Shown here: piece after piece, positions 1 through 64,000 of the stretch
Layout: the number at the start of each line of letters is the position of its first letter
Position numbering within the stretch: position 1 is the first letter of the stretch
Assembly: GCA_016191845.1 (NCBI GenBank)
Contig: JACPVF010000011.1
Span: 62,001 to 126,000 of the forward strand
Reading direction: 5' to 3'
Length of the DNA: 64,000 bases
From: Chloroflexota bacterium
GTDB lineage: Bacteria > Chloroflexota > Anaerolineae > Anaerolineales > Villigracilaceae
Position numbers and translations under genes: made by a program
The notes under the pieces: generated by a model
What the model was told of the DNA's origin: nothing
The model's input: only the letters and a program-made list of their open reading frames with translations
The model's database searches: none

Positions 1-1787
1 ACTTCCAATACGATGAGGGAAGCTGCGCGGGTCACAGCCTGGATGGCAAACGAGGAGAACAGCCACGGCAGCGCACCGCCGATCAACATGCCGACAAAGA
101 CCTGCGGGAAGTCCACGCGAATGCCTACCGCCGAAATCTGCTCCGCAGCCGGGATCCCAAGGCTGGTCTGCGCGCGAGAAACATCCACCAGGAAGGAGCC
201 GAACAACGAGACTGCTGCAATGACGGCTGAACCGATGGCCACGCCCTTGGTGATGGCCTTGGTGGTGTTGCCCACCGCGTCCAGGTCCGCCATGATCTGC
301 TGGGCGGCCTTGGTTTCTTTATCTTCCTGGCCAGACCAGGACATTTCACCAATGCCGTTGGCATTGTCGGCGATCGGGCCGAACGAGTCCATGGCCACGT
401 TGTTGCCGGTCAGGGTCAACATGCCGATGCCAGTCATGGCCACGCCGTAGAGGATAAAGTTCACGCGCTCAGCGGCGCTGGTATCAGGGATGGTTCCGAA
501 GATGAAGATCGAGGCGACGATGGTCACCGCGATAACCAGTACGGACCACACCGAGGACTCGAAACCAACCGAGATGCCTTGCAGGATCAAGGTGGCAGGG
601 CCGGTATCGGCGGCCTTCTTGATGTCATTGACCGGCGAAGCGTGCGTGCCAGTGAAGTACTCGGTCAGGCGGTCGATCACGATGGCCAGCAACACACCAA
701 CAGCCACCGCCATCGGGGTGCGCCACCATCCGCCAAAATCGGACAGTCCCTGCAAATAGAAGAAACCAGCCGCAAAGAACAGGACGGCCGAGATGATCGC
801 CGAAGTGAGGAAACCGCTGAAGATGGCGGACATGGCGTCAGAACTCTTGCCAGTGCTTCCAGCGCGCACAAAGTAGGTACCGAAGATCGAGGACAACACA
901 CCGATGCCGCGCACGATCAGCGGATAGATGATCCATTCGAGACGGCCGGTGGCATGGTAGAGTGCCAGGCCGAGGATCAAGCCGGAAACGATGGTCACCT
1001 CGTAGGACTCGAAGATATCGGCAGCCATGCCAGCGCAGTCGCCCACGTTGTCCCCCACCAGGTCAGCGATCACGGCCGGGTTGCGCGGATCATCCTCGGG
1101 GATGCCGGCTTCCACTTTGCCCACCAGGTCAGCACCCACATCCGCGGCCTTGGTGAAGATGCCGCCACCCACGCGCATGAAGAGCGCCAGCAGGGTACCA
1201 CCAAAGCCAAAGCCCAAGAGAGCATCCGGGGCAGCGATACCGAGGGCGATGAAGATCAGGGTTCCGCCGAGCAGGCCAAGGCCGTCGGTCAGCATGCCGG
1301 TGATCGTGCCAGCACGGTAGGCGATACGCAGGGCGTCGCCAAAGGACCTGCGGGAAGCGGAAGCCACGCGCACGTTGCCTTGCACGGCCATGCGCATGCC
1401 GATCTGCCCCACCGCCAGCGAGAAACCAGAGCCCATCACAAAGGCGATCGCGCGGGCGATACCAATGATCAAACGGACCTGGCCTTCGTCCATGCCTTTG
1501 AAGCGCTCGAGCGCCTCAGGGCTGGGCGGCACGATATAAACGGAGAAGAACAGGGCGATGGTGAGGATCAGGATCAGGGGCAGGATGGAGCCCAATTGGC
1601 GGCGAAGATAAGCATCTGCGCCGTCACGAATGGCCCCCCAGACTTCCTGCATCTTAGGCGTGCCGGCATCCTCGCGCATGATCTGGCTGCGCAGGAAGAG
1701 CGCATAAGCCAGGCCGAGGATGGCAACGCCGAACACAGCCCAAATTGCGGCTGCTTCAAAAGTGGTCAAGCCTTCCATTGTGTACAT
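1..1787 (-). CDS. hppA: Membrane-bound proton-translocating pyrophosphatase (3' end cut by window edge)
   Basis: Reading from 1787 leftwards gives a polytopic membrane protein that hydrolyses pyrophosphate and pumps H+ (or Na+) across the cytoplasmic membrane. Seen: the substrate loop KAADVGADLVGKVEAGIPED, then DNVGDCAGMAADIFESY, and further on GNTTKAITKG. The Lys in the last motif (codon at 258-260) sits where K+-dependent enzymes carry Ala, so this copy reads as the K+-independent, usually H+-pumping, class. ATG 1787 is chosen because GGAGG lies 11 bases upstream; ATG 1778 is a less well spaced in-frame alternative. About 595 codons are present and the C-terminus lies outside the window. 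The family is usually 660-800 residues, so most of the gene is here. Family assignment is very secure; the ion pumped is inferred. Confidence 0.96.
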   Translation of the reverse strand, partial: MYTMEGLTTFEAAAIWAVFGVAILGLAYALFLRSQIMREDAGTPKMQEVWGAIRDGADAYLRRQLGSILPLILILTIALFFSVYIVPPSPEALERFKGMDEGQVRLIIGIARAIAFVMGSGFSLAVGQIGMRMAVQGNVRVASASRRSFGDALRIAYRAGTITGMLTDGLGLLGGTLIFIALGIAAPDALLGFGFGGTLLALFMRVGGGIFTKAADVGADLVGKVEAGIPEDDPRNPAVIADLVGDNVGDCAGMAADIFESYEVTIVSGLILGLALYHATGRLEWIIYPLIVRGIGVLSSIFGTYFVRAGSTGKSSDAMSAIFSGFLTSAIISAVLFFAAGFFYLQGLSDFGGWWRTPMAVAVGVLLAIVIDRLTEYFTGTHASPVNDIKKAADTGPATLILQGISVGFESSVWSVLVIAVTIVASIFIFGTIPDTSAAERVNFILYGVAMTGIGMLTLTGNNVAMDSFGPIADNANGIGEMSWSGQEDKETKAAQQIMADLDAVGNTTKAITKGVAIGSAVIAAVSLFGSFLVDVSRAQTSLGIPAAEQISAVGIRVDFPQVFVGMLIGGALPWLFSSFAIQAVTRAASLIVLE

Positions 1788-1816
1788 GAGGGGGAAATCC
1801 TCCGGAGACAAAAATG

Positions 1817-1836
1817 ATAGGCGACGAATCGCCTAT
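1817..1836 (-). promoter_or_regulatory. Hairpin in the hppA leader
   Basis: A perfect 8-bp inverted repeat (ATAGGCGA / TCGCCTAT) encloses TTCG on the minus strand. It lies just downstream of the predicted hppA start site and about 30 bases before the ATG. It could stabilise the mRNA or modulate initiation. No longer attenuator fold is evident. Confidence 0.5.
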
Positions 1837-1851
1837 TTTTATAACGGATAG

Positions 1852-1880
1852 ATTGTACAGTTGGCACACTATTGTGTCAA
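1852..1880 (-). promoter_or_regulatory. Sigma70-type promoter of hppA
   Basis: On the minus strand TTGACA (1880-1875) is followed by a 17-base spacer and TACAAT (1857-1852). Both boxes are at or near consensus and the spacing is ideal. Transcription would start near 1845 and give a leader of about 58 bases before the hppA ATG. Confidence 0.85.
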
Positions 1881-2276
1881 GAATAATTAATGAAAACTTA
1901 AACCCCTATTGAACTTTTCATAAATTTTATGACGTAAAATGAGGCTGGAGGCTAAAAAATAACCTAAATATGGAGAAACTTGATTTTTTAAGCAAATTTA
2001 GGGCAAGAAATGACATTCAGCCGGAAATATATGACACTTTATACATTCCGCTTGCTCATCATCCGCATCATAATATTAACAAGCGTTAATCTTTCTCATA
2101 GATTCACGAACAATCTGGGGATTTCATTCCAACCCCCAACAGGGCCGACGGTGGCCCGGAAAGGACACCCACTCGAAAAATCCCAAACGAACCCCCAACA
2201 GGCACTCTCTGTCAAAGCAGTTCGAACCAAAAAACAATTTCGAAAAATCTTTGAAAAAGACCGGAGGGGTCTCCCC

Positions 2277-5200
2277 ATGAATAAAACCAACCTCTGGCGT
2301 GCATCAACCATCCTTCTGATGCTCGCCCTGCTGTTCTCCCAGTTCGCTACGACGAACGTCTCGGCCGCACCCAAGAATGCGCCGACCAATCCCGTTACCT
2401 TCACCATCCTGCATACCAACGACTTCCACGGCCAGCTCGAGCCTTCGGGCAGCAACCCCGGCATGGCGCGCGTGGCTACATTTGTCAACGGTGTTCGCAC
2501 TTCCGTCGGTGCCGACAAGGTATTGTTGGTCGACGATGGCGATGAGATGCAGGGCAGCCTGCTCTCGAACCTAGGCGATGGAACGGCCACAGGCAAAGGC
2601 ATCCCCACCATCGCTACCTTCAATGCGATGGGATACAACGTAGCCACCTTTGGCAACCACGAATTTGACTGGGGCCAGGAAAACCTCACCAATCGCACCA
2701 CCGAGGCCACCTATCCCTATGTAACCGCCAATATCGTGAAGAAAGATGGCGCGGACTGCGCCTCTTCTGGTTGGGTCAAGCCCGATTTTGCGGATGCCCC
2801 CTATCAGATCATCACCGTTGGCACCGCTCCCGATGCTGTCAAGGTAGCATTCATTGGTGTTACCACGACAGAAACTCCCACCATTACCGTTTCTACTGCA
2901 ACGGCCGGCTTGTGCTTTAAGGACCCCACCACTTCGATTCTTCATTATTATGATCAAATGAAGGCCGATGGCGCGGACGTGATCGTGGTCCTCAGCCACC
3001 TCGGCTATGCGGATGGCGGTTATGGGTACGGCCTGCCTGTCTATGGTGATCAGACCATGGCTGCCCAGTTGAATGCAGCTGGCAAGCCCGTCAACCTGAT
3101 CATCGGCGGTCACAGCCACACCGACCTGACTGCCGCCACGACGGTTGGCAACACCAAGGTCGTGCAGTCACATTACAACGGCCGCAAGGTTGGTCGCGCT
3201 GATATCACTGTCGGTACTGATGGCAGCGTCTCCATCACCTGGACCCGCAACGTGATCAATACCACCGATGCTCAGGATCCCACCATCCTGGCGCTGATCA
3301 ACAGCTACGCGACGGATCCCGATTACTTGAACCTCGTCAACACCCCTGTTGGTTACTCATCGGTCGACCTGCCCCGTCTCGACAGTGGCAACAGCGACAA
3401 CATGATGGGCACCTTCATTGACGATGCCATCTACAACTATCTGAACACCGATGTCGAAACTGCCAACGATGTTGACCTGTTCTTCAACAATGCTGGTGGT
3501 ATCCGCGCTGACTGGTGCTATGACACAGTCAACGCCAAGTGGATCAGCACTGGTTGTGTTTCTGGTCTCCACGATCCCGCCCTGCTGACCTACGGCAATA
3601 TGTTCACCGTTCTGCCGTTCGGCAACGCGACCGTTGTCGGCAAGATGACGGGCGCCCAGATCCTAGAAGTGCTCAACTACGGTCCGAACGTTGCGGGCGT
3701 CATCCAGCCTGCTGGTTTGAAGTATTCCTACTTCAAGTACAAAGATGCCAACCCCGGCCCGCAGCCGTATGCCTGGGGTGCCTATGACGTCACCGTTTAC
3801 GACAAGACCAGCCATACCTGGGTCCCGCTGGATCTGAAAAAGACCTACAGCGTGGGCACGAATGAATTCTTGGCTCCGGCTGGCGGCGATGGCTACAACG
3901 CCTTCAAGTATATGACCAATATCACCTATTGGGGTGATATGCTCAATGCGGTCAATGCTTACGTCAGCACCAATTATGGAACCCCTGCCACTTCGTACAC
4001 TGGTCCCAACGGCGATGGCACCCTCGATGGTCGCATCACCCGCAACGGTACGGATGCTGGCGGCACGATCGTTCCGCTGACCATCCTGCACCACAACGAC
4101 TCGCACGGTAACCTGGTCAAGGGCACATACGTCGGCTATACCCAATTGGTCACCCTGATCAATCAGGAACGCCTGCACAACCCCACCCGTACCCTGTTGC
4201 TCAGCGCTGGCGACAACATCCAGGGCGACGCGATGATGTACTACTTCAAGACCGCGTACACCGGCTTTGCCTCGGATGGCACCCCGATTGCCGACAACAG
4301 CATGTGGATTAACCCGCTCATCAAGGCGTTCAATTCCATGAACTACGACGCCATGACTTTGGGTAACCACGAATACAATTTCGGCAAGGATATCTTCGTC
4401 GGCTCCCTGGGCCAGGCCACCTTCCCCATCCTGCAGGCCAACGTCAGCGATGATGGTTCCTACGGCCTTGCAACTGCGGGTGTCGAACCCTACGTCGAGA
4501 AGACCGTCGGCGGCGACATCAACGTCGCCATCCTGGGCATCGGCAACCACCGCATCCCGAACTACGAACTGCCCAGCAACATCCCCGGCTTGACCTTCAG
4601 CGACCCGATCGCCAAGGCTCAGGAACTGGCCACCACCCTCGGTCCAACCAATGACGTAGTGATTGCCCTGACGCACATTGGCTTCACCGAGAACCCGTCC
4701 AGCGTGGAAGTGGACACCAAGGTGGACTCCAACCTGGCCGCCACCACCAACGGTATCGATGCCATCATCGGCGGTCACAGCCACACCAACCCTGCCACTG
4801 GCTTTGGTTCCTATAAGTATCTGCCTTCGATCATCGCGAATTCTGATGGCGATCCTGTAGTTGTGACCCAGGCCTATCGCTACAATAACACCCTCGGCGA
4901 GGTCAGCATTGGTCTGCGCGACTTGGGCAGCGGCAACTACGAAGTTGTCAGCCAGACCGGCCGCTATCTGACCGTGGCGACCAGCACGGCTGAAGATCCC
5001 ACTGTCAAGGCGCTCATTGACCCGTACGTCACGATGTTGAACAGCTACAACACCACGACGATCGGCAACACGACCGCCCCGATGGATGCCCTGACCGCCT
5101 TCACGGAAGAGACGACTGCGGCGAACATCCAGGCAGATGCGGCTGTGTACGAACTTCGCAACGTCCATGGCATTCAGGTGGACTTCCACCTCTCGGGCGC

Positions 5201-6290
5201 CATGACCAACAAGAAGGTCGCCAGCACTGCCACCTTTGGCACGCCATACACCCTGACCATTGCCGACATGTTCACGCTCATGCCGTACGAGAACTCTCTC
5301 GTCGTAATCCGCATGAACGGTCCGCAACTCAAGGCCATCCTGGAACGTGCCTATCGCAACTACTACTACTACAAGTACGTTCCGAATCAGGGTGGGTATT
5401 CCTACTACACCACCTGTATGATCGACACCAACTCGTCGAATGAGATCGTCTACAACGATCAGTATCCGACCCTGCCCAATGGTAACAATGTAATCTCCCT
5501 CAAGATCCAGGGCAAGGCGGTGAATTTCAACGACGCGAATACCTATTACAACGTGTCGACGGTCAACTACCTGGCAGCTGGTTCCTGCAACTTCAATGAC
5601 AACGGCGTGACCCTCTGGCCGTTGAACCAGATCGTTCATGACACGCAGTACTATGTGCGCGATGCGGTCATCGACTACGTCAAGTTCATGAAGACCGTTA
5701 CTCCGCAGGTCGAAGGACGCATCAAGTTCGCCACCATCACCTTCAACGATGTTCCGTCGAGCTATTGGGCCTGGCCATACATCGAAAGCCTGTACAAGGC
5801 TGGCGTCACTGGTGGCTGCGGCAGCGGCAACTACTGCCCCGACAGCAACGTGACCCGCGCCGAAATGGCCGTCTTCATCCTGCGTGCTGAGCACGGCGGC
5901 ACCTACACTCCGCCCGCTGTGGGAACTGACACTGGCTTCGGCGATGTCCCGACCACGCACTGGGCTGCAGCCTGGATCAAGCAACTGGCCGCGGAAGGCA
6001 TCACTGGCGGCTGTGGTGGTGGAAACTACTGCCCCGACAGCAATGTGACTCGCGCCCAGATGGCCGTCTTCATCCTGCGCGGCGTGCATGGCGCTTCCTA
6101 CGTGCCTCCGACCGCCAGCGGCACCATGTTCGGTGACGTCCCGGCTGGCAGCTTCGCCGTAGACTGGATCGAGGATCTCGCCAACGCTGGCATCACCAGC
6201 GGCTGCGGCGGCGGCAACTACTGCCCGAACAGCAGTGTGACCCGCGCCCAGATGGCCGTCTTCCTTGTCAAGGCGTTTGGCTTGCCGTAG
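2277..6290 (+). CDS. Two-headed 5'-nucleotidase/UshA-like protein with three SLH repeats
   Basis: A 1337-residue exported protein. The start is ATG 2277, which has GGAGGGG 7-9 bases upstream and opens directly into a signal peptide (MNKTNLWRAS, hydrophobic core, cut near SAAPKN). The longer frame from 2010 has no such support. Two complete metallophosphatase plus 5'-nucleotidase C-terminal units follow, at about residues 35-590 and 595-1150. Metal-ligand motifs are visible in both: NDFHG, GNHEF and GGHSHT in the first; NDSHG, GNHEY and GGHSHT in the second. Residues 1155-1337 are three SLH repeats with paired cysteines. The protein is therefore probably held in the S-layer or wall and releases phosphate from extracellular nucleotides. 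The first C-terminal domain has the usual NAGGIR substrate motif; the second has LSGAMTN there, so its specificity may differ. A terminator follows. Confidence 0.93.
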   Translation: MNKTNLWRASTILLMLALLFSQFATTNVSAAPKNAPTNPVTFTILHTNDFHGQLEPSGSNPGMARVATFVNGVRTSVGADKVLLVDDGDEMQGSLLSNLGDGTATGKGIPTIATFNAMGYNVATFGNHEFDWGQENLTNRTTEATYPYVTANIVKKDGADCASSGWVKPDFADAPYQIITVGTAPDAVKVAFIGVTTTETPTITVSTATAGLCFKDPTTSILHYYDQMKADGADVIVVLSHLGYADGGYGYGLPVYGDQTMAAQLNAAGKPVNLIIGGHSHTDLTAATTVGNTKVVQSHYNGRKVGRADITVGTDGSVSITWTRNVINTTDAQDPTILALINSYATDPDYLNLVNTPVGYSSVDLPRLDSGNSDNMMGTFIDDAIYNYLNTDVETANDVDLFFNNAGGIRADWCYDTVNAKWISTGCVSGLHDPALLTYGNMFTVLPFGNATVVGKMTGAQILEVLNYGPNVAGVIQPAGLKYSYFKYKDANPGPQPYAWGAYDVTVYDKTSHTWVPLDLKKTYSVGTNEFLAPAGGDGYNAFKYMTNITYWGDMLNAVNAYVSTNYGTPATSYTGPNGDGTLDGRITRNGTDAGGTIVPLTILHHNDSHGNLVKGTYVGYTQLVTLINQERLHNPTRTLLLSAGDNIQGDAMMYYFKTAYTGFASDGTPIADNSMWINPLIKAFNSMNYDAMTLGNHEYNFGKDIFVGSLGQATFPILQANVSDDGSYGLATAGVEPYVEKTVGGDINVAILGIGNHRIPNYELPSNIPGLTFSDPIAKAQELATTLGPTNDVVIALTHIGFTENPSSVEVDTKVDSNLAATTNGIDAIIGGHSHTNPATGFGSYKYLPSIIANSDGDPVVVTQAYRYNNTLGEVSIGLRDLGSGNYEVVSQTGRYLTVATSTAEDPTVKALIDPYVTMLNSYNTTTIGNTTAPMDALTAFTEETTAANIQADAAVYELRNVHGIQVDFHLSGAMTNKKVASTATFGTPYTLTIADMFTLMPYENSLVVIRMNGPQLKAILERAYRNYYYYKYVPNQGGYSYYTTCMIDTNSSNEIVYNDQYPTLPNGNNVISLKIQGKAVNFNDANTYYNVSTVNYLAAGSCNFNDNGVTLWPLNQIVHDTQYYVRDAVIDYVKFMKTVTPQVEGRIKFATITFNDVPSSYWAWPYIESLYKAGVTGGCGSGNYCPDSNVTRAEMAVFILRAEHGGTYTPPAVGTDTGFGDVPTTHWAAAWIKQLAAEGITGGCGGGNYCPDSNVTRAQMAVFILRGVHGASYVPPTASGTMFGDVPAGSFAVDWIEDLANAGITSGCGGGNYCPNSSVTRAQMAVFLVKAFGLP

Positions 6291-6311
6291 CAAGTAGTCT
6301 GAAAATTTGTA

Positions 6312-6345
6312 AAAAAGCGCCCCTGAGTTTTCAGGGGCGCTTTTT
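6312..6345 (+). terminator. Rho-independent terminator of the nucleotidase gene
   Basis: A 15-bp perfect stem (AAAAAGCGCCCCTGA paired with its complement) around a GTTT loop ends in a T run, 22 bases after the stop codon. Confidence 0.92.
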
Positions 6346-6409
6346 GTGAAATAAAAACTCACCCTATTTCGGTGACAGATGTGACTTTTCAGCTTATATT
6401 CAGATTCCT

Positions 6410-6415
6410 TATAAT
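6410..6415 (+). promoter_or_regulatory. Candidate -10 box for the corrinoid operon
   Basis: TATAAT lies 71 bases before the corrinoid-protein ATG, in an AT-rich stretch directly after the nucleotidase terminator. The -35 region (TTCAGC with 16-base spacing) matches poorly, so an activator may be needed, or the call may be wrong. Confidence 0.4.
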
Positions 6416-6485
6416 ACGCAACAGAATGCAGAATAAAAAGGGGAAAATATAAATATCCAGTATTTTCGAAAAGGAGAAAGGCATC

Positions 6486-7133
6486 ATGGAGGAACTTTTC
6501 AAGGAAATGGCACAAAGCATCATCGACGGCGATGCGGAAAAGGCGGAGGAATTGGCCCAGAAAGCCGTCATGCTCGGCATGGACCCGTTGGAGGCCATCA
6601 CCAAAGGCTTTGTGGTCGGCGTGAATTACATCGGCGAGCAATTTGCGGCGGGAGAGGCTTTTTTGCCCGAACTGGTCATGGCAGGCGAGGCCATGAAGGC
6701 GGCGGTCAAAACTCTCGAACCCGAGATGATGAAACGCGGAACCGAGCGTGAAGTGCTGGGCAAGGTGGTGCTGGCCACCGTGGAAGGCGACATCCACGAG
6801 ATTGGCAAGTCGCTGGTGGGGACCATGCTGACGGCGGCAGGTTTCGAGGTCTTCGACCTGGGCGTGGACGCACCTCCGCACAAGATCATCGGCAAGGCCA
6901 TCGAGGTGAATGCCGACATCATTGCCATGAGCGCGTTGCTCACCACCACCATGGTCAAACAACGCGATGTGATCGATGAATTGGAAAAGGAAGGGCTGCG
7001 CGGAAAGTTCAAGGTAATGGTGGGCGGCGCGCCAATCACACGTGACTGGGTCACCAAAATCACAGCGGATGGCTATTCGGAAGATGCCATCGGCGCAGTG
7101 AATATCGCCAAGCAACTCGTCGGTGCAAATTGA
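6486..7133 (+). CDS. Corrinoid protein of a methyltransferase system (MttC/MtbC family)
   Basis: A 215-residue cytoplasmic protein with the layout of methylamine/betaine corrinoid carriers: an N-terminal helical cap (about 1-85) and a B12-binding Rossmann domain (about 90-215). The cobalt-ligand motif DIHEIGK (DxHxxG) is intact, followed by MSALLTTTM and GGAPIT, the other two B12-loop motifs. It would accept a methyl group from its partner methyltransferase, encoded 28 bases downstream, and pass it on to a folate or thiol. RBS AAGGAGAAAG precedes ATG 6486. No reactivating ATPase or second methyltransferase is encoded nearby, so those parts must lie elsewhere. Confidence 0.93.
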   Translation: MEELFKEMAQSIIDGDAEKAEELAQKAVMLGMDPLEAITKGFVVGVNYIGEQFAAGEAFLPELVMAGEAMKAAVKTLEPEMMKRGTEREVLGKVVLATVEGDIHEIGKSLVGTMLTAAGFEVFDLGVDAPPHKIIGKAIEVNADIIAMSALLTTTMVKQRDVIDELEKEGLRGKFKVMVGGAPITRDWVTKITADGYSEDAIGAVNIAKQLVGAN

Positions 7134-7160
7134 TTCGCTGAATCAAACTCGGAGGGTACC

Positions 7161-8618
7161 ATGAGCAAGAGCATCAAATCCATCACCAATCCGAAACTGC
7201 GGTTGGAAGTTTTGTCCCGTGAGGACGTCAAAAAGATCCACGATGCCACGCTGCAGATCATCGAAAAAGTCGGCGTGCGCTTCCCGTCCAAGCGGGCGCT
7301 GGAGGTGTGGGCGGATAATGGCGCCGAGATCGACTATGACAAAATGGTCGTGCGCGCCAAGCCCGCGCTGATCGAGCAGGCGTTGGATTCCTGCCCACCG
7401 TTCTACACACTGGCCGCTCGCGACCCGCAACAGGATTTGGCACTCGACGGTAACCATGTTTACGTTGGCACGGACGGCTGCGGCGTGGAGGTCATTGACA
7501 TCCACACGGGCGTGAAGCGCACCTCCGAATTGCAGGACGTGGCCGACATCGCGCGCATCGCTGACGCCACCGAGGAAGTGGCCTTCCACTGGGTGCCTGT
7601 CTCGGCGCAGGACAAACCGCACCAGACGCGCGGCCTGCACGAGATCAAGACCATTTGGGGGAATTCCACCAAGCACGTTCAGACCGAGTCGATTTACAAC
7701 GAACACGAGGCGCGCGCTGCCATCGAGATGGCCAGCCTCATCGCGGGCGGACGCGAGCAACTGCGCAAGCGTCCCGTGCTCTCGCTGATGCAATGTACCG
7801 CTTCGCCGCTCGGCCACGACGGCGGCTCGCTGGACGCGGCCCTGCTGGCCGCCGAGGCGGGCATCCCGACGGGCTTCATGACCATGGCCGCCTGCCTGAC
7901 CACGGGTCCCGCCACGATGGCGGGTAACCTTGCAGTAGGCAACGCCGAAGTCATCGCGGCTACGGCCATGCTGCAACTGGCCCATCCAGGCGCACCCGTC
8001 TTCTACGCCGCAGCCCAAACCGCCTCGGACTTGCGCAACGGCGCCTACACAGGCGGCGGCCCCGAGGACTTCCTGTTCGGTGCAGCCACCAACGTGCTGG
8101 CTGATTACTACAACATCCCGCTTTCGATGGGTTCGTTTGCCACGGGCGCCAAGGAACCCAACTGGCAGGCAGGCATCGAGAACAGTCTGTCCACCTTCAT
8201 GGCCAGCATCGTCATGTCCGATATGCTGCTGGGGCTGGGCTTCCTGCACGGCAGCCGCATCTGGTCCTTCGCCGAGATGATGCTGGATGCCGAAATCTTC
8301 TCGATCATCCACAAGATGATGCAGGGCATTACGGTCAACGATGAGACGCTGGCGCTGGATGCCATCGCAGCGGTCGGCCCAGGCGGCAACTTCCTCTCGC
8401 AAAAGCACACCCGCAATCACATGCGCGACCTGTTCCTGCCGCAGTTCATGGATCGACGTCCCTACACGGAATGGGAAACGAAGAAGGACGACGCCCGCGA
8501 CTGGGCGCTGAACAAAGCCCGCAAGCTGCTGGCCGAGCACCAGCCCGATCCACTGGACGAAAAGCTGGCGGTCGAGTTGGAACACATCATCGAGATGGAA
8601 GAGAAGGCTCTCGTCTAG
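7161..8618 (+). CDS. MttB-superfamily trimethylamine/betaine-type methyltransferase (no pyrrolysine)
   Basis: A 485-residue soluble enzyme that begins SKSIKSITNPKLRLEVLSRE and continues with the TIM-barrel pattern of the MttB family. The full family length is read without an in-frame amber codon, so it belongs to the non-pyrrolysine branch. Characterised members of that branch demethylate glycine betaine, proline betaine, carnitine and similar quaternary amines. The corrinoid acceptor gene lies directly upstream and RBS GGAGG precedes the ATG. The methyl donor cannot be read from sequence. A terminator follows at 8640. Confidence 0.9.
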   Translation: MSKSIKSITNPKLRLEVLSREDVKKIHDATLQIIEKVGVRFPSKRALEVWADNGAEIDYDKMVVRAKPALIEQALDSCPPFYTLAARDPQQDLALDGNHVYVGTDGCGVEVIDIHTGVKRTSELQDVADIARIADATEEVAFHWVPVSAQDKPHQTRGLHEIKTIWGNSTKHVQTESIYNEHEARAAIEMASLIAGGREQLRKRPVLSLMQCTASPLGHDGGSLDAALLAAEAGIPTGFMTMAACLTTGPATMAGNLAVGNAEVIAATAMLQLAHPGAPVFYAAAQTASDLRNGAYTGGGPEDFLFGAATNVLADYYNIPLSMGSFATGAKEPNWQAGIENSLSTFMASIVMSDMLLGLGFLHGSRIWSFAEMMLDAEIFSIIHKMMQGITVNDETLALDAIAAVGPGGNFLSQKHTRNHMRDLFLPQFMDRRPYTEWETKKDDARDWALNKARKLLAEHQPDPLDEKLAVELEHIIEMEEKALV

Positions 8619-8639
8619 CCGCTCAACAAAACGAATCAA

Positions 8640-8679
8640 AACCCGCTTCGGGCCTGGACCTGAAGCGGGTTCCGTTTTT
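8640..8679 (+). terminator. Terminator of the corrinoid methyltransferase operon
   Basis: A 10-bp stem (AACCCGCTTC / GAAGCGGGTT) with a 12-base loop is followed by CCGTTTTT, 21 bases after the stop codon. Confidence 0.85.
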
Positions 8680-8724
8680 AGAGTGGTCTCGGCCCCTTTG
8701 GCGGAACCAGGCCGAGGGTCCGCG

Positions 8725-9456
8725 TTATTGGGCGGCTTCCACGGCGGCGGCAATATCGTCGAAGGATGGAACATGCCCTGGGTTGACGATCGTCCCATTG
8801 ACGAAGACACTTGGCGTCCCCTGCACACCCATCTGGTTGCCCTTATCGAATGAAGCATTGACCTCATCTACATAGCGACCTTCGCTCATGCAGCCATCGA
8901 AAGCCTGAGTATCCAGTTTCAGGGTGGCAGCAAACGCGGAAAGTCGGCTGTCGTTGAAGGCACCCTGATTCTCGCCATTCCAGTTGGCAAAGAGCATGTC
9001 GTGATATTCCCAGAACCTGCCCTGCTCGTTGGCGCACAGACTGGCCAACGCCGCACGTTGAGATTCCTTGGTGACAGAGTCGCGGTCGAGGAAGGCATAG
9101 TTATGGAAGACGTAATAGGCCTTGCCTGTTTGCACCAACTCGGTGATGACCTGATGCTCGACCTGCTCGGTGAAACGTTTGCAGGCAGGACATTGAAAAT
9201 CTTCGAAGACGTCGATGCGTACGGGCGCATTGGGGTCACCGATGCTCAGTCCGTCCACTTGCGGACGGGCCACAGCAGTCGGGACAATCACTCCACCGGG
9301 TGTGGGCGGATTAGGCGGCTCGGGTTTGCTGAGCAGAATCAACGCGCCTGCGATCAAGATAGATCCCACCAATACCAAGCCGATCATCACCTGGCGGGCG
9401 CGGGCTTTTTCGCGTTGCAGATTTTTACGCTTCGATGTCCGTTTCTCTTCACTCAT
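8725..9456 (-). CDS. Membrane-anchored DsbA/BdbD-like thiol-disulfide oxidoreductase
   Basis: A 243-residue protein with a basic N-terminus (MSEEKRTSKRKNLQREKARAR), one membrane helix at about 23-43, a Pro-rich linker, and a DsbA-like thioredoxin domain from about 70. The active site reads CPAC in FEDFQCPACKRF, and the cis-Pro loop is GTPSVFVNG. It should face outside the membrane and make or shuffle disulfides in exported proteins, several of which in this window carry cysteines (for example the SLH repeats). RBS AAGGAG lies 8 bases before ATG 9456. Monocistronic and divergent from the next gene. Confidence 0.93.
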   Translation of the reverse strand: MSEEKRTSKRKNLQREKARARQVMIGLVLVGSILIAGALILLSKPEPPNPPTPGGVIVPTAVARPQVDGLSIGDPNAPVRIDVFEDFQCPACKRFTEQVEHQVITELVQTGKAYYVFHNYAFLDRDSVTKESQRAALASLCANEQGRFWEYHDMLFANWNGENQGAFNDSRLSAFAATLKLDTQAFDGCMSEGRYVDEVNASFDKGNQMGVQGTPSVFVNGTIVNPGHVPSFDDIAAAVEAAQ

Positions 9457-9562
9457 CAGTATCTCTCCTTATCAGATAATGGCGGGATTGTGCCATGCCT
9501 GAGTCGAATTGTCCAGCAGGGCGGGCGGGTAAGGAATGGGGGCAAAATCGAGTCCACAAGTC

Positions 9563-10627
9563 ATGAGAAAACTTGCCTTAGCCGTATTGTTGTTTTTGAG
9601 CGCCTGCGCGCAGGCAACTCCCGTTCCCGTCATCCTCACCACCGAACCAACGCACACATTCACGCCCTCTCCCGTCCCCAGCGGAACACCCCTCCCAACC
9701 CAGACGCTCATTCCGACCGCCACGCCGTTCATGCATCCGATGGCCATCGAGACCCTGCGGCAGGGTTCCTACTCTGGCAGTGACATCGTCCTCGAAAAGG
9801 AATTGGAGCGTGGCGCCAATTACCACCGTTACTACGCCTATTACCTTTCTGAGGGGCTGAAGATCTACGGTCTGCTGACCGTCCCCGACGGGGAGATGCC
9901 CGTGGGCGGTTGGCCTGCCATCGTGTTCAACCACGGCTACATTCCACCCGAGATCTACAAGACCACCGAGCGCTACATCGCCTACGTGGACAAGATCGCG
10001 CGCAGCGGCTACATTGTCTTCCGCATCGACTATCGTGGACACGACCAATCGGAGGGCGAGGCCACGGGCGCATACGGCAATCCAGGCTACCTGGTGGATG
10101 TGATGAATGCGGTGGCTTCGATCAAGAAATTCCCGCAGGCCAACCCGGAGAAGATCGGCATGTGGGGCCATTCGATGGGCGGATTCTTGACCCTGCGCGC
10201 GATGGTCATCTCGAAGAATATCAAGGTTGGGGTGATCTGGGCGGGCGTGGTCGGCTCCTACCCCGACCTGGTCTATAACTGGCGGCGGACGGGTGCGGCG
10301 GTCACGCCCTCCCCCAACTCGCAGGGACGCGGCTGGCGCGCAGGCTGGCTCGAGCAATATGGCACGCCCGAACAGAATCCCGCCTTCTGGAACGCCGTCT
10401 CAGCCAACTCGTACCTGGCCGACCTCTCGGGACCGATCCAACTCCACCACGGCACCGCCGACGAGGATGTCCCCGTAGCATTTTCTGAGACGTTGTATGG
10501 ACAGATCCGCGCAGCAGGGCAATATGCCGAACTTTACACCTACCCGGGCGACAACCACAACATCTCTGCCTCGTTTGACACGGCCATGGCCCAAACCATC
10601 ACATTTTACGATGCTTATCTAAAATAA
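9563..10627 (+). CDS. Lipoprotein alpha/beta hydrolase (S9 prolyl-oligopeptidase-like)
   Basis: A 354-residue lipoprotein. ATG 9563 opens a lipoprotein signal, MRKLALAVLLFLSAC, with the lipid-acceptor Cys at about 15; the frame extending to 9536 adds nothing. A Thr/Pro linker (about 17-58) leads to an alpha/beta-hydrolase fold. The nucleophile elbow is GHSMGG and the predicted Asp and His lie in HHGTADEDVP and GDNHNI. The fold is of the dienelactone hydrolase/S9 type, so it may act as a peptidase or esterase on the cell surface. The substrate is not predictable. A terminator follows at 10653. Confidence 0.85.
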   Translation: MRKLALAVLLFLSACAQATPVPVILTTEPTHTFTPSPVPSGTPLPTQTLIPTATPFMHPMAIETLRQGSYSGSDIVLEKELERGANYHRYYAYYLSEGLKIYGLLTVPDGEMPVGGWPAIVFNHGYIPPEIYKTTERYIAYVDKIARSGYIVFRIDYRGHDQSEGEATGAYGNPGYLVDVMNAVASIKKFPQANPEKIGMWGHSMGGFLTLRAMVISKNIKVGVIWAGVVGSYPDLVYNWRRTGAAVTPSPNSQGRGWRAGWLEQYGTPEQNPAFWNAVSANSYLADLSGPIQLHHGTADEDVPVAFSETLYGQIRAAGQYAELYTYPGDNHNISASFDTAMAQTITFYDAYLK

Positions 10628-10652
10628 TCTACACGAAGAATCTGATTTTTTG

Positions 10653-10679
10653 ACGCCAACTTGCAATTGGCGTTTTTTC
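10653..10679 (+). terminator. Terminator of the lipoprotein hydrolase gene
   Basis: ACGCCAA and TTGGCGT pair around a 7-base loop and run straight into TTTTTT. The last bases abut the -35 box of the LacI gene promoter. Confidence 0.88.
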
Positions 10680-10708
10680 TTGAGTTTCCCAAAACGTTTT
10701 GGTAAAAT
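10680..10708 (+). promoter_or_regulatory. Promoter of the LacI-type gene and downstream operon
   Basis: TTGAGT (10680-10685), a 17-base spacer and TAAAAT (10703-10708). The start site would fall at about 10715, immediately before ATG 10716, so the mRNA is probably leaderless. The spacer is almost filled by the palindromic operator at 10689-10702. Confidence 0.75.
10689..10702. promoter_or_regulatory. LacI-family operator
   Basis: CCAAAACGTTTTGG is a perfect 14-bp palindrome with the central CG typical of LacI/GalR-family sites. It lies between the -35 and -10 boxes, so repressor binding would block polymerase. This suggests autoregulation by the gene that follows. Confidence 0.8.
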
Positions 10709-10715
10709 CATCTCC

Positions 10716-11735
10716 ATGCCAACCATCCGCGATGTCGCCAAGACGCTCAATCTCTCCATTACCACCGTTTCGCGCGCGCTGGACGGGTATGCCGATGTCT
10801 CCGAGGAGACCCGCCAGCGCGTGATCGCCACGGCGCAGGTGATGGGCTACGTGCCCAACCGCGCCGCCCGTCAATTGCGGCGCCAGCGGACAGACACCAT
10901 CGGTTACATTGTTCCTGCTGAAAAGCCGCAGTTTGCCGACCCTTTCTTCGCAGAATTCATCGCGGGCTTGGGTGACGAGGCCGCCAACGTCAATTACGAC
11001 CTGCTGGTCTCCACCACCCCGCCAAACTCGCCAGAGGAACAGGCTTTGTATCGGCGCTGGGTACAGGGCGGCAAAGTGGATGGGATGATCATCAACCGTA
11101 CACGCCTAAGTGACTGGCGCGTGAATTTCCTACGGGAGAACAACATCCCGTTCACCTGTCTGGAACGGTCACTCGACCAGGGTGAAGAGTTCCTGGGCGT
11201 GGAGACCGACATCAAAGACGGTTACCAGGATTTGCTCGGGCATTTGACGGCGCAAGGTCACAGCCGAATCGCCTTCATCGGCGCAGACGCCAACCTCAAG
11301 GTCCAGTATGACCGATTGCGGGCCTTCCAACAGGCGCTGACGAGTCTCGACATCCAGCCGCAAGCCCATCTGATTGTCGAAGGCGACCTGACACCCGAGG
11401 GCGGCTATCAGGCCATGCTCAGACTGTTGGCGCTCGACCAGCCGCCCAGCGCGGTGGTGTGCGTCAACGATCTGACCGCCATCGGCGCCCTCCATGCTGC
11501 GCACGACAATCACTACGTGATCGGTCGTGACCTCGCCATTGCAGGCTTCGACGGTGTCGCGGATTCGGCCCACACTCAGCCGCCGCTGACCACGCTCGAT
11601 CAACCTGTTTACGCCATTGCGCGGGCGCTGGCGCGGATGCTGTTACAAGCCATCGCGCACGAAGAGATCGACCAGCGGGTCATCACCATCAGACCCAACC
11701 TGCTTATTCGTGCCTCAACTGGAGGGAAAAGATGA
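10716..11735 (+). CDS. LacI-family transcriptional regulator
   Basis: A 339-residue repressor. The N-terminal helix-turn-helix MPTIRDVAKTLNLSITTVSR is textbook LacI/GalR, followed by the hinge and a periplasmic-binding-protein-like effector domain (about 60-339). ATG 10716 is chosen over the in-frame codon at 10650 because the HTH starts here and the promoter ends just before it. It probably controls its own promoter through the palindrome at 10689 and, by overlap, the following gene (ATGA, 4 bases shared). The effector is unknown; a sugar or sugar-like ligand is usual for the family. Confidence 0.93.
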   Translation: MPTIRDVAKTLNLSITTVSRALDGYADVSEETRQRVIATAQVMGYVPNRAARQLRRQRTDTIGYIVPAEKPQFADPFFAEFIAGLGDEAANVNYDLLVSTTPPNSPEEQALYRRWVQGGKVDGMIINRTRLSDWRVNFLRENNIPFTCLERSLDQGEEFLGVETDIKDGYQDLLGHLTAQGHSRIAFIGADANLKVQYDRLRAFQQALTSLDIQPQAHLIVEGDLTPEGGYQAMLRLLALDQPPSAVVCVNDLTAIGALHAAHDNHYVIGRDLAIAGFDGVADSAHTQPPLTTLDQPVYAIARALARMLLQAIAHEEIDQRVITIRPNLLIRASTGGKR

Positions 11736-12736
11736 TCTGGATCGAACTGCTCGTTTGCGCAGCCCTGCTTGTCTGGGCAGCCACCTATCTTTCGAAATAT
11801 GGCGACATCCTGTCTGAGAAGACAGGCCTGGGGCGGGCCTGGATCGGCGCCATCCTGATCGCAGGTGTTACCTCCCTGCCCGAATTGGCCTCGGGAGTCT
11901 CGGCCGTGGCCTGGCTAAAAGCACCCAATCTGGCAGCGGGTGCCGTGCTGGGAAGCTGTCTCTTCAACCTGGCGTTGATCGCCATGATGGACCTGGCGTA
12001 TCAGCCTGGGCGGGTGCTGGCCAAGGCCCAGGATGTGCACATCCTCTCGGGCGGATTGGGCATCCTGTTGCTGGGCCTGGTCGCCATGGGAATCCTGGTC
12101 GGCGCGGACTTGAATCATTTCGGCCTGTTGGGCGTCAGCTTCCTCAGCCTGGGTATCCTGGCGCTGTATCTGATCGGCGCACGGATGATCGCCCGCCTCG
12201 AACAGCAGCGCGTGACCGAGGTGCTGGAGCAGGAAGCCAGGGAGCAAAATTACGGCCAGGTCACAGCGCGCAAGGCCTACGTCGTTTTCATCCTGAACGC
12301 GGTGGCAGTGGTAGCGTTAGGCATCTGGCTCTCCAGCATCGGGGACCGTCTCGCGGCCACCACAGGCCTCTCGCGCAGCTTCGTCGGGAACCTGTTCCTG
12401 GCTGCCACCACCTCCCTGCCTGAAATTGCCGCCAGCCTGGCAGCCATCCGCATGGCCGCCATCGACCTGGCCATCGGCAACGTGCTGGGCAGCAATCTGT
12501 TCAACATTGTCCTGTTCACGGTATACGATATCGCCGACGGAAGCGCCAACTTTTGGGCCTCCCTGAACAACGCCAATGCCTTCGCTGCCGTCATGACCAT
12601 GATGATGACAGGCGTGGTCATCATCAGCCTGATGTACCGCGCCTCGCCGCGCCTGCCCTATCGCCTCTCCTGGGATGGATTGGCGCTGGTGTCCATGTAT
12701 TTGACTTCGATTGCAGTGTTGTATTGGCTGAGCTAA
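11732..12736 (+). CDS. Sodium/calcium exchanger-family (CaCA, YrbG-like) antiporter
   Basis: A 334-residue membrane protein with about ten hydrophobic segments. The two inverted alpha-repeats are visible: TSLPELASG with GAVLGSCLFN in the first half, and TSLPEIAAS with GNVLGSNLFN in the second. The conserved acidic residues needed for cation exchange are kept in both. A soluble stretch rich in Glu and Gln separates the halves. It would exchange Ca2+ (or another cation) for Na+ or H+. Its start overlaps the regulator's stop, so they are co-transcribed. Confidence 0.9.
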   Translation: MIWIELLVCAALLVWAATYLSKYGDILSEKTGLGRAWIGAILIAGVTSLPELASGVSAVAWLKAPNLAAGAVLGSCLFNLALIAMMDLAYQPGRVLAKAQDVHILSGGLGILLLGLVAMGILVGADLNHFGLLGVSFLSLGILALYLIGARMIARLEQQRVTEVLEQEAREQNYGQVTARKAYVVFILNAVAVVALGIWLSSIGDRLAATTGLSRSFVGNLFLAATTSLPEIAASLAAIRMAAIDLAIGNVLGSNLFNIVLFTVYDIADGSANFWASLNNANAFAAVMTMMMTGVVIISLMYRASPRLPYRLSWDGLALVSMYLTSIAVLYWLS

Positions 12737-12759
12737 TTGCTCTTGAATCAAACGAAAAG

Positions 12760-14739
12760 ATGAATATCAAATTATCGACCTGGTTCGAAAAAATCATGAC
12801 CTCACAAACGCTCAGTCTGGGCGGACTGGCCTTGCTGGTCGGATTAACCACGGGCATGGGCGTCTGGCTGTTCAAATGGCTGATCGAGCTCGTGCGCGGA
12901 TTCACCGCCAGTCTAGTCCACGGCTGGATGGCGATCCTGCCGCCTGTCATCGGCGGGGTCATCGTCGGGCTGGTGGCGCATTATCTGATCGGGAATGAAA
13001 AATTACACGGCACGGCGGGCATCATGCAATCCGTGGCGCTGACAGGCGGACGCTTGCGCTACCAAAATGCACCCGTCAAAACGGCAGCGGCCATCCTCTC
13101 CATCGGGTCGGGGGCCTCGGTGGGTCCTGAAGACCCCTCGGTCCAGATCGGTGCCAACCTCGGCTCGATGTTCGGTCAGGTCTTCCACATGTCCGACGAG
13201 CGTATCCGCACGTTGGTGGCGGCAGGCGCGGCCAGCGCCATTGCGGCCGCGTTCAATGCGCCCATCGCAGGGGTGTTCTTCGCGCTCGAGATCGTGCTGG
13301 GAGAGATCTCGGGCAACGCGTTGGGGATGATCCTGGTGGCAGCGGTGACTTCCTCCGTGTTTACGCAGGCAGTGGCTGGGAGTTCGCCTGCCTTTCAGGT
13401 GCCCGCCTATGCCTTCAATTCGGTCTGGGAATTGCCGTTATACCTCGCGCTCGGGTTGCTGTCGGGGCCCATCTCGGCCATGTATGTGCGCCTGTTGTAC
13501 CGCATGCAGGACCTGTTCGGCGGTTGGAATGCGCCGCGTCCGCTCAAGACGGCTTCGGCTGGACTGGCCGTCGGCCTGGTGGGCCTCTTCCTGCCGCAGG
13601 TACTCGGCGTGGGCTACGAGACCATCGGCGAAGTGCTGAACAAAAACGACCTTGGCCTCTGGTTATTGATCGCGCTGTTGATCGCCAAACTGATCCTCAC
13701 CCCCGTCAGCATCGGCGGTGGATTTTTGGGCGGTGTTTTTGCACCCTCGCTATTCGTCGGCGCCACACTGGGCGGTGCGTTCGGCATGTTGATGGCGAAC
13801 CTGTTCCCCGGCCTGGGCGTCAGTCCCGCCGCTTTTGCCCTGGTGGGCATGGCCGCTGTGCTGGCGGGAGCCGTCCACGCACCGCTGACAGCCGTACTGC
13901 TGCTCTTCGAGATGACCAACGACTATCGCATCATCCTGCCGCTGATGTTTTCCGTAGCGATCAGCCTGGTGCTCTCGCAGCGCATCCAGCGGGACTCGGT
14001 CTACGCGATGGGTCTGGCGCGACACGGTATCCGCCTGGACCGTGGCCGGGATGTGGAGGTGATGAGCGCCATCACGGTCGGTGAGGCCATGCGGCCTGGG
14101 ACGGAGTCCCTGCCCGAGAGTATGAACCTGATCGAAGCGGCGGAGACCTTGTCCAAAATGCGGCATCACGGCCTGCCCGTGGTGGACGCCGGAAACCGAC
14201 TGTCGGGCATCATCACCGTCCAGGATATCGAGCACGCCACGGGGGAGACGGTTGGCGATGCCTGCACCCGCCAGGTGGAGGTGGCTTTCCCCGACGAGAC
14301 GCTCAACATGGCCTTGCGCCGCATGAGCCGCCGTGATGTGGGGCGCCTGCCCGTGGTCTCCAGGGAGAATCCGCGCCAATTGTTGGGCGTGCTGCGTCGC
14401 GCGGATGTGATCCACGCCTATGACATTGCACTCACCCGCCGCGTGACTCAGCGACACCAGGAGCACGCCGTCCGCCTCGACGCACTGACCCCCGCCCGCG
14501 TGGATGTCTCGGACATCGTGGTGGAGATCGGAGCGCCCTCCGCGGGGAAACGCGTGAACGAGATCGCCTTCCCGCAAGGGTGCATCATCGCCAGCGTGCG
14601 CCGCGGCGGACAGGTCTTCATCCCGCGCGGCGAAACTCGCCTGCTGGCAGGAGATGTGCTGGTCGTGGTGGCCGAAGGCGCAGCGCGGACGGAAGCGCAA
14701 CGCCTGTGCAGCCGCCCCGATGGCGAATTGTCGCCATGA
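12760..14739 (+). CDS. ClC-type chloride channel/transporter with CBS pair and TrkA-C domain
   Basis: A 659-residue protein. Residues 1-430 form the ClC membrane domain: GSGASVGPEDPSVQ keeps the gating glutamate (GPEDP, normally GREGP) and GGGFLGGVFAPSLF matches the GGxFxP motif. Two CBS domains (about 435-560) and a TrkA-C/RCK-C-like domain (about 590-655) follow. In helix H the sequence is FNAPIAGVFFALEI; by comparison with E. coli ClcA the internal proton glutamate is replaced by Ile (13291-13293), so it may conduct Cl- without proton coupling. ATG 12760 is 23 bases after the antiporter gene and in its operon; the frame extending to 12553 overlaps that gene and is rejected. Confidence 0.92.
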   Translation: MNIKLSTWFEKIMTSQTLSLGGLALLVGLTTGMGVWLFKWLIELVRGFTASLVHGWMAILPPVIGGVIVGLVAHYLIGNEKLHGTAGIMQSVALTGGRLRYQNAPVKTAAAILSIGSGASVGPEDPSVQIGANLGSMFGQVFHMSDERIRTLVAAGAASAIAAAFNAPIAGVFFALEIVLGEISGNALGMILVAAVTSSVFTQAVAGSSPAFQVPAYAFNSVWELPLYLALGLLSGPISAMYVRLLYRMQDLFGGWNAPRPLKTASAGLAVGLVGLFLPQVLGVGYETIGEVLNKNDLGLWLLIALLIAKLILTPVSIGGGFLGGVFAPSLFVGATLGGAFGMLMANLFPGLGVSPAAFALVGMAAVLAGAVHAPLTAVLLLFEMTNDYRIILPLMFSVAISLVLSQRIQRDSVYAMGLARHGIRLDRGRDVEVMSAITVGEAMRPGTESLPESMNLIEAAETLSKMRHHGLPVVDAGNRLSGIITVQDIEHATGETVGDACTRQVEVAFPDETLNMALRRMSRRDVGRLPVVSRENPRQLLGVLRRADVIHAYDIALTRRVTQRHQEHAVRLDALTPARVDVSDIVVEIGAPSAGKRVNEIAFPQGCIIASVRRGGQVFIPRGETRLLAGDVLVVVAEGAARTEAQRLCSRPDGELSP

Positions 14740-14762
14740 ACCCTTTACAGGAGTAGCAACGT

Positions 14763-15353
14763 ATGGACGCCCTGAACCAACTCTTTCAGTCCAATCCGCT
14801 TGCCCTGCCGCTGTTCATCTTTGTCGCCCGCATCATGGACGTCAGCCTGGGCACACTGCGCATCATCTCGCTCTCGCGTGGACGCAAATACCTGGCTCCC
14901 ATCCTCGGTTTCTTCGAGGTCTTCATCTGGGTGGTGGCCATCAGCCAGTTGGTGCGCAATCTGACGCATATTTCAGGATACCTGGCCTATGCCGCAGGCT
15001 TCGCCGCGGGAAACTACATCGGCATGTGGCTGGAGGAAAAACTCGCCATGGGCATGCTGACCCTGCGCATCTTCGCCGTACGGGAGGGTCCCGACCTGTC
15101 GAAACGGCTGGCCGCCGCGGGCTTCGGCGTGACCACGCTCCCGGGTCACGGGGCCGAGGCGCAGGTCGAGGTGCTTTTCGTCATCATCCATCGCCGTGAC
15201 CTGGATCAGGTCGTACAGATCATCCGCGAGGTCAATCCCAAAATTTTCTATTCCGTCGAAGAGGTGCGCGCCTCCAACCAGGGTGTCTTCCCCGCGCAAA
15301 GCAAGGGGACCCAACGTTACAGTCAATTCTTCAATTGGGCAAAACGGAAATAG
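14763..15353 (+). CDS. UPF0316/DUF2179-type membrane protein
   Basis: A 196-residue protein with three or four N-terminal membrane helices (about 15-95) and a soluble C-terminal alpha/beta domain ending in SVEEVRASNQGVF, as in the UPF0316 (YebE-like) family. The function of the family is not established. RBS CAGGAG lies 8 bases before ATG 14763, which is 23 bases after the ClC gene and 15 before asnB, so it belongs to the same transcription unit. Confidence 0.85.
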   Translation: MDALNQLFQSNPLALPLFIFVARIMDVSLGTLRIISLSRGRKYLAPILGFFEVFIWVVAISQLVRNLTHISGYLAYAAGFAAGNYIGMWLEEKLAMGMLTLRIFAVREGPDLSKRLAAAGFGVTTLPGHGAEAQVEVLFVIIHRRDLDQVVQIIREVNPKIFYSVEEVRASNQGVFPAQSKGTQRYSQFFNWAKRK

Positions 15354-15368
15354 CCAGAAAGGAATCAC

Positions 15369-16868
15369 ATGTGCGGATTTGTCGGATGTCATCCGAGTCA
15401 CCAACCACAATTGATCGAACAGGCCGTTCAGCGGATCACTCACCGCGGGCCTGATGAACAGGGGGTGACGTCCACGCCGATGGGCACGCTAGGACATGCC
15501 AGATTGTCCATCGTGGATGTGGCCGACAGCCACCAACCCATGAGCGACGGTCCACGCTGGATCGTGTTCAACGGCGAGATCTACAACTTCCAATCCTTGC
15601 GCAAAACCCTGCCCGCCCCGTGGAAAACCCACGGTGATACCGAAGTGATCTTGAAGCTATATGCCCAGAAGGGACCACGCGTCGTCACCCAACTCGACGG
15701 CATGTTTGCCTTTGTCATCCTTGATGAAGGCATCTGCCTGGCGCGCGATCCGTTGGGAATCAAGCCGCTGTACTATGTGCGCAACGGACCCACGTTGTAC
15801 TTTGCCTCCGAAGCCAAGGCGCTGATGGATTTCGGCGGGAAGATCGTCGAGTTCCCTGCAGGCCACACCTGGGACGGGGCTGACCGTTGGGAGCGTTTCT
15901 TCAACCCATTCGACATTCAGATCGATGAGTCGATCCGCAAAAACGCAGACCTGGACGAACGCATCCACTCGACCCTGCGGCAGGCCGTCCAAAAGCGGCT
16001 GATCGCCGACCCCGAGATTCCCGTGGGCGTCAGCCTCTCGGGCGGACTCGACAGCAGCCTGATCACCGTCCTGGCGCGCGAAGGCCGCGACGTGCTGGAC
16101 ACCTTCGTCGTAGGCATGGCAGGCAGCGAGGACATCGCCCGCTCCGAAGAGGTGGCGCGCGCGCTTGGCACTCGTCACCACATCTACCGTTACGACTTCA
16201 CTGAGATGCTGCAAGTGCTGCCCGAGGTCATCTATCACCTCGAATCCTTCGACGCCGCGCTGGTGCGCAGTGCCATTCCCAACTACTTCCTGGCACGGCT
16301 GGCGGGTCAGCACGTCAAGGTCATGCTGACAGGCGAGGGCGCCGATGAACTCTTTGGCGGATATGCCTACCTCAGAGGGGTGACCGACCCTGTCCATTTC
16401 CAGCGCGAACTGTGCCTGACCCTGGACACCCTCCACAACACCAACCTGCAGCGCACCGACCGCATGACCATGGCCCACAGCATCGAAGGCCGCGTTCCCT
16501 TCCTGGACCTGGAGATGGTGCGTCTGGCCCTGAGCATTCCTCCCGCCTTGAAATTCCACGACGAGGTCATCCCCGAAAAATGGTTGCTGCGGCGCGCCTT
16601 CAAGGGTTACCTGCCCGACTCGATCCTGAATCGCCCCAAGCAGAAATTCTCGCAGGGCGCAGGCTCGATGAACCTGCTGGCCGATTATGCCAATGAGCAG
16701 ATCACCGACGCCCAGTTTGCCGCCGCACGGATTGAATATGTCTCAGCAGGGTTGCGCTCGAAAGAGGAGCTGCTGTATTACCGTATCTTCCGCGAGCAAT
16801 TCGGGGAACGCCTCGATCCTGCCCGCGTTGGTAGAACCCGTTCGATTACTGGTACCGAATTGAATTGA
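15369..16868 (+). CDS. asnB: Glutamine-hydrolysing asparagine synthetase
   Basis: A 499-residue enzyme making Asn from Asp, ATP and Gln. The N-terminal glutaminase domain starts with Cys2 (MCGFVGC) and keeps FNGEIYNF and GDTEVIL. The synthetase domain has the PP-loop SLSGGLDSSLI at about residue 220, and TGEGADELFGGY. At 499 residues it is shorter than many bacterial AsnB proteins but contains both complete domains. RBS AAAGGA precedes ATG 15369. Neighbours suggest amino-acid metabolism rather than antibiotic or lasso-peptide work. Confidence 0.95.
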   Translation: MCGFVGCHPSHQPQLIEQAVQRITHRGPDEQGVTSTPMGTLGHARLSIVDVADSHQPMSDGPRWIVFNGEIYNFQSLRKTLPAPWKTHGDTEVILKLYAQKGPRVVTQLDGMFAFVILDEGICLARDPLGIKPLYYVRNGPTLYFASEAKALMDFGGKIVEFPAGHTWDGADRWERFFNPFDIQIDESIRKNADLDERIHSTLRQAVQKRLIADPEIPVGVSLSGGLDSSLITVLAREGRDVLDTFVVGMAGSEDIARSEEVARALGTRHHIYRYDFTEMLQVLPEVIYHLESFDAALVRSAIPNYFLARLAGQHVKVMLTGEGADELFGGYAYLRGVTDPVHFQRELCLTLDTLHNTNLQRTDRMTMAHSIEGRVPFLDLEMVRLALSIPPALKFHDEVIPEKWLLRRAFKGYLPDSILNRPKQKFSQGAGSMNLLADYANEQITDAQFAAARIEYVSAGLRSKEELLYYRIFREQFGERLDPARVGRTRSITGTELN

Positions 16869-16879
16869 AAGGAGCCTTC

Positions 16880-18526
16880 ATGAATAAGCGTAAAACCGTC
16901 GTGGCTGCCGCGCTGGGCGAATGTGTCCACGTGGCGGGTGTCTCGAATTTCCTGCGGCTGGCCGAATCGGCTGGCTGGCAGACGATCTTCCTCGGCCCTG
17001 CCGTGCCCGTGGACGAGGTACTGGCGGCGGCCCGCCGCGAGCAAGCCGACCTGATCGGCGTCTCGTATCGGCTGACGCCCGAAAACGGCGAGCGGCTGCT
17101 GGGCTTGTTTGCCGAAGAGGCGGCCGAACTACACGAGGCAGGCGTCCGCTTCGCGTTTGCGGGCACGCCGCCTGTCGCGCAGAAAGCCTCTCAGTTGGGA
17201 AATTTCTTCGAGCGCATCTTCGATGGCAGCGAGACCCCCGAGCAGGTGCTGGCCTGGCTCAAGGGTCAGCCCGCCCGGGATCTGGGCGAAGCGGACTTCC
17301 CGCAGACGACGGTCGAGCGCATCCTGTGGAAGCGCCCCTACCCGATCCTGCGTCACCACTTTGGCCTGCCGACCCTGGAGGCCACCCTGGCGGGCATCGA
17401 GCAGATCGCCGAAGCACAAGCCCTCGACCTGATCTCACTCGGCACCGACCAGGATGCGCAGGAGAATTTCTTCCACCCCGAGCGGCAGGATCCGCGCCGC
17501 AAGGGAGCGGGCGGCGTACCTGTGCGCACCCCCGACGACTTCCACGCGCTCTACGCCGCCAGCCGCCGCGGCAACTTTCCCATGTTGCGCGCCTATTCGG
17601 GCACCGACGACTTCATCCGCTACGCCGAAATGCTGGTCGAAACCATCCACAATGCCTGGTGCGCCATTCCGCTCTTCTGGTTCAACCAGATGGACGGGCG
17701 CGGCCCGTGGGATTTGGAAGGCTCGATCCGCGAGCACCAACAGGTCATGCGGTGGTACGGCGAACGTGGCATCCCTGTCGAGTTGAACGAACCACATCAC
17801 TGGGGCATGCGCGACTCGTCCGACGTGACCTTTGTGGCGGCCGCCTTCCTCTCGGCTTACAACGCCAGACACTACGGTGTGAAGGACTACATCGCCCAAT
17901 TCATGTTCAACAGCCCGCCAGGCACCAGCGACGCCATGGACCTGGCCAAGATGCTGGCCGCACAGGACTTGATCGCCCCGCTACGTGACGGGCAATTCAA
18001 CATCTGGACCCAGACCCGCATCGGCCTGCTGAGTCATCCGCTCGACGACCAGTCCGCGCGCGGACACCTGGCCGCCAGCACCTATCTGCAAATGGCCCTG
18101 CGTCCCGACATTTACCACATCGTCGGGCATACCGAGGCCGACCACGCCGCCACCGCCGACGACATCATCGAGGCGGTCAAGATCACGCGCCGCGCCATCC
18201 AGAATGCGCTGGGCGCGCCCGACATGCGTCAGGCACCCGAGGTGCAGGCTCGCAAAGAGGAGCTGATCGCCGAGACTCGGGTGCTGCTGGATGCCATCCG
18301 CGAGGTGGCCCCGTCAGATGCGGCGGACCCTTGGGCGGATCCCGCTACATTGGCCCGGTCCGTCACCCTCGGGCTGATGGACGCGCCCCAGCTCCGCAAC
18401 AACAAGTTCGGGCGCGGTGAGACTCGCACCCGCATCGTGGACGGGAAATCCGTCGCAGTGGATGAGTCGGGGCGGCCGCTATCCGAAAAAGAAAGATTAT
18501 CGGCTTTGAAAAAGGAGAGCAAATGA
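16880..18526 (+). CDS. Cobalamin-binding, mutase-like protein (B12 domain plus TIM-barrel-like region)
   Basis: A 548-residue cytoplasmic protein. The first 130 residues look like a B12-binding Rossmann domain: GECVHVAGVSNFLRLAESAG holds the His-x-x-Gly part of DxHxxG, but with Cys where Asp is usual, followed by GVSYRLTP and AGTPP where the other B12 loops fall. The rest (about 150-520) resembles barrel subunits of B12-dependent mutases, with LNEPHHWGMRDSSDVTFVAA and FMFNSPPGTSDAMD as striking blocks. I cannot name the substrate. ATG 16880 follows RBS AAAGGAG; the TTG at 16865 precedes that site. The next gene, an opine-dehydrogenase-family enzyme, overlaps by four bases, so the two probably act in one pathway. 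Confidence 0.75.
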   Translation: MNKRKTVVAAALGECVHVAGVSNFLRLAESAGWQTIFLGPAVPVDEVLAAARREQADLIGVSYRLTPENGERLLGLFAEEAAELHEAGVRFAFAGTPPVAQKASQLGNFFERIFDGSETPEQVLAWLKGQPARDLGEADFPQTTVERILWKRPYPILRHHFGLPTLEATLAGIEQIAEAQALDLISLGTDQDAQENFFHPERQDPRRKGAGGVPVRTPDDFHALYAASRRGNFPMLRAYSGTDDFIRYAEMLVETIHNAWCAIPLFWFNQMDGRGPWDLEGSIREHQQVMRWYGERGIPVELNEPHHWGMRDSSDVTFVAAAFLSAYNARHYGVKDYIAQFMFNSPPGTSDAMDLAKMLAAQDLIAPLRDGQFNIWTQTRIGLLSHPLDDQSARGHLAASTYLQMALRPDIYHIVGHTEADHAATADDIIEAVKITRRAIQNALGAPDMRQAPEVQARKEELIAETRVLLDAIREVAPSDAADPWADPATLARSVTLGLMDAPQLRNNKFGRGETRTRIVDGKSVAVDESGRPLSEKERLSALKKESK

Positions 18527-19629
18527 CTACGACTGAAAAGTACACAGTGATCGGGGCGGGACACGGAGGGAAGGCCATGGCCGCCCACCTGGCTCTGATG
18601 GGCGCAGACGTGGCTCTGTGGAATCGCACCTTCGAACACATTGCCGTAGTCAAGAAGCGCGGCGGCATCGAGTTGGAGAGCCCCGAAGGTGGACCGCACG
18701 GCTTCGGTCAGATCAAGCTGGTCACCTCAGACCTGGCGGAGGCCATCCCGCATGCACAGGTCATCATGGTGGTCCTGCCGTCCTCGGCCCACGCCGACAT
18801 CGCCAAAGCCGCTGCGCCATACCTAAAGGATGGGCAGATCGTCATCCTGCACCCTGGCCGCACACTGGGCACGCTGGAATTCGCCAAGGTCATGCGCGAC
18901 AATGGCTGCACCGCCGATGTGACCGTGGCCGAAGCCGAAACCTTCATCTACGCCAGCCGCGCCGACGGCCCCGCCCAGGCGCGCATCTTCCGCATCAAGG
19001 AGGCCGTGCCACTGGCGGCACTGCCATCCAACCGCAACGAGATGGTGCTTGAAGCCATCCAGCACGCCTATCCACAATTCATCGACGGCGTGGACGTGCT
19101 GCATACGGGACTGAACAACATGGGCGCCATCTTCCACCCTGCGCTGACCCTGCTCAACGCAGGGTGGATCGAGCACACCCACGGCGACTACCAGTTCTAC
19201 ATCGACGGCGTCACGCCCTCGGTGGCGCGCGTGCTGGAAGTGCTCGACCGCGAGCGTGTGACCGTGGCCTCGGCGGTGGGCATCCGCGCGCGCACCTCGC
19301 TCGAATGGCTCAAACTGGCCTACGACACCGTCGGCGAGGACCTGCACGAGGCCATCCATAATCAGCCTGGTTATTACGGCATCAAAGCCCCGCCCACGCT
19401 CAATCACCGCTACATCTTCGAGGACGTGCCCATGAGCCTGGTCCCCATCGCCTCCCTTGGGATGCGCTACGGGGTCAGTGTGCGCGGCATGGAAAGCATT
19501 ATCCGCCTCGGCAGCATTATCCACCGCACCGACTACTGGCGGCGCGGCCGCACCGTTGAACGCCTGGGCCTGGAACAATGGAGCGTGAGCGAGTTGACCC
19601 GCTTCGTCCAGGAAGGCGTCATCGAATAA
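18523..19629 (+). CDS. NAD/NADP octopine/nopaline dehydrogenase-family oxidoreductase
   Basis: A 368-residue two-domain dehydrogenase. The Rossmann domain starts YTVIGAGHGGKAMAAHLALM (GxGxxG) and runs to about 180. The C-terminal helical domain carries NNMGAIFHPALTLLNAG, the NxxxxHPxxxLxN block typical of opine dehydrogenases. Such enzymes interconvert an amino acid plus a keto acid and a secondary-amine opine, or oxidise related amines. The 4-base overlap (ATGA) with the B12 gene implies translational coupling. It is the last gene of the LacI-led set. Confidence 0.88.
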   Translation: MTTTEKYTVIGAGHGGKAMAAHLALMGADVALWNRTFEHIAVVKKRGGIELESPEGGPHGFGQIKLVTSDLAEAIPHAQVIMVVLPSSAHADIAKAAAPYLKDGQIVILHPGRTLGTLEFAKVMRDNGCTADVTVAEAETFIYASRADGPAQARIFRIKEAVPLAALPSNRNEMVLEAIQHAYPQFIDGVDVLHTGLNNMGAIFHPALTLLNAGWIEHTHGDYQFYIDGVTPSVARVLEVLDRERVTVASAVGIRARTSLEWLKLAYDTVGEDLHEAIHNQPGYYGIKAPPTLNHRYIFEDVPMSLVPIASLGMRYGVSVRGMESIIRLGSIIHRTDYWRRGRTVERLGLEQWSVSELTRFVQEGVIE

Positions 19630-19638
19630 CACAACCCG

Positions 19639-19670
19639 GGGCCTTGCGTGCTAGAATCAGCGCAAGGCCC
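19639..19670 (+). promoter_or_regulatory. Hairpin and extended -10 before the propeller gene
   Basis: GGGCCTTGCG and CGCAAGGCCC form a perfect 10-bp inverted repeat with a 12-base loop. Inside lies TGCTAGAAT (19649-19657), which reads as an extended -10 element. Transcription would start about 9 bases before ATG 19673. There is no T run, so it is an imperfect terminator at best; it may be an operator. Confidence 0.5.
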
Positions 19671-19672
19671 TT

Positions 19673-20704
19673 ATGTTTGGGAAACGACCCACGCCGCGCC
19701 GCATCTTCAGCCGCCACAAGCAGAAAGCCCGCATCCCCTGGGTGTGGATCGTGCTTGGGGTGATCCTGTTTCTGCTCTTCTATCTCGTGCCCACCTACGA
19801 CCAGCCCGTGGTCAGCGTGAACCAGATCACGCCCTTCCTGGCCAACTACACCCCACCTCCCAGTCCCAGCCCCACGCTCAGACCCACGCCCGAACACGGC
19901 GGGCGGATCGTCTTCACCTGCACCCGCGGCGACTTCAACCAGCTCTGCATCATCAACGCCGATGGGACAGAAATGCAACAACTCTCCGCTGACGCGGGCG
20001 CCAACGACTACTATCCCGTCTTCAATCCTGATGGCAAGGCGCTCATGTTCGCCTCCAATCGCAACGGCACCTTCGACATCTACCTGATGGTCTTTGGCCA
20101 GCGCGAGCTCTTCCAGATCACCAGCAACGTCGGCAACATTCTCTCGCCCGATTTTTCCCCCGATGGAAAGCAGATCGTCTTCACCAATCAGGTGGGCGAG
20201 ACTCCCGCCGCCATTTGGATGGTCAACACCGACGGCTCGGACCCGCACCTTTTCTACGCGGGCCCGGGCAACATCGTGGCGGCGGCCTGGTCCCCCGATG
20301 GGCGCACCATCGCTTACGCCATGGAGACCGAACTGGCAGGTCAGTATCAGGTCTATTTGATGGACGTGAACGGCACGAACCAGCGTCAACTCACGGCAGG
20401 GATGCAGGGTGTGGGCGGCTCGTTAAGCTGGTCCCCCGACAGCCAGTCCCTGCTCATTTATGCGGGACCCGTCGGCGGGCGCGACATCTTCCGCATCGAC
20501 GTGGCAACAGGCGCCGCCACCCAGCTGACCAACGGCGGTAACAACGCCTCCCCGTGCTATTCCCCCGACGGCAGGCAGATCGTCTTCAACTCCCTGCGCA
20601 ACAACGGCCAGGCCGACCTGTACATCATGAACGCCGACGGCTCAGGCCAGCGTCAACTCACCGACAACCCCGAACCCGACTGGCAGCCAAGGTGGGGGCA
20701 GTAA
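19673..20704 (+). CDS. TolB-like beta-propeller protein with N-terminal membrane anchor
   Basis: A 343-residue protein with a basic N-terminus, one membrane helix (about 23-43), a Pro-rich linker and a series of PD40/TolB-type blades from about 80. The repeats are easy to see: FNPDGKALMFASNRNG, FSPDGKQIVFTNQ, WSPDGRTIAYAM, WSPDSQSLLIYAG, YSPDGRQIVFNSLRNNG. It is probably an extracytoplasmic binding or scaffold protein. Chloroflexota have no Tol-Pal outer-membrane system, so the TolB likeness describes the fold and not the role. No partner gene is evident nearby. Confidence 0.85.
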   Translation: MFGKRPTPRRIFSRHKQKARIPWVWIVLGVILFLLFYLVPTYDQPVVSVNQITPFLANYTPPPSPSPTLRPTPEHGGRIVFTCTRGDFNQLCIINADGTEMQQLSADAGANDYYPVFNPDGKALMFASNRNGTFDIYLMVFGQRELFQITSNVGNILSPDFSPDGKQIVFTNQVGETPAAIWMVNTDGSDPHLFYAGPGNIVAAAWSPDGRTIAYAMETELAGQYQVYLMDVNGTNQRQLTAGMQGVGGSLSWSPDSQSLLIYAGPVGGRDIFRIDVATGAATQLTNGGNNASPCYSPDGRQIVFNSLRNNGQADLYIMNADGSGQRQLTDNPEPDWQPRWGQ

Positions 20705-20763
20705 ACAAATTAGCGAGTCCTCGGTCTAGCTCGCTAATTCGCTGAATCATTAATTCCGTACGG

Positions 20764-20769
20764 TATAAT
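20764..20769 (+). promoter_or_regulatory. -10 box for ricT; probably leaderless mRNA
   Basis: TATAAT ends 7 bases before ATG 20777, so transcription would start at or next to the A of the ATG. No Shine-Dalgarno sequence fits in that space. The -35 region is weak. Confidence 0.6.
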
Positions 20770-20776
20770 TAGCCCC

Positions 20777-21700
20777 ATGCAAACAACAATTATTGGTGTC
20801 AGATTCACCAAAATCGGAAAAATCTATCATTTTGACTCCACCACCCTGCCCGATGTGGGCGTCGGTGAGCATGTCATCGTCGATACCGCCCGCGGCAGGC
20901 ATTTGGGCGAAGTCGTCCAGAAACTGGACGAGGCCCCCGCCACACCCGAGGGCGGCTGGAAAACCGTCGAACGGCGGGCCACCCCGCGCGACCTGCTGCT
21001 CCAGCAATCCTGGCAGGCCAAACAGACCGAGGCCATGATCAACTGCCGCGCCCGCGCCGCCGAACTCGAACTGGCCGACGTCAAGATCGTGGCCGCCGAG
21101 TACAACTATGACGGCTCGCGCCTGGCCTTCCTCTTCAGCACCGAGTCCGAAGAAAAGGTGGACCTCAAGTCGCTGAAGAAGGACATGCAGCGGCTGTATC
21201 CCAACACGCAGATCGAGATGCGGCAGATCGGTCCGCGCGACCTGGCCAAACTGCTGGGCGGCATGGGCGCCTGCGGCATCGAGACCCGTTGCTGCTCCAA
21301 GTTCCTGACCGACTTCTCACCCATCTCGATCAAGATGGCCAAGGAACAGGGCATCTCGTTGACCCCGTCCGAGATCACAGGCATGTGTGGACGCCTGCGC
21401 TGCTGCCTCATCTATGAGTATGAGCAATACGTTGAGGCACGCAAGCAACTGCCCAAGCGCAACAAGCGCGTGGTCACGCCCAAGGGCGAAGGCAAAGTCA
21501 TCGACGTGCTGCCGCTGGCCGACAAGGTCATGGTGGTCATCGACGCCCCCGAAGGCGAGCGACCTCCGATCATGACCTTCACCCGCGAAGAGATCCAGCC
21601 CTGGGACGAACTCGAGGCCCTGCGCCGCAAGTCCGAGGCTCCCTGCGACCGCCACGAAGGCGGCGGCTGCACCTGCGGAAAATCCAAAAAGACCCACTAA
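20777..21700 (+). CDS. ricT: PSP1/RicT-family protein (YaaT-like)
   Basis: A 307-residue protein. An N-terminal domain (about 1-80, IIGVRFTKIGKIYHFD) leads into the PSP1 C-terminal region. Cysteines are clustered in GIETRCCSKFL and GMCGRLRCCLIYEYEQY, which in Bacillus RicT help bind iron-sulfur clusters of the RicAFT complex that affects RNase Y and development. A short Cys-rich tail (APCDRHEGGGCTCGKSKKTH) is an addition that may bind metal. RicA and RicF are not encoded nearby. The PIG-L gene begins two bases after the stop, so the two share a transcript. Confidence 0.9.
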   Translation: MQTTIIGVRFTKIGKIYHFDSTTLPDVGVGEHVIVDTARGRHLGEVVQKLDEAPATPEGGWKTVERRATPRDLLLQQSWQAKQTEAMINCRARAAELELADVKIVAAEYNYDGSRLAFLFSTESEEKVDLKSLKKDMQRLYPNTQIEMRQIGPRDLAKLLGGMGACGIETRCCSKFLTDFSPISIKMAKEQGISLTPSEITGMCGRLRCCLIYEYEQYVEARKQLPKRNKRVVTPKGEGKVIDVLPLADKVMVVIDAPEGERPPIMTFTREEIQPWDELEALRRKSEAPCDRHEGGGCTCGKSKKTH

Positions 21701-21702
21701 CC

Positions 21703-22440
21703 ATGTCCGAACAAACTCCTCCACCCGGCGTCTGGGAGGCTCCCCAGCGCATTCTTGTCGTTCTTGCCCACCCTGATGATCCCGAGTTCTTCTGCGGCGC
21801 CACGCTCGCCAAATGGGCGCGTGCGGGACACGAGCTTATCTACTATCTGCTGACCTGTGGCGACAAGGGCTTCAACGATTCGACCACTGCCGACATGACT
21901 CCCGACACCCTGTGCGCCCTGCGCCACATGGAGCAGCGCAAGGCGGCTGCCGTCATCGGCACCAAGCAAGTGCATTTCCTGGACCGTGCGGACGGCTACC
22001 TGGTCCCAGACCTGGACCTGCGCCGCGAGGTGGTGCGCGTCATCCGAAAGGTCAAGCCGACGGTCCTCGTCACCTGCGACCCGCAGAACCTGTTCGCGGG
22101 CTATGGCATCAATCACCCCGACCATCGCGCGGCGGGACAGGTCGTCATCGACGCGGTCTTCCCTGCTGCGGGAAACAAGGCCTATTTCCCTGAACTGCTG
22201 ACCGAGGGACTCGAGCCGCACATGCCGAAGGAAGTCTGGGCCTCGCTGACCAACCAGCCCAACGTCACGATGGATGTGACCGACACCTGGCCGATCAAAC
22301 TTGAGGCCCTGTTGCATCACGCGTCCCAGATCGGTGACGTGGACAAGTTCAAGGCCCGCATGATCTCCCGCCACACTGAAGACAGCACCGAGGAAAATCC
22401 GCGCTATGAGGAAAAGTTCCGCGTGGTAAAGTACGGGTGA
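21703..22440 (+). CDS. PIG-L/LmbE-family deacetylase
   Basis: A 245-residue zinc-dependent hydrolase. AHPDDPEFFCG supplies the first metal ligands and NHPDHRAAG the later His. The family removes acetyl groups from GlcNAc-containing compounds, including mycothiol and bacillithiol precursors. The start is two bases after the ricT stop with no separate promoter. The substrate cannot be told from sequence; a second, divergent PIG-L protein is encoded at 41928-42776. Confidence 0.88.
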   Translation: MSEQTPPPGVWEAPQRILVVLAHPDDPEFFCGATLAKWARAGHELIYYLLTCGDKGFNDSTTADMTPDTLCALRHMEQRKAAAVIGTKQVHFLDRADGYLVPDLDLRREVVRVIRKVKPTVLVTCDPQNLFAGYGINHPDHRAAGQVVIDAVFPAAGNKAYFPELLTEGLEPHMPKEVWASLTNQPNVTMDVTDTWPIKLEALLHHASQIGDVDKFKARMISRHTEDSTEENPRYEEKFRVVKYG

Positions 22441-22496
22441 ATCTACGCGCTAAGCGGACGGCTTTCCACACGTAGTCGAAGCGTCTTGGCATTCCC

Positions 22497-23060
22497 ATGA
22501 ACATTCTCACGCTCACCTATAAATCCACCCATTACTACCTTTTGGATTGCAAGGGCGGAAAATTGATGGTGGACTGCGGCTGGCCTGATACCTTTCCTCA
22601 ATTTGGGGCCGAGTTCAAACGCAAGGGGGCCTCGCCGCAGGACGTCAAATACGTGCTGGTCACACATTTCCACCCCGACCATGCGGGGCTGGTGCAGGAA
22701 TTCAAGAACCTGGGTGCAAAATTTATCCTGATGGAAAGCCAGATCAATTTCATGGCTTCTTTCGCCGACTTCTTCAAAGCCAAGAAAATCCCCTACACCG
22801 AAATCACACAGCAGAATAATCTCGTCCTGGAATTCGCCGAGAGCCGCGCCTTTCTGGCGGGAATCGGTCTGAGCGGCGAGATCCTCTCCACACCTGGCCA
22901 CAGCGATGACAGCATCACCCTGATCCTCGACGAAGGCTACGTCTTCACAGGCGACCTGCCTGCCGAATTCCTGCTCTCCGAAGAAGACACGCTCTCACAC
23001 CAAAGCTGGGATAGAATCCGCCAACATAAAGTCACTCGCATCTTCCCCGCCCACGGATAA
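22497..23060 (+). CDS. Metallo-beta-lactamase-fold hydrolase
   Basis: A 187-residue protein with the family signature THFHPDHAG (HxHxDH), a C-terminal GHSDDS, an Asp in FTGDLP and a final PAHG, all consistent with a dinuclear metal site. It is short and single-domain, like glyoxalase II-type or generic MBL hydrolases. Its substrate is unknown. The next gene starts five bases after its stop. Confidence 0.88.
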   Translation: MNILTLTYKSTHYYLLDCKGGKLMVDCGWPDTFPQFGAEFKRKGASPQDVKYVLVTHFHPDHAGLVQEFKNLGAKFILMESQINFMASFADFFKAKKIPYTEITQQNNLVLEFAESRAFLAGIGLSGEILSTPGHSDDSITLILDEGYVFTGDLPAEFLLSEEDTLSHQSWDRIRQHKVTRIFPAHG

Positions 23061-23065
23061 TCTCC

Positions 23066-23407
23066 ATGACCGCACTCTACGATTACAAGATCGAAGTTTT
23101 CATTCCCGAAGAACTGGTCTTCCGCCTGCGCGACGAACTGGCCAAGGTCGGCGTTGGCGTGATCGGCAACTACGACCACTGCATCGCTTTCAGCCTGGTG
23201 CGCGGAACCTGGCGTCCGCTGGAGGGGTCGAATCCCTATAACGGGACCATCGGCGAGATCAGCGAAGGGACCGAGGCCAAAGTCGAGGTCAACTGCAAGA
23301 AAGATTTGGTCCGCGAGGCGCTGCAAATCATCCGCCACGTGCATCCGTATGACGAGCCGCTGATCAACGTCATTCCGCTGGCAAACCACCTTTTTGAAAC
23401 GGAATAA
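23066..23407 (+). CDS. NIF3/YqfO-like stand-alone domain protein
   Basis: A 113-residue protein. KIEVFIPEELVFRLRDELAK, then GVIGNYDHCIAFS and a closing HPYDEPLINVIPL match the PII/CutA-like insertion domain found inside NIF3 (YqfO) proteins, here as a separate small protein. The function is unknown; such domains form trimers and may bind metals or small ligands. It lies directly behind the MBL gene and is probably co-transcribed with it. Confidence 0.75.
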   Translation: MTALYDYKIEVFIPEELVFRLRDELAKVGVGVIGNYDHCIAFSLVRGTWRPLEGSNPYNGTIGEISEGTEAKVEVNCKKDLVREALQIIRHVHPYDEPLINVIPLANHLFETE

Positions 23408-23465
23408 ATCTCTGATTTAATGTCGTCTGTTTTGTGACACTATTTTAGAAATAAGGAAAACACAC

Positions 23466-24428
23466 ATGGAACCCATCTGGAAATCTCGAAAAGTAGTGAT
23501 CGTCGGCGCAGGCGCGGTCGGATCGTCGTTCGCGTATGCCCTGGCGCAAAAGGGGCTGGCCGAAGAGATCTGCATCATGGACATGAACGCCGACCTGGCC
23601 GAGGGTCAGGTACTGGACCTGGCGCACGGCCTGCCGTTCTACCCCTCGGTGCAGATCCACGTTGGCACAAAACAGGATTACAAGGATGCCAGCGTCATCG
23701 TCATTACGGCGGGCGCCAAGCAGGCTCCTGGCGAGACACGCCTCGACCTGTTGCAGAAGAACGTATCCATCATCAACGCCATCGTCGATGACATCGTCGG
23801 TGCGGAGTCACAGGCGGTGATCGTGATCGCCAGCAATCCCGTGGACGTGCTGACCTACGCCGCGTTGAAACGCTCGGGCTGGCCCAAGGGTCGCGTCATC
23901 GGCTCGGGCACGGTGCTCGACAGCGCGCGCTTCCGCTATCTGATCAGCCAGCACTGCAACGTGGACGTGACCAACGTGCATGCCTACATCCTGGGCGAAC
24001 ACGGCGACAGCGAGTTCGCCGCCTGGTCCATGACGCACGTGGCGGGTATCGCCATCGACGATTATTGCCCAGTCTGCAACGAGTGCGAAGACTGGGACTA
24101 CGAGCGCGAACGCATTGCACGCGAGGTGAAAGAGTCGGCGTATCACATCATCAACTATAAAGGCGCCACCTATTACGCCATCGGCATGGCGCTGGTGCGC
24201 ATCGTCGGGACGATCCTGCAGGACCAGCGCAGTGTGCTGACCGTCTCCGCCTTGCTGGATGGCGAGTACGGCATTCGGGACGTGTGTCTTGGCATCCCGT
24301 GCGTAGTCGGCCAGCAGGGCGTGGAAAAGATCGTCGAAGCGCCGCTCTCGGCCGATGAACAGGCCGCGCTCGAAAACTCAGCCCGCGCTCTGCAAAATGC
24401 TTTGCAGGATTTGAAGGCAAAGTCCTAA
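23466..24428 (+). CDS. ldh: L-lactate dehydrogenase
   Basis: A 320-residue NAD-dependent enzyme converting pyruvate and L-lactate. Seen: the nucleotide loop GAGAVGSSFAYAL, catalytic GEHGDSEF (His), Asp/Arg in GTVLDSARFR, and KQAPGETR with Gln at the position that distinguishes lactate from malate dehydrogenases (Arg there). Residues DYCPVCNECEDW form an unusual Cys-rich stretch at about 200. RBS AAGGAA precedes ATG 23466. Its presence fits fermentative sugar use. Confidence 0.94.
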   Translation: MEPIWKSRKVVIVGAGAVGSSFAYALAQKGLAEEICIMDMNADLAEGQVLDLAHGLPFYPSVQIHVGTKQDYKDASVIVITAGAKQAPGETRLDLLQKNVSIINAIVDDIVGAESQAVIVIASNPVDVLTYAALKRSGWPKGRVIGSGTVLDSARFRYLISQHCNVDVTNVHAYILGEHGDSEFAAWSMTHVAGIAIDDYCPVCNECEDWDYERERIAREVKESAYHIINYKGATYYAIGMALVRIVGTILQDQRSVLTVSALLDGEYGIRDVCLGIPCVVGQQGVEKIVEAPLSADEQAALENSARALQNALQDLKAKS

Positions 24429-24437
24429 ACTGTACAG

Positions 24438-24537
24438 ATGTCGTTGTGAGGGCGTAGCCCGAGGCAACCTCCTGTATTCAAGTACAAATTGGATTGCTTC
24501 GCCGCCAAAGAACAAGTACGGCGGCTCGCAACGACAT
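24438..24537. repeat. Dispersed palindromic repeat, copy A
   Basis: A 100-bp element bounded by ATGTCGTTGTGAG and CTCGCAACGACAT, with internal GAGGCAACCTCC and GGATTGCTTCG arms. It shares ends and core with copy B at 42789-42876. It has no coding potential and lies between ldh and the M20 gene. It resembles the non-autonomous hairpin repeats seen in many bacterial genomes. Confidence 0.8.
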
Positions 24538-24614
24538 AGTTTTGATAAGATGTAGGCGAACAAATATCGTCTACTCGATCACCAGCGAAAACAAACTTAC
24601 CGAAAAGGTTCCCC

Positions 24615-25805
24615 ATGAACGACTTCCTGACCCAAGCCCTTGAACTCTTTCCTTACACCCAAACCCTGCGGCGCGATTTTCACATGCACCCTGAACTCGG
24701 CTTCAACGAGATCCGCACGGGCGGCATCGTGGCTAAGGAACTCGAAGCCCTCGGGCTGGAAGTGACCAAGGGCGTCGGCAAGACGGGTGTGGTCGGCCTG
24801 CTGGAAGGCGCCAAACCTGGCCCCACCCTGCTGATCCGCTTCGACATGGACGCCCTGCCCATCGTCGAGGAGACGGGCGCAGAATATGCCTCGCTCAATA
24901 CGGGCGTGATGCACGCCTGCGGCCACGACGGTCACACCGCCGTCGGGCTGACGGTGGCCAAAATGCTCAATGCCCGTCGGGACGAACTGGCGGGCACCGT
25001 CAAATTCGTCTTTCAGCCCGCCGAAGAGACGCTCGGCGAGGAAGGCCTGGGCGGCGCGGAGATGATGATCCGCGACGGTGTGCTGGATGCGCCCAAGCCC
25101 GACTACGCCCTCTCGCTGCATCTGTGGAACGAGAAGCCGCTCGGCTGGCTGGGCGTGGCGGGCGGACCCGTCATGGCAGGCGCGGACGAGTTCCGCGTGC
25201 GGCTGATCGGCAAGGGCGGCCACGGAGCCATCCCCCAGTCCACAATTGATCCCATCGTCGCGGCGGCGCATCTGGTCACGGCGCTGCAAAGCATCGTCGC
25301 GCGCAACGTCGGCCCGATGGAAACCGCCGTCGTTACGGTGGCCACCGTCCATGCGGGCACGGCCTTCAATGTCATCCCGCCAGACGCCGAACTGCGCGGC
25401 ACCATCCGCACCTTCGACCCGGGCGTGCGTGAGAAGACCGTGCGCCGCTTCGAGGAGATCACGCGTGGCGTGGCAGCCGCGATGGGCTGCCAGGTGGACA
25501 TGGAGGTCAAGCGCGTGACGCCCGCCGTCATCAACGACGCCGAAGCCGCGACTCGGGTTCAGGAGGCTGCCCGCGCCGTGCTGCCCGAATCAAACCTCGA
25601 CATGAGCGGATTCGTCACCATGGGCGCGGAAGACATGGCCTACATGCTCGAGCGCGTGCCTGGCTGCTACTTCTTCGTCGGCTCGGCCAATGCGGCCAAG
25701 GGCCTCGACTACGGCCACCATCACCCCAAGTTCGACGTGGACGAAGACGCCCTGCCGCGCGCTGCTGCACTGATGGCCGCCGCCGCCGTAAACTTCCTGA
25801 AATAG
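24615..25805 (+). CDS. M20 family amidohydrolase (N-acyl-amino-acid/hippurate hydrolase type)
   Basis: A 396-residue metalloenzyme. Metal-site motifs are in order: FHMHPELGFNE, HACGHDGHTAVG, FQPAEE and a C-terminal HHPKFDVDEDALP. The dimerisation domain begins near GGHGAIPQ (about 200). The family cleaves amide bonds of N-acyl amino acids, hippurate or auxin conjugates. A weak SD (AAAAGG) precedes ATG 24615. The next gene begins eight bases after its stop. Confidence 0.92.
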   Translation: MNDFLTQALELFPYTQTLRRDFHMHPELGFNEIRTGGIVAKELEALGLEVTKGVGKTGVVGLLEGAKPGPTLLIRFDMDALPIVEETGAEYASLNTGVMHACGHDGHTAVGLTVAKMLNARRDELAGTVKFVFQPAEETLGEEGLGGAEMMIRDGVLDAPKPDYALSLHLWNEKPLGWLGVAGGPVMAGADEFRVRLIGKGGHGAIPQSTIDPIVAAAHLVTALQSIVARNVGPMETAVVTVATVHAGTAFNVIPPDAELRGTIRTFDPGVREKTVRRFEEITRGVAAAMGCQVDMEVKRVTPAVINDAEAATRVQEAARAVLPESNLDMSGFVTMGAEDMAYMLERVPGCYFFVGSANAAKGLDYGHHHPKFDVDEDALPRAAALMAAAAVNFLK

Positions 25806-25813
25806 GAGCGAAC

Positions 25814-26377
25814 ATGACCCGCAGGATGAAACTCCTTCTTTCGGTAGTTTTTGGGGTGGTCCTCCTGCTGGCTGTCTATTTTGCTTACCAGCGCGCTACA
25901 CAGACCTCTGCGCCCGAGGAGATCCCGTCCTTTGGATTGTCCCCCGCCGACTCGGGTCCCGCGCCCTGCGCCTACGTCTGGGCCCAGCAGGACCTGCCCG
26001 AGATTGGCCAGCGCTTCAACGCAGACCTCCAGAAGCTGATCCCCGAAGCGACGGGCGGCGCCTACGCCTTTGGCGAGGACTGCGTCTACGAGGACGGCTC
26101 GCGCACCTTCGGCGCGATGGAGACCGACTTCACGGTCGATATCCCCGTGCCCAACCTGACGGATGATTCCGCGCTGGGGGCCTATCTCGAACGCCTGATC
26201 CCCTTCCTGGCCGCCTACCCCACCGACGATCTGCCTGCCCGACTCAACCGCATCGACGTGCGTTTCTTCGTCAGCGAACAGGAATTCCGCTATGTGCGCT
26301 TCGAGTTGAGCGCGGGCGTCGATGCTTACGAGCAAGGCCTGCGCGGCGCGGAGTTGCTGCGAGAGTTGGATCGATAG
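25814..26377 (+). CDS. Conserved-type hypothetical membrane-anchored protein
   Basis: I do not recognise this 187-residue protein. It has a basic start and one membrane helix (MTRRMKLLLSVVFGVVLLLA, about 6-26), then an exported domain with two cysteines (APCAYVW and EDCVYED) that could form a disulfide. RBS AGGAG precedes the ATG and it is eight bases behind the M20 gene, so it is probably co-transcribed with it. Confidence 0.75.
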   Translation: MTRRMKLLLSVVFGVVLLLAVYFAYQRATQTSAPEEIPSFGLSPADSGPAPCAYVWAQQDLPEIGQRFNADLQKLIPEATGGAYAFGEDCVYEDGSRTFGAMETDFTVDIPVPNLTDDSALGAYLERLIPFLAAYPTDDLPARLNRIDVRFFVSEQEFRYVRFELSAGVDAYEQGLRGAELLRELDR

Positions 26378-26493
26378 AGACCCACGGGACGGCAATTTTG
26401 CTAGCCCTCGCAAATAATACTGGCTCGCTTCGCTATTCCGATGATATTGTATAAGCGGGGATGAACACTTTTTGCCAGCACTGTAAATGGAAT

Positions 26494-27057
26494 TCAAGGC
26501 AGTATGACAAAAGTTTCCTCGTTGGAACGAACCGATCCTATCCACGACGACACTGCAACCCCGTCAATCGTTTGAGTAATGTCCAAATCATTCTGATAAA
26601 TTGCAACGATGGTGTATTTTTCTCCCTTCTTAAACATCGTTTCATTAAAGAAACTACCACTTCTAAGATAAAATATTCTTGAAACTTTATCTCCGGGTTT
26701 TAATTCAGTCAGGGTATCAGCACTTGGCAGCTCGTAATTTGGATAAACATGATAGTTTGCCACTTCATTTCCGTTTGAATCAGAAATCAAAATTAACATT
26801 TCAGAAAATGGTGCGTCCACAGGAACCCCGACGAAATATAAGCGGCTATGGACCAGGAAACTCGTCTGGCTTTGATTCGCCAGAACGATTTGAACTTGAA
26901 TATCATCAAAAGAATGAACCTCGGTCTTTGTCAGGGCGAGTTTTAAACTGATCGGCTCTTTCTCGACTGTCGGAGATGATGTGATCGTGCAAGCTACAAG
27001 GAGCAAAAGCAGTGTAACGTATGTGGCAAAGCGAAGACATTTCATTTTGACACTCAT
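26494..27057 (-). CDS. Hypothetical AT-rich lipoprotein
   Basis: A 187-residue putative lipoprotein of no family I recognise. It starts MSVKMKCLRFATYVTLLLLL with the lipobox LLVAC at about residue 23. The mature part looks like a single beta-sandwich (TKTEVHSFDDIQVQIVLANQ is Ig/intermediate-filament-tail-like). Translation may begin at ATG 27057 or at the second Met (27045): AAGGAA lies only one base before the first ATG and 13 before the second. Its AT-rich codon use differs strongly from its neighbours and suggests transfer. Confidence 0.7.
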   Translation of the reverse strand: MSVKMKCLRFATYVTLLLLLVACTITSSPTVEKEPISLKLALTKTEVHSFDDIQVQIVLANQSQTSFLVHSRLYFVGVPVDAPFSEMLILISDSNGNEVANYHVYPNYELPSADTLTELKPGDKVSRIFYLRSGSFFNETMFKKGEKYTIVAIYQNDLDITQTIDGVAVSSWIGSVRSNEETFVILP

Positions 27058-27244
27058 TTCCTTATTACAAGATAACGAAGAATTTGCGTAACCGTTTCTC
27101 TTTTAGCTCTACCCCAACCGCTATTATATAACTGTGCCGCCCTGGTCTGTGCCATCCTGCGCTGATGGCTGCTCTCCCAGCATGACATCGACCAAAAGTC
27201 CTTTTCATACACGGATTATCACGGAAAAATCCTTGTTTGACACC

Positions 27245-27285
27245 AAAGGAATCCGCAAGCAGAACTTGCGGATTCCTTTATTTTC
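27245..27285 (+). terminator. Strong orphan terminator
   Basis: A 15-bp perfect stem (AAAGGAATCCGCAAG and complement) with a CAGAA loop, followed by ATTTT. No plus-strand gene ends before it: the nearest plus-strand stop is at 26377 and the intervening gene is on the minus strand. It may end an untranslated RNA, or shield the regulator promoter just downstream. Confidence 0.8.
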
Positions 27286-27289
27286 CCTC

Positions 27290-27318
27290 TTGACTCTTCC
27301 ATGCGACAGCCGTATACT
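27290..27318 (+). promoter_or_regulatory. Promoter of the GbsR/MarR-type regulator
   Basis: TTGACT (27290-27295), a 17-base spacer and TATACT (27313-27318). The -10 lies within the left arm of the 38-bp palindrome, so regulator binding would shut the promoter. Confidence 0.82.
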
Positions 27319-27348
27319 ATGTTTAGTAATTACTAAACATAGTATACG
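27311..27348. promoter_or_regulatory. 38-bp perfect palindromic operator
   Basis: CGTATACTATGTTTAGTAA (27311-27329) is followed with no gap by its exact reverse complement (27330-27348). It covers the -10 box and start site and ends 8 bases before the regulator ATG. The inner TTTAGTAATTACTAAA reads as the core site for a MarR-like dimer. A second dimer could use the outer arms. Confidence 0.85.
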
Positions 27349-27356
27349 AGACAACC

Positions 27357-27884
27357 ATGACCACCGACCTGCAAACCATTCAACAAAACTTCGTGGAAAG
27401 CCTGAGCCAGATCAGCCGTTTTTGGGGCTTTCCCAAGGGCATGGGCGCGATCTTCGGCGTGCTGTACCTGTCCCCCGCTCCGCTCTCGCTGGACGAACTC
27501 GTCGAGCAGACGGGGCTGACCAAGGGCGCCATCAGCACCGAGGTTCGCAGTTTGGCGCGCATCGGGCTGGTGCATCGCTCGACGAAACTCGGCGACCGCA
27601 AGGACTACTACGAAGCCGAGACCGACTTCTACGCCGCCATCCGCTCGATCCTCAAGGAGCGCCAGAACAGCGAGTTCGACCGCGCCATCCGCTCGGTGCG
27701 GGACACGCTGTCCATATTGGAGGCAGGCGCGGGGTCCAATGGCCCTGAGTGGCAGTTCGCGCTCGAGCGCGTGCGCGCTCTGCAGGAATTCTTCGACGCC
27801 ATCGACAGTCTCAACAACGCCGTCATCAAGCTGGAGAAGCTGGGCTTCGTCAACGTGCAAAGAATCCTGGGCGTGCTAAAGTAA
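27357..27884 (+). CDS. GbsR/MarR-like winged-helix transcriptional regulator
   Basis: A 175-residue DNA-binding protein. The winged helix spans about residues 25-85 (LSLDELVEQTGLTKGAISTE, then the wing HRSTKLGDRKDYYEAE), and the C-terminal half is helical for dimerisation. The pattern, including KGAIS and GDRKDYY, fits GbsR-type regulators, which often respond to choline or other small molecules. The palindrome just upstream suggests autorepression. The probable target is also the following SDR gene, 93 bases downstream. Confidence 0.87.
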   Translation: MTTDLQTIQQNFVESLSQISRFWGFPKGMGAIFGVLYLSPAPLSLDELVEQTGLTKGAISTEVRSLARIGLVHRSTKLGDRKDYYEAETDFYAAIRSILKERQNSEFDRAIRSVRDTLSILEAGAGSNGPEWQFALERVRALQEFFDAIDSLNNAVIKLEKLGFVNVQRILGVLK

Positions 27885-27915
27885 TTTTCCCGCCAACCAC
27901 ATCGAAGTGCATTTC

Positions 27916-27937
27916 CCGTTGAACCTTCGTTCAACGG
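27916..27937. promoter_or_regulatory. Short perfect dyad between regulator and SDR gene
   Basis: CCGTTGAAC and GTTCAACGG pair around CTTC (9-bp stem, 4-base loop). There is no T run, so it may be an mRNA hairpin or a binding site between the two genes. Confidence 0.45.
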
Positions 27938-27977
27938 TGTGGATTAACGTTCCTATTTTACAGAGAAAGGATTTGAC

Positions 27978-28880
27978 ATGAAGATCGCAGTAACTGGAGC
28001 CTTTAGCTATTCGGGCAAGTACATCACCAAACGTTTGTTGGAACGCGGCGAGGAGGTCATCACACTGACGGGCCATCCCAACCGCCCCGACCCATTCGGA
28101 GGAAAGGTGCGCGCCTTCCCGCTGGACTTCAACGACCCGCGCGGCCTGACCGAATCCCTGCGCGGCGTGGACACCTTCTACAATACCTACTGGGTGCGCT
28201 TCGACAAGGGTTCGAACACCCAGCCTGCCGCCGTGGAGAACACACGCAAGCTGGTGCGGGCCGCAGCGGAGGCGGGCGTGCGACGCATCGTCCACATCAG
28301 CATCACCAACCCCAACGCGGACTCGCCCCTGCCATATTTCTGGGGCAAGGCCGCCAACGAAAAAGCCGTGATCGAATCGGGCATGGAGTATGCCATTCTG
28401 CGACCGACGGTGCTGTTCGGCAAGGAAGACATCCTGATCAACAACATTGCCTGGCTGCTGCGGCGCTTTCCGTTCTTTGCCCTGCCGGGCGACGGGAGGT
28501 ATCGCCTGCAGCCCGTCTACGTGGATGATTTGGCGGCACTGGCGGTTGACTCTGGCTACGCGCAAGGCGATTTCATCTGGGATGCGGTCGGACCCGAGGA
28601 TTTCACCTTCCGTGGGATGGTGGAGAAGATCGGCCAGACCATCGGGCAGCCGCGCCTGCTGCTGACGGTGCATCCGCAACTGGCGCTCAAGGCAGCACAA
28701 TTCCTCAGTCTGTTCGTGCGTGACGTGTTGCTGACCCCCGAGGAAGTCGACGGCCTGATGGCGAACCTGTTGATCTCGCAGGAGCCGCCGCGCTGCCCCA
28801 CCCGCCTGAGCGACTGGCTCGTCGAGCACAAATCCACGGTGGGCGTGGAATATGCATCGGAACTCAAAAGACACTTTTAA
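27978..28880 (+). CDS. Atypical SDR, NmrA/NDUFA9-like NAD(P)-binding protein
   Basis: A 300-residue protein with the Rossmann start MKIAVTGAFSYSGKYITKRL (GxxxxxGK). The body is NmrA/complex-I-assembly-like: VHISITNPNADSPLPYFWGK then ESGMEYAILRPTVLFG, and YVDDLAALAV. The classical YxxxK is not evident, so it may sense NAD(P)H rather than catalyse a reaction. RBS AAAGGA precedes ATG 27978. A small membrane protein follows 15 bases later. Confidence 0.85.
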   Translation: MKIAVTGAFSYSGKYITKRLLERGEEVITLTGHPNRPDPFGGKVRAFPLDFNDPRGLTESLRGVDTFYNTYWVRFDKGSNTQPAAVENTRKLVRAAAEAGVRRIVHISITNPNADSPLPYFWGKAANEKAVIESGMEYAILRPTVLFGKEDILINNIAWLLRRFPFFALPGDGRYRLQPVYVDDLAALAVDSGYAQGDFIWDAVGPEDFTFRGMVEKIGQTIGQPRLLLTVHPQLALKAAQFLSLFVRDVLLTPEEVDGLMANLLISQEPPRCPTRLSDWLVEHKSTVGVEYASELKRHF

Positions 28881-28895
28881 TTCGGAGAATTTAAC

Positions 28896-29249
28896 ATGAA
28901 CCAAATTACCACCTATATCGTTTCCCTGATCGTCACCCTGTTGGTTAGCACCCTGGTGACCCTGCTGCTGCGTGCCGCCCTGCGCCGCGTCCTCGTGGAC
29001 CTGTGCGGCACAGAGGAGCGCGCCAATTTCTGGACCATCTTCTCGATGATCATGCTGATCGCCATGCCGCTGGTCATCGGCATGGGCTACACCCCTGAGT
29101 CTTCCGCCTCCAGCGACCTGTTCTTCGAGATGGCCCGCCAGTTGCGCGGCAACTTCTTCGGCTACCTGTTCGCGCTGGCGGTCATCGGCGGATTCGTCTC
29201 GTTCTTTGCACTCTTCGCTCCGCGGCCCAAGGCGAACGAAGCAAAGTAA
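28896..29249 (+). CDS. Small hypothetical membrane protein
   Basis: A 117-residue protein with three predicted membrane helices (about 6-26, 43-63 and 88-110) and a charged loop (LRRVLVDLCGTEERANFW). I do not recognise the family. RBS GGAG precedes the ATG. It lies 15 bases behind the SDR gene, so the two probably form an operon under the GbsR-type regulator. Confidence 0.72.
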   Translation: MNQITTYIVSLIVTLLVSTLVTLLLRAALRRVLVDLCGTEERANFWTIFSMIMLIAMPLVIGMGYTPESSASSDLFFEMARQLRGNFFGYLFALAVIGGFVSFFALFAPRPKANEAK

Positions 29250-29268
29250 TTCGACCCTCAACATTGAA

Positions 29269-29306
29269 CCGCCGAGGCACAGAGAGTTTTCTCTGTGCCT
29301 CGGCGG
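29269..29306. terminator. Long hairpin between convergent genes
   Basis: A perfect 17-bp stem (CCGCCGAGGCACAGAGA and complement) with a GTTT loop, between the plus-strand membrane gene and the minus-strand STAND gene. It has no T run, so it may act with Rho or simply protect 3' ends in both directions. Confidence 0.6.
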
Positions 29307-29329
29307 TAACGATTCTAAAGGGCAATCAG

Positions 29330-31672
29330 CTACGGACGGATCAGCTGCGCCTCGACCCACATGGACCAATCCATATAGGAATATGAGCCAGGGTCCACTT
29401 CGAGGATGAACCAGCCGTTCTTCCCGACCAACTCGGGCGGGATGGGAAGCAGCCAATCGGTCACGGTCCCGTCGTTGAACTGCTGGCTCGACCCGATCAG
29501 GATGGCCGTCTGCGGATCGCCTTCAAAGAAGGAAACGCGGAAGGTGACGCCATCGTACAAAGCAGCTTCGCCCGAATCCAGCGACACAGGCGGCGGCAGG
29601 CGATAGCCCGTCTTCAAGGTCAGGTAGTCATCCCGCCCCAGTATGATTTGGGTCAGGTCGAAGAATCCACCCAATTTGAGGTTGTAGCAGCCGTCAAAGG
29701 AACAACGCGGATACGCCAGAACTACGCTCTTCGTAGAACCATCAGGGCGTCGATCCCAACCCGCGTAAGGCTGGTTGAATTCCTGCACGAAGAAATCGGG
29801 CGCATAGTCTCCAGGCTTTTCGAGAAACTTCACATCGCTGTACTGGTCATAGCCCACGATGGCGTTGCCCGAGTAGTCGGCATAATACATGGCCCAGGTC
29901 GCCCTGTTGGCCTGCTCGATGAAGTCGAACAAGAGGATGGGAGCCGCCGTGGGGGTGGCAGTCGGCGTGAGGGTCAGCGTGGCAGGCGTCGGCGTGAAGG
30001 TGGGAGGCGGCGTCTTCGTGGCCGTGGCGGTCGGGGTGAGGGTGTCGATCTCGGGCGGAAGCGGGGTCACGGGCGGGGGCTTGGGGAAGAACAGGATTCC
30101 CAGCACGATCAGCGCCCCCAACGCCAGAGTCCCTGCGACAGCCGCGCCACATCCGCAGTTGAAATAACGGCGGCAGCCAGACTGTCCGCCTTTGACGGGC
30201 AGCGGGATGCCCATCAGCACGTTGAGGTTGTGTTGGGTGACGGCCAGCCCAGCCTTGTCGCCGATCAACTGGCGGAGATTGAGCGCCTGCGTGAGCAGGG
30301 ATTTGCCCTGCTCGGCCAGCCCAAGACACAGGGCGCGGCTGCCGAGTTGATGCAGCACCCAGGCCTCGACCTTTTTGTCGCCCAACATGCGCGCGGCCTT
30401 GAGGATGATGTTCAACACGTCCGACCAGGCCTGCCAGCGTTTCCACAACGCGTAAGTCTTCTCGAGCGCGCGCCCGATGCGGATGACCTCGGGCCATTTC
30501 TTTTTCTCCTCGGCCTTCTTCACCGCGCGGATGAGCGCCTCAGCCGACTCCTCCATCAGCATCTGCGACGGCTGCTGGCTGACCCAGTTGACGAAATAAT
30601 TGATGAGCGTGTCTTCCCACGAGGTCAGGTTCCAGGAGGCAGCCAGGGTGGCAACCAGATCGCCGCGCAAACTGTAGCGCGGACTGTGCGCCTGCACCAA
30701 GCCCAGGTTGACTAGCCCGCGCGCGGCGGCCTGCACCTCGGGATCGCTGGTCAACGCGAGCAGGTGATCGAGCGAGATGATCGCCCCACCCGATGCGGCT
30801 AGGATGGCCAGGATGCGCTTTTGGGTCTCAGTCAGGGTGTTGATGGCGGCGTTGGTCACCGCCTGCTCGGGAAGTTGGGTGTGGGCCTGGGTCAACAGGT
30901 CCGCGACGGGGAGATTCCGCTCCCGCACCAGCGCGGCGGCCTGCAGGATGCGCAGGGGATGTCCGCCCATCGACAGGCACAACGCCTTGACCTGGTCCCG
31001 CTCCCCGTCGCTGAACGCTCGGCCTGATTCCCGTTCGAAGAGCGCCAGCGCCTCTGCTTCGGGCAAGCCGCCCAACGGGACGAGTTTTCCCTCCCCCCAC
31101 AGGCTGCGTTGCGGCGACGCCAGCACAAACTGACATTGCGGTGCGGCATCGAGCAGGGTGGTCACTTCATCGCGGGCCAATTCGAGGTCGTCGAGAATGA
31201 TCAGCGCACGCAGGTTCTGCAAGCCAAGGCGGATCTCGGCCTCGGTCGGCTTGAAGGCGGGCGGGCTGTCGTAAAAAGCATCGAACAGGGATTGGAGCAG
31301 GTCGTCGAGACGCAGGTCGGTCACATCCAGAAAAACCACACCATCGGTGAATTGCGTGATCTCGGGCAGGTAGGCCAACTGGCGCAGGAAGGAGGTCTTG
31401 CCGATGCCGCCATCGCCGAACAAAGAGACGGGCGTAGAGGACTGCAAGGCTTCTTTGACGGCCGTGAATTCTGCCTCGCGATCGAGCAAGGCCTGGAACG
31501 GGCGCGGACGCAGGGTCACGGGCGCGGGGCGGCGGGTGGTGCGTGGAGTGCTGGATGGCGCCGTCACATTGACCACGCCCCCGTTGACATCGCCGATCTG
31601 GAGGATGTAACTGCCCACGGCCACCTGGCCGCTGACGTTCCCCTTGATATCGAGTTTCACATTTTCAGCCAT
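29330..31672 (-). CDS. Transmembrane STAND (NB-ARC-like) ATPase with extracytoplasmic C-terminal domain
   Basis: A 780-residue protein. Residues 1-45 hold a Gly/Val-rich beta motif (KGNVSGQVAVGSYILQIGDV). An NB-ARC-type STAND ATPase spans about 55-350: P-loop GDGGIGKTS at 86-94, Walker B ALIILDDLE near 156-164, and GGHPL near 236 as the sensor motif. Helical TPR-like repeats run to about 485. A Cys-rich patch (CRRYFNCGCG) precedes a membrane helix at about 508-529, then a Thr/Pro linker (530-578) and a 200-residue beta-rich exported domain. It thus links an outside sensor to an inside switch ATPase. The upstream DUF2726 gene ends 21 bases before this start and is co-directional. I know no named system with this layout. 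Confidence 0.85.
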   Translation of the reverse strand: MAENVKLDIKGNVSGQVAVGSYILQIGDVNGGVVNVTAPSSTPRTTRRPAPVTLRPRPFQALLDREAEFTAVKEALQSSTPVSLFGDGGIGKTSFLRQLAYLPEITQFTDGVVFLDVTDLRLDDLLQSLFDAFYDSPPAFKPTEAEIRLGLQNLRALIILDDLELARDEVTTLLDAAPQCQFVLASPQRSLWGEGKLVPLGGLPEAEALALFERESGRAFSDGERDQVKALCLSMGGHPLRILQAAALVRERNLPVADLLTQAHTQLPEQAVTNAAINTLTETQKRILAILAASGGAIISLDHLLALTSDPEVQAAARGLVNLGLVQAHSPRYSLRGDLVATLAASWNLTSWEDTLINYFVNWVSQQPSQMLMEESAEALIRAVKKAEEKKKWPEVIRIGRALEKTYALWKRWQAWSDVLNIILKAARMLGDKKVEAWVLHQLGSRALCLGLAEQGKSLLTQALNLRQLIGDKAGLAVTQHNLNVLMGIPLPVKGGQSGCRRYFNCGCGAAVAGTLALGALIVLGILFFPKPPPVTPLPPEIDTLTPTATATKTPPPTFTPTPATLTLTPTATPTAAPILLFDFIEQANRATWAMYYADYSGNAIVGYDQYSDVKFLEKPGDYAPDFFVQEFNQPYAGWDRRPDGSTKSVVLAYPRCSFDGCYNLKLGGFFDLTQIILGRDDYLTLKTGYRLPPPVSLDSGEAALYDGVTFRVSFFEGDPQTAILIGSSQQFNDGTVTDWLLPIPPELVGKNGWFILEVDPGSYSYMDWSMWVEAQLIRP

Positions 31673-31693
31673 ACCGATAAATCCTTCCGTACT

Positions 31694-32296
31694 TCAACGA
31701 AGGGGAACCACGCCAGGGCAGCGCGGGTTGTCCATGCAGCCGTAATACTCCTTCCCCTTTTGAGGTCCGTCGCGATGAATGCGCAGGACCATCATCCGTC
31801 CACAGACGGGACACATCGGCACCGAGTCGGCGGCGGAATCCACGCGCGGCCTGGCGTTGGATTTGGTCAACGCCAACTGGAATAAGTTGACCAGGTCCGA
31901 AAGGACGTAGTTCGCGGCGGAGGGCACGTGCACGAGCGGGATGCCTGCCTCCAGGAAGAGATCCTCCATGAACTGGTCGGCGGTGCGCGTCTCGGACTTG
32001 GCGATGGGCTTGACCATCTCCACGCCGAAGGCGGGTTTCATACTCTGCGGTTCGCACAGCAGAAAGTCGACGTGCTTACGAAAGATCTTGTTGAAATAAT
32101 GGACGTTCTCGTTGGGACGGACGATCATGAAGATGTCGTTCAGGGCCACCTTGGGGCAGACCACGTAACGGCCCTCGCTCATCTTCGTCAGCGCACGGAA
32201 GAGGGCGAGTTCGGGGGACGATAACAACTGTCCGCGCAGGCGGTAGGGAAGGCGGTCGTCGCTCTTCGGAGGCGGGGCAGGCATCGGGTCGGCCAT
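31694..32296 (-). CDS. DUF2726 (nuclease-fold-like) protein with C-terminal zinc ribbon
   Basis: A 200-residue protein. Residues about 25-145 match the DUF2726 layout (LSSPELALFRAL, CPKVALNDIF, FRKHVDFLLCEP, GVEMV). In that family, related to Vsr/PD-(D/E)xK folds, the core usually reads vDF...IELD. Here the Asp and Glu are kept but the second Asp is lost, so activity is uncertain. A topoisomerase-type four-Cys zinc ribbon (CPVCGRM...YYGCMDNPRCPG) closes the protein. A TATAAT 14 bases before the ATG gives a very short leader. The STAND gene follows in the same direction. Confidence 0.82.
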   Translation of the reverse strand: MADPMPAPPPKSDDRLPYRLRGQLLSSPELALFRALTKMSEGRYVVCPKVALNDIFMIVRPNENVHYFNKIFRKHVDFLLCEPQSMKPAFGVEMVKPIAKSETRTADQFMEDLFLEAGIPLVHVPSAANYVLSDLVNLFQLALTKSNARPRVDSAADSVPMCPVCGRMMVLRIHRDGPQKGKEYYGCMDNPRCPGVVPLR

Positions 32297-32309
32297 GAAC
32301 GGTGAAATT

Positions 32310-32338
32310 ATTATAGAACAACGCCAACCTTAAAGCAA
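32310..32338 (-). promoter_or_regulatory. Promoter of the DUF2726-STAND operon
   Basis: TTGCTT (32338-32333), a 17-base spacer and TATAAT (32315-32310) on the minus strand. The start site would be about 7 bases before ATG 32296, giving a near-leaderless mRNA. Confidence 0.6.
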
Positions 32339-32362
32339 CAGGGTCGGCAATTTTCCATCGGA

Positions 32363-32391
32363 TTGATACAGGCGGCGGAAAAGCGTACAAT
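32363..32391 (+). promoter_or_regulatory. Promoter of the GAF/HD-GYP gene
   Basis: TTGATA (32363-32368), a 17-base spacer and TACAAT (32386-32391), 26 bases before ATG 32418, with a GGAG ribosome site between. Confidence 0.78.
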
Positions 32392-32417
32392 GATTTCATA
32401 GCCGAACGGAGTTCTGT

Positions 32418-33746
32418 ATGGACAAGAAAGCCTCCGATACGTTGTCCTTTCAAAACAAATTCCAGGCCCTGAATCTACTGCTGCTGAAGACGATCCGCGA
32501 ATTGGGCGCGGTCAGCCACCCCGCCGCCGCGGCCGCCATCCAGGACCTGAAATCACTGGCGGAGTCCTTCGGGACTCTGCAAACGGGGGCACTCGACCAG
32601 ATGCACGAGCAAAAATATCGGCTGACTTCGCTCATGGAAGTCAGCCACTTCATCAACTCCTCGCTGGGGTTGGAGCGCGTCCTGGAAGGCGTGATGGACT
32701 CGCTCATCGCACTGACACGGGCGGAACGCGGCTTTCTAATGCTGTTCGACTCGCAGGGCATGCTGACCGTCCGCGTGGCGCGCGGCCTCGCCCACACCGA
32801 CCTGGAGGGGGAGTCTTTCGCCTTCAGCCGCACCGTCGTCCAACGCGTGGCCGATTCGCGCGAGCCGATCCTGACCACCAACGCCCAGGACGATCCGCGC
32901 TTCGAGGGACAGCAAAGCATCATCATGCACCAGTTGCGCTCCATCCTGTGCGCTCCGTTGCGGACCAAGGACAGTCTGCTCGGCGTCATCTACGTGGACA
33001 ACCGCGTCCGTGCGGGCCTGTTCAACGAACACGACCTGGAGATGCTGACCGTGTTTGCCGAGCAGGCCGCCATCGCCATCGAAAACGCCCATTTGTTCGA
33101 CGGCCTAGAACTGGCCAACCGGGAACTCGAAGCCGCCAATCAGGAATTGCAGACGGCCTATGATGCCACCCTCAAAGGCTGGGTACGTGCCCTCGACCTG
33201 CGTGACAAGGAGACCAGGGGCCACACCCAACGCGTCACCATCCTGACACGTCTGCTGGCCAAGGCGCTCGGCTTCCAGGGCGAGGACCTGGTCCACATCA
33301 CACGCGGCGCCATCCTGCACGACATCGGCAAGATGGGCATCCCAGACAGCATCCTGCTCAAGCCCGGCGGTCTGACGCCCGAAGAGCGCGACCAGATGAA
33401 GCAGCATACGACCCTGGCATACGAGATGCTTTCCCCCATCCAGTTCCTGCGCCCCGCCCTCGACATCCCTTATTGTCACCACGAAAAATGGGACGGCAGC
33501 GGCTATCCGCGCGGCCTGGACAGCGAGGAGATACCGTTCACCGCCCGTATCTTCTCCATCGCCGATGTATGGGACGCCCTGACCTCCAATCGCCCCTACC
33601 GTCAGGCTATGAATCCAGAAGAAGTGCGGCAATACATCCGCGAACAGACCTCCGCCCATTTCGACCCGCAAGTGGTCGACACTTTCCTCGGCCTGGACGA
33701 TCTACCCAACCTGCTAGCCGCAGAACAGAACGCCCTCCCTGCTTAA
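32418..33746 (+). CDS. GAF-domain HD-GYP cyclic-di-GMP phosphodiesterase
   Basis: A 442-residue signalling protein. A helical N-terminus (1-70) leads to a GAF sensor domain (about 75-230, ending AIAIENAHLFDGL), a short coiled coil (LELANRELEAANQELQ), and an HD-GYP domain (about 250-425). The catalytic signatures are intact: HDIGKMGIPDSILLKPG and HHEKWDGSGYPRGL. It should hydrolyse cyclic di-GMP in response to a ligand or redox signal in GAF. It has its own promoter and is divergent from the DUF2726-STAND pair. Confidence 0.93.
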   Translation: MDKKASDTLSFQNKFQALNLLLLKTIRELGAVSHPAAAAAIQDLKSLAESFGTLQTGALDQMHEQKYRLTSLMEVSHFINSSLGLERVLEGVMDSLIALTRAERGFLMLFDSQGMLTVRVARGLAHTDLEGESFAFSRTVVQRVADSREPILTTNAQDDPRFEGQQSIIMHQLRSILCAPLRTKDSLLGVIYVDNRVRAGLFNEHDLEMLTVFAEQAAIAIENAHLFDGLELANRELEAANQELQTAYDATLKGWVRALDLRDKETRGHTQRVTILTRLLAKALGFQGEDLVHITRGAILHDIGKMGIPDSILLKPGGLTPEERDQMKQHTTLAYEMLSPIQFLRPALDIPYCHHEKWDGSGYPRGLDSEEIPFTARIFSIADVWDALTSNRPYRQAMNPEEVRQYIREQTSAHFDPQVVDTFLGLDDLPNLLAAEQNALPA

Positions 33747-33766
33747 GTAGTGAAAATATCAGCAGC

Positions 33767-35560
33767 TTACTGCTTGGACATCACCACCAACCAAAGCCCG
33801 CCGCCAAAATCCGCTTCGGTGATGAAAAAATCATTGTCCCAATCCGCAGCAATGCCTTCCTCTGGGAAGATCTCTCTCTTGTAATAATATTGATTCGAGA
33901 AACCCGTTCCCGTGGACATGACGATTACCCAGGTTGAGTTTCCGTAGGCGACGGTGGTGATGTCATACTTGGAATCCCAGTAATTGCGGACCTTGTCTTC
34001 AGGGAAAACCGCGTCCATAAAATACACCTGCGCACCCAACCCCGCATCCTTCGACATGACCACCACCCAGATCCCATTGCCATAGGCCAGCGACGTGATG
34101 GCGTATCCCTTGTCCCAGTATTCCTTGATGTCGGCATCGGACAGGGCCGCATCGGCGAGATAACTTTGGTTACTGAATCCCGTGCCTACACTCATCACCA
34201 CATACCACTTACTCCCGCCATAAGATACACTCGTAATATCGAAACCTTTGTCCCAGTATTCCTTGATCTTGTCCTTGGGGAAATTGGAGGCGCTGAAGTA
34301 GGCCTGATCGGTATAGCTGACCTGCTTGTTCATAACCAGCATCCATTCGCTTCCGTTGTAAGCCATGCCGCCGATGTAATGATCCCGATCCCAACAATGC
34401 TGGATCTCCTGCTCGGGGAAATAATCCCGTTGGAGCCAGGTCTGTTCGCCTTCGCAAAAGACAGACGGCGTAGCTGTTTCGGTCGATACGGGTAACGGTG
34501 CCGTCGGCCAAAAGCGGCTGAACAGTCCCAAAGCAGCGGCCACCCCCACACAACAGGCCAGGGCCAGGATGCCGCTGCCCACCAGCAGCCAGGGCATGGG
34601 CTTTTTCTGTTTGGGCGGCATCGTTGTCTGTGAGGACCCGGGGGTGGATCCCGTTTTTTGGGCGGGTCCGCTCGTGGGCATTTTTTCCGTTTCCGCCCGC
34701 AGACGGATGGCCGTACCCTGCATGGGGACTCCCGCCTCATCCCATGCGGACTTGAACGCCACAACCAGGTCGCTGACCTTCTGGTACCGGTCGGCGCGAT
34801 CCTTGGACAGCGCCTTGAGCAGTACCTGCTCCACGCTGACTGGCACGGATGGGTTGATCGAACGCGGCAGGGGCAGCGGAGTGTAGATATGGTCGTAGAT
34901 GATCGGAAAAGGCGTGTCGGCGTTGAAGGGGACCTGCCCCACCACCATCTCGTACAACATGACGCCGAAGGAGTAGATGTCCGTACCCTCGTCCAGGTCC
35001 CGTTTGCCGAGGGCCTGCTCGGGCGAGATGTATTGCGGCGTACCGACGATCGAATCCGTCGACAGCGTGGATTCGCCGTCCTGGGCGATACGCGCCAACC
35101 CAAAGTCCGCAAGATAGATGTGACCGTCCGCGCCAAGCAACACGTTCGACGGCTTGACATCCCGATGCAGAATGCCATGCTGGTGGGCGTACTCCAACGC
35201 TGAGCCGACCGTGTCGAGCACGTCGTTGATCTCCTGCGAGGTAAGCGGACCGCGCCATAAGCGGTCTTTGAGCGTCTCACCTTGGATGAACTTCATCACC
35301 AGGTAGGGATAGTGATCCTGCTCGGCAAAATCATGCACGGCCACGATATTCGGGTGATCGAGCCTGGCGATCAGGCGCGCCTCGCGCTTGAAACGAGCGG
35401 TGAAGGTGGGATCCTGATTGAGATTGGGATGCAACACTTTGATGGCCACGTACCGGTCGAGGCTGGCGTGATAAGCCTTGTAAACCGATGCCATCCCACC
35501 CTGGCCGAGCTGTTCAATGATCTGATAGGGGCCGATCGAATCGCCGACTGCAAAAGGCAT
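33767..35560 (-). CDS. Membrane Ser/Thr protein kinase with five extracytoplasmic repeats
   Basis: A 597-residue PknB-type kinase. ATG 35560 (MPFAVGDSIGPYQIIEQLGQ) is chosen because GGGAG precedes it; the 28-residue upstream extension is not kinase-like. Kinase motifs: GQGGMASVYKA, AIKVLHP, LHRDVKPSNVLL, LADFGLA, GTPQYISPEQ. After a linker comes one membrane helix (WLLVGSGILALACCVGVAAA, about 350-372). The exported part is five tandem repeats of about 46 residues with the pattern EYWDKGFDITSVSYGGSKWY then VVMS. The repeats resemble the DUF7477-type repeats known from other kinases and are probably the sensor. It has no clear operon partner. Confidence 0.92.
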   Translation of the reverse strand: MPFAVGDSIGPYQIIEQLGQGGMASVYKAYHASLDRYVAIKVLHPNLNQDPTFTARFKREARLIARLDHPNIVAVHDFAEQDHYPYLVMKFIQGETLKDRLWRGPLTSQEINDVLDTVGSALEYAHQHGILHRDVKPSNVLLGADGHIYLADFGLARIAQDGESTLSTDSIVGTPQYISPEQALGKRDLDEGTDIYSFGVMLYEMVVGQVPFNADTPFPIIYDHIYTPLPLPRSINPSVPVSVEQVLLKALSKDRADRYQKVSDLVVAFKSAWDEAGVPMQGTAIRLRAETEKMPTSGPAQKTGSTPGSSQTTMPPKQKKPMPWLLVGSGILALACCVGVAAALGLFSRFWPTAPLPVSTETATPSVFCEGEQTWLQRDYFPEQEIQHCWDRDHYIGGMAYNGSEWMLVMNKQVSYTDQAYFSASNFPKDKIKEYWDKGFDITSVSYGGSKWYVVMSVGTGFSNQSYLADAALSDADIKEYWDKGYAITSLAYGNGIWVVVMSKDAGLGAQVYFMDAVFPEDKVRNYWDSKYDITTVAYGNSTWVIVMSTGTGFSNQYYYKREIFPEEGIAADWDNDFFITEADFGGGLWLVVMSKQ

Positions 35561-35642
35561 GGCTCGCTCCCGAAGGCAAATCTTTGTGCTGTGTTCCTTA
35601 TACAAGATAAGCCAAAATGAACTCAAAGGCAAGCACGGAATC

Positions 35643-35672
35643 AAAATAGGCCCCCGCTTTTGGCGGAGGCCT
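35643..35672 (-). terminator. Terminator of the amino-sugar gene cluster
   Basis: On the minus strand AGGCCTCCGC and GCGGGGGCCT pair with one mismatch around CAAAA and run into ATTTTG, directly after the SIS gene stop at 35689. Confidence 0.78.
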
Positions 35673-35688
35673 GCTCATTCCAGAAATC

Positions 35689-36726
35689 TCACTTTGTCTC
35701 GGTCACCTTGCGGATGCTGCGCGGGGCTTCGGTGTTGAAGCCTTTGGCGCGGGTCAAGTGGTAGGCCAGCAGTTGCGCGGGCAGGATGCTGACCAGCGGA
35801 GTCAGCCACTCAGGCATCTCAACGGGAATGGTAAACGGTACCTGCGCCAGCGAGAGCGCCTTCTTCGCGTTCGAAATGACCAGCAACTCGGCCAGGATGT
35901 CCTTGCGCAGGCGGGCCATCAGGTCGAGCATCGAGGCGAAGACCTTGCCCTGCGGCGCAACCACCATGACAGGGAATCCACGCTCGACCATGGCAATCGG
36001 TCCGTGTTGGAAATCGGCCGAGGAGTACGGCTCGGCCTCGACGTAGGTCAGTTCCTTGAGCTTGAGCGCCCACTCGAAGGCGGTGGCGTAGTTGAAACCA
36101 CGTCCCAGCACCACACACTGACGCATATACCGATAGCGTTGGGCGGCCTGCTCGATCAGGTCATTCTGCTTGAGCGTCTGCTTCATCCACTTGCTGACTT
36201 GACCAAGATCCTTCCAGTCGTTCCTGTCACCATTCATCGCCACAGACAGCATGGCGATGACCATCAACTCGGTGGTGTAGGTTTTGGTGGCGGCCACCGC
36301 TTTTTCGGGGCCTGCCTGAATATCAAGGACGAAGTCGGCGGCGGAGGCCAGTGGCGAGTTCGGCTCGTTGGTGATAGCCAAGGTCACGCTGCCCTGTTTG
36401 CGTCCCTCCTCCAGCACGCTGACGATGTCGGGCGACTGTCCCGACTGCGAGATACCCACCACCAGCGCGTTCTTCAACTTAGGCGGCTGGTTATAATACG
36501 TGAACAGCGACGGCGTGGCCAACGCCAGCGGCAGTCCGTTGCGCGCGCCCCACAGGTAATTGGCATAACGGCCCGCATTATCCGAGGTGCCGCGCGCAGC
36601 CAGGAAGGCATACGAGATGTCGCGCCCGCGAATGGCAGCGGCGATCTGCTCCACGGCCTTACGCTGCGTGTTCAGCAGAGATTGGATGCGTTCAGGTTGT
36701 TCCGAGATTTCAGAGAAAAGAGACAT
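35689..36726 (-). CDS. SIS-domain sugar-phosphate isomerase/deaminase (GlmS/NagB-II-like)
   Basis: A 345-residue protein with two SIS domains and no glutaminase domain. Seen: AARGTSDNAGRYANYLWGA and VVGISQSGQSPDIVSVLEE in the first half, and a second SIS around VVLGRGFNYATAFEWALKLK with EPYSSADFQHGP. This layout fits glucosamine-6-phosphate deaminases of the SIS type, which make fructose-6-phosphate and ammonia, rather than GlmS proper. It is the last gene of the amino-sugar cluster, 36 bases downstream of the GH3 gene. The direction and substrate are inferred from neighbours. Confidence 0.85.
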   Translation of the reverse strand: MSLFSEISEQPERIQSLLNTQRKAVEQIAAAIRGRDISYAFLAARGTSDNAGRYANYLWGARNGLPLALATPSLFTYYNQPPKLKNALVVGISQSGQSPDIVSVLEEGRKQGSVTLAITNEPNSPLASAADFVLDIQAGPEKAVAATKTYTTELMVIAMLSVAMNGDRNDWKDLGQVSKWMKQTLKQNDLIEQAAQRYRYMRQCVVLGRGFNYATAFEWALKLKELTYVEAEPYSSADFQHGPIAMVERGFPVMVVAPQGKVFASMLDLMARLRKDILAELLVISNAKKALSLAQVPFTIPVEMPEWLTPLVSILPAQLLAYHLTRAKGFNTEAPRSIRKVTETK

Positions 36727-36762
36727 GGTTTTCGATTCTGCGGAAACGTCTTTCGGCTCCGC

Positions 36763-38352
36763 TCAGGACGATGCGATTTGATACAAACCAGGAATGGACA
36801 CGGGCAGCCGCCCTCGGGCCTGATTCTGCCCGAAGAGCGTTTTCGCCAGAGCGCGCATCGACGGTTCGAGGATGCTGTACGTGCACAGATAGGTCTTCGC
36901 TTCGGGGAAAGCCATCAAATCATAAGGCAGACGCAACGCCACGACGATGGTCGGGATCTGACCCTTGAGCAATTCGCGAACCAAGGCGGTCTGTCCTTCC
37001 TGATTATAGGCATTCAACGTGCCGATGACAATCAGGTCATATTCGCGCGCCCGTTCCAACACGGCGGTGATGTCTGCGGGCTGCAGCGCGTAAGGGATGA
37101 TGAACTCGTCCACGTGCGGATGATAGGCGCGGATGGCGGCCGCAAGCTGCGGCGTGACATATGAGGACGTATCCGCGGGCGTCAGGTCGAGCGGCTTGGG
37201 CACGATGACGGCGATACGTTTTTCAGAAGAAAGATTCAGAGGCAGGAGCTTCGCATCATCATGGACCAAGGTGATCGAGGCCTCGGCGATCTCATCCGCC
37301 ACGCGCAGATGATCCGCGCAGCGCACCACGCTGAGATCAGGCACGGGCTGGTTCGATAACCAAGCTTTCAGGGCGGCGATGCGCTCGACCGAGGCGCGCA
37401 ATTCTTCAGCATTTAACTGTCCGCTTTGGGCAGCTTTGCTCAAGGTCGTATGAACCCGCCGATGGTCTTCGGGGTCGGCGGTAACCAGCAACAGGTCCGC
37501 GCCTGCATTGACCGCGCGGATCGAGTCCGCGCCGAGGAATTCGCCCTGACGGATGGCGTGCATGTCCATCGCGTCGGTGACGATCACGCCGTCAAAACCC
37601 AGGTCGCGGCGCAGGATGCCTTTGAGGATATTTTCGGAGAGAGTCGCAGGCGGCGCCTCAGGTCCGTCAATGGCAGGCAGGCCGACGTGCGCACTCATGA
37701 CCAGCTTGACACCCGCATCGATGGCGGCGCGGAAGGGCGGGAACTCGACAGCCTGCAGGCGGTCCAGCCCGTGCGGGACGGTGGGCAGACCGAGGTGCGA
37801 GTCGCTGGCGGTATCGCCGTGCCCAGGGAAATGCTTGACCGTGGCGGCCACACCCTGCGATTGGATGCCCGCGATCATCGCCGCGGACAGGCGCGCCACC
37901 TCGTGCGGGTCCTCGCCAAAGGAGCGCACGCCCACCACGGGATTCTGCGGGTTGACGTTGACATCCGCGCTGGGTGCGTAATTGACGTTGACGCCCATCG
38001 CGGCCAGTTCGCGTCCGAGCACTTCGCCTGCCCGGCGTGCCAGTTCCTCGGAACCCGTCGCGCCGAGAGCCATGTTGCCAGGCAACGGCGTGCCGTCGCC
38101 CACGGCCATCAACTGCCCGCCCTCCTGGTCGGTCGCAATCAATAACGGAGGCAGGCCGAGGTCCAGGGCTGTTTTTTGCAGCGAAGCGGTCAATGCTCGA
38201 AGCTGCGCGGGGGCGTCCACGTTGTACGGGCGGAAGAGAGTCAGGCCTGCGGGCTGGTATTCCTTGAAAGCCTGGATGATCTCAGGTGTGGGACCCTCCT
38301 TGGCTTTGAACGCCAGCAGGATCTTCTGTCCGATGAGCTGCGATAAATCCAC
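36763..38352 (-). CDS. nagZ: GH3 beta-N-acetylhexosaminidase (NagZ-like)
   Basis: A 529-residue glycosidase. KHFPGHGDTASDSHLGLP is the GH3 NagZ loop that supplies the His/Asp acid-base pair, and VTDAMDM holds the nucleophile. A second C-terminal alpha/beta domain follows at about 340-525, as in two-domain NagZ enzymes. No signal peptide is seen, so it acts inside on imported GlcNAc-containing oligosaccharides. Start: GTG 38352, six bases after AAAGG and two after the permease stop; a TTG two codons earlier is possible. The open frame continues upstream to 39867, but that part is only the shadow of the permease genes. Confidence 0.92.
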   Translation of the reverse strand: MDLSQLIGQKILLAFKAKEGPTPEIIQAFKEYQPAGLTLFRPYNVDAPAQLRALTASLQKTALDLGLPPLLIATDQEGGQLMAVGDGTPLPGNMALGATGSEELARRAGEVLGRELAAMGVNVNYAPSADVNVNPQNPVVGVRSFGEDPHEVARLSAAMIAGIQSQGVAATVKHFPGHGDTASDSHLGLPTVPHGLDRLQAVEFPPFRAAIDAGVKLVMSAHVGLPAIDGPEAPPATLSENILKGILRRDLGFDGVIVTDAMDMHAIRQGEFLGADSIRAVNAGADLLLVTADPEDHRRVHTTLSKAAQSGQLNAEELRASVERIAALKAWLSNQPVPDLSVVRCADHLRVADEIAEASITLVHDDAKLLPLNLSSEKRIAVIVPKPLDLTPADTSSYVTPQLAAAIRAYHPHVDEFIIPYALQPADITAVLERAREYDLIVIGTLNAYNQEGQTALVRELLKGQIPTIVVALRLPYDLMAFPEAKTYLCTYSILEPSMRALAKTLFGQNQARGRLPVSIPGLYQIASS

Positions 38353-38354
38353 GA

Positions 38355-39197
38355 TCAACCTTTCAGGCCCGAGACAACCACGCTTTCGAGGATGTAGCGT
38401 TGGGCGAAGAAGAAGACGACGATCAACGGCACGGTGGTCAGCACGGCGGCGGTCATAATGGTCGGCCACGGCTGGACGGTCTGGTTGATGTTGAAGAGCG
38501 TCGAGACGTAGACAGGCAGCGTGTACAAGTTGACGGTCTGCAAATACATGAGTGGAGTCAGCAGGCTGTTCCATAAGCCGACGAAAAGGAAGGTGGCGAT
38601 GGTGGCCAGCGGCGCCTTGACCAGCGGCAGGATGATCTCCCACCAGATCTGGATGTGATTGGCGCCATCCACGAAAGCGGACTCGTCCAACTCTTTGGGG
38701 ATCTGCGCCATGGATTGGCGCAACAAAAAGATCATGGCTGCGCCGCCCGCAAAGTAACCAGGGATGATGAGCGGATTGAAGGTGCCGATCCAGTCGAGCT
38801 TGTTGAAGAAGACGTACTGTGGCACGATCAGCGCCTGGGGTGGAATCATCATGGTCGAGAGCATCAGGAAGAAGACCAGATTGCGGCCAGGCCATTCCAC
38901 GCGGCTGAAGGCGTAAGCCACCGCCGCGATGGAGAGGATCGTGCCCACCAACGCCAGGGTGACGTAAAAGACCGAGTTGAAGTACGAACGGAGGAAATCC
39001 TGATTCTGGAAGATGTCGATGTAAGCCTGGAGGGTCGGCTCGGCGGGAATCCACACGATGCCGGGCGAGTTGGTCTCCTGCACGGTCTTGAGCGAGGAGG
39101 AGATCATCCAGAACAGCGGGAACGACATCACGACGGTGGCGCCCGTCAGGAGGAAGTACAACAACAGGCTGCGGAACATGGGCCAGTATTTTTTCAT
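38355..39197 (-). CDS. ABC sugar transporter permease (MalG/UgpE-type)
   Basis: A 280-residue inner-membrane permease with six predicted helices. The EAA loop reads FVDGANHIQIWWEIILPLVK at about 190-210, the usual contact for the ATPase. It pairs with the permease gene upstream (gap 9 bases). No ATPase gene is present in the cluster, so it probably shares a general MsmK-type ATPase encoded elsewhere. Confidence 0.93.
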   Translation of the reverse strand: MKKYWPMFRSLLLYFLLTGATVVMSFPLFWMISSSLKTVQETNSPGIVWIPAEPTLQAYIDIFQNQDFLRSYFNSVFYVTLALVGTILSIAAVAYAFSRVEWPGRNLVFFLMLSTMMIPPQALIVPQYVFFNKLDWIGTFNPLIIPGYFAGGAAMIFLLRQSMAQIPKELDESAFVDGANHIQIWWEIILPLVKAPLATIATFLFVGLWNSLLTPLMYLQTVNLYTLPVYVSTLFNINQTVQPWPTIMTAAVLTTVPLIVVFFFAQRYILESVVVSGLKG

Positions 39198-39206
39198 AGC
39201 AGCCTC

Positions 39207-40358
39207 CTAGTACACGTCGTAGGTCACCCAGCGGTCCTGCAAGCGGAACTGGATCACGGTGACGATGAGAATGAAAACAAGGATGACCCATGAGATGGCC
39301 GAGCCATAGCCGATCTCGAAGTGGCTGAAACTCTTCTGCCACAGGTAATACACCATCGAGATGGCCGACGGCACCAGCGGCTGATTGTCGCGATACAAAA
39401 CAAAAATAGGCTCGAATATTTGCAGGGAATTGATCATGCCCACGACGAGGTTGTAAAAAATGTAGGGTGTGAGCAGGGGGAAGGAGATCTTCCAGAAGCG
39501 CTGCCAGCCTGTGGCCCCGTCCACTTCGGCGGCTTCGTGCAGTTCCTTGGGGATGTTGTTGAGGCCCGCCAGGAAGATGAGCATCATCGCGCCGCAGCCC
39601 CAGATCATCAGCAGGATGACCGACATCTTGGACCACATCGGACTCTGCACCCAAAGCGGGACACGGTTCTCGGCGGGGAAACCCGCTTCGATGACCTTGG
39701 TCAGCAAATTGAACTTGCCGTTGTTGATGCCGAGGAAGAAAGCCGAAAAGATTTCCTGGACGTAGATCAGCGCGCGCAGGAGATAGCCAATCAGCGGGAC
39801 GGAAGCCGCCGCCCGCCACATCTGATTGATGATGCCCGTGCCCGTGTTGAGCATCAAACGCCAACACAATAACACGGCGGTGTTGAAACCCAAAATGACA
39901 GGCAGATAGAACGCCATACGGAAGACGCGTTCGCCTTTCAACTTCTGGTTGAGCATGACAGCCAACAGGAGGGCAAAACCCATCTGAAGCGGCAGGCCGA
40001 TCACGGTCAGGTACAGCGTATTGACGATGGAGGCGCGGAAGCTGTCATCCTTGAAGAGCAGGTTCTGGTAGTTCTCGAATCCCAGCCACTGCGGCGGCTG
40101 GTTGGCGGTGACGCGGTAGTCGGTGAAGCTCCAGTAAAGGGAGAATCCCAATGGCACCACCACGAAGATGAGAAAGCCTACAATCCACGGTGCAGCGAAA
40201 AGATAGCCTGCAAAGGTGTTCGCCTGTTGCTTGGGCGTCGCACCGCGCAGACGCGCCACTCCGCGCGCCAGGGCTCCCAGGCCAAAACTGCTTGCAACGA
40301 TAAAAAGCAGGGTCAATGCAGCCGTGACCAGCACATTCAGATAAGGATTTTCAGGCAT
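39207..40358 (-). CDS. ABC sugar transporter permease (MalF/UgpA-type)
   Basis: A 383-residue permease of the MalF group with about seven helices, an extended N-terminus, and the EAA motif HEAAEVDGATGWQRFWKISF. ATG 40358 follows AAGGA at 7 bases; a TTG at 40376 lies before that site and is rejected. It forms the membrane channel with the 38355-39197 product. Confidence 0.93.
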   Translation of the reverse strand: MPENPYLNVLVTAALTLLFIVASSFGLGALARGVARLRGATPKQQANTFAGYLFAAPWIVGFLIFVVVPLGFSLYWSFTDYRVTANQPPQWLGFENYQNLLFKDDSFRASIVNTLYLTVIGLPLQMGFALLLAVMLNQKLKGERVFRMAFYLPVILGFNTAVLLCWRLMLNTGTGIINQMWRAAASVPLIGYLLRALIYVQEIFSAFFLGINNGKFNLLTKVIEAGFPAENRVPLWVQSPMWSKMSVILLMIWGCGAMMLIFLAGLNNIPKELHEAAEVDGATGWQRFWKISFPLLTPYIFYNLVVGMINSLQIFEPIFVLYRDNQPLVPSAISMVYYLWQKSFSHFEIGYGSAISWVILVFILIVTVIQFRLQDRWVTYDVY

Positions 40359-40380
40359 GATCCTGTCCTTCAACAAATGG

Positions 40381-40412
40381 AAAGATGGAGGGGCGGTCGC
40401 CCCTCCATCTTT
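40381..40412 (-). promoter_or_regulatory. Intercistronic hairpin between binding-protein and permease genes
   Basis: A perfect 15-bp inverted repeat (AAAGATGGAGGGGCG and complement) separated by two bases. In this position such stems usually protect the binding-protein mRNA and partly stop transcription, so the binding protein is made in excess over the permeases. Confidence 0.75.
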
Positions 40413-40430
40413 TAGTATAAGCCAACGGGC

Positions 40431-41813
40431 TTACTTGAGCGCGGCGGAGTATTCTTCTTGGATCTTCGCCAAAACTTCTTCGACGGTCAGTTCTTCGGTG
40501 ATGAGCTTGCCAAGGGCATCCTGCATGATGGTGGAGAGCTTGGCAGATTCCTTGATGCCAGCGAAACCAACACCGTACTTGGAGGCCAGTTCAGCCTCAG
40601 CCTTGAGCTGCGGGGACTCGAGGACGTAACCATACTGCGAGTCGTTGCGGGCGGGGATCAGGCCCATGGTCTCGTTCCACTTGTTGTTGGCTTCCTTCGA
40701 GAAGGCCATCTTCAGCCATTCCGCAGCCAGTTCCTTGTTGGGGCTGTAGTCGGCCACGGCCAGCCAGTCATTGAAGGCCAGCACGACGGGCTTGCTGTTC
40801 GGGAAGTTGGCGGGATCGCCGTAGAACGGATCGATGCTGATCTTGTCCCAGATCGGGCGATCAAAGGCGGGGGCAGCCCAACCAGAATGGGCGAGACACA
40901 CAGCGCCGTTATCCTTGCCAGTGGCATCGTCAACGTCGATCACGGAGCCCTGTCCAGCGGGGAGGGCGCCGACGGCGTTCGCGGCAGGGCCGTAGGTAGC
41001 CTGGCGCATATCATACAGGAACTGGGTGGCAGCCAGGGCTTCGGGGGATTCGAAGTTGGGGGTGCCATCGGCCTTGTAGAGCTGGCCGCCGAGCGAGTAG
41101 AACACGAGCAGCCACCACTGCCAGTCAGCCATTGAGCCAGCGTCCACGGGGACGAGCGCCTGCTGGGTGAGGGAGTTCGTGGCGGGGTCGATCTTGGAGG
41201 CCTGCTTGGCAAAGGCGGTCCAATCCGCAAAGTTCTTGGGGGTGCCGGTCGTCCAGCCAGAGGCTTCCATCAGGTCGGTGCGGCAGAAGACGTAGCGCGG
41301 GGCGGTGAAGATCGGCAGACCACGCAGTTTGCCATCGTACTTGGCATTCTCGAGGGCGGGGCCGAAGTTCTTGATATCAGGCCAGGCAGCTTCGCCGAGA
41401 TAGGAGTCCATGTCGGCCAGGCTTTCACCGTACAGGGTGTTCATCTCGGAGCCAAGGTTGATGATGTCGGGGCCTTCGCCAGCAGCGAAGAAACCGCTGA
41501 AGGTGGTATCCCAACCAGACCAGGAGCCTTCGGTGATCTCAACGGTCACACCAGGGTGGGCGGCTTCAAAAGCCGGGTTGATCTCGCTCTTGAGCCAGGC
41601 GATGGTGTCGGGGGTATAGTCGAGCAGATAGATCTTGAGGGTCACGGCCTCGGCAGCAGGGGCCTCGGTCGCGGCTGGGGCTTCCGTCATGGCGGGAGCG
41701 TCAGTCGCAGCAGGCGCTTCGGTAGCAGCGGGGGTCGCAGGGGTGCCGCAGGCGGCCAACAGCATGCTGGCAACCACCAGAACGGACATCAAAGCAAACA
41801 GCTTCTTACTCAT
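40431..41813 (-). CDS. ABC sugar transporter substrate-binding lipoprotein
   Basis: A 460-residue lipoprotein. The signal MSKKLFALMSVLVVASMLLA leads to the lipobox LLAACG, then a long Ala/Thr/Pro/Glu linker (about 23-55), typical of Chloroflexota binding proteins. The mature region is a family 1 (MalE-like) solute-binding fold. RBS AAGGAG precedes ATG 41813. Together with the permeases and the internal GH3 enzyme it points to uptake of GlcNAc-containing di- or oligosaccharides. Confidence 0.94.
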   Translation of the reverse strand: MSKKLFALMSVLVVASMLLAACGTPATPAATEAPAATDAPAMTEAPAATEAPAAEAVTLKIYLLDYTPDTIAWLKSEINPAFEAAHPGVTVEITEGSWSGWDTTFSGFFAAGEGPDIINLGSEMNTLYGESLADMDSYLGEAAWPDIKNFGPALENAKYDGKLRGLPIFTAPRYVFCRTDLMEASGWTTGTPKNFADWTAFAKQASKIDPATNSLTQQALVPVDAGSMADWQWWLLVFYSLGGQLYKADGTPNFESPEALAATQFLYDMRQATYGPAANAVGALPAGQGSVIDVDDATGKDNGAVCLAHSGWAAPAFDRPIWDKISIDPFYGDPANFPNSKPVVLAFNDWLAVADYSPNKELAAEWLKMAFSKEANNKWNETMGLIPARNDSQYGYVLESPQLKAEAELASKYGVGFAGIKESAKLSTIMQDALGKLITEELTVEEVLAKIQEEYSAALK

Positions 41814-41927
41814 TGGTTTCTTCTCCTTGGATTTTGTCGAAAGGTATCGCGCAATTGGGTCGAACCACAGGTTTCTTTGAGAAAGATCTCCTTTCTGCTG
41901 GATGACTGGATAATGCCAAGAAAAGGG

Positions 41928-42776
41928 TTAACTCATCCTGCGAACGCGGTCTTCAACATCCTGTGCAAAGCGCTGGATCAGGTCATTGGCAAACGAGGCC
42001 GGGTTCAAAGAGGCATCGTTCATCAGCGGACTCATGTCCATCGCGTAAGACAGCCCGGTCGTATTGTCCACGCCATGCGACTCAAAGTACGTGGCATTGG
42101 CACGGCGGCGGCCCATCGACGCCAGGTCATAGCGTTTGCCGCCGACGATCTGTGAATCAAAGACTCCCAATAAGGCGAACTGTAAATTCTCGTGAGCAGA
42201 CACGTCCATCTGGACCTTGTCCGAATCGACCATCCAATCCAACGCGCGCCAGACCTCACAGCCCAACAAGCGCTCGGGACGTTCAACCGGGTCCAGCTTC
42301 CGAAGAGCCTCCACCACCCTCAAAGCGACCGAGACATGCGTGTTATGCTTGTCGGCCAGATTGTGGGTATAGATGACCTGCGGCTTCGTGGCGCGGATCA
42401 GCGCAACCAGGTCCTCGACGGGTTCAGGGCGTGCGGCGTCCTTGATGATCTTGCTGGGATAATCCAGCATGATCTGGGCGGCATACTCCCCCACGATGGC
42501 GGCTTTGCGCTGTTCTTTGAAGCGTACTTCGCGCATCTCGTCATCGGTATAGGTCTCGTATAGACTGTTGCGCGGAGAACCGCGCCCATCGGTCACGACC
42601 ACGCCCGTGAACCATTTGTCCTTCTGCTGGAAGCACTCCAGGATCGGCTGGGCGGCCATGATCTCGATATCATCCTGATGAGCGGAGATGCACAAGTGCG
42701 TTGTGCGCGCCAGCGCCGCATCCACGGGCTGGGAGTCAGGGACGAAGATTTCGGAGGTGTTGAGATGAAAGTTCAT
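41928..42776 (-). CDS. PIG-L-family deacetylase, probably acting on GlcNAc
   Basis: A 282-residue zinc hydrolase. The first ligand motif is ISAHQDDIEIM, with Gln in place of the usual Pro; later THNLADKHNTHVSVA supplies the remaining His. The family deacetylates GlcNAc groups. In this cluster it would do the job that NagA does in other bacteria, or deacetylate the disaccharide as in archaeal chitin breakdown. It is encoded between the binding protein and the kinase-like protein, in the same direction. Confidence 0.85.
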   Translation of the reverse strand: MNFHLNTSEIFVPDSQPVDAALARTTHLCISAHQDDIEIMAAQPILECFQQKDKWFTGVVVTDGRGSPRNSLYETYTDDEMREVRFKEQRKAAIVGEYAAQIMLDYPSKIIKDAARPEPVEDLVALIRATKPQVIYTHNLADKHNTHVSVALRVVEALRKLDPVERPERLLGCEVWRALDWMVDSDKVQMDVSAHENLQFALLGVFDSQIVGGKRYDLASMGRRRANATYFESHGVDNTTGLSYAMDMSPLMNDASLNPASFANDLIQRFAQDVEDRVRRMS

Positions 42777-42788
42777 AGAATTCCTTTT

Positions 42789-42876
42789 ATGTCATTGCGA
42801 GACGGTGTTCTTCCGTCGAAGCAATCTCCTGTTATTGGGAGGTTGCTTCGCTACCTACGGTCGCTCGCAACGACAT
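42789..42876. repeat. Dispersed palindromic repeat, copy B
   Basis: An 88-bp element with ends ATGTCATTGCGAG and CTCGCAACGACAT and an inner stem-loop CGAAGCAATCTCC to GGGAGGTTGCTTCG. It is the same family as 24438-24537. It sits between two genes of the amino-sugar cluster and would fold in the mRNA. Confidence 0.82.
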
Positions 42877-42881
42877 GAAAA

Positions 42882-44264
42882 TTACAATGCGGGCAAACTT
42901 GCCGCAGCCACCGACTGGCCCACACGGCGGACCTTCTCATCGGGCAGGTGCAGACTGATGCGTTCAAGCAGTTCGGGGAACTCGACCTGGAACACTTTGC
43001 GTGCGCCTTCGAGCAGCAGGTCGCCGCCACGGCCCGAGGTGCAGCGGCCGAGGATCAGCACGTGCTTGAGGTCATAGAATTCGGCGTAGTGCGCCAGGCC
43101 GTAGCCCAAGTACACACCCATGCTCTGCCAGATTTTGAGCGCGCCTTCGTGGCCCGCTTCCAATTTCTCTTGCACGAACTTCAACTTCTCAGCGTCGGTG
43201 ACGTCAGTGGGAAGCTCGATGCCCGCCTTCGGCGCCAGGCGGAAGACGCACTGCTGCGAGAAATACGAAGCGCCACAGCCTTTGTCGCCCGACCACTCCT
43301 CCACGGGCGCGTCGACGCTGTAATCGATGGGTGCAAAGGCCAGTTCGTTCAGCCAGCCCATGATGTGACCGTCCATATTGACGTAACCCGCCGCTTCGCT
43401 CGACCCGAGCGCAATGCCCAGAATGCCATTGTCTTCAATGGACATCGAGCCCGCCAGCGCGGTGACGTCACCGTCGTTGATGACCTCCAACGGGACGTTC
43501 ATCTCTGCGTGCAGGCGCTGGAAGATGGACTTGACCTCGCCAAAGCGTTCGCGCGGTACACCGCGGAACAGTGACGCCACCATCGGGCGGTTGTCGATGT
43601 AGATGCCCGCCGAGCTGCCGCCAATGGCGTCCACGCGCGGCATCTTCGAGGCGGCGGTCTTCAACGCAGTGAGGATCTCGCTGTAGTGATACGCGGGGTC
43701 GTCATGCTTGCGCGGCTCCCAGATGACCTCTTCGCTGTAGATGGGATTCCCGTCCACAACGGCGCTGACCTTACGGTCCGAGGCGCCCAGGTCGAAGCCA
43801 ATGCGACAGCCTGCCAGGTGACGTCCCAGCGACTTGCCCGTCTCACGCGCGGCGGGGACTTCATCCGCGGTGCAGGAGATGACGCGGAAGGTTTTTTCGT
43901 AGACCTGATCCCCCATGAAGTGGAAGTCGAACTTCTGCACGCCGCTGGCCGAATACAGCTTGTTCAGGTGGTCAGCGATCCCGCGTGGGCCGCCCACGTA
44001 GACCGTATGTCCACCGCGCTGCCACAACAGGAACTTGACGATGCGCTCCACGTACGGCAGGTTGGCGTCAAAATTGGGATGACCTTCGGGATAGACCAGA
44101 GTCTCATAGCGCGAGAACTCGGTTTCGCTGCGCTCCAATCCGAGCACGAGCGGCACACCGACCGAAGCCACCTGCACACGGAAGGCGCGGTTGGCCAACA
44201 CGGCGGGACGGAAGGACTCATCCAGCGGGGGAAGAACGGAAGGAGAAACAAGTACAAAAGTCAT
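42882..44264 (-). CDS. ASKHA-fold (ROK-like) sugar kinase-like protein
   Basis: A 460-residue protein. The central part has actin-fold kinase signatures: phosphate-1-like GFDLGASDRKVSAVVDG (about 175), GGSSAGIYI, NDGDVTALAG and GIALGSSEAAGYV. The first 160 residues (VLVSPSVLPPLDESFRPAVL and on) are an extra domain I do not recognise. It lacks the ROK zinc motif. In context it could be the glucosamine or GlcNAc kinase. Its start overlaps the stop of the ROK repressor (TAATG), so the two are coupled. The ASKHA fold is clear; the substrate is inferred. Confidence 0.75.
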   Translation of the reverse strand: MTFVLVSPSVLPPLDESFRPAVLANRAFRVQVASVGVPLVLGLERSETEFSRYETLVYPEGHPNFDANLPYVERIVKFLLWQRGGHTVYVGGPRGIADHLNKLYSASGVQKFDFHFMGDQVYEKTFRVISCTADEVPAARETGKSLGRHLAGCRIGFDLGASDRKVSAVVDGNPIYSEEVIWEPRKHDDPAYHYSEILTALKTAASKMPRVDAIGGSSAGIYIDNRPMVASLFRGVPRERFGEVKSIFQRLHAEMNVPLEVINDGDVTALAGSMSIEDNGILGIALGSSEAAGYVNMDGHIMGWLNELAFAPIDYSVDAPVEEWSGDKGCGASYFSQQCVFRLAPKAGIELPTDVTDAEKLKFVQEKLEAGHEGALKIWQSMGVYLGYGLAHYAEFYDLKHVLILGRCTSGRGGDLLLEGARKVFQVEFPELLERISLHLPDEKVRRVGQSVAAASLPAL

Positions 44265-45442
44265 TAACTATCCTCGGCGCCCGTAAAGAGCAGGGAATAA
44301 TCGTCCAGAAGCAACAAGGCCGAAGCGCCCAGGATGCAGCCCCGATAATCGAGCTTGCCGATCTCCAACTGCGTGCCCTCGGCCATGCGCGTCAACGCAG
44401 CCTCCTGCATCGCGTGGTTGACCGAGTCGAGCCAGGCATCGCCGAAGCGGGTCATATCGCCCGTCAGGACGATCTTTTGAATATTGAGTGTGCCGATCAA
44501 ATTGGCCAGCGAGGTACCGAGATAATGTCCCGCGTCGAGCACAGCCGCGCGGACCTGCGTATCACCCGCCTCAAAAGCGGCGCGAATCTCATCCAGCGTG
44601 GACCCCTGGCCTGTTTCCGTTTGGACACGGCGGACCACCGCCTGGGCGCTGGCCACCGTTTCGAGGCATCCACGCTTGCCGCAGCGGCATTGCGCACCAT
44701 TCTCTTGCACCACCACGTGACCGATCTCGCCCGCGCCGCCACCGTCACCCTGGAACAGGCGTCCGTTGATCAGGATGCCCGCACCAATACCATGCTTGAC
44801 GTTGACCACCACCAGGTTGCCGTCGGGCTCATGCTCGCCATAGACATACTCGCCGATGGCGGTCGCCTGGCTGTCGTTGAGCACGGTCACGGGCAGGCGG
44901 TAACGCTCTTCGAGCAGATTCGCCAAAGGCAGGTCGCGCCACTCGAGGTTCACGGCATTGACCACGATTCCCTCGCGGGTGTGGATCAGGCCTGGGGCCC
45001 CCACCCCGATCCCAACGATGGGCTTCCATTCCGTCTTGAGTAACTCATCCAGGATCTGATAGACCTGTTCGAGCGCCTGCTGGCCATTGCCGCTATGCAC
45101 GGGCAACTCGACCGTCTGCTTGATCTCGCCGCGCAGGTTGACGATTGCGCCGATGAATTTATCCTGCGCCAGGTTCAAGCCAATCAAGTAACGGGCATCC
45201 GCCACCAGACTGAGCAGGATCGGATTCTTACCGCCCAGCGAGGAACCAAAACCAACTTCCTTCACCAGACCCTCAGCCAACAGCCCCGCCACGGCATCCG
45301 AGACGGTGGTACGAGTCAGCATGGTCACGCGGGCAATCTCCGCGCGGCTGATGGTCTCGTTCGCGAAAATGGTTCGCAAGACGAGATCGCGGTTGTGCTG
45401 TTTGGTCTGTTGATGAGTTGCTTTTTTCATGGCAAGTTCCAT
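44264..45442 (-). CDS. ROK-family transcriptional repressor (NagC/XylR type)
   Basis: A 392-residue regulator. An N-terminal winged helix (about 10-70: ISRAEIARVTMLTRTTVSDA) precedes a ROK domain with GIGVGAPGLI, NDSQATAIGEYVYG, GIGAGILING and the zinc motif CRCGKRGCLET. Start ATG 45442 or ATG 45430; the spacing of a weak GGAAC favours the second. It probably senses GlcNAc, glucosamine or a phosphate ester and controls the cluster that follows, via the palindrome at 45449-45475. Confidence 0.92.
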   Translation of the reverse strand: MELAMKKATHQQTKQHNRDLVLRTIFANETISRAEIARVTMLTRTTVSDAVAGLLAEGLVKEVGFGSSLGGKNPILLSLVADARYLIGLNLAQDKFIGAIVNLRGEIKQTVELPVHSGNGQQALEQVYQILDELLKTEWKPIVGIGVGAPGLIHTREGIVVNAVNLEWRDLPLANLLEERYRLPVTVLNDSQATAIGEYVYGEHEPDGNLVVVNVKHGIGAGILINGRLFQGDGGGAGEIGHVVVQENGAQCRCGKRGCLETVASAQAVVRRVQTETGQGSTLDEIRAAFEAGDTQVRAAVLDAGHYLGTSLANLIGTLNIQKIVLTGDMTRFGDAWLDSVNHAMQEAALTRMAEGTQLEIGKLDYRGCILGASALLLLDDYSLLFTGAEDS

Positions 45443-45448
45443 CGGTTA

Positions 45449-45475
45449 CTTTGTAAATTCACTGGACTTACAAAG
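45449..45475. promoter_or_regulatory. ROK repressor operator
   Basis: CTTTGTAA and TTACAAAG form an imperfect 27-bp palindrome with an 11-base middle, directly at the predicted start site of the ROK gene. This placement supports autorepression. Confidence 0.7.
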
Positions 45476-45478
45476 CAG

Positions 45479-45506
45479 ATTCTACAGAGAATCAAACAAA
45501 AGTCAA
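45479..45506 (-). promoter_or_regulatory. Promoter of the amino-sugar cluster
   Basis: On the minus strand TTGACT (45506-45501), a 16-base spacer and TAGAAT (45484-45479). The start site, about 45472, falls inside the ROK operator. Confidence 0.72.
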
Positions 45507-45588
45507 GTCCCAATTCCCCCGCCCTGACAAATGACTGTGATCAGGGTATTTTCATCACATCACGCGCATGAATGCTCAAACCTTTCTC

Positions 45589-45616
45589 TTGACAATCAGT
45601 AAATTGGGAGTAAAAT
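45589..45616 (+). promoter_or_regulatory. Promoter of the iron-uptake operon
   Basis: TTGACA (45589-45594), a 16-base spacer and TAAAAT (45611-45616). The start would be at about 45623, within the DtxR-like box. Confidence 0.8.
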
Positions 45617-45619
45617 ATT

Positions 45620-45635
45620 TTTAGTCTAAGCTAAA
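45620..45635. promoter_or_regulatory. Candidate DtxR/MntR-type metal-regulator box
   Basis: TTTAGTCTAAGCTAAA has TTTAG/CTAAA arms and matches TTAGGTTAGSCTAA, the DtxR/IdeR-type half of the consensus, at most positions. It covers the predicted start site of a transcript that carries two DtxR-family genes and feoB. Confidence 0.55.
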
Positions 45636-45657
45636 TTTTATTATAGGCAATTCTAAT

Positions 45658-46359
45658 ATGAATGATTCCAATTTCTCCTTACAATTGACTGGCCTCCTCG
45701 CCATCCTGGGAGCACTTCTATACGCAATTGGGGATGTAATGCTTCTCGCCAGCAAGGTGAACCTCGACGAGTATCCCAAGCTCAAGCCCTTCGCCAAGCT
45801 CCTGTCCGATGCAGAGCGGATGGCTGCCCTCTCCCCCGCCCGCATGATGGGTGGCGCACTGATGGGTGTCTTCTCCACGCCGCTGATCCTGGCAGGGTTC
45901 TGGTTGACCTATCGAGGGCTGAGCATCTCAGAGTCCGCACTGGCTTTGGTCACCGCCCTGCTGTTCGGCTTCTCAACGGTGGTAGACGCGTTCGTGCACG
46001 GCTCATTCTTTTACATGGGCGAATACGTCCGCGCGTTGAATCAGGTGGATGAGTCCTCCCAGCCTGTGATCGCGGATATGGTCGTCCGTCACCGCAAAGT
46101 GCTCCTCATCACGTATGTTCCCTTGATGCTGTCAGCCATCCTGGCCTCGATCCTGTTCTCGGTCTTGGTGGCCCAAGGCGGGACAGCCTTCCCCATCTGG
46201 ATGGCTGCCGTCAACCCCGTCACGATCACGGTCGTCTGGATGTCTGGCAAACGCATCCTGCCGCAGTTCGTCCGTGACTGGACCGAAGGCGCGGGCTTCA
46301 ACATTGCCTACCTCACTTTCTTTTCTTGCGTCACCCTCATCCTTTGGAACGGTATCTAA
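45658..46359 (+). CDS. Multi-pass membrane protein of unknown function (DUF6796-like)
   Basis: A 233-residue protein with six or seven hydrophobic segments (LLAILGALLYAIGDVMLLAS first). It resembles the DUF6796 group from memory; the role is unknown. A polar loop near residue 100 reads DAFVHGSFFYMGEY. It is the first gene after a strong promoter with a DtxR-like box, and its stop overlaps the next start (TAATG), so it is expected to be iron- or manganese-controlled. Confidence 0.7.
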   Translation: MNDSNFSLQLTGLLAILGALLYAIGDVMLLASKVNLDEYPKLKPFAKLLSDAERMAALSPARMMGGALMGVFSTPLILAGFWLTYRGLSISESALALVTALLFGFSTVVDAFVHGSFFYMGEYVRALNQVDESSQPVIADMVVRHRKVLLITYVPLMLSAILASILFSVLVAQGGTAFPIWMAAVNPVTITVVWMSGKRILPQFVRDWTEGAGFNIAYLTFFSCVTLILWNGI

Positions 46360-47021
46360 TGTCGGAGATTCTCACCCAGTCCATTCAGGACTACCTCAAA
46401 CAAATTTACGATCTGAGCGCCGACGGCACGCCTGCCAGCACCAACGATCTGGCCGCACGTCTTGGCGTGGCCCCCGCTTCGGTGACGGGCATGCTGCAAC
46501 GACTGTCCAATGTCTCGCCTGCATTGGTGGTTTATAAAAAGCACCAGGGTGCCACCCTTACGGTCGAGGGAGAACGCGCTGCGCTGGAGGTCATTCGTCA
46601 TCACCGCCTGCTCGAGACCTGGCTCGTCCAGACGCTGGGCTACACCTGGGACGAGGTCCACGAGGAGGCCTGCCGCCTGGAGCACGTCATCTCGGAAGAC
46701 TTTGAGCGCCGCATCGCCGCCGCGTTGGGGAATCCTGTACGCGATCCGCACGGCGACCTCATCCCCACCGCTGACCTGACCATGCCCAACGATGACACCC
46801 GCCCCCTCGCCTCATTGCGGACGGGGGAAGCTGGCACCGTCAAACGGGTCCACGGCGCCGACCCCGCCTTTCTCCGCCACCTCCAAGGGCTGGGACTCGT
46901 CCCAGGCGCGCAAGTCCACGTGCAGGCTTATTCCGAGTTCGACGGCAATCTGACCCTTCAAGTCGACTCTCACCCCGCCTGCGTGGTGGGTCTCGCCATC
47001 ACCAAACAAGTTTTTGTATAG
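46359..47021 (+). CDS. DtxR/MntR-family metal-dependent regulator
   Basis: A 220-residue protein. The N-terminal winged helix carries STNDLAARLGVAPASVTGML. The metal-binding and dimer domain has HHRLLETWL, EACRLEHVIS and DPHGDLIP, the usual His/Glu ligands. A C-terminal FeoA-like SH3 domain (about 145-220) is present, as in DtxR and IdeR. ATG 46359 overlaps the previous stop; an upstream in-frame start at 46326 lies inside that gene. It should repress at the box at 45620 when iron or manganese is plentiful. Confidence 0.92.
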   Translation: MSEILTQSIQDYLKQIYDLSADGTPASTNDLAARLGVAPASVTGMLQRLSNVSPALVVYKKHQGATLTVEGERAALEVIRHHRLLETWLVQTLGYTWDEVHEEACRLEHVISEDFERRIAAALGNPVRDPHGDLIPTADLTMPNDDTRPLASLRTGEAGTVKRVHGADPAFLRHLQGLGLVPGAQVHVQAYSEFDGNLTLQVDSHPACVVGLAITKQVFV

Positions 47022-47084
47022 CACATCTTTTTCAAGAAACGGACGAGTTTCATGCCTGTTTCAGAAAGTTTATAGGTATCTCAC

Positions 47085-47681
47085 ATGAACGAAAACATTT
47101 TTCGCATTCTGGCTGCCCTGATCCTGTTCTCAGGAACCGGCATCTCCATTTACTTCCGCTCCAAAGCGGACAGGGCCAGCGGCGGATCCATCTCGCGCAG
47201 TGCGGATGGAAACCTCATGATGACGGTCATCCGTCTGGTTGGATTGGTCCTTTGGCTGAGCCCGCTGGTGTACCTCGTCCATCCCGCCTGGATGAGCTGG
47301 TCCAAGATCGGGCTGCCCGATTGGATCCGCTGGTTGGGCGTGGGGATCGGCATTCTGTGCGTCCTCGGAATTTACTGGCTGTTCATCAGCATTGGAAGTG
47401 GAATCACCCCCACCAGCGCGACCCGCAAGGAACACAAACTTGTCACGAGCGGAATCTATCGCTGGGTGAGGCATCCGTTGTACACGGTCGGATCATCCTT
47501 TATTGGAGCGTTCGGCCTGATGGCGGATAACTGGTTCATTATCATGATGGCCGCGCTGGCATTCATCGCAATGGCCGTCCGCACGCCAAAAGAGGAAGCC
47601 AACCTCATCGCCAAATTCGGCGACGAATATCGAAACTATATGAAGACCACTGGCGCATTCCTGCCAAAACTTAAACCATAG
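47085..47681 (+). CDS. Isoprenylcysteine carboxyl methyltransferase-like membrane protein
   Basis: A 198-residue protein with about five helices and the ICMT/PEMT-type signature LVTSGIYRWVRHPLYTVGSS, followed by KEEANLIAKFGDEYRNYMK. In bacteria these are small integral-membrane methyltransferases using SAM, of largely unknown substrate. It sits inside the iron operon, 63 bases after the DtxR gene and 9 before the next, with no promoter of its own that I can see. Confidence 0.85.
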   Translation: MNENIFRILAALILFSGTGISIYFRSKADRASGGSISRSADGNLMMTVIRLVGLVLWLSPLVYLVHPAWMSWSKIGLPDWIRWLGVGIGILCVLGIYWLFISIGSGITPTSATRKEHKLVTSGIYRWVRHPLYTVGSSFIGAFGLMADNWFIIMMAALAFIAMAVRTPKEEANLIAKFGDEYRNYMKTTGAFLPKLKP

Positions 47682-47690
47682 AGGCATTCC

Positions 47691-48695
47691 ATGAACCTGC
47701 TGTATTGGAGCATTCTTGTCCTTGCGTTGGCGCTGATCCTCTTCCTGCCGCGCGTGGGCCTGCTAGCACTCTACAAGAACTGGCGCACGGCTTACGAACG
47801 CGAACAGGTGGAGGACGCGCTCAAACACCTGCTCGACCGCGAACAAAGCGGACGGCACGCCTCGCCCGAGTCGTTGGGCGGCACGCTCGACCTTTCGCGC
47901 GCCAAGGCCACACGCCTGATCGAGACAATGGAGACTCAGGGCCTGATCGAATCGCGCGGCGCAGAATTGCATCTCACCGCCGAGGGCGAACGCTGGGCCT
48001 TGCACGTGGTCCGTGCGCACCGCTTGTGGGAGCGATATCTGGCCGACGAGGCCCGCATGCCGCTGGGACAAATTCACGGCGAGGCACATCGCCGCGAACA
48101 CAACCTGACCGACGCCCAACTGGACGCGCTGGATGCAGCCCTCGGCCACCCGACGCGCGATCCGCATGGCGACTTCATCCCCACCCGCGAGGGGTCCCTG
48201 CCCAAAGCGGAGGGAACACCGCTGACGGCGTGGCAGGCCGATCGTCCCGCCCGCATCGTCCACCTGGAGGATGAACCCGCCATCGCGTTCGAGCAGATCC
48301 TTGCGGCGGGGTTGCGCCTCGGGCAGACCATCCGTATTTTGGAGCGCACGCCGCAACGCCTGATCCTGAGCGACGGCGAGAACGAATACCGCCTGGCTCC
48401 GACCGTGGCCGCCAATGTGACAGTGGCCCCGCTGCCCGAGAGCGAACTGCTCAAACGAGAGGCCATGCCGCTGGTGGAACTGTCCCACGCACAAAAGGCC
48501 GAGATCGTCACCCTCGACGAGGCTGTGCAGGGCTTCACCCGCCGCCGCTTCCTCGACCTGGGTCTGACACCTGGCACGATCATCTACCCCGAACTGCAAA
48601 ACTTTTTCGGCGACCCGCGTGCCTACCGCGTGCGTGGCACGTTGATCGCCCTGCGCAAAGATCAGGCCGCGCAGATTTGGGTGAAACCTGTTTAG
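47691..48695 (+). CDS. Membrane-tethered DtxR-like regulator fused to FeoA-type domains
   Basis: A 334-residue protein. It opens with one membrane helix (NLLYWSILVLALALILFLP, about 2-24). Then comes a DtxR-type winged helix (LDLSRAKATRLIETMETQGL), a metal domain with HRLWERYLADE, EAHRREHNLT and DPHGDFIP, and two FeoA/SH3-like segments (about 185-260 and 262-334). It is directly followed by feoB. FeoA is normally a small separate partner of FeoB, so the tail may serve that role while the N-terminus ties it to the membrane. Confidence 0.85.
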   Translation: MNLLYWSILVLALALILFLPRVGLLALYKNWRTAYEREQVEDALKHLLDREQSGRHASPESLGGTLDLSRAKATRLIETMETQGLIESRGAELHLTAEGERWALHVVRAHRLWERYLADEARMPLGQIHGEAHRREHNLTDAQLDALDAALGHPTRDPHGDFIPTREGSLPKAEGTPLTAWQADRPARIVHLEDEPAIAFEQILAAGLRLGQTIRILERTPQRLILSDGENEYRLAPTVAANVTVAPLPESELLKREAMPLVELSHAQKAEIVTLDEAVQGFTRRRFLDLGLTPGTIIYPELQNFFGDPRAYRVRGTLIALRKDQAAQIWVKPV

Positions 48696-48703
48696 AGGAA
48701 ACC

Positions 48704-49540
48704 ATGACCAACACAAAAATCAACCTCCCCACCGAACAGTGCGAGGCCTGCCCTGCCTTTTATCAACTCGAGCAGATGGGCATCAAGGTCGGCGACTTCG
48801 ACCGTGTCATCGCGCTGGCGGGCAACCCCAACACGGGTAAGTCCACGCTCTTCAACACATTGACGGGCCTCAAGCAGCACACCGGCAACTGGCCTGGCAA
48901 GACCGTCACGCGCGCCGAGGGCGGCTACCAATTCAACAACGTCAAATATAAGTTAGTGGACCTGCCTGGCACCTACTCGCTACTCTCGGCTTCGCAAGAC
49001 GAGGAAGTGGCCCGCGACTTCATCCTGTTCGGCCAGCCCGACTGCACCATCGTCGTCACGGATGCGACCGCGCTGGAGCGCAATCTCAATCTGGCGATGC
49101 AGGTGATGGAGATCACCGATCACGTGGTGGTGGCCGTCAACCTGATGGACGAGGCCCGCCGCAAAGGCCTGGAAGTGGACGCCCGCTCCCTGAGCCGCGA
49201 CCTGGGCGTGCCCGCCATCCCGATCACCGCCCGCACGGGCGAGGGCGTCCACACCCTGCTGGCGACGGTGGCCGAAGTGATCGAAGGCAAGGTCGCCACC
49301 AAGCCCATCCGTGTGAATGGCACGCCCGAGTTCCAGAAAGCGGTCTACGAATTGGCGGCCATGATTGAGCAGATGTCGCCAGGCATCCCGAATGCGCGCT
49401 GGCTGGCCATCCGCTTGTTAGACGGCGACGCCCGCGTGCAGCAGGCGATCACCAGCGGTGAACTGAACGAGATTGTCGCCCGCCAGCAGCGCGCCGACGT
49501 GCAATTTAGCGGAAAGATGTCCGTGGAAGGCAGGCAATAA
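48704..49540 (+). CDS. feoB: FeoB GTPase domain as a separate protein (split FeoB, N-part)
   Basis: A 278-residue protein equal to the cytosolic NFeoB region. G1 is GNPNTGKST, the switch region has NWPGKTVTRAEG, G3 is DLPGTYSL, G4 is NLMDEA and G5 is near TARTGEG; a GDI-like helical bundle follows. ATG 48704 has AGAGGAAA before it; the 27-base upstream extension overlaps the previous gene. In most bacteria this domain is fused to the permease; here a TAATG junction separates them. The cysteine pair near the N-terminus (EQCEACPAF) is unusual. Confidence 0.92.
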   Translation: MTNTKINLPTEQCEACPAFYQLEQMGIKVGDFDRVIALAGNPNTGKSTLFNTLTGLKQHTGNWPGKTVTRAEGGYQFNNVKYKLVDLPGTYSLLSASQDEEVARDFILFGQPDCTIVVTDATALERNLNLAMQVMEITDHVVVAVNLMDEARRKGLEVDARSLSRDLGVPAIPITARTGEGVHTLLATVAEVIEGKVATKPIRVNGTPEFQKAVYELAAMIEQMSPGIPNARWLAIRLLDGDARVQQAITSGELNEIVARQQRADVQFSGKMSVEGRQ

Positions 49541-50940
49541 TGACGACCTCCATCCAACCCAACGACGTGCTCGCCAAGGCCGAGGCTTTGCGCAACAACC
49601 TCAGCACGGGCTTCCGCGACGAGATCGTCAAATCCATGTACTCCGAGGCCGAGAGCATCGCACATCGCGCCGTCAAGACCGCCTCGGATAAAAAATACGA
49701 CTTCGACCAGAAGATCGACCGTCTGGTCACCTCTCCCATCACGGGCCTGCCGATCATGTTGCTATTGCTGGCCGCGTTGATCTGGTTGACGGTGGAAGGC
49801 GCCAACATTGCCTCCGACGCCATCGCCACGGTGCTGTTCACCCTCGGAGACTGGGGCCGCAACCTGTTCAACTACATGCATGCGCCCTGGTGGGTGACGG
49901 GCTTTGTCTGGGACGGCGTCTATCGCGGCCTGGCCTGGGTCATCTCGGTCATGTTGCCACCCATGACCATCTTCTTCCCCGCCTTTACCTTCCTCGAAGA
50001 CCTGGGGTACCTGCCGCGCGTGGCCTTCAACCTCGACTGGCTCTTCAAGAAAGCGGGTGCGCATGGCAAGCAATCCCTGACGATGGCGATGGGCTTCGGC
50101 TGCAACGCCGCAGGCGTGGTGGCCACGCGCGTGATCGACTCACCGCGCGAACGCCTGATCGCCATCCTGACCAACAACTTCGTCCCGTGCAACGGCCGCT
50201 TCCCAACCCTGATCATGCTGGCCACCGTCTTCGTGGCGGCGGGCTTCGGCGGGCTTACCTCCTCCATCATCGCCGCGGCAACCGTCGTCGGCGTGGTACT
50301 GATCGGCGTGGGATTCACCTTCGTCATGTCGTGGATCCTCTCACGCACGGTGCTCAAAGGCGAAGCCTCGGCCTTCACGCTGGAGCTTCCACCCTATCGC
50401 CGCCCGAACGTGGGCCGCATCCTCTACACCTCGATCATCGACCGCACCATCTTCGTGTTGTGGCGCGCGATGCAGACTGCCGCCCCTGCAGGTGCCATCA
50501 TTTGGATTCTGGCCAATGTACCCGTCGGGGCCTCGAACCTGGCCGCCGTCATCGCAGGCTGGCTCAACCCCTTTGGCGTGCTGCTCGGTCTGGACGGCGT
50601 GATCCTGCTTTCGTACATCATCGCCATCCCTGCCAACGAGATCGTCGTCCCGACCATGATGATGATGTACATGGGTGCGGGCATGATGGTAGACGGCCCT
50701 TCCACGAATGAAGCCATCCGCTCGCTGCTGATCGGCGGCCACGGCTGGACCATACTGACCGCCATCAACCTGATGCTGTTTGCCTTGCTGCACAATCCAT
50801 GTGGCACGACCATCATCACCATCTACAAGGAAACCAAGTCTCTCAAATGGGCAACCCTGAGCGTGGTCATCACCCTGGGCACCGCCTTCCTGGTCACATT
50901 CCTGACAGCTACGATCGCGAGGCTGCTGGGTTGGGCCTAG
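49540..50940 (+). CDS. feoB: FeoB membrane permease domain as a separate protein (split FeoB, C-part)
   Basis: A 466-residue membrane protein covering the FeoB transport region. The two Gate segments are visible: MGFGCNAAGVVATRVIDSPR with NNFVPCNGRFP, and the second half with IPANEIVVPTMMMMY and LLHNPCGTT. A 75-residue soluble lead (with YDFDQKIDRLVTSPITGLPI) joins to the membrane part as in full-length FeoB. It should carry Fe2+ inward in partnership with the GTPase encoded just upstream. Start and previous stop overlap by one base, so synthesis is coupled. Confidence 0.93.
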   Translation: MTTSIQPNDVLAKAEALRNNLSTGFRDEIVKSMYSEAESIAHRAVKTASDKKYDFDQKIDRLVTSPITGLPIMLLLLAALIWLTVEGANIASDAIATVLFTLGDWGRNLFNYMHAPWWVTGFVWDGVYRGLAWVISVMLPPMTIFFPAFTFLEDLGYLPRVAFNLDWLFKKAGAHGKQSLTMAMGFGCNAAGVVATRVIDSPRERLIAILTNNFVPCNGRFPTLIMLATVFVAAGFGGLTSSIIAAATVVGVVLIGVGFTFVMSWILSRTVLKGEASAFTLELPPYRRPNVGRILYTSIIDRTIFVLWRAMQTAAPAGAIIWILANVPVGASNLAAVIAGWLNPFGVLLGLDGVILLSYIIAIPANEIVVPTMMMMYMGAGMMVDGPSTNEAIRSLLIGGHGWTILTAINLMLFALLHNPCGTTIITIYKETKSLKWATLSVVITLGTAFLVTFLTATIARLLGWA

Positions 50941-50960
50941 GATCATTTTGACAATTGATG

Positions 50961-50996
50961 ACCAGGCCATGAGGATGCAATTCTTCATGGCCTGGT
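50961..50996 (+). terminator. Hairpin after the feo operon
   Basis: A 12-bp perfect stem (ACCAGGCCATGA and complement) with a 12-base loop, 20 bases after the feoB stop. There is no T run, so termination may need Rho. Confidence 0.55.
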
Positions 50997-51058
50997 CCTG
51001 TGTTTGGAGACGTTGCGTCATCAGGTAAAATTGACATATCCCAATCAAGGAGTTCATA

Positions 51059-52045
51059 ATGGACATGCAATATCGCCGCCTCGGGCGCGCAGGCATTAAA
51101 GTCAGCCTCTTATCGTTCGGCTCGTGGGTCACGTTCCATACCCAGGCGGACGTCGATTCAGCCGTGCAGATGATGAAGGCCGCCTATGATGCGGGCGTCA
51201 ATTTCTTTGACAACGCTGAAGTATATGCGGGTGGCAGGTCGGAAGAAGTGATGGGCAAGGCGCTGAAGGAACTGGGCTGGCGGCGCGGCAGCTACCTCAT
51301 CTCGACCAAGATCTTCTGGGGTTTGCACAACGGTCCGAATGAGCGCAATACACTCAACCGCAAGCGTCTGCTCGAAGGCATCGACGGTTCGCTCAAGCGC
51401 TTCGGCATGGATTACGTGGACATCGTCTACTGTCACCGCGCCGACCCTGAGACCCCCATCGAAGAGACCGCCCGCGCCATGAGCGACATCGTCCAATCGG
51501 GGCGCGCCATCTACTGGGGCGTCTCCGAGTGGAGCGCCGATGAGATCCGCGCTGCATGGAATGTCTGCGATAAGTACGGCTGGCACAAACCCGTCACCGA
51601 ACAACCGCAATACAACCTGTTCCACCGCGACCGCGTCGAAAAGGAATACGCCCGCCTGTACGAGGACATTGGCCTGGGCACCACCATCTGGAGTCCGCTG
51701 GCCTCGGGCTTGTTGACGGGCAAATATCAGAAAGGCATCCCTGCCGACAGCCGCGGCGCGCTCAAAGGCTACGAGTGGCTGCGCAACGCCTTGACCGACA
51801 AGCAACGTCTGGCTATCGTCGACCAACTCAGCCATCTGGCCAAGGAACTGGATTGCTCGCTGGCACAATTTGCCATCGCCTGGTGCGCCAGGAACCCGAA
51901 CGTCAGCACGGTCATCACGGGCGCCAGCCGCGTGGACCAGGTCCACGAGAATATGAAGGCGCTCGAAGTCCTGCCCAAGCTGACTGACGACGTGATGAAA
52001 CGGGTGGACGAGATCCTTGGGAAGTCCGCGGAAGAAGAGGATTAA
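51059..52045 (+). CDS. Aldo/keto reductase (AKR6-like, potassium-channel beta-subunit type)
   Basis: A 328-residue NADPH-dependent barrel enzyme. Catalytic residues appear in order: FFDNAEVY (Asp and Tyr), ISTKIFWG (Lys) and [10 protein letters not shown] (His). The wording of [19 protein letters not shown] and [11 protein letters not shown] is of the Kv-beta/YghZ group, which reduces aldehydes such as methylglyoxal. RBS AAGGAG precedes the ATG. Monocistronic with a strong terminator. Confidence 0.92.
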
Positions 52046-52050
52046 GCAAA

Positions 52051-52085
52051 AAGAAGGTCACGCTTGAAGCGTGACCTTCTTTTTA
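52051..52085. terminator. Bidirectional terminator between convergent genes
   Basis: A 13-bp perfect stem (AAGAAGGTCACGC and complement) with a TTGAA loop ends in TTTTT on the plus strand. It lies between the aldo/keto reductase stop and the minus-strand gene stop. Confidence 0.9.
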
Positions 52086-52093
52086 TACAACAA

Positions 52094-52606
52094 CTACGGA
52101 TTGGTCTGCTGCCAGCGTCCGCCCATCATGCCGCCCGGGCCGCCGCGGAAGCCGTTGCCAGCGCCGTTCGGGCCGTAACCACCGTTGCCCATCGGACAGG
52201 TACCTGTGCCATTTCCGTAGCCGCGTCCCTGCATGCGCTGGAGCATCCAGTCAGCCTGTTCGCGGGTCATAACGCCATCCGCCACAGCCGCATCGAAGGC
52301 AGCGGTGTGGACATCGGTCAGGAAGGTGGGGATGTCCGCTTCGGCGATGCCGTTGTCAAGGGCGATCTGGTACATGGTCTTGCCCGCGGCCAACTGCTCT
52401 TCCACCTGCTCTTCGGTCAGGCCGAGTTTCTCAGCCAGCGCACGCTCGACGTAATCGTGCATCGGGCCGTAACCGCCGCCCGCCATCATGCCGCGACCAT
52501 ATACGGGCGGCTGTCCGCTCTGGGCGTAGGCAACTCCCACACCCACGGCGCCCACTACCAGCAAAGCCAGGGCAATCACAGAGACGATCAAAACAGTTTT
52601 CTTCAT
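52094..52606 (-). CDS. Small secreted protein of unknown function, Gly/Met-rich tail
   Basis: A 170-residue exported protein. ATG 52606 is chosen because AAGGAG lies 8 bases upstream and MKKTVLIVSVIALALLVVGA is a clear signal sequence; the track-length start at 52648 has none. The mature centre is helical (ALAEKLGLTEEQVEEQLAAG), as in DUF2680-like small proteins, and the tail is rich in Gly, Asn and Met (GPGGMMGGRWQ). No function can be assigned; a metal-binding role is conceivable from the Met and Cys. Confidence 0.75.
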   Translation of the reverse strand: MKKTVLIVSVIALALLVVGAVGVGVAYAQSGQPPVYGRGMMAGGGYGPMHDYVERALAEKLGLTEEQVEEQLAAGKTMYQIALDNGIAEADIPTFLTDVHTAAFDAAVADGVMTREQADWMLQRMQGRGYGNGTGTCPMGNGGYGPNGAGNGFRGGPGGMMGGRWQQTNP

Positions 52607-52702
52607 TGTACATACTCCTTTGAGTAACATTTCATTTGGGTCTTGCAATGCTCAAAGGATACTTCGCAATTGTAAAGACTCGGTAAAGAAATCGATAAGA
52701 GC

Positions 52703-52738
52703 GCAAAAAGAAAAGATGGGACTTCGATCCCGTCTTTT
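52703..52738 (-). terminator. Terminator of uvrB
   Basis: On the minus strand AAAAGACGGGA pairs with TCCCATCTTTT (one G-T pair) around TCGAAG and runs into CTTTTTG, just after the uvrB stop. Confidence 0.85.
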
Positions 52739-52741
52739 CGC

Positions 52742-54784
52742 CTATTCATCCTCACCTGAAAGCAACTTGATCCGTTCCCAGGGCTTGAGCTTCTCATCCT
52801 CCGCAAGCAGACTCTTCAACTCGTACAACTCATCGCGCAGGGCGGCGGCGCGCTCGAACTCGAGGTTCTTGGCGGCCTCCTTCATCTGCTTCTCCATCTC
52901 ATGGACGATCTGACGCAATTCGTTACGCGGCATGGCAGACTTATCAGCCTTGGTGCGATACTCACCCTTCATCTCAGCCACGGCCTTCGAGGACATCTCC
53001 TCGGTCAGGTCATGGATGGCCTTGACGATGCTGATCGGCACGATGCCGTGTTCCTGGTTGTACTTCATCTGCTTGGCGCGGCGGCGATTCGTTTCGTCGA
53101 TGGCATACTTCATCGAGTCGGTCACGCGGTCGGCGTACATGATGACCTTGCCGTTAGCGTTGCGCGCGGCGCGGCCGATGGTCTGGATCAGCGCCGTGCC
53201 CGAGCGCAGGAAACCTTCCTTGTCCGCGTCGAGGATCGCCACCAGCGACACCTCGGGCAGGTCAAGGCCTTCGCGCAGCAGGTTGATGCCCACCAGCACG
53301 TCGAACACGCCCAGGCGCAGGTCACGCAGGATGCTGATGCGTTCGAGCGTCTCCACTTCCGAGTGCAGATAGTGGACCTTGATGCCCAACTCTTGCATGT
53401 ACTCAGATAGATCCTCGGACATGCGCTTGGTCAATGTAGTGACGAGGACGCGCTCATGCCTCTCGACCCTTTGCCTGATCTCGCCGACGAGGTCGTCGAC
53501 CTGGCCCTTGGTGGGACGCACATCCACCTCAGGGTCAATCAGCCCCGTCGGGCGGATGATCTGCTCGACGGTCTGCTCCGAGCGTTCGGTCTCGTACGGC
53601 CCAGGCGTGGCGGACGTGTAGATGGTGTAGCCCATCACCTGCTCGAACTCATCGAACTTGAGCGGGCGGTTATCCATCGCGCTCGGCATGCGGAAGCCGT
53701 ATTCGACCAGCGTCTCCTTGCGGGCGCGGTCGCCGTTGTACATACCGCGAATCTGCGGCACGGTCATGTGACTCTCATCCAGCACCAGCAGGTAATCGCT
53801 GGGCAGGAAGTCGATCATAGTCCACGGATGTGTGCCTGGGGCGCGGCGGTCGAGGTGGCGCGAGTAGTTCTCGATGCCCGAACAGTAGCCCACTTCCTTG
53901 AGCATCTCCAGGTCGTAACGGGTGCGCTGTTCGATGCGCTGTGCTTCGAGCAGTTTGCCCGTCTCTTTGTAATATTTGAGGCGCTCCTCCAGTTCGGTTT
54001 CGATGTCGGTGATGGCTTCCTTCATCTTGTCGCTGGCGGTCAAGTATTGCTTGGCGGGATAGATCGAGACTTCCTGAGGCTCGGCAAAGACCTCGCCTGT
54101 GACGGGGCTGAACTGCATGATGCGCTCGACCTCGTCCCCGAAGAAAGTGATGCGGAATCCGCGCTTGTCCTCGTAGGCAGGGATGATCTCCAGCGTGTCG
54201 CCGCGCACACGGAAGGTACCGGGCTTCAAGTCCATGTCATTGCGCTGATACTGCGACTCGATCAACTGGCGCAGCAGCGCATTGCGGCGGTACAACTGCC
54301 CCACCTGCAACACGACCGTTCCCTTGCCGAACTCTTCGGGCGAACCTAGACCGTAGATGCACGACACCGACGCGACGATGATCACGTCACGGCGTGAGAC
54401 CAGTGCAGTCGTGGCGGCCAGGCGCAGGCGCTCGATCTCCTCGTTGATCTCGGTCTCTTTTTCGATGTACAGGTCGTGACGCGGGACGTAGGCTTCAGGC
54501 TGGTAGTAATCGTAGTAGGAAACAAAGTACTCAACCGCGTTCTCAGGGAAGAATTCCTTGAACTCGGAATACAACTGTGCGGCCAGGGTCTTGTTGTGCG
54601 CCATGATCAGCGCGGGCATCTGCAATTCCTGGATGACCGACGCGATGGTGAAGGTCTTGCCTGTGCCCGTGGCACCCAGCAGCACCTGGTTACGCTTACC
54701 TGAGCGGACTCCCTCGACGAGTCCGCTGATGGCTTCGGGCTGGTCGCCCATGGGGATAAAGGGAGCTTGAAGTTTGAATGTCAT
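52742..54784 (-). CDS. uvrB: Excinuclease ABC subunit B
   Basis: A 680-residue protein of normal length. It holds the damage site after UvrA delivers it and brings in UvrC. Seen: P-loop [13 protein letters not shown], the beta-hairpin region [20 protein letters not shown], helicase motifs LDESHMT and QTIGRAARN, and the C-terminal UVR motif [18 protein letters not shown], which contacts UvrC. It appears monocistronic, with its own terminator. Confidence 0.97.
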
Positions 54785-54914
54785 AAGGTTTGGGGAATTG
54801 AAGAGGGAACAACTGTTCTATTCTACCCGAAAGGCGGAGAAAAGGCCAGCACGATCAGCCGCTGAACAGGTCTAAAGTATCATGAGCAAATGGAGGAACG
54901 CCAAAACAACTGAG

Positions 54915-54953
54915 AAAAAGCGGCTCGGATGGGCTGCATCCGAACCGCTTTTT
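54915..54953 (-). terminator. Terminator downstream of the AT-rich orphan gene
   Basis: A 17-bp stem with one mismatch (AAAAAGCGG ... CCGCTTTTT) around GGCTG, with T runs on both strands. It would stop transcripts from the minus-strand gene at 55021. Confidence 0.82.
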
Positions 54954-55020
54954 GTTTCTGCTTGTCTTTTGCTCAGTTTTCCTTTTCATTTCTTTAGATA
55001 TTTTGATTACACTTTGTATT

Positions 55021-55392
55021 CTAATTGACTTCAAAATAGTCGCCTTGCTCATTGGTCTTTAACTTTCTATTATTATAGAATACTCCATAAAAGTTGGGGA
55101 TTTCTTTTGTGAAAAGGTTAGATATATGCTCATCTTGAAAGAAATACTCTGCATACCCAAAGTCATAGCTTTCTTTATAGTAAAAATAAACATCCCAACT
55201 AATCCCTTTAGATCCACATTTCTCTGTAAGCCAATTTTGAACATTATCCATTTCTAAATATGATGTCGCTACCACAACATTATAAGGAAATTCGACTAGC
55301 CAAGCATTTCGCTCTTCCTTGAACTCATTCCATTCATTAGGTTCTGAAAATTCTGAATTTTTAATTACAACTTCAATGGAAATTTGTTTCAT
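55021..55392 (-). CDS. Hypothetical AT-rich orphan protein
   Basis: A 123-residue acidic, aromatic-rich protein (WDVYFYYKESYDFGYAEYFF) with no signal peptide or membrane helix. I recognise no family. The gene and its flanks are strongly AT-rich against GC-rich neighbours, which suggests recent acquisition. The shape and composition are like many small immunity or phage-related proteins, but no toxin gene is adjacent, so this is only a guess. Confidence 0.6.
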   Translation of the reverse strand: MKQISIEVVIKNSEFSEPNEWNEFKEERNAWLVEFPYNVVVATSYLEMDNVQNWLTEKCGSKGISWDVYFYYKESYDFGYAEYFFQDEHISNLFTKEIPNFYGVFYNNRKLKTNEQGDYFEVN

Positions 55393-55626
55393 TCTCTCTT
55401 GTTCCTTGAGACATTGTGGATAGCTTCAGCACCAGCACCCAACTAGGGCACATACGGCGGAGAGCAGTTAACTGACTATGGACTGCTACTCCGCCTAATC
55501 ATCTGAGCAAATTATATGTTCTCTGTGAAAACAGGTCAACGTGGAAACCGTTCTAGTCTATAGCAAAGTGAAGTTTGCGTAACTCTCCCGTACAAGGGCA
55601 TACATTGGGCAAGAGTACACCACGCT

Positions 55627-55677
55627 CGGTTGAAAATTGCGTTCTTTTTTAATGGCAGAAAACGCAATTTTCAACCG
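55627..55677. repeat. 17-bp perfect inverted repeat
   Basis: Two 17-base arms, exact reverse complements, with a T-rich 17-base centre. It lies immediately upstream of the -10 box of the membrane-protein gene. It could be an operator, a hairpin, or the scar of a mobile element. Confidence 0.8.
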
Positions 55678-55686
55678 TGGGTATTA

Positions 55687-55692
55687 TATAAT
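55687..55692 (+). promoter_or_regulatory. -10 box of the GT-C-like gene; probably leaderless mRNA
   Basis: TATAAT lies 8 bases before ATG 55701 with no Shine-Dalgarno sequence between. The -35 position falls inside the right arm of the inverted repeat and is weak. Confidence 0.55.
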
Positions 55693-55700
55693 TCGACTTG

Positions 55701-57698
55701 ATGACCAAGTTCAAAGCCTTCCTGCAAGCCAACCACGCGCCGCTGGCCCTGCTGACCACCTGCCTGGTCGCCTTCGGATTGCTCAGCCCATCGCTGGGAT
55801 TTTTCCAGGACGACTGGCATTTTATTTTTTATGCCCAACACGGGCTGAGCAAACTCTGGGAACTCTCTGCCTACGACAATCGACCGTTCGCGTCGTGGCC
55901 GTATATCGCGGGTTTCACCGTCTTCGGCTTTCATCCGCTGGCCTGGCAGATCGGCGTGCTCGTGATCCGCTGGCTGACGACCGTGGCCTTCTGGATGGTC
56001 TTCCGCAGCCTGTGGCCCAAACACCAAAAACTGGCCGTGGTGCCCACGCTGCTGTTTGCAGTTTATCCGCTTTACACGCTGCAACCGATGGCCGTGACCT
56101 ATATCACGCATTGGGTGGCCTTCCTGCTTTACGCGCTCTCGTTGTGGCTGATGATCCTGGCCGTGCGCGACATCCAGCGACTGTGGCTGCTGCTGGTCCT
56201 CTCCGTGCTGTTGGATGGACTGCAACTCTTCACCATCGAATACTTCAACGGGATCGAGTTGCTGCGTCCACTCGTATTGTGGATGGCGCTTTCCGCGCCG
56301 CAAGCGGATTCCAAATCCCGACTCAAGACCGCCGCCCTGGCCTGGCTCCCTTATCTGGGCGTGCTCGCCGCCTTCGTGCTCTGGCGCGGATTCATCTTCC
56401 AGTCCCCCGCTCAAGACAACAACGCCCCGACCGTCTTGCGCGATCTGGTCAGCGCGCCGATATCAACGTTGTTCTATCTCGTGACGGCGGGACTCAAAGA
56501 CACGCTGCTCATTCAAGTTGGCGCGTGGAGCGAGACCCTCTCCCCCGACCTGGTGGATTTCTCGCCCGCGGGGCTGCTGGCTTTGCTCGTGACGGTGCTG
56601 AGTTTCATCGGCTTCTATCTTTATTTCAAGCGTCTCGATCTCGAAGAGGACGCCCCTGTCCGCCCGATGCTGCTGCTCGGCGCACTGGGACTCGTCCTCG
56701 GCCCCATCCCCGCCTGGATGACGCATCAGCCGTTGTATGACACCAATCCGCTGTGGAACAGTCGTCTCGGCATGGCGGCCATGTTCGGCGCGGCGCTGAT
56801 TATCGTCGCCGTCGTCGAGTGGCTGGCACGGACCAAGATGCAGCGCGTGGTCGTGTACAGTTTGCTGCTGGCATTGTCCGTGGGCTATCTGATCCGCTCG
56901 GAAAACAATTATCGCCACGCCTGGGAAGCGCAGGTGGACTTCCTCAATCAGCTGGCATGGCGCGCGCCGTCCGTCGAGGCAGGCACTGCTTTCGTCTCGG
57001 AAGGCGAGATCCTCTCCTACATGGGCGATTACCCGACGGGTTTCGCCGTCAACATGGTCTACCACCAGCCCAAGGATTCCATGCAGGCTGTGACATGGTT
57101 CTTCCCGACCTATGGGGACGACCCCGTAGCGGAGAAGTTGTTGATGGGCGGGATTCTGCGCGAGGTCAAATTCTCCACGCGCTTCGAAGGCGAAGCAGCC
57201 GACAGCCTGGTGCTGTGGTACGAGCCGACGGTCAGCGCCTGTTTGCACATCCTGACACCGTTGGATGCAGAGTCACGGCTATACTCGGATTACCTGCGTC
57301 AGCTTGCGCCCAAATCCGCGCTGGGACGCATCTCGCCAGAGTCGAACATCAACATGGAGTTTTTCGCGCAGGCCTTGAATACCCCGCAGACCTGGTGTTA
57401 CTTCTTCGAGAAGGCCGAGCTGGCCGAGCAATACGGCCAGACCGAGCAAGTGCTCAAGCTATGGGAGGCGGCGCAGGAACAGGGTTTCCGTCCCTCGCAT
57501 GGCATGGAATATCTGCCCTTCATCCGCGCGTATCTAACCGTGGGCGATTATGACCAAGCGCAAGCCCTGACCGAGTCCGCCAACCGCCTGACCAGCTCAC
57601 AGGCCATGCGGCAGACTCTCTGCCGTCCCTGGCTGGAGGCTGGAGAAGCGGAATCAGGCCCAGGGTCCGAAGTGAAGCAATTGTTGAAGTGTGAATAA
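55701..57698 (+). CDS. GT-C-like polytopic membrane protein (glycosyltransferase-39-like) with soluble C-terminus
   Basis: A 665-residue protein with about ten membrane helices in the first 430 residues. The first extracellular loop has FFQDDWHFIF; a paired acidic motif there is typical of GT-C transferases using lipid-linked sugars. Residues 430-665 are soluble, with helical TPR-like repeats at the end (EKAELAEQYGQTEQVLKLWE, AYLTVGDYDQAQALTESANR). ATG 55701 is preferred to the TTG at 55698. It may modify surface glycans or proteins; donor and acceptor are unknown. Confidence 0.75.
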   Translation: MTKFKAFLQANHAPLALLTTCLVAFGLLSPSLGFFQDDWHFIFYAQHGLSKLWELSAYDNRPFASWPYIAGFTVFGFHPLAWQIGVLVIRWLTTVAFWMVFRSLWPKHQKLAVVPTLLFAVYPLYTLQPMAVTYITHWVAFLLYALSLWLMILAVRDIQRLWLLLVLSVLLDGLQLFTIEYFNGIELLRPLVLWMALSAPQADSKSRLKTAALAWLPYLGVLAAFVLWRGFIFQSPAQDNNAPTVLRDLVSAPISTLFYLVTAGLKDTLLIQVGAWSETLSPDLVDFSPAGLLALLVTVLSFIGFYLYFKRLDLEEDAPVRPMLLLGALGLVLGPIPAWMTHQPLYDTNPLWNSRLGMAAMFGAALIIVAVVEWLARTKMQRVVVYSLLLALSVGYLIRSENNYRHAWEAQVDFLNQLAWRAPSVEAGTAFVSEGEILSYMGDYPTGFAVNMVYHQPKDSMQAVTWFFPTYGDDPVAEKLLMGGILREVKFSTRFEGEAADSLVLWYEPTVSACLHILTPLDAESRLYSDYLRQLAPKSALGRISPESNINMEFFAQALNTPQTWCYFFEKAELAEQYGQTEQVLKLWEAAQEQGFRPSHGMEYLPFIRAYLTVGDYDQAQALTESANRLTSSQAMRQTLCRPWLEAGEAESGPGSEVKQLLKCE

Positions 57699-57732
57699 AA
57701 AAACAGGAGATGGATATCCATCTCCTGTTTTT
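57699..57732. terminator. Bidirectional palindromic terminator
   Basis: A 34-bp perfect palindrome centred on GGATATCC with an A run on one side and a T run on the other. It lies directly between two convergent genes and serves both. Confidence 0.88.
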
Positions 57733-57738
57733 ATTTGC

Positions 57739-58707
57739 TTACTTCAATGGGTAAGGCGGGAAACTTCCCTCGGGTGCGTACCAATCCGCGGGGTCGATGT
57801 CGCTCAGGGCGCCGCCCGCCGCCACAGGTACGGGAATCAGGCTATGGTCGGTGCAACTGACACTCAAGCCACAGGGGACAGCCTGGGTATATCCTCCCAC
57901 CACCCCCATCGGGTTTCCGAACGGGTCCAGCGCATAAGCCACGATGTAATATTCGCCCTGCGGAAGGACCAGCTCGTAGGTGGCCTGGCTGGGCGTGGTA
58001 AAAAAGTAGTAGAAATTCCCGTTCGGGTAATACTGCGTGCTGAAGGCCACCACCATGATGTCGGGGCGGCCCTCAGCGGGATAGGACAGGTGACCCGTGA
58101 TTCCGCCCTCAGGCTTGAGCGGCTTGGGACCGTCGGGCGTGGGCGGGACCTGGCCCGGCATGGCAGGATAGGTCCCAGCGGGCGCGTTCCAATCGCCGAG
58201 GTTGATGCTCTGCGTGATCTCGCTGTCCTTCACCTCGACAGCCACCAGCGTATGGTCACCTGTGTTGCCGCGCATTTCCTGCGTGAAACCGCCCGATAGT
58301 CCAATGGGAAAAGAACTTCCGCCCAGAACGTAGGCCACGACATGATAGTTTCCAGCGGGCAGGTCGTCGATCTGGTAATAGTTCTGGCCCAGCAGCGTGT
58401 CGACATAAGAGAACAAATTGCTGGTGGTGCTAAACGCCACCACGCGCATGGCAGGCAGGGAATCGGCGGGATAGCTGAGGGAGCCTGCGATCGAGCCCAT
58501 CTGTCCGCTGGGCGCAGGCTGGGTTGCGGCAACGGTCGGCGTGGACGGCGCGGGCGTAGTAGCAACAGCAGCTTGCACCGTCAGCGCGACGAAGGTCTGC
58601 TGGACGATGTCGTCGATGCCCTGCGTGGGTTGTGCAGGCGCGACCACATTGCACGCAGACAACAACAAGGCAAACACTAAAAATCCAAAAGCCAGTCTTC
58701 TTCTCAT
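57739..58707 (-). CDS. Lipoprotein with two carboxypeptidase-regulatory-like repeats
   Basis: A 322-residue lipoprotein. The signal MRRRLAFGFLVFALLLSAC ends in the lipid-acceptor Cys at 19. A Thr/Pro/Ala linker follows, then two related beta-sandwich units (about 72-180 and 203-320), each with GxLSYPA, MxVVAFST, LPxGxYxxVAY and xGGxTQ. Such CnaB/carboxypeptidase-regulatory-like domains act as stalks or binding modules. RBS GGAG precedes ATG 58707. Function unknown. Confidence 0.82.
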   Translation of the reverse strand: MRRRLAFGFLVFALLLSACNVVAPAQPTQGIDDIVQQTFVALTVQAAVATTPAPSTPTVAATQPAPSGQMGSIAGSLSYPADSLPAMRVVAFSTTSNLFSYVDTLLGQNYYQIDDLPAGNYHVVAYVLGGSSFPIGLSGGFTQEMRGNTGDHTLVAVEVKDSEITQSINLGDWNAPAGTYPAMPGQVPPTPDGPKPLKPEGGITGHLSYPAEGRPDIMVVAFSTQYYPNGNFYYFFTTPSQATYELVLPQGEYYIVAYALDPFGNPMGVVGGYTQAVPCGLSVSCTDHSLIPVPVAAGGALSDIDPADWYAPEGSFPPYPLK

Positions 58708-58720
58708 TTCATTCTCCTCG

Positions 58721-58753
58721 ATAAAATTTGCGGCGGATGTGAATCCGCCGCAA
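58721..58753 (-). terminator. Terminator of mfd
   Basis: On the minus strand an 11-bp perfect stem (TTGCGGCGGAT and complement) with a 4-base loop runs into ATTTTAT, 35 bases after the mfd stop. Confidence 0.82.
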
Positions 58754-58788
58754 CAACGTTTCGCGCATCTTAAGGGAACTTCGCCGCG

Positions 58789-61700
58789 CTATCCATCACC
58801 CAAACGTCCCAACACCTCGAGCAGTTTCACCATCCAGGCCTCCTCCTTGTCGAAAGTGACCCAGTAGGCGGACTTACCGCCGCGCACCCCAGGCATGAAG
58901 TCAACCAGGCGGCGTGGCTCAGACCCCTCGGCGGGCGGCGGGAAACGCAGCGACACCTGCCCCCCTTCCCAGCTGACAGCGGTTAGCCCGGTCTTTTCGG
59001 CGCGCAGTTTGACGCGCATCTGATAGAACAGGTTCTGGACCATCTCGGGCAGGATGCCAAAGCGGTCGCGGAACTCGGAGGCCAGAGCATCGATCTCTGT
59101 CTCGTCGCGCAGGTCGGCGATGCGGCGATAGAGGCGCAGGCGCAGGTCCTGGTCGGGGATGTAATTCGAAGGAATGCCAACCGCCAGAGGCAGGTCCACG
59201 TTGACGGGCATGGCCAGGGGCAGGTTGAACGCTGAAGGTTGAGAGTCGGCTGAAGTTTCCTCAGCGCTCGACATGCGGCTTTCACGTCTCAGCCGTCGCA
59301 CGGCATCGGATAGCAGTCGCGTGTAGAGGTGGAAACCCACGTCCTGAATGAAACCATGCTGACGCACACCGAGCAGTTCGCCCGCCCCGCGAATCTCCAG
59401 GTCACGCATGGCGATGGAGTAACCCGCGCCAAGCTGCGTGTTCTCGGCGATGACCTCCAGGCGCTGCTGGCCTTCCTGCGTGGGAGTCATCTTGTTATGG
59501 CGGAAGAAGTAAGCGTAGGCACGCATCGCGCCACGGCCGACGCGTCCGCGCAGCTGATAGAGCTGGGCCAGGCCGAAGGTGTCGGCGCGGTCGACGATCA
59601 GGGTGTTGGCGTTGGGAATGTCGAGGCCCGACTCGATGATGGTGGTCGAGAGCAGGATGTCGATGACGCCCGTGTTGAAGCGGTGCATGACCGCCGAAAG
59701 TGCACCCTCGGGCATCTGGCCGTGACCGATGTCGATGCGCGCTTCAGGGGCGAGCTTCTCCAGATGCAGGCGCATCGCGTCGATGGTCTGCACACGGTTA
59801 TGGACAAAGAAGACCTGTCCGCCGCGTTCGAGTTCGCGCAGGATGGCCTGTCGCACCAGCTTGGGCGAATACGGCCCCACGTGTGTGACGATGGGCAGGC
59901 GTTCCTCGGGCGGTGTGTTCAGGTTCGAGATGTCGCGCACCCCTGTCAGCGCCATGTAGAGCGTGCGCGGGATGGGCGTGGCCGTCAGGGTCAACACATC
60001 GACCTCAGTACGCAGCTGCTTGAGATGCTCCTTGTGCGCCACGCCGAAACGCTGTTCCTCGTCGATGATGACCAGGCCCAGGTCCTTGAACTCCACATCG
60101 GACGAGATCAGGCGGTGGGTGCCGATGATTATGTCCACCTCGCCCATCGCCAGCGCGAACAGGATCTCGGTCTGCTCACGCGGGGTGCGGAAGCGCGAGA
60201 GCATTTCCACTTTGACGGGGAAAGCCGCCAGCCGCTGGGTGAAGGTCTCGAAATGTTGCTGAGCCAGCACCGTGGTCGGCACCAGGATGGCGACCTGTTT
60301 GCCGTCCATCACGGCCTTGAAGGCAGCGCGCAAGGCGACCTCGGTCTTGCCATAACCCACGTCGCCGCACAGCAAACGGTCCATCGGGCGCGGATTTTCC
60401 ATGTCGCGCTTGATGTCGGTCAGTGCGCGCATCTGGTCGTCGGTCTCGACGTACGGGAACGAATCTTCCAACTCGCGCTGCCAGACGGAATCGGGTGCAA
60501 AAGCATACCCCACCGACACCTGCCTCCGCGCGTAGAGGTCGAGCAGGTCCTCGGCCACTTTCTGCACCGCCTCGGTGACGCGTGCCTTCTTCTCGGCCCA
60601 GGCCTGTCCGCCGAGGTGATCGAGCGCGGGCATGCCGCCGTCCGCGCCGATGTAACGGGTGAGGCGGTCCGCTTGATGCACGGGCACATACAGCGTATCG
60701 CTCTTGTCGTATTCGACCGCCAGGAATTCGCGTTCGTGACCTTCGAGCTGGCGCTGCACCAGGCCGACAAAGCGCCCCACCCCATGATCCACATGGACAA
60801 CGTGGTCGCCAGGCTGCAGGTCGGCGTAGAGCGTTTCGGGCGCTTCCGCCGCAGGTCGCTGACGGGTGCGCGGCTGAGGCCGCTCCCAGCCGAAGACTTC
60901 CGAGTCGGTGATGAGGTACAGGTCGCCGAGTTGCCAGCCTTCGGAAAGCGAAGCCTCCACGAATTTTGGATTGTCGCCTGGCTCGGGTCGGGCATCCCGT
61001 TGCTTCCACAAATCTTCCAGGCGCGCACGCTGGCGGGAGACGATCACGACTTGTTTCTCGGCTTCGACCAACCCTGCCAGATAATCTTCGAAGCTCTTGA
61101 GTCGACCTGCGAAGCGCTCGATGTGCTGGAAGGAATCAGCCAAGGCTGTCGGCGTCTCTTCGATGGTCGCGTCACTGGGGCGTCCCAGTTCGAGCACAGG
61201 GCGGCCGTGCAGGCTGTCGTACAGCTCGGACCAGGTCAAATATGGGACGGGGAAGTCGGCGGGCAGCACACCTTCCGCGATGCTCTCGCCTTTGAAGCGC
61301 ACGGCCTGCGTCTCGACCTCATCGGCCATCGTCTCGACCAGGCCGTGGTCATCGATCAGCACCAGCGACTTGCTCGGCAGGTAGTCCAACAAGCTGGCAG
61401 GGACGCCATGCAACAGCGGGATGTGGAATTCGGAGATTTGGGAATCGGGATTGGTCGGGTCGGATTTCGAAGCATCGAGAAGCGGATTCTCGTCCGTCAC
61501 GATGTACTCGCGCGCAGGCGTGACCAGCACCGCCTCCAGCTTCTCGACCGTGCGCTGGGTGGTGGGATCGAAGCGGCGGATGGTGTCGATCTCGTCGCCG
61601 AAGAAATCAAGGCGCACGGGGTGGATCTCGGTCAGCGGCCAGATATCGAGCAGGCCGCCACGATGGGAGAACTGTCCAGGCTCGAGCACGGTGTTGACGC

Positions 61701-62211
61701 GCTGATAGCCGATCTCATCCCAGGAGCGCAGCAACGCGTCGGGCTGGATGCGCTGTCCCGTGCTAATCTTCTTGCAGGCCTTGAGATAGTCACGGCGCGG
61801 CAGAGTGCGCGTCATCAGCGCACGGACCGAGGCCACGATGACAGGTGCAGTCTCAGCTTTTTGCGTAAATGGTAAATGGTAATTGGCCAGCGCGGTCAGG
61901 GCTTGCAAACGTTCGCGGCGCGTGGTCACGCCCCAGGCGGCCTGCTCGTAGAACAGCGGATTCGGCTCTCCGAACAGAAAGCGCGGCGACTTGAGCCAGA
62001 ATCCCAGCTCGTCAAACAACGCCAAGGCATGGTCCGCGCGGTCGGTGACCAGCACGATGGGCTGGTTCAGGTCCGCATGCAGGGCGGCCAGCACAGGCAG
62101 CCGCGCCGAACGATGCAGGCTGAGCGCAGGCGTGGACTTACCAGATCTGACCTCTTCAAGCAATTTCTCGTATGGGGGAAGATGCTTTATCTCTTTGAGC
62201 AGAAGTTCCAT
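58789..62211 (-). CDS. mfd: Transcription-repair coupling factor
   Basis: A 1140-residue protein of normal length that removes stalled RNA polymerase and recruits UvrA. In order: UvrB-like N-terminal domains ([26 protein letters not shown]), the CarD-like polymerase-binding domain ([20 protein letters not shown]), the translocase with [19 protein letters not shown] and [20 protein letters not shown], and a C-terminal TRCF domain. ATG 62211 is chosen; a TTG seven codons upstream is less likely. It lies beside uvrB in function but not in operon. Confidence 0.97.
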
Positions 62212-62302
62212 AAACCTGTCCAGAAAGTACAAGGAGGAAATTCATGCGCCGAAAGCGATCCGCGTGGGATGCCACTTCTTCGGAATTTGTCTGCGTGCTC
62301 CG

Positions 62303-62887
62303 TTAATCGATCGCCGAACCATTGAACTTATTCATGGAAGCATTCAACCCCTTGACCACAAACTCCAGCGCGGCATCAGCGGCGTGGTCGAGGACATCGG
62401 ACAGGAGCTTGACCTCGTCCTTCGAGAAATCCTGCAGGACGTAGGCGGCGGGGTCCATGCGGCCAGGCGGACGGCCGATGCCGATGCGCAGGCGCGGGAA
62501 GTCCCTGGTGCCCAGGCGCTCGATGGTGGAGGCCATGCCGCGCTGTCCGCCTGCGCCACCCGAAGCGCGGATGCGGATGGTGCCGAACGGGATGTCGAGA
62601 TCGTCGGAGAGCACCATCAGGTTGGTGAGCGGGATCTTGTAGAAGTGCGCCAGTCCCTGCACAGATTGACCTGAAAGGTTCATGAAGGTCTGCGGCTTGG
62701 CGAGGATCAGCTTGCGCTCTTCATGCGTGGCTGTGACCACGATGGCTTTGGACTGCAATTTCATGCCGCGCGCGTTCAGGCGCACGACCAGTCGATCAAT
62801 GACCATGAAGCCGACGTTGTGACGGTTGTCTTTGTATTCACGGCCAGGGTTGCCGAGGCCGACGAGGAGGAAGGGGTCGAGTGCCAT
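62303..62887 (-). CDS. pth: Peptidyl-tRNA hydrolase
   Basis: A 194-residue enzyme that releases tRNA from prematurely freed peptidyl-tRNA. Seen: VGLGNPGREY, RHNVGF (catalytic His), KPQTFMNLSG, LSDDLDIPFG (Asp) and GGAGGQRGM. ATG 62887 matches the usual family start; four extra residues to 62899 are not supported by a ribosome site. Length is typical. Confidence 0.96.
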   Translation of the reverse strand: MALDPFLLVGLGNPGREYKDNRHNVGFMVIDRLVVRLNARGMKLQSKAIVVTATHEERKLILAKPQTFMNLSGQSVQGLAHFYKIPLTNLMVLSDDLDIPFGTIRIRASGGAGGQRGMASTIERLGTRDFPRLRIGIGRPPGRMDPAAYVLQDFSKDEVKLLSDVLDHAADAALEFVVKGLNASMNKFNGSAID

Positions 62888-62916
62888 GTATGATGTCAAG
62901 TATTTGGAAGTTGAGA

Positions 62917-63549
62917 TTAGTTGCGGCGGAGACGGAGGAAGAGTCCCAGGACGACAAACAAAGCCAAGGCCAGCAGCGCGCCACGGATGAGGTAGAAGTT
63001 GATCTGGTCCACGCGGATGGCGGCGGGGTTGGCGGGCAGCGGCTGGGGTGTGGGTCCGCTAGAGAAAACGGGGACCGGCGAGGCCGTCGACGCGGGCGCG
63101 GATTCGACCACCAGCGGTGACTCTTCCGTAGAGGCAGGGACCGCTTCCGCAGGTTGGGAAGCCGCGGGCGCGGAGGTCGAGGTGGCGGGCGGAGCGTTGT
63201 TCTGCACCTGTAGGCCCGTCACGGTGAAATCCTGGAAGGTACTATCCTGCGAGTAGACGCGCAGGCGCAGGCTGTAGTCGCCGTCGCTGATCTGGGTCGT
63301 GTCCCAGGCGGCCAACGTGGACTCCTGCACGGGCTGGGTCAGCCGCACGAGCGGGAACCAGGTACCCGTCGGGTCGGCGGCATAGGCGAAGGCCAGTTCG
63401 GCGGAGGCGAAGTTGGGCGCCTCCGCCGTGCCGACGACGGAAATCTGCCCGCTCAGGGTCTGACCCGCCACGGGCGCGGATATGGCAGGAGCACCCTGCT
63501 GCAGGGCAAAAACCAACAAAAAGGCCTGAAGAATGCTGAAGAATCGCAT
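62917..63549 (-). CDS. Secreted single-pass protein with Ser/Pro linker
   Basis: A 210-residue exported protein of unknown function. It has a signal sequence (MRFFSILQAFLLVFALQQGA), a beta-sandwich (about 22-110, ISGQISVVGTAE-like Ig or bacterial-Ig fold), a long Ala/Ser/Pro/Glu linker, and a C-terminal membrane helix with a basic tail (ALLALALFVVLGLFLRLRRN). Start ATG 63549 rather than 63573 because the signal begins there. The pth gene follows in the same direction. Confidence 0.72.
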   Translation of the reverse strand: MRFFSILQAFLLVFALQQGAPAISAPVAGQTLSGQISVVGTAEAPNFASAELAFAYAADPTGTWFPLVRLTQPVQESTLAAWDTTQISDGDYSLRLRVYSQDSTFQDFTVTGLQVQNNAPPATSTSAPAASQPAEAVPASTEESPLVVESAPASTASPVPVFSSGPTPQPLPANPAAIRVDQINFYLIRGALLALALFVVLGLFLRLRRN

Positions 63550-63679
63550 AGGTCGAACAGGTAAGTCTATCACGAAGGAAAAGGCGGGTCAACTTTTTCG
63601 GGTTTGGCGGGGGAAATACTTCCGAAGTCCGTCTGGACTATGGTAAACTAAGGCAGAAATCTTCCCAGGAGACCGCATT

Positions 63680-64000
63680 ATGGCAAAATCCAGATCCGAG
63701 CAAATGGTTGATCGCCTGCGATCCATGCAGGCTTCCGCACCCGACATCGAAGCCTCGGCCGTCGTGTCGGTGGACGGGTTGATCATGGCCTCGGCCCTTC
63801 CGCAGGAAGTGGAAGAGGATCGCGTTTCGGCCATGTCGGCGGCCATGCTCAGCCTGGGCGAACGCATCTCGGGCGAACTGGGACGCAAAGGCTTGGAACA
63901 GGTCTACATCAAGGGCAACGCGGGCGCCATCGTGCTGACCTCCATCGGTGAGGAAGCCGTGTTGACCGCCCTGGCGCGTCATGAAGCCAAACTGGGCTTG
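63680..64000 (+). CDS. Roadblock/LC7-domain protein (3' end cut by window edge)
   Basis: The first 107 codons of a small protein: MAKSRSEQMVDRLRSMQASA, then ASAVVSVDGLIMASALP and a stretch ending GAIVLTSIGEEAVLTALARH. This is a roadblock/LC7 fold of about 110-130 residues, which typically partners a small MglA-like GTPase. RBS AGGAG lies 8 bases before ATG 63680. The partner gene, if any, is outside the window. Confidence 0.88.
   Translation, partial: MAKSRSEQMVDRLRSMQASAPDIEASAVVSVDGLIMASALPQEVEEDRVSAMSAAMLSLGERISGELGRKGLEQVYIKGNAGAIVLTSIGEEAVLTALARHEAKLGL

What the first reader, a model, noticed from the sequence alone, without database searches (positions are those of the whole stretch)
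29330..32296. Two-gene system: transmembrane STAND ATPase plus DUF2726/zinc-ribbon protein
The STAND protein has a cytoplasmic NB-ARC switch and TPRs, a membrane helix, a Thr/Pro stalk and an outside beta domain. This is the reverse of most defence STANDs, which sense inside. It is transcribed with a nuclease-fold-like protein bearing a nucleic-acid-type zinc ribbon. The layout suggests that an outside ligand triggers an inside response, possibly on nucleic acid. I know no described system with this pairing.
Basis: inference. Interest (0 to 1): 0.66.

Follow-up and report, generated by a model that had tools for sequence, protein, structure and literature searches.

The report
Membrane NLR-like receptor with shared adaptor motif
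A membrane-spanning, immune-receptor-like bacterial protein carries at its inner end a short adaptor motif that recurs on a protease, a TIR protein and other conflict-type proteins of the same genome, so it probably senses something outside the cell and recruits such effectors, while its gene neighbour DUF2726 looks like a bystander.

Summary
Both genes are real: a 780-aa STAND (NB-ARC) ATPase with one membrane helix, a Thr/Pro stalk and an outer domain, and a 200-aa DUF2726/zinc-ribbon protein 21 bp upstream. The topology reading holds; the two-gene system does not. DUF2726 relatives occur in 98 of 150 family genomes; of 59 DUF2726 genes in fetched loci, 46 follow a PolyA_pol/CCA-type gene and 10 lie near the STAND. 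Within genus g9 it does not track the STAND (p=0.42), and its ExD/K nuclease position is mostly lost.

In the same genome it recurs at the C-terminus of a trypsin-like protease, a TIR protein and a Roco GTPase, and at the N-terminus of a membrane protein. A profile finds it in 45 of 150 family genomes, the reversed control in 0. Motif-bearing TIRs accompany the STAND (15/20 versus 4/130 genomes); in one TIR clade 6 of 10 STAND-less genomes lack the motif, 0 of 12 STAND-bearing ones. Outer domains are exchanged between relatives.

Best reading: an outside-sensing NLR that recruits protease/TIR effectors encoded elsewhere through a shared, possibly amyloid, motif. No experiment supports this yet.

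The parts
29330..31672 (-). STAND (NB-ARC) receptor gene, 780 aa
   Evidence: homologue over full length 74-76% identical in a same-genus genome
31571..31660 (-). N-terminal adaptor motif, about residues 5-34 (VKLDIKGNVSGQVAVGSYILQIGDVNGGVV)
   Evidence: profile match at this place (this row is in the profile); the same motif on other proteins of the own genome that were not in the first profile; reversed control 0 of 150 genomes
30851..31468 (-). NB-ARC/STAND NTPase region, residues 69-274
   Evidence: Pfam NB-ARC E 5.3e-5, just under the curated cut-off
31394..31417 (-). Walker A motif GDGGIGKT, residues 86-93
   Evidence: sequence; a G..GK[TS] pattern found in 23 of 29 STAND rows, the six without it include one fragment
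30086..30142 (-). transmembrane helix, residues 511-529
   Evidence: hydropathy maximum 2.49; similar position in relatives
29942..30079 (-). Thr/Pro-rich stalk, residues 532-577
   Evidence: sequence; P/T/S fraction 0.47 after the TM
29333..29941 (-). outer domain, residues 578-780 (family weakly NPCBM-like; the window's own copy has no Pfam match)
   Evidence: 12-row alignment A7; NPCBM E 0.0032-0.058 in 3 of 12 members, below cut-off; low-confidence mostly-strand model
31694..32296 (-). DUF2726/zinc-ribbon protein, 200 aa; neighbour, probably not a specific partner
31712..31819 (-). C4 zinc ribbon of the DUF2726 protein (Cys 162, 165, 187, 193)
   Evidence: Pfam Zn_ribbon_GRF/Top1; the four Cys conserved in 59 of 59; PDB profile matches to NEIL3 (E 0.001) and topoisomerase chains

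Best explanation
The STAND protein is the receptor of a lineage-specific, NLR-like signalling network. Its outer domain (exchangeable between relatives) binds a ligand outside the cytoplasmic membrane; the signal crosses through the single helix and drives nucleotide-dependent clustering of the inner NB-ARC domains (inferred). Clustering brings together the ~30-residue N-terminal beta-type motifs, which recruit effectors carrying the same motif at their C-terminus, probably by RHIM/BASS3-like cross-beta templating (inferred). In this genome the candidate effectors are a trypsin-like protease and a TIR protein encoded elsewhere. The outcome is probably self-damage or growth arrest (inferred from the effector types). 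The adjacent DUF2726 protein is a widespread gene beside which the STAND often lies, not its dedicated partner.
For: Motif shared in the own genome: trypsin C-terminus E 1.5e-7, TIR C-terminus 7.3e-7, Roco C-terminus 6e-3, N-terminus of a TM protein 1e-3, with a profile built from 16 STANDs and one STAND-adjacent protein, so these four were not in the profile; Pfam confirms the trypsin, TIR and Roc/COR domains. Specificity: a 19-row profile (which does contain several of these proteins) matches in 45 of 150 family genomes at E<=1e-3, its reversed copy in 0 of 150; 6 of 301 genomes drawn from the phylum at E<=1e-4, five of them of this family, the own genome included. Position rule: of 41 further motif places read, 17 are TIR proteins, 1 a trypsin-like and 1 a caspase-like protein with the motif near the C-terminus (domains by eye; six of these 41 proteins were scanned). 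Co-occurrence of the STAND with the intact motif-TIR: 15/20 versus 4/130 genomes, Fisher p=3e-13; within genus g9 12/16 versus 4/38, p=7e-6; DUF2726 in g9 p=0.42. Counting three STAND fragments as present, or adding the other motif-TIRs that I read, leaves p at 9e-6 and 3e-6 in g9. In the g9 TIR clade (22 genomes, support 100/99) the motif is kept in 12 of 12 STAND-bearing genomes; 6 of 10 STAND-less ones have a stop before it or end after the TIR domain (p=0.003). Tree-corrected pairs (58 genomes): of 8 pairs differing in STAND the TIR goes the same way in 4.9, the other way in 0.1, on average, median p 0.06; reverse test median p 0.03. In two relatives a small protein with the motif lies next to the STAND (L081, L082).
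Against: No biochemical test. Pfam lists no RHIM match at E<=1. The published BASS3 peptide scores only modestly on the motif profile (67 of 5000 shuffles as good). Cognate STAND-TIR motif pairs in one genome are no more alike than non-cognate ones (1582 of 5000 permutations as good). The own trypsin and TIR genes have no receptor beside them and lie on other contigs. The own TIR has Gln where the other 12 of 13 aligned TIRs have Glu, so it may be inactive. 5 of 20 STAND genomes lack the orthologous motif-TIR: G103 and G113 have another motif-TIR, G031 and G041 the small adjacent protein, G146 (87% complete) neither seen. 4 STAND-less genomes keep it (G111, G141, G143, G135; G135 has a STAND fragment). 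Other motif-bearing TIRs occur in STAND-less genomes too (G102, G114, G122, and a weak form in G030), so the motif-TIR link is not exclusive to this STAND. The tree-corrected test is only borderline. STAND-DUF2726 adjacency in 10 of 20 genomes is far more than chance placement and remains a point for some association.
Confidence: 0.6

Rival explanations
1. One reading: STAND and DUF2726 form a two-gene system; the receptor activates a nuclease-fold, nucleic-acid-binding protein.
For: 21-bp gap, same strand; STAND within 6 kb of DUF2726 on the same strand in 10 of 20 STAND genomes, with both gene orders; zinc-ribbon Cys conserved in 59 of 59; E29, D77, E93 largely conserved; over all 150 genomes DUF2726 associates with the STAND, p=0.001.
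Against: DUF2726 present in 79 of 130 STAND-less genomes, and independent of the STAND within g9; 46 of 59 DUF2726 genes have a PolyA_pol gene upstream; in 9 other STAND genomes DUF2726 is elsewhere; ExD/K third position lost in most; the DUF2726 protein of the window shows no such motif (by eye).
Confidence: 0.15
2. The shared motif is a homotypic adaptor but not amyloid: short beta segments that pair or form a small beta-solenoid in a defined complex, comparable in role to globular EADs.
For: Short regular beta/Gly-Asn pattern; Pfam lists no RHIM match; only modest similarity to the BASS3 peptide.
Against: Position rule (receptor N-terminus, effector C-terminus), length and the G-x-V-x-V-G-x-x-N pattern are those described for bacterial amyloid signalling motifs (PMC8086366, PMC7889193, passages).
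Confidence: 0.3
3. The motif is a composition artefact or a small mobile coding cassette that inserts into unrelated genes, without signalling meaning.
For: Very diverse host proteins; nearly confined to one family.
Against: Reversed control 0 of 150; many host proteins are conflict-type receptors and effectors with the motif at consistent ends; linked presence with the STAND. DNA-level similarity of the motif copies was not tested.
Confidence: 0.06
4. A membrane stress or developmental sensor rather than defence: the network regulates cell behaviour.
For: No phage linkage was tested; a Roco, an HTH-like and TM-only proteins also carry the motif.
Against: Effector types (TIR, trypsin, caspase) resemble proteins of known conflict systems; one own-genome motif gene lies beside type I restriction and caspase-type genes.
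Confidence: 0.3

Closest known systems
Bacterial NLR amyloid signalosomes (BASS1-10 motifs, Bell effectors; Dyrka 2020 not seen, known here through passages of PMC8086366 and PMC7889193)
   Same: Short motif at the NLR N-terminus repeated at the C-terminus of an effector; the BASS3 type is RHIM-like; TIR and CHAT effectors are reported.
   Different: Here the receptor spans the membrane with an outer domain; the own candidate effectors are encoded elsewhere and are trypsin and TIR proteins; a Bell domain was not searched for by profile; membership in a BASS family was not shown.
EAD-based conflict systems (PMC7159879, PMC8195603; passages read)
   Same: Adaptor shared by a STAND and by trypsin/TIR/caspase effectors; NPCBM and FGS lectin-like sensors; further copies elsewhere in the genome.
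   Different: Adaptor is a ~22-30-residue beta-type motif, not a globular EAD; the sensor is predicted outside the membrane.
Avs-type antiviral STANDs (recalled, and a passage of PMC10907252)
   Same: STAND switch.
   Different: Avs carry fused N-terminal effectors and sense phage proteins inside the cell.
DUF2726 REase-fold proteins (PMC3710099, passages)
   Same: P0002 matches the family.
   Different: ExD position lost in most of the orthologues aligned; fused zinc ribbon; usually beside a CCA/PolyA_pol-type gene.

Membership tests
STAND/NB-ARC NTPase | P-loop NTPase with Walker A/B and STAND-type profile | tested here: met
   NB-ARC E 5.3e-5 (0.5 bits under the curated cut-off), a close relative (L082) 4.5e-12; GDGGIGKT and ALIILDD
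STAND/NB-ARC NTPase | C-terminal helical/TPR repeats | tested here: inconclusive
   TPR_12 E 0.13 in the window protein, 6.4e-6 and 9.4e-6 in two relatives
Bacterial amyloid signalosome (BASS) | same short motif at receptor N-terminus and effector C-terminus | tested here: met
Bacterial amyloid signalosome (BASS) | receptor and effector encoded by adjacent genes | tested here: not met
   own trypsin and TIR genes lie on other contigs without a receptor beside them; a motif-bearing small protein is adjacent to the STAND in L081/L082
Bacterial amyloid signalosome (BASS) | motif matches a described BASS/RHIM family | tested here: inconclusive
   BASS3 peptide 67 of 5000 shuffles as good, an archaeal BASS3-like peptide 137 of 5000; no Pfam RHIM match listed at E<=1; BASS profiles not available here
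Bacterial amyloid signalosome (BASS) | forms cross-beta fibrils and templates | not testable with these tools
   needs peptides
EAD conflict system | globular EAD domain | not tested
   motif is ~22-30 residues; EAD profiles were not searched by name, and no Pfam match covers the motif in P0001
DUF2726 nuclease | DUF2726 profile | tested here: met
   E 1.1e-17
DUF2726 nuclease | intact D...ExD/K active site (pattern recalled) | tested here: not met
   D77 58/59, E93 54/59, but position 95 V in 48/59 and D in 5/59; K/R at position 96 in 52/59 might substitute
TIR NADase effector | TIR domain with catalytic Glu | tested here: inconclusive
   TIR_2 E 1.1e-19; Glu at the aligned position in 12 of 13, Gln in the own genome; assignment of this Glu as catalytic is recalled

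The most novel reading that the evidence does not exclude
A bacterial counterpart of Toll-like/necrosome signalling: transmembrane NLRs with interchangeable outer sensors pass an extracellular signal inward by prion-like templating of a RHIM-like motif onto TIR, protease, caspase and Roco proteins scattered over the genome, forming one shared amyloid signalling hub in a Chloroflexota lineage.
Probability: 0.35. Interest if true: 0.88.

Novelty: new variant of a known kind. Interest (0 to 1): 0.64.

Why it matters
As far as I know, bacterial NLR signalling has been described mainly as inside sensing, with fused effectors or an effector in the next gene. A receptor that carries the same kind of switch across the membrane and shares its adaptor motif with effectors encoded elsewhere would let bacteria answer outside threats with self-destructive or protective effectors, and would put the origin of RHIM-type signalling within reach of simple peptide and co-expression tests. 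The motif profile also gives a way to map the whole network from genomes.

Tried and rejected
Rejected: DUF2726 as the dedicated partner. Led nowhere: structure models of P0002 (pLDDT 46.2) and of the outer domain (51.5), too poor for a fold search, so none was run; PDB searches with P0001 (1ub0 at E 0.002 and 6mfv, a TPR sensor, at 0.023), with the outer-domain profile (antibody chains at E 0.16 and above) and with the own trypsin (none at 0.001). Genome-specific covariation of STAND and TIR motifs was looked for and not found. A first HMM scoring of the BASS3 peptide returned no output and was replaced by an ungapped profile score with shuffles. tRNA scan of the window: none. Viral-contig scans, the phage, plasmid and E. 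coli collections and Rfam were not used.

Limits of the counts. STAND-bearing means a match above 300 bits, where at most 6 candidates per genome were scored; G118, G135 and G137 have shorter pieces (88, 75 and 131 bits) and were counted as lacking it, with the alternative count. Other motif-TIRs (G102, G103, G113, G114, G122, G137, second copies in G135 and G143, a weak one in G030) were left out of the main count and added. Many genomes are incomplete. The 54 g9 genomes are those named in call outputs, perhaps not all. G099 and G126 are sisters with stops at nearby places; G101 and G123 branch first in the clade, so the secure independent losses number three. Of the places that I had not yet seen, 41 were read and some weaker rows were not. 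Domain calls are by eye except six proteins scanned. Gene calling was a crude longest-ORF script: DUF2726 was missed in L094, L109 and L134, and in the window a shadow ORF replaced the epimerase gene 27978-28880, so undercounts. The 'PA14-like' reading of the own TM motif protein is recalled; Pfam gave none. The species-proxy tree used 58 of 150 genomes, chosen because their DUF2726 loci had been fetched. The empty reversed control carries the tool's own caution that no positive is known for it.
Full report
Observation. Pfam puts NB-ARC (E 5.3e-5, half a bit below cut-off) on the STAND and DUF2726 plus a GRF/Top1-type zinc ribbon (under cut-off) on the neighbour. Hydropathy gives one helix at residues 511-529. 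The window lies in contig C10 of a 4.63-Mb genome; the one relative found in the named collection, L005, is a groundwater Chloroflexi MAG, and a same-genus genome (G014) holds a contig of the same length.

The STAND family. In 150 genomes of the family, 20 have a relative above 300 bits; ten further places score 158 to 208 bits. Read side by side, the inner half is conserved and the outer domain changes: the FDFV-type domain of the window, an FGE-sulfatase domain (L074), a PAN domain with a 3-keto-disaccharide-hydrolase-like stretch (L082), DUF7507 with SdrD_B and LysM (L088), and others without a Pfam name. Three of twelve FDFV-type members match NPCBM weakly (E 0.0032 to 0.058, under cut-off), the window's own does not. 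NPCBM and FGE/FGS domains are proposed invader sensors in bacterial STAND systems (PMC8195603, passages read), there inside the cell. Of 29 STAND rows, two are incomplete; the other 27 have a TM at a similar place, with more K/R before it than after in 26 and a tie in one. A Walker A pattern was found in 23 of the 29.

The neighbour. DUF2726 relatives occur in 98 of 150 genomes (66 of 88 good ones). Of 59 main-cluster DUF2726 genes in the loci I fetched, 46 have a PolyA_pol-family gene upstream on the same strand within 6 kb (Pfam-confirmed in two examples), 40 have an epimerase-type gene running towards them, and 10 have the STAND within 6 kb. In 8 of these 10 the STAND sits between the PolyA_pol gene and DUF2726, an interval that in other genomes holds an inositol-phosphatase-type gene or others; in the window's genus the order is DUF2726 then STAND. 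In 9 of the other 10 STAND genomes DUF2726 lies elsewhere; in G146 none was found and the contig ends at the STAND. DUF2726 is described as REase-fold (PMC3710099, passages). In 59 aligned proteins E29 (58), D77 (58) and E93 (54) are kept, but position 95, Asp in the ExD form, is Val in 48 and Asp in 5; position 96 is K/R in 52, so an altered active site cannot be excluded. The zinc ribbon profile matches NEIL3 and topoisomerase chains.

The motif. Residues ~5-34 of the STAND are conserved across the family as a beta/Gly-Asn pattern. A profile from 16 STANDs and one STAND-adjacent small protein, searched in 16 chosen genomes, also found other proteins. In the own genome these are: a trypsin-like protein with the motif at its C-terminus (E 1.5e-7), a TIR protein likewise (7.3e-7), an LRR-Roc-COR protein likewise (6e-3), and a small TM protein with the motif at its N-terminus (1e-3). 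Pfam confirms Trypsin_2 (1.2e-15), TIR_2 (1.1e-19) and Roc/COR; the trypsin has AHV, DV and GFSG stretches that look like an intact triad (by eye). A second, 19-row profile, which includes these proteins, found the motif in 45 of 150 family genomes at E<=1e-3; its reversed copy in 0 of 150. In 301 genomes drawn from the phylum 6 matched at E<=1e-4: the own genome, four others of this family, and one of the same class. Reading 41 further places gave 17 TIR proteins, a trypsin-like and a caspase-like protein with the motif near the C-terminus; two remnants of broken TIR genes; two TIR proteins with the motif at the N-terminus or in the middle; several Roco proteins; short helical proteins; TM proteins with outer domains and the motif at the N-terminus; and a few that I cannot class.

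What it resembles. BASS3/RHIM motifs sit at NLR N-termini and effector C-termini (PMC8086366 and PMC7889193, passages read). The published BASS3 peptide VDLRDAKGVQVGDGNVQINRF fits the motif profile better than all but 67 of 5000 shuffles, an archaeal BASS3-like peptide all but 137; two sigma-type peptides do not fit (1088 and 2730 of 5000). This is a hint, not membership. In the own genome the STAND motif is closest to the trypsin motif (score 54) and the TIR motif (47), 0 of 500 shuffles as good for each, then the TM protein's (35; 4 of 500), while STAND-Roco is not distinguishable (77 of 500); the best pair of all is TIR with the TM protein (86).

Co-occurrence. Searching a 13-row TIR alignment in the 150 genomes gave intact stand-alone TIRs with the motif in 19 genomes: 15 of 20 with the STAND, 4 of 130 without (p=3e-13); in genus g9 12 of 16 versus 4 of 38 (p=7e-6). 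The same test for DUF2726 in g9 gives 15 of 16 versus 33 of 38 (p=0.42); over all 150 genomes DUF2726 does associate (19/20 versus 79/130, p=0.001), which the genus test suggests is lineage structure. With three STAND fragments counted as present, g9 gives 13 of 19 versus 3 of 35 (p=9e-6); with all other motif-TIRs that I read added, 14 of 16 versus 7 of 38 (p=3e-6), so motif-TIRs also occur without this STAND. In a supported g9 TIR clade of 22 genomes, all 12 STAND-bearing genomes keep the motif. In 6 of 10 STAND-less ones it is cut off or absent: a stop inside the TIR domain (G062), stops between TIR and motif (G099, G126, sisters), or an end after the TIR domain (G120, G101, G123). G101 and G123 branch first and might never have had it, so the secure losses number three. 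Independent pairs on a 58-genome tree give 8 pairs differing in STAND, with TIR going the same way in 4.9 and the other way in 0.1 on average (median p 0.06); 8 pairs differing in TIR, same way 5.8, other way 0.0 (median p 0.03). Cognate motif pairs are not more alike than non-cognate ones (15 genomes, 1582 of 5000), which fits a shared hub or weak specificity and gives no support for private pairs. The own trypsin has relatives in 12 of 150 genomes (E<=1e-15), with the motif seen in G000, G014 and G024.

Mechanism. Shown by sequence: anatomy, motif sharing, motif position, co-occurrence with TIR. Inferred: outside ligand, nucleotide-driven clustering, motif assembly, effector activation. The own TIR has Gln where the other 12 of 13 aligned TIRs have Glu, so in this genome the protease may be the better effector candidate. 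A defence role is plausible: the own Roco-motif gene lies in a same-strand run with type I restriction enzyme and specificity genes upstream and a caspase-type gene downstream, and PADLOC matches the own trypsin to domains of RT-protease, Lmu and Avs1 proteins and the own TIR to TIR domains of Argonaute-linked and SAVED proteins; a relative's TIR (L251) also matches Thoeris ThsB (domain-level matches only).

Print. Searches for bacterial amyloid signalling with NLR, BASS3/RHIM, DUF2726, Chloroflexi STAND/amyloid, TIR/trypsin/NLR, the Dyrka title words, STAND with transmembrane and extracellular domain, and Bell/BASS, in an open-access library only, listed no paper whose title, abstract start or passages that I saw describe this receptor or this motif network. 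The Dyrka 2020 paper itself was not seen. PMC7159879 notes outer domains on other conflict proteins (GAP1-N2 systems; passage).

Verdict. A real and unusual receptor; the pairing with DUF2726 is not upheld; a motif-based network with protease and TIR effectors is the better-supported reading, at confidence 0.6, with the amyloid step weaker.

Noticed in passing
L177 (G000:C13:329000-345000), 4951-5625 and 7481-15995, minus strand: Own-genome run of type I restriction enzyme, specificity subunit, Roco GTPase with C-terminal motif, a 204-aa ORF, a caspase-type protein, and further on a small TM protein with the motif at its N-terminus: looks like a conflict island.
   Followed up: partly
DUF2726 loci L093-L142: The interval between the PolyA_pol/CCA-type gene and DUF2726 holds different genes in different genomes (none, inositol phosphatase type, STAND, others), as if it accepts insertions.
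   Followed up: partly
L176:5248-5856 (own TIR): Gln where 12 of 13 aligned TIRs have Glu at the position that is probably catalytic.
   Followed up: no
L068 (G001:C56): The STAND relative is interrupted by one in-frame stop while its motif-TIR looks intact.
   Followed up: no
L180:12500-15546: Adjacent genes: a Roco protein with C-terminal motif and a 296-aa protein with N-terminal motif.
   Followed up: no
L081, L082: A ~150-172-aa protein with the motif near its N-terminus and a seemingly helical rest lies directly beside the STAND; a possible Bell-like effector; the L082 copy has no Pfam match.
   Followed up: partly
L222, L229/L315, L221: Small proteins with N-terminal motif, TM helix and outer domain but no NTPase; G143 has a motif-TIR and such a protein but no STAND of this type was found there.
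   Followed up: no
window 33767-35644 (-): PknB-like kinase followed by a DUF7477 domain (E 7e-34), near the pair.
   Followed up: no
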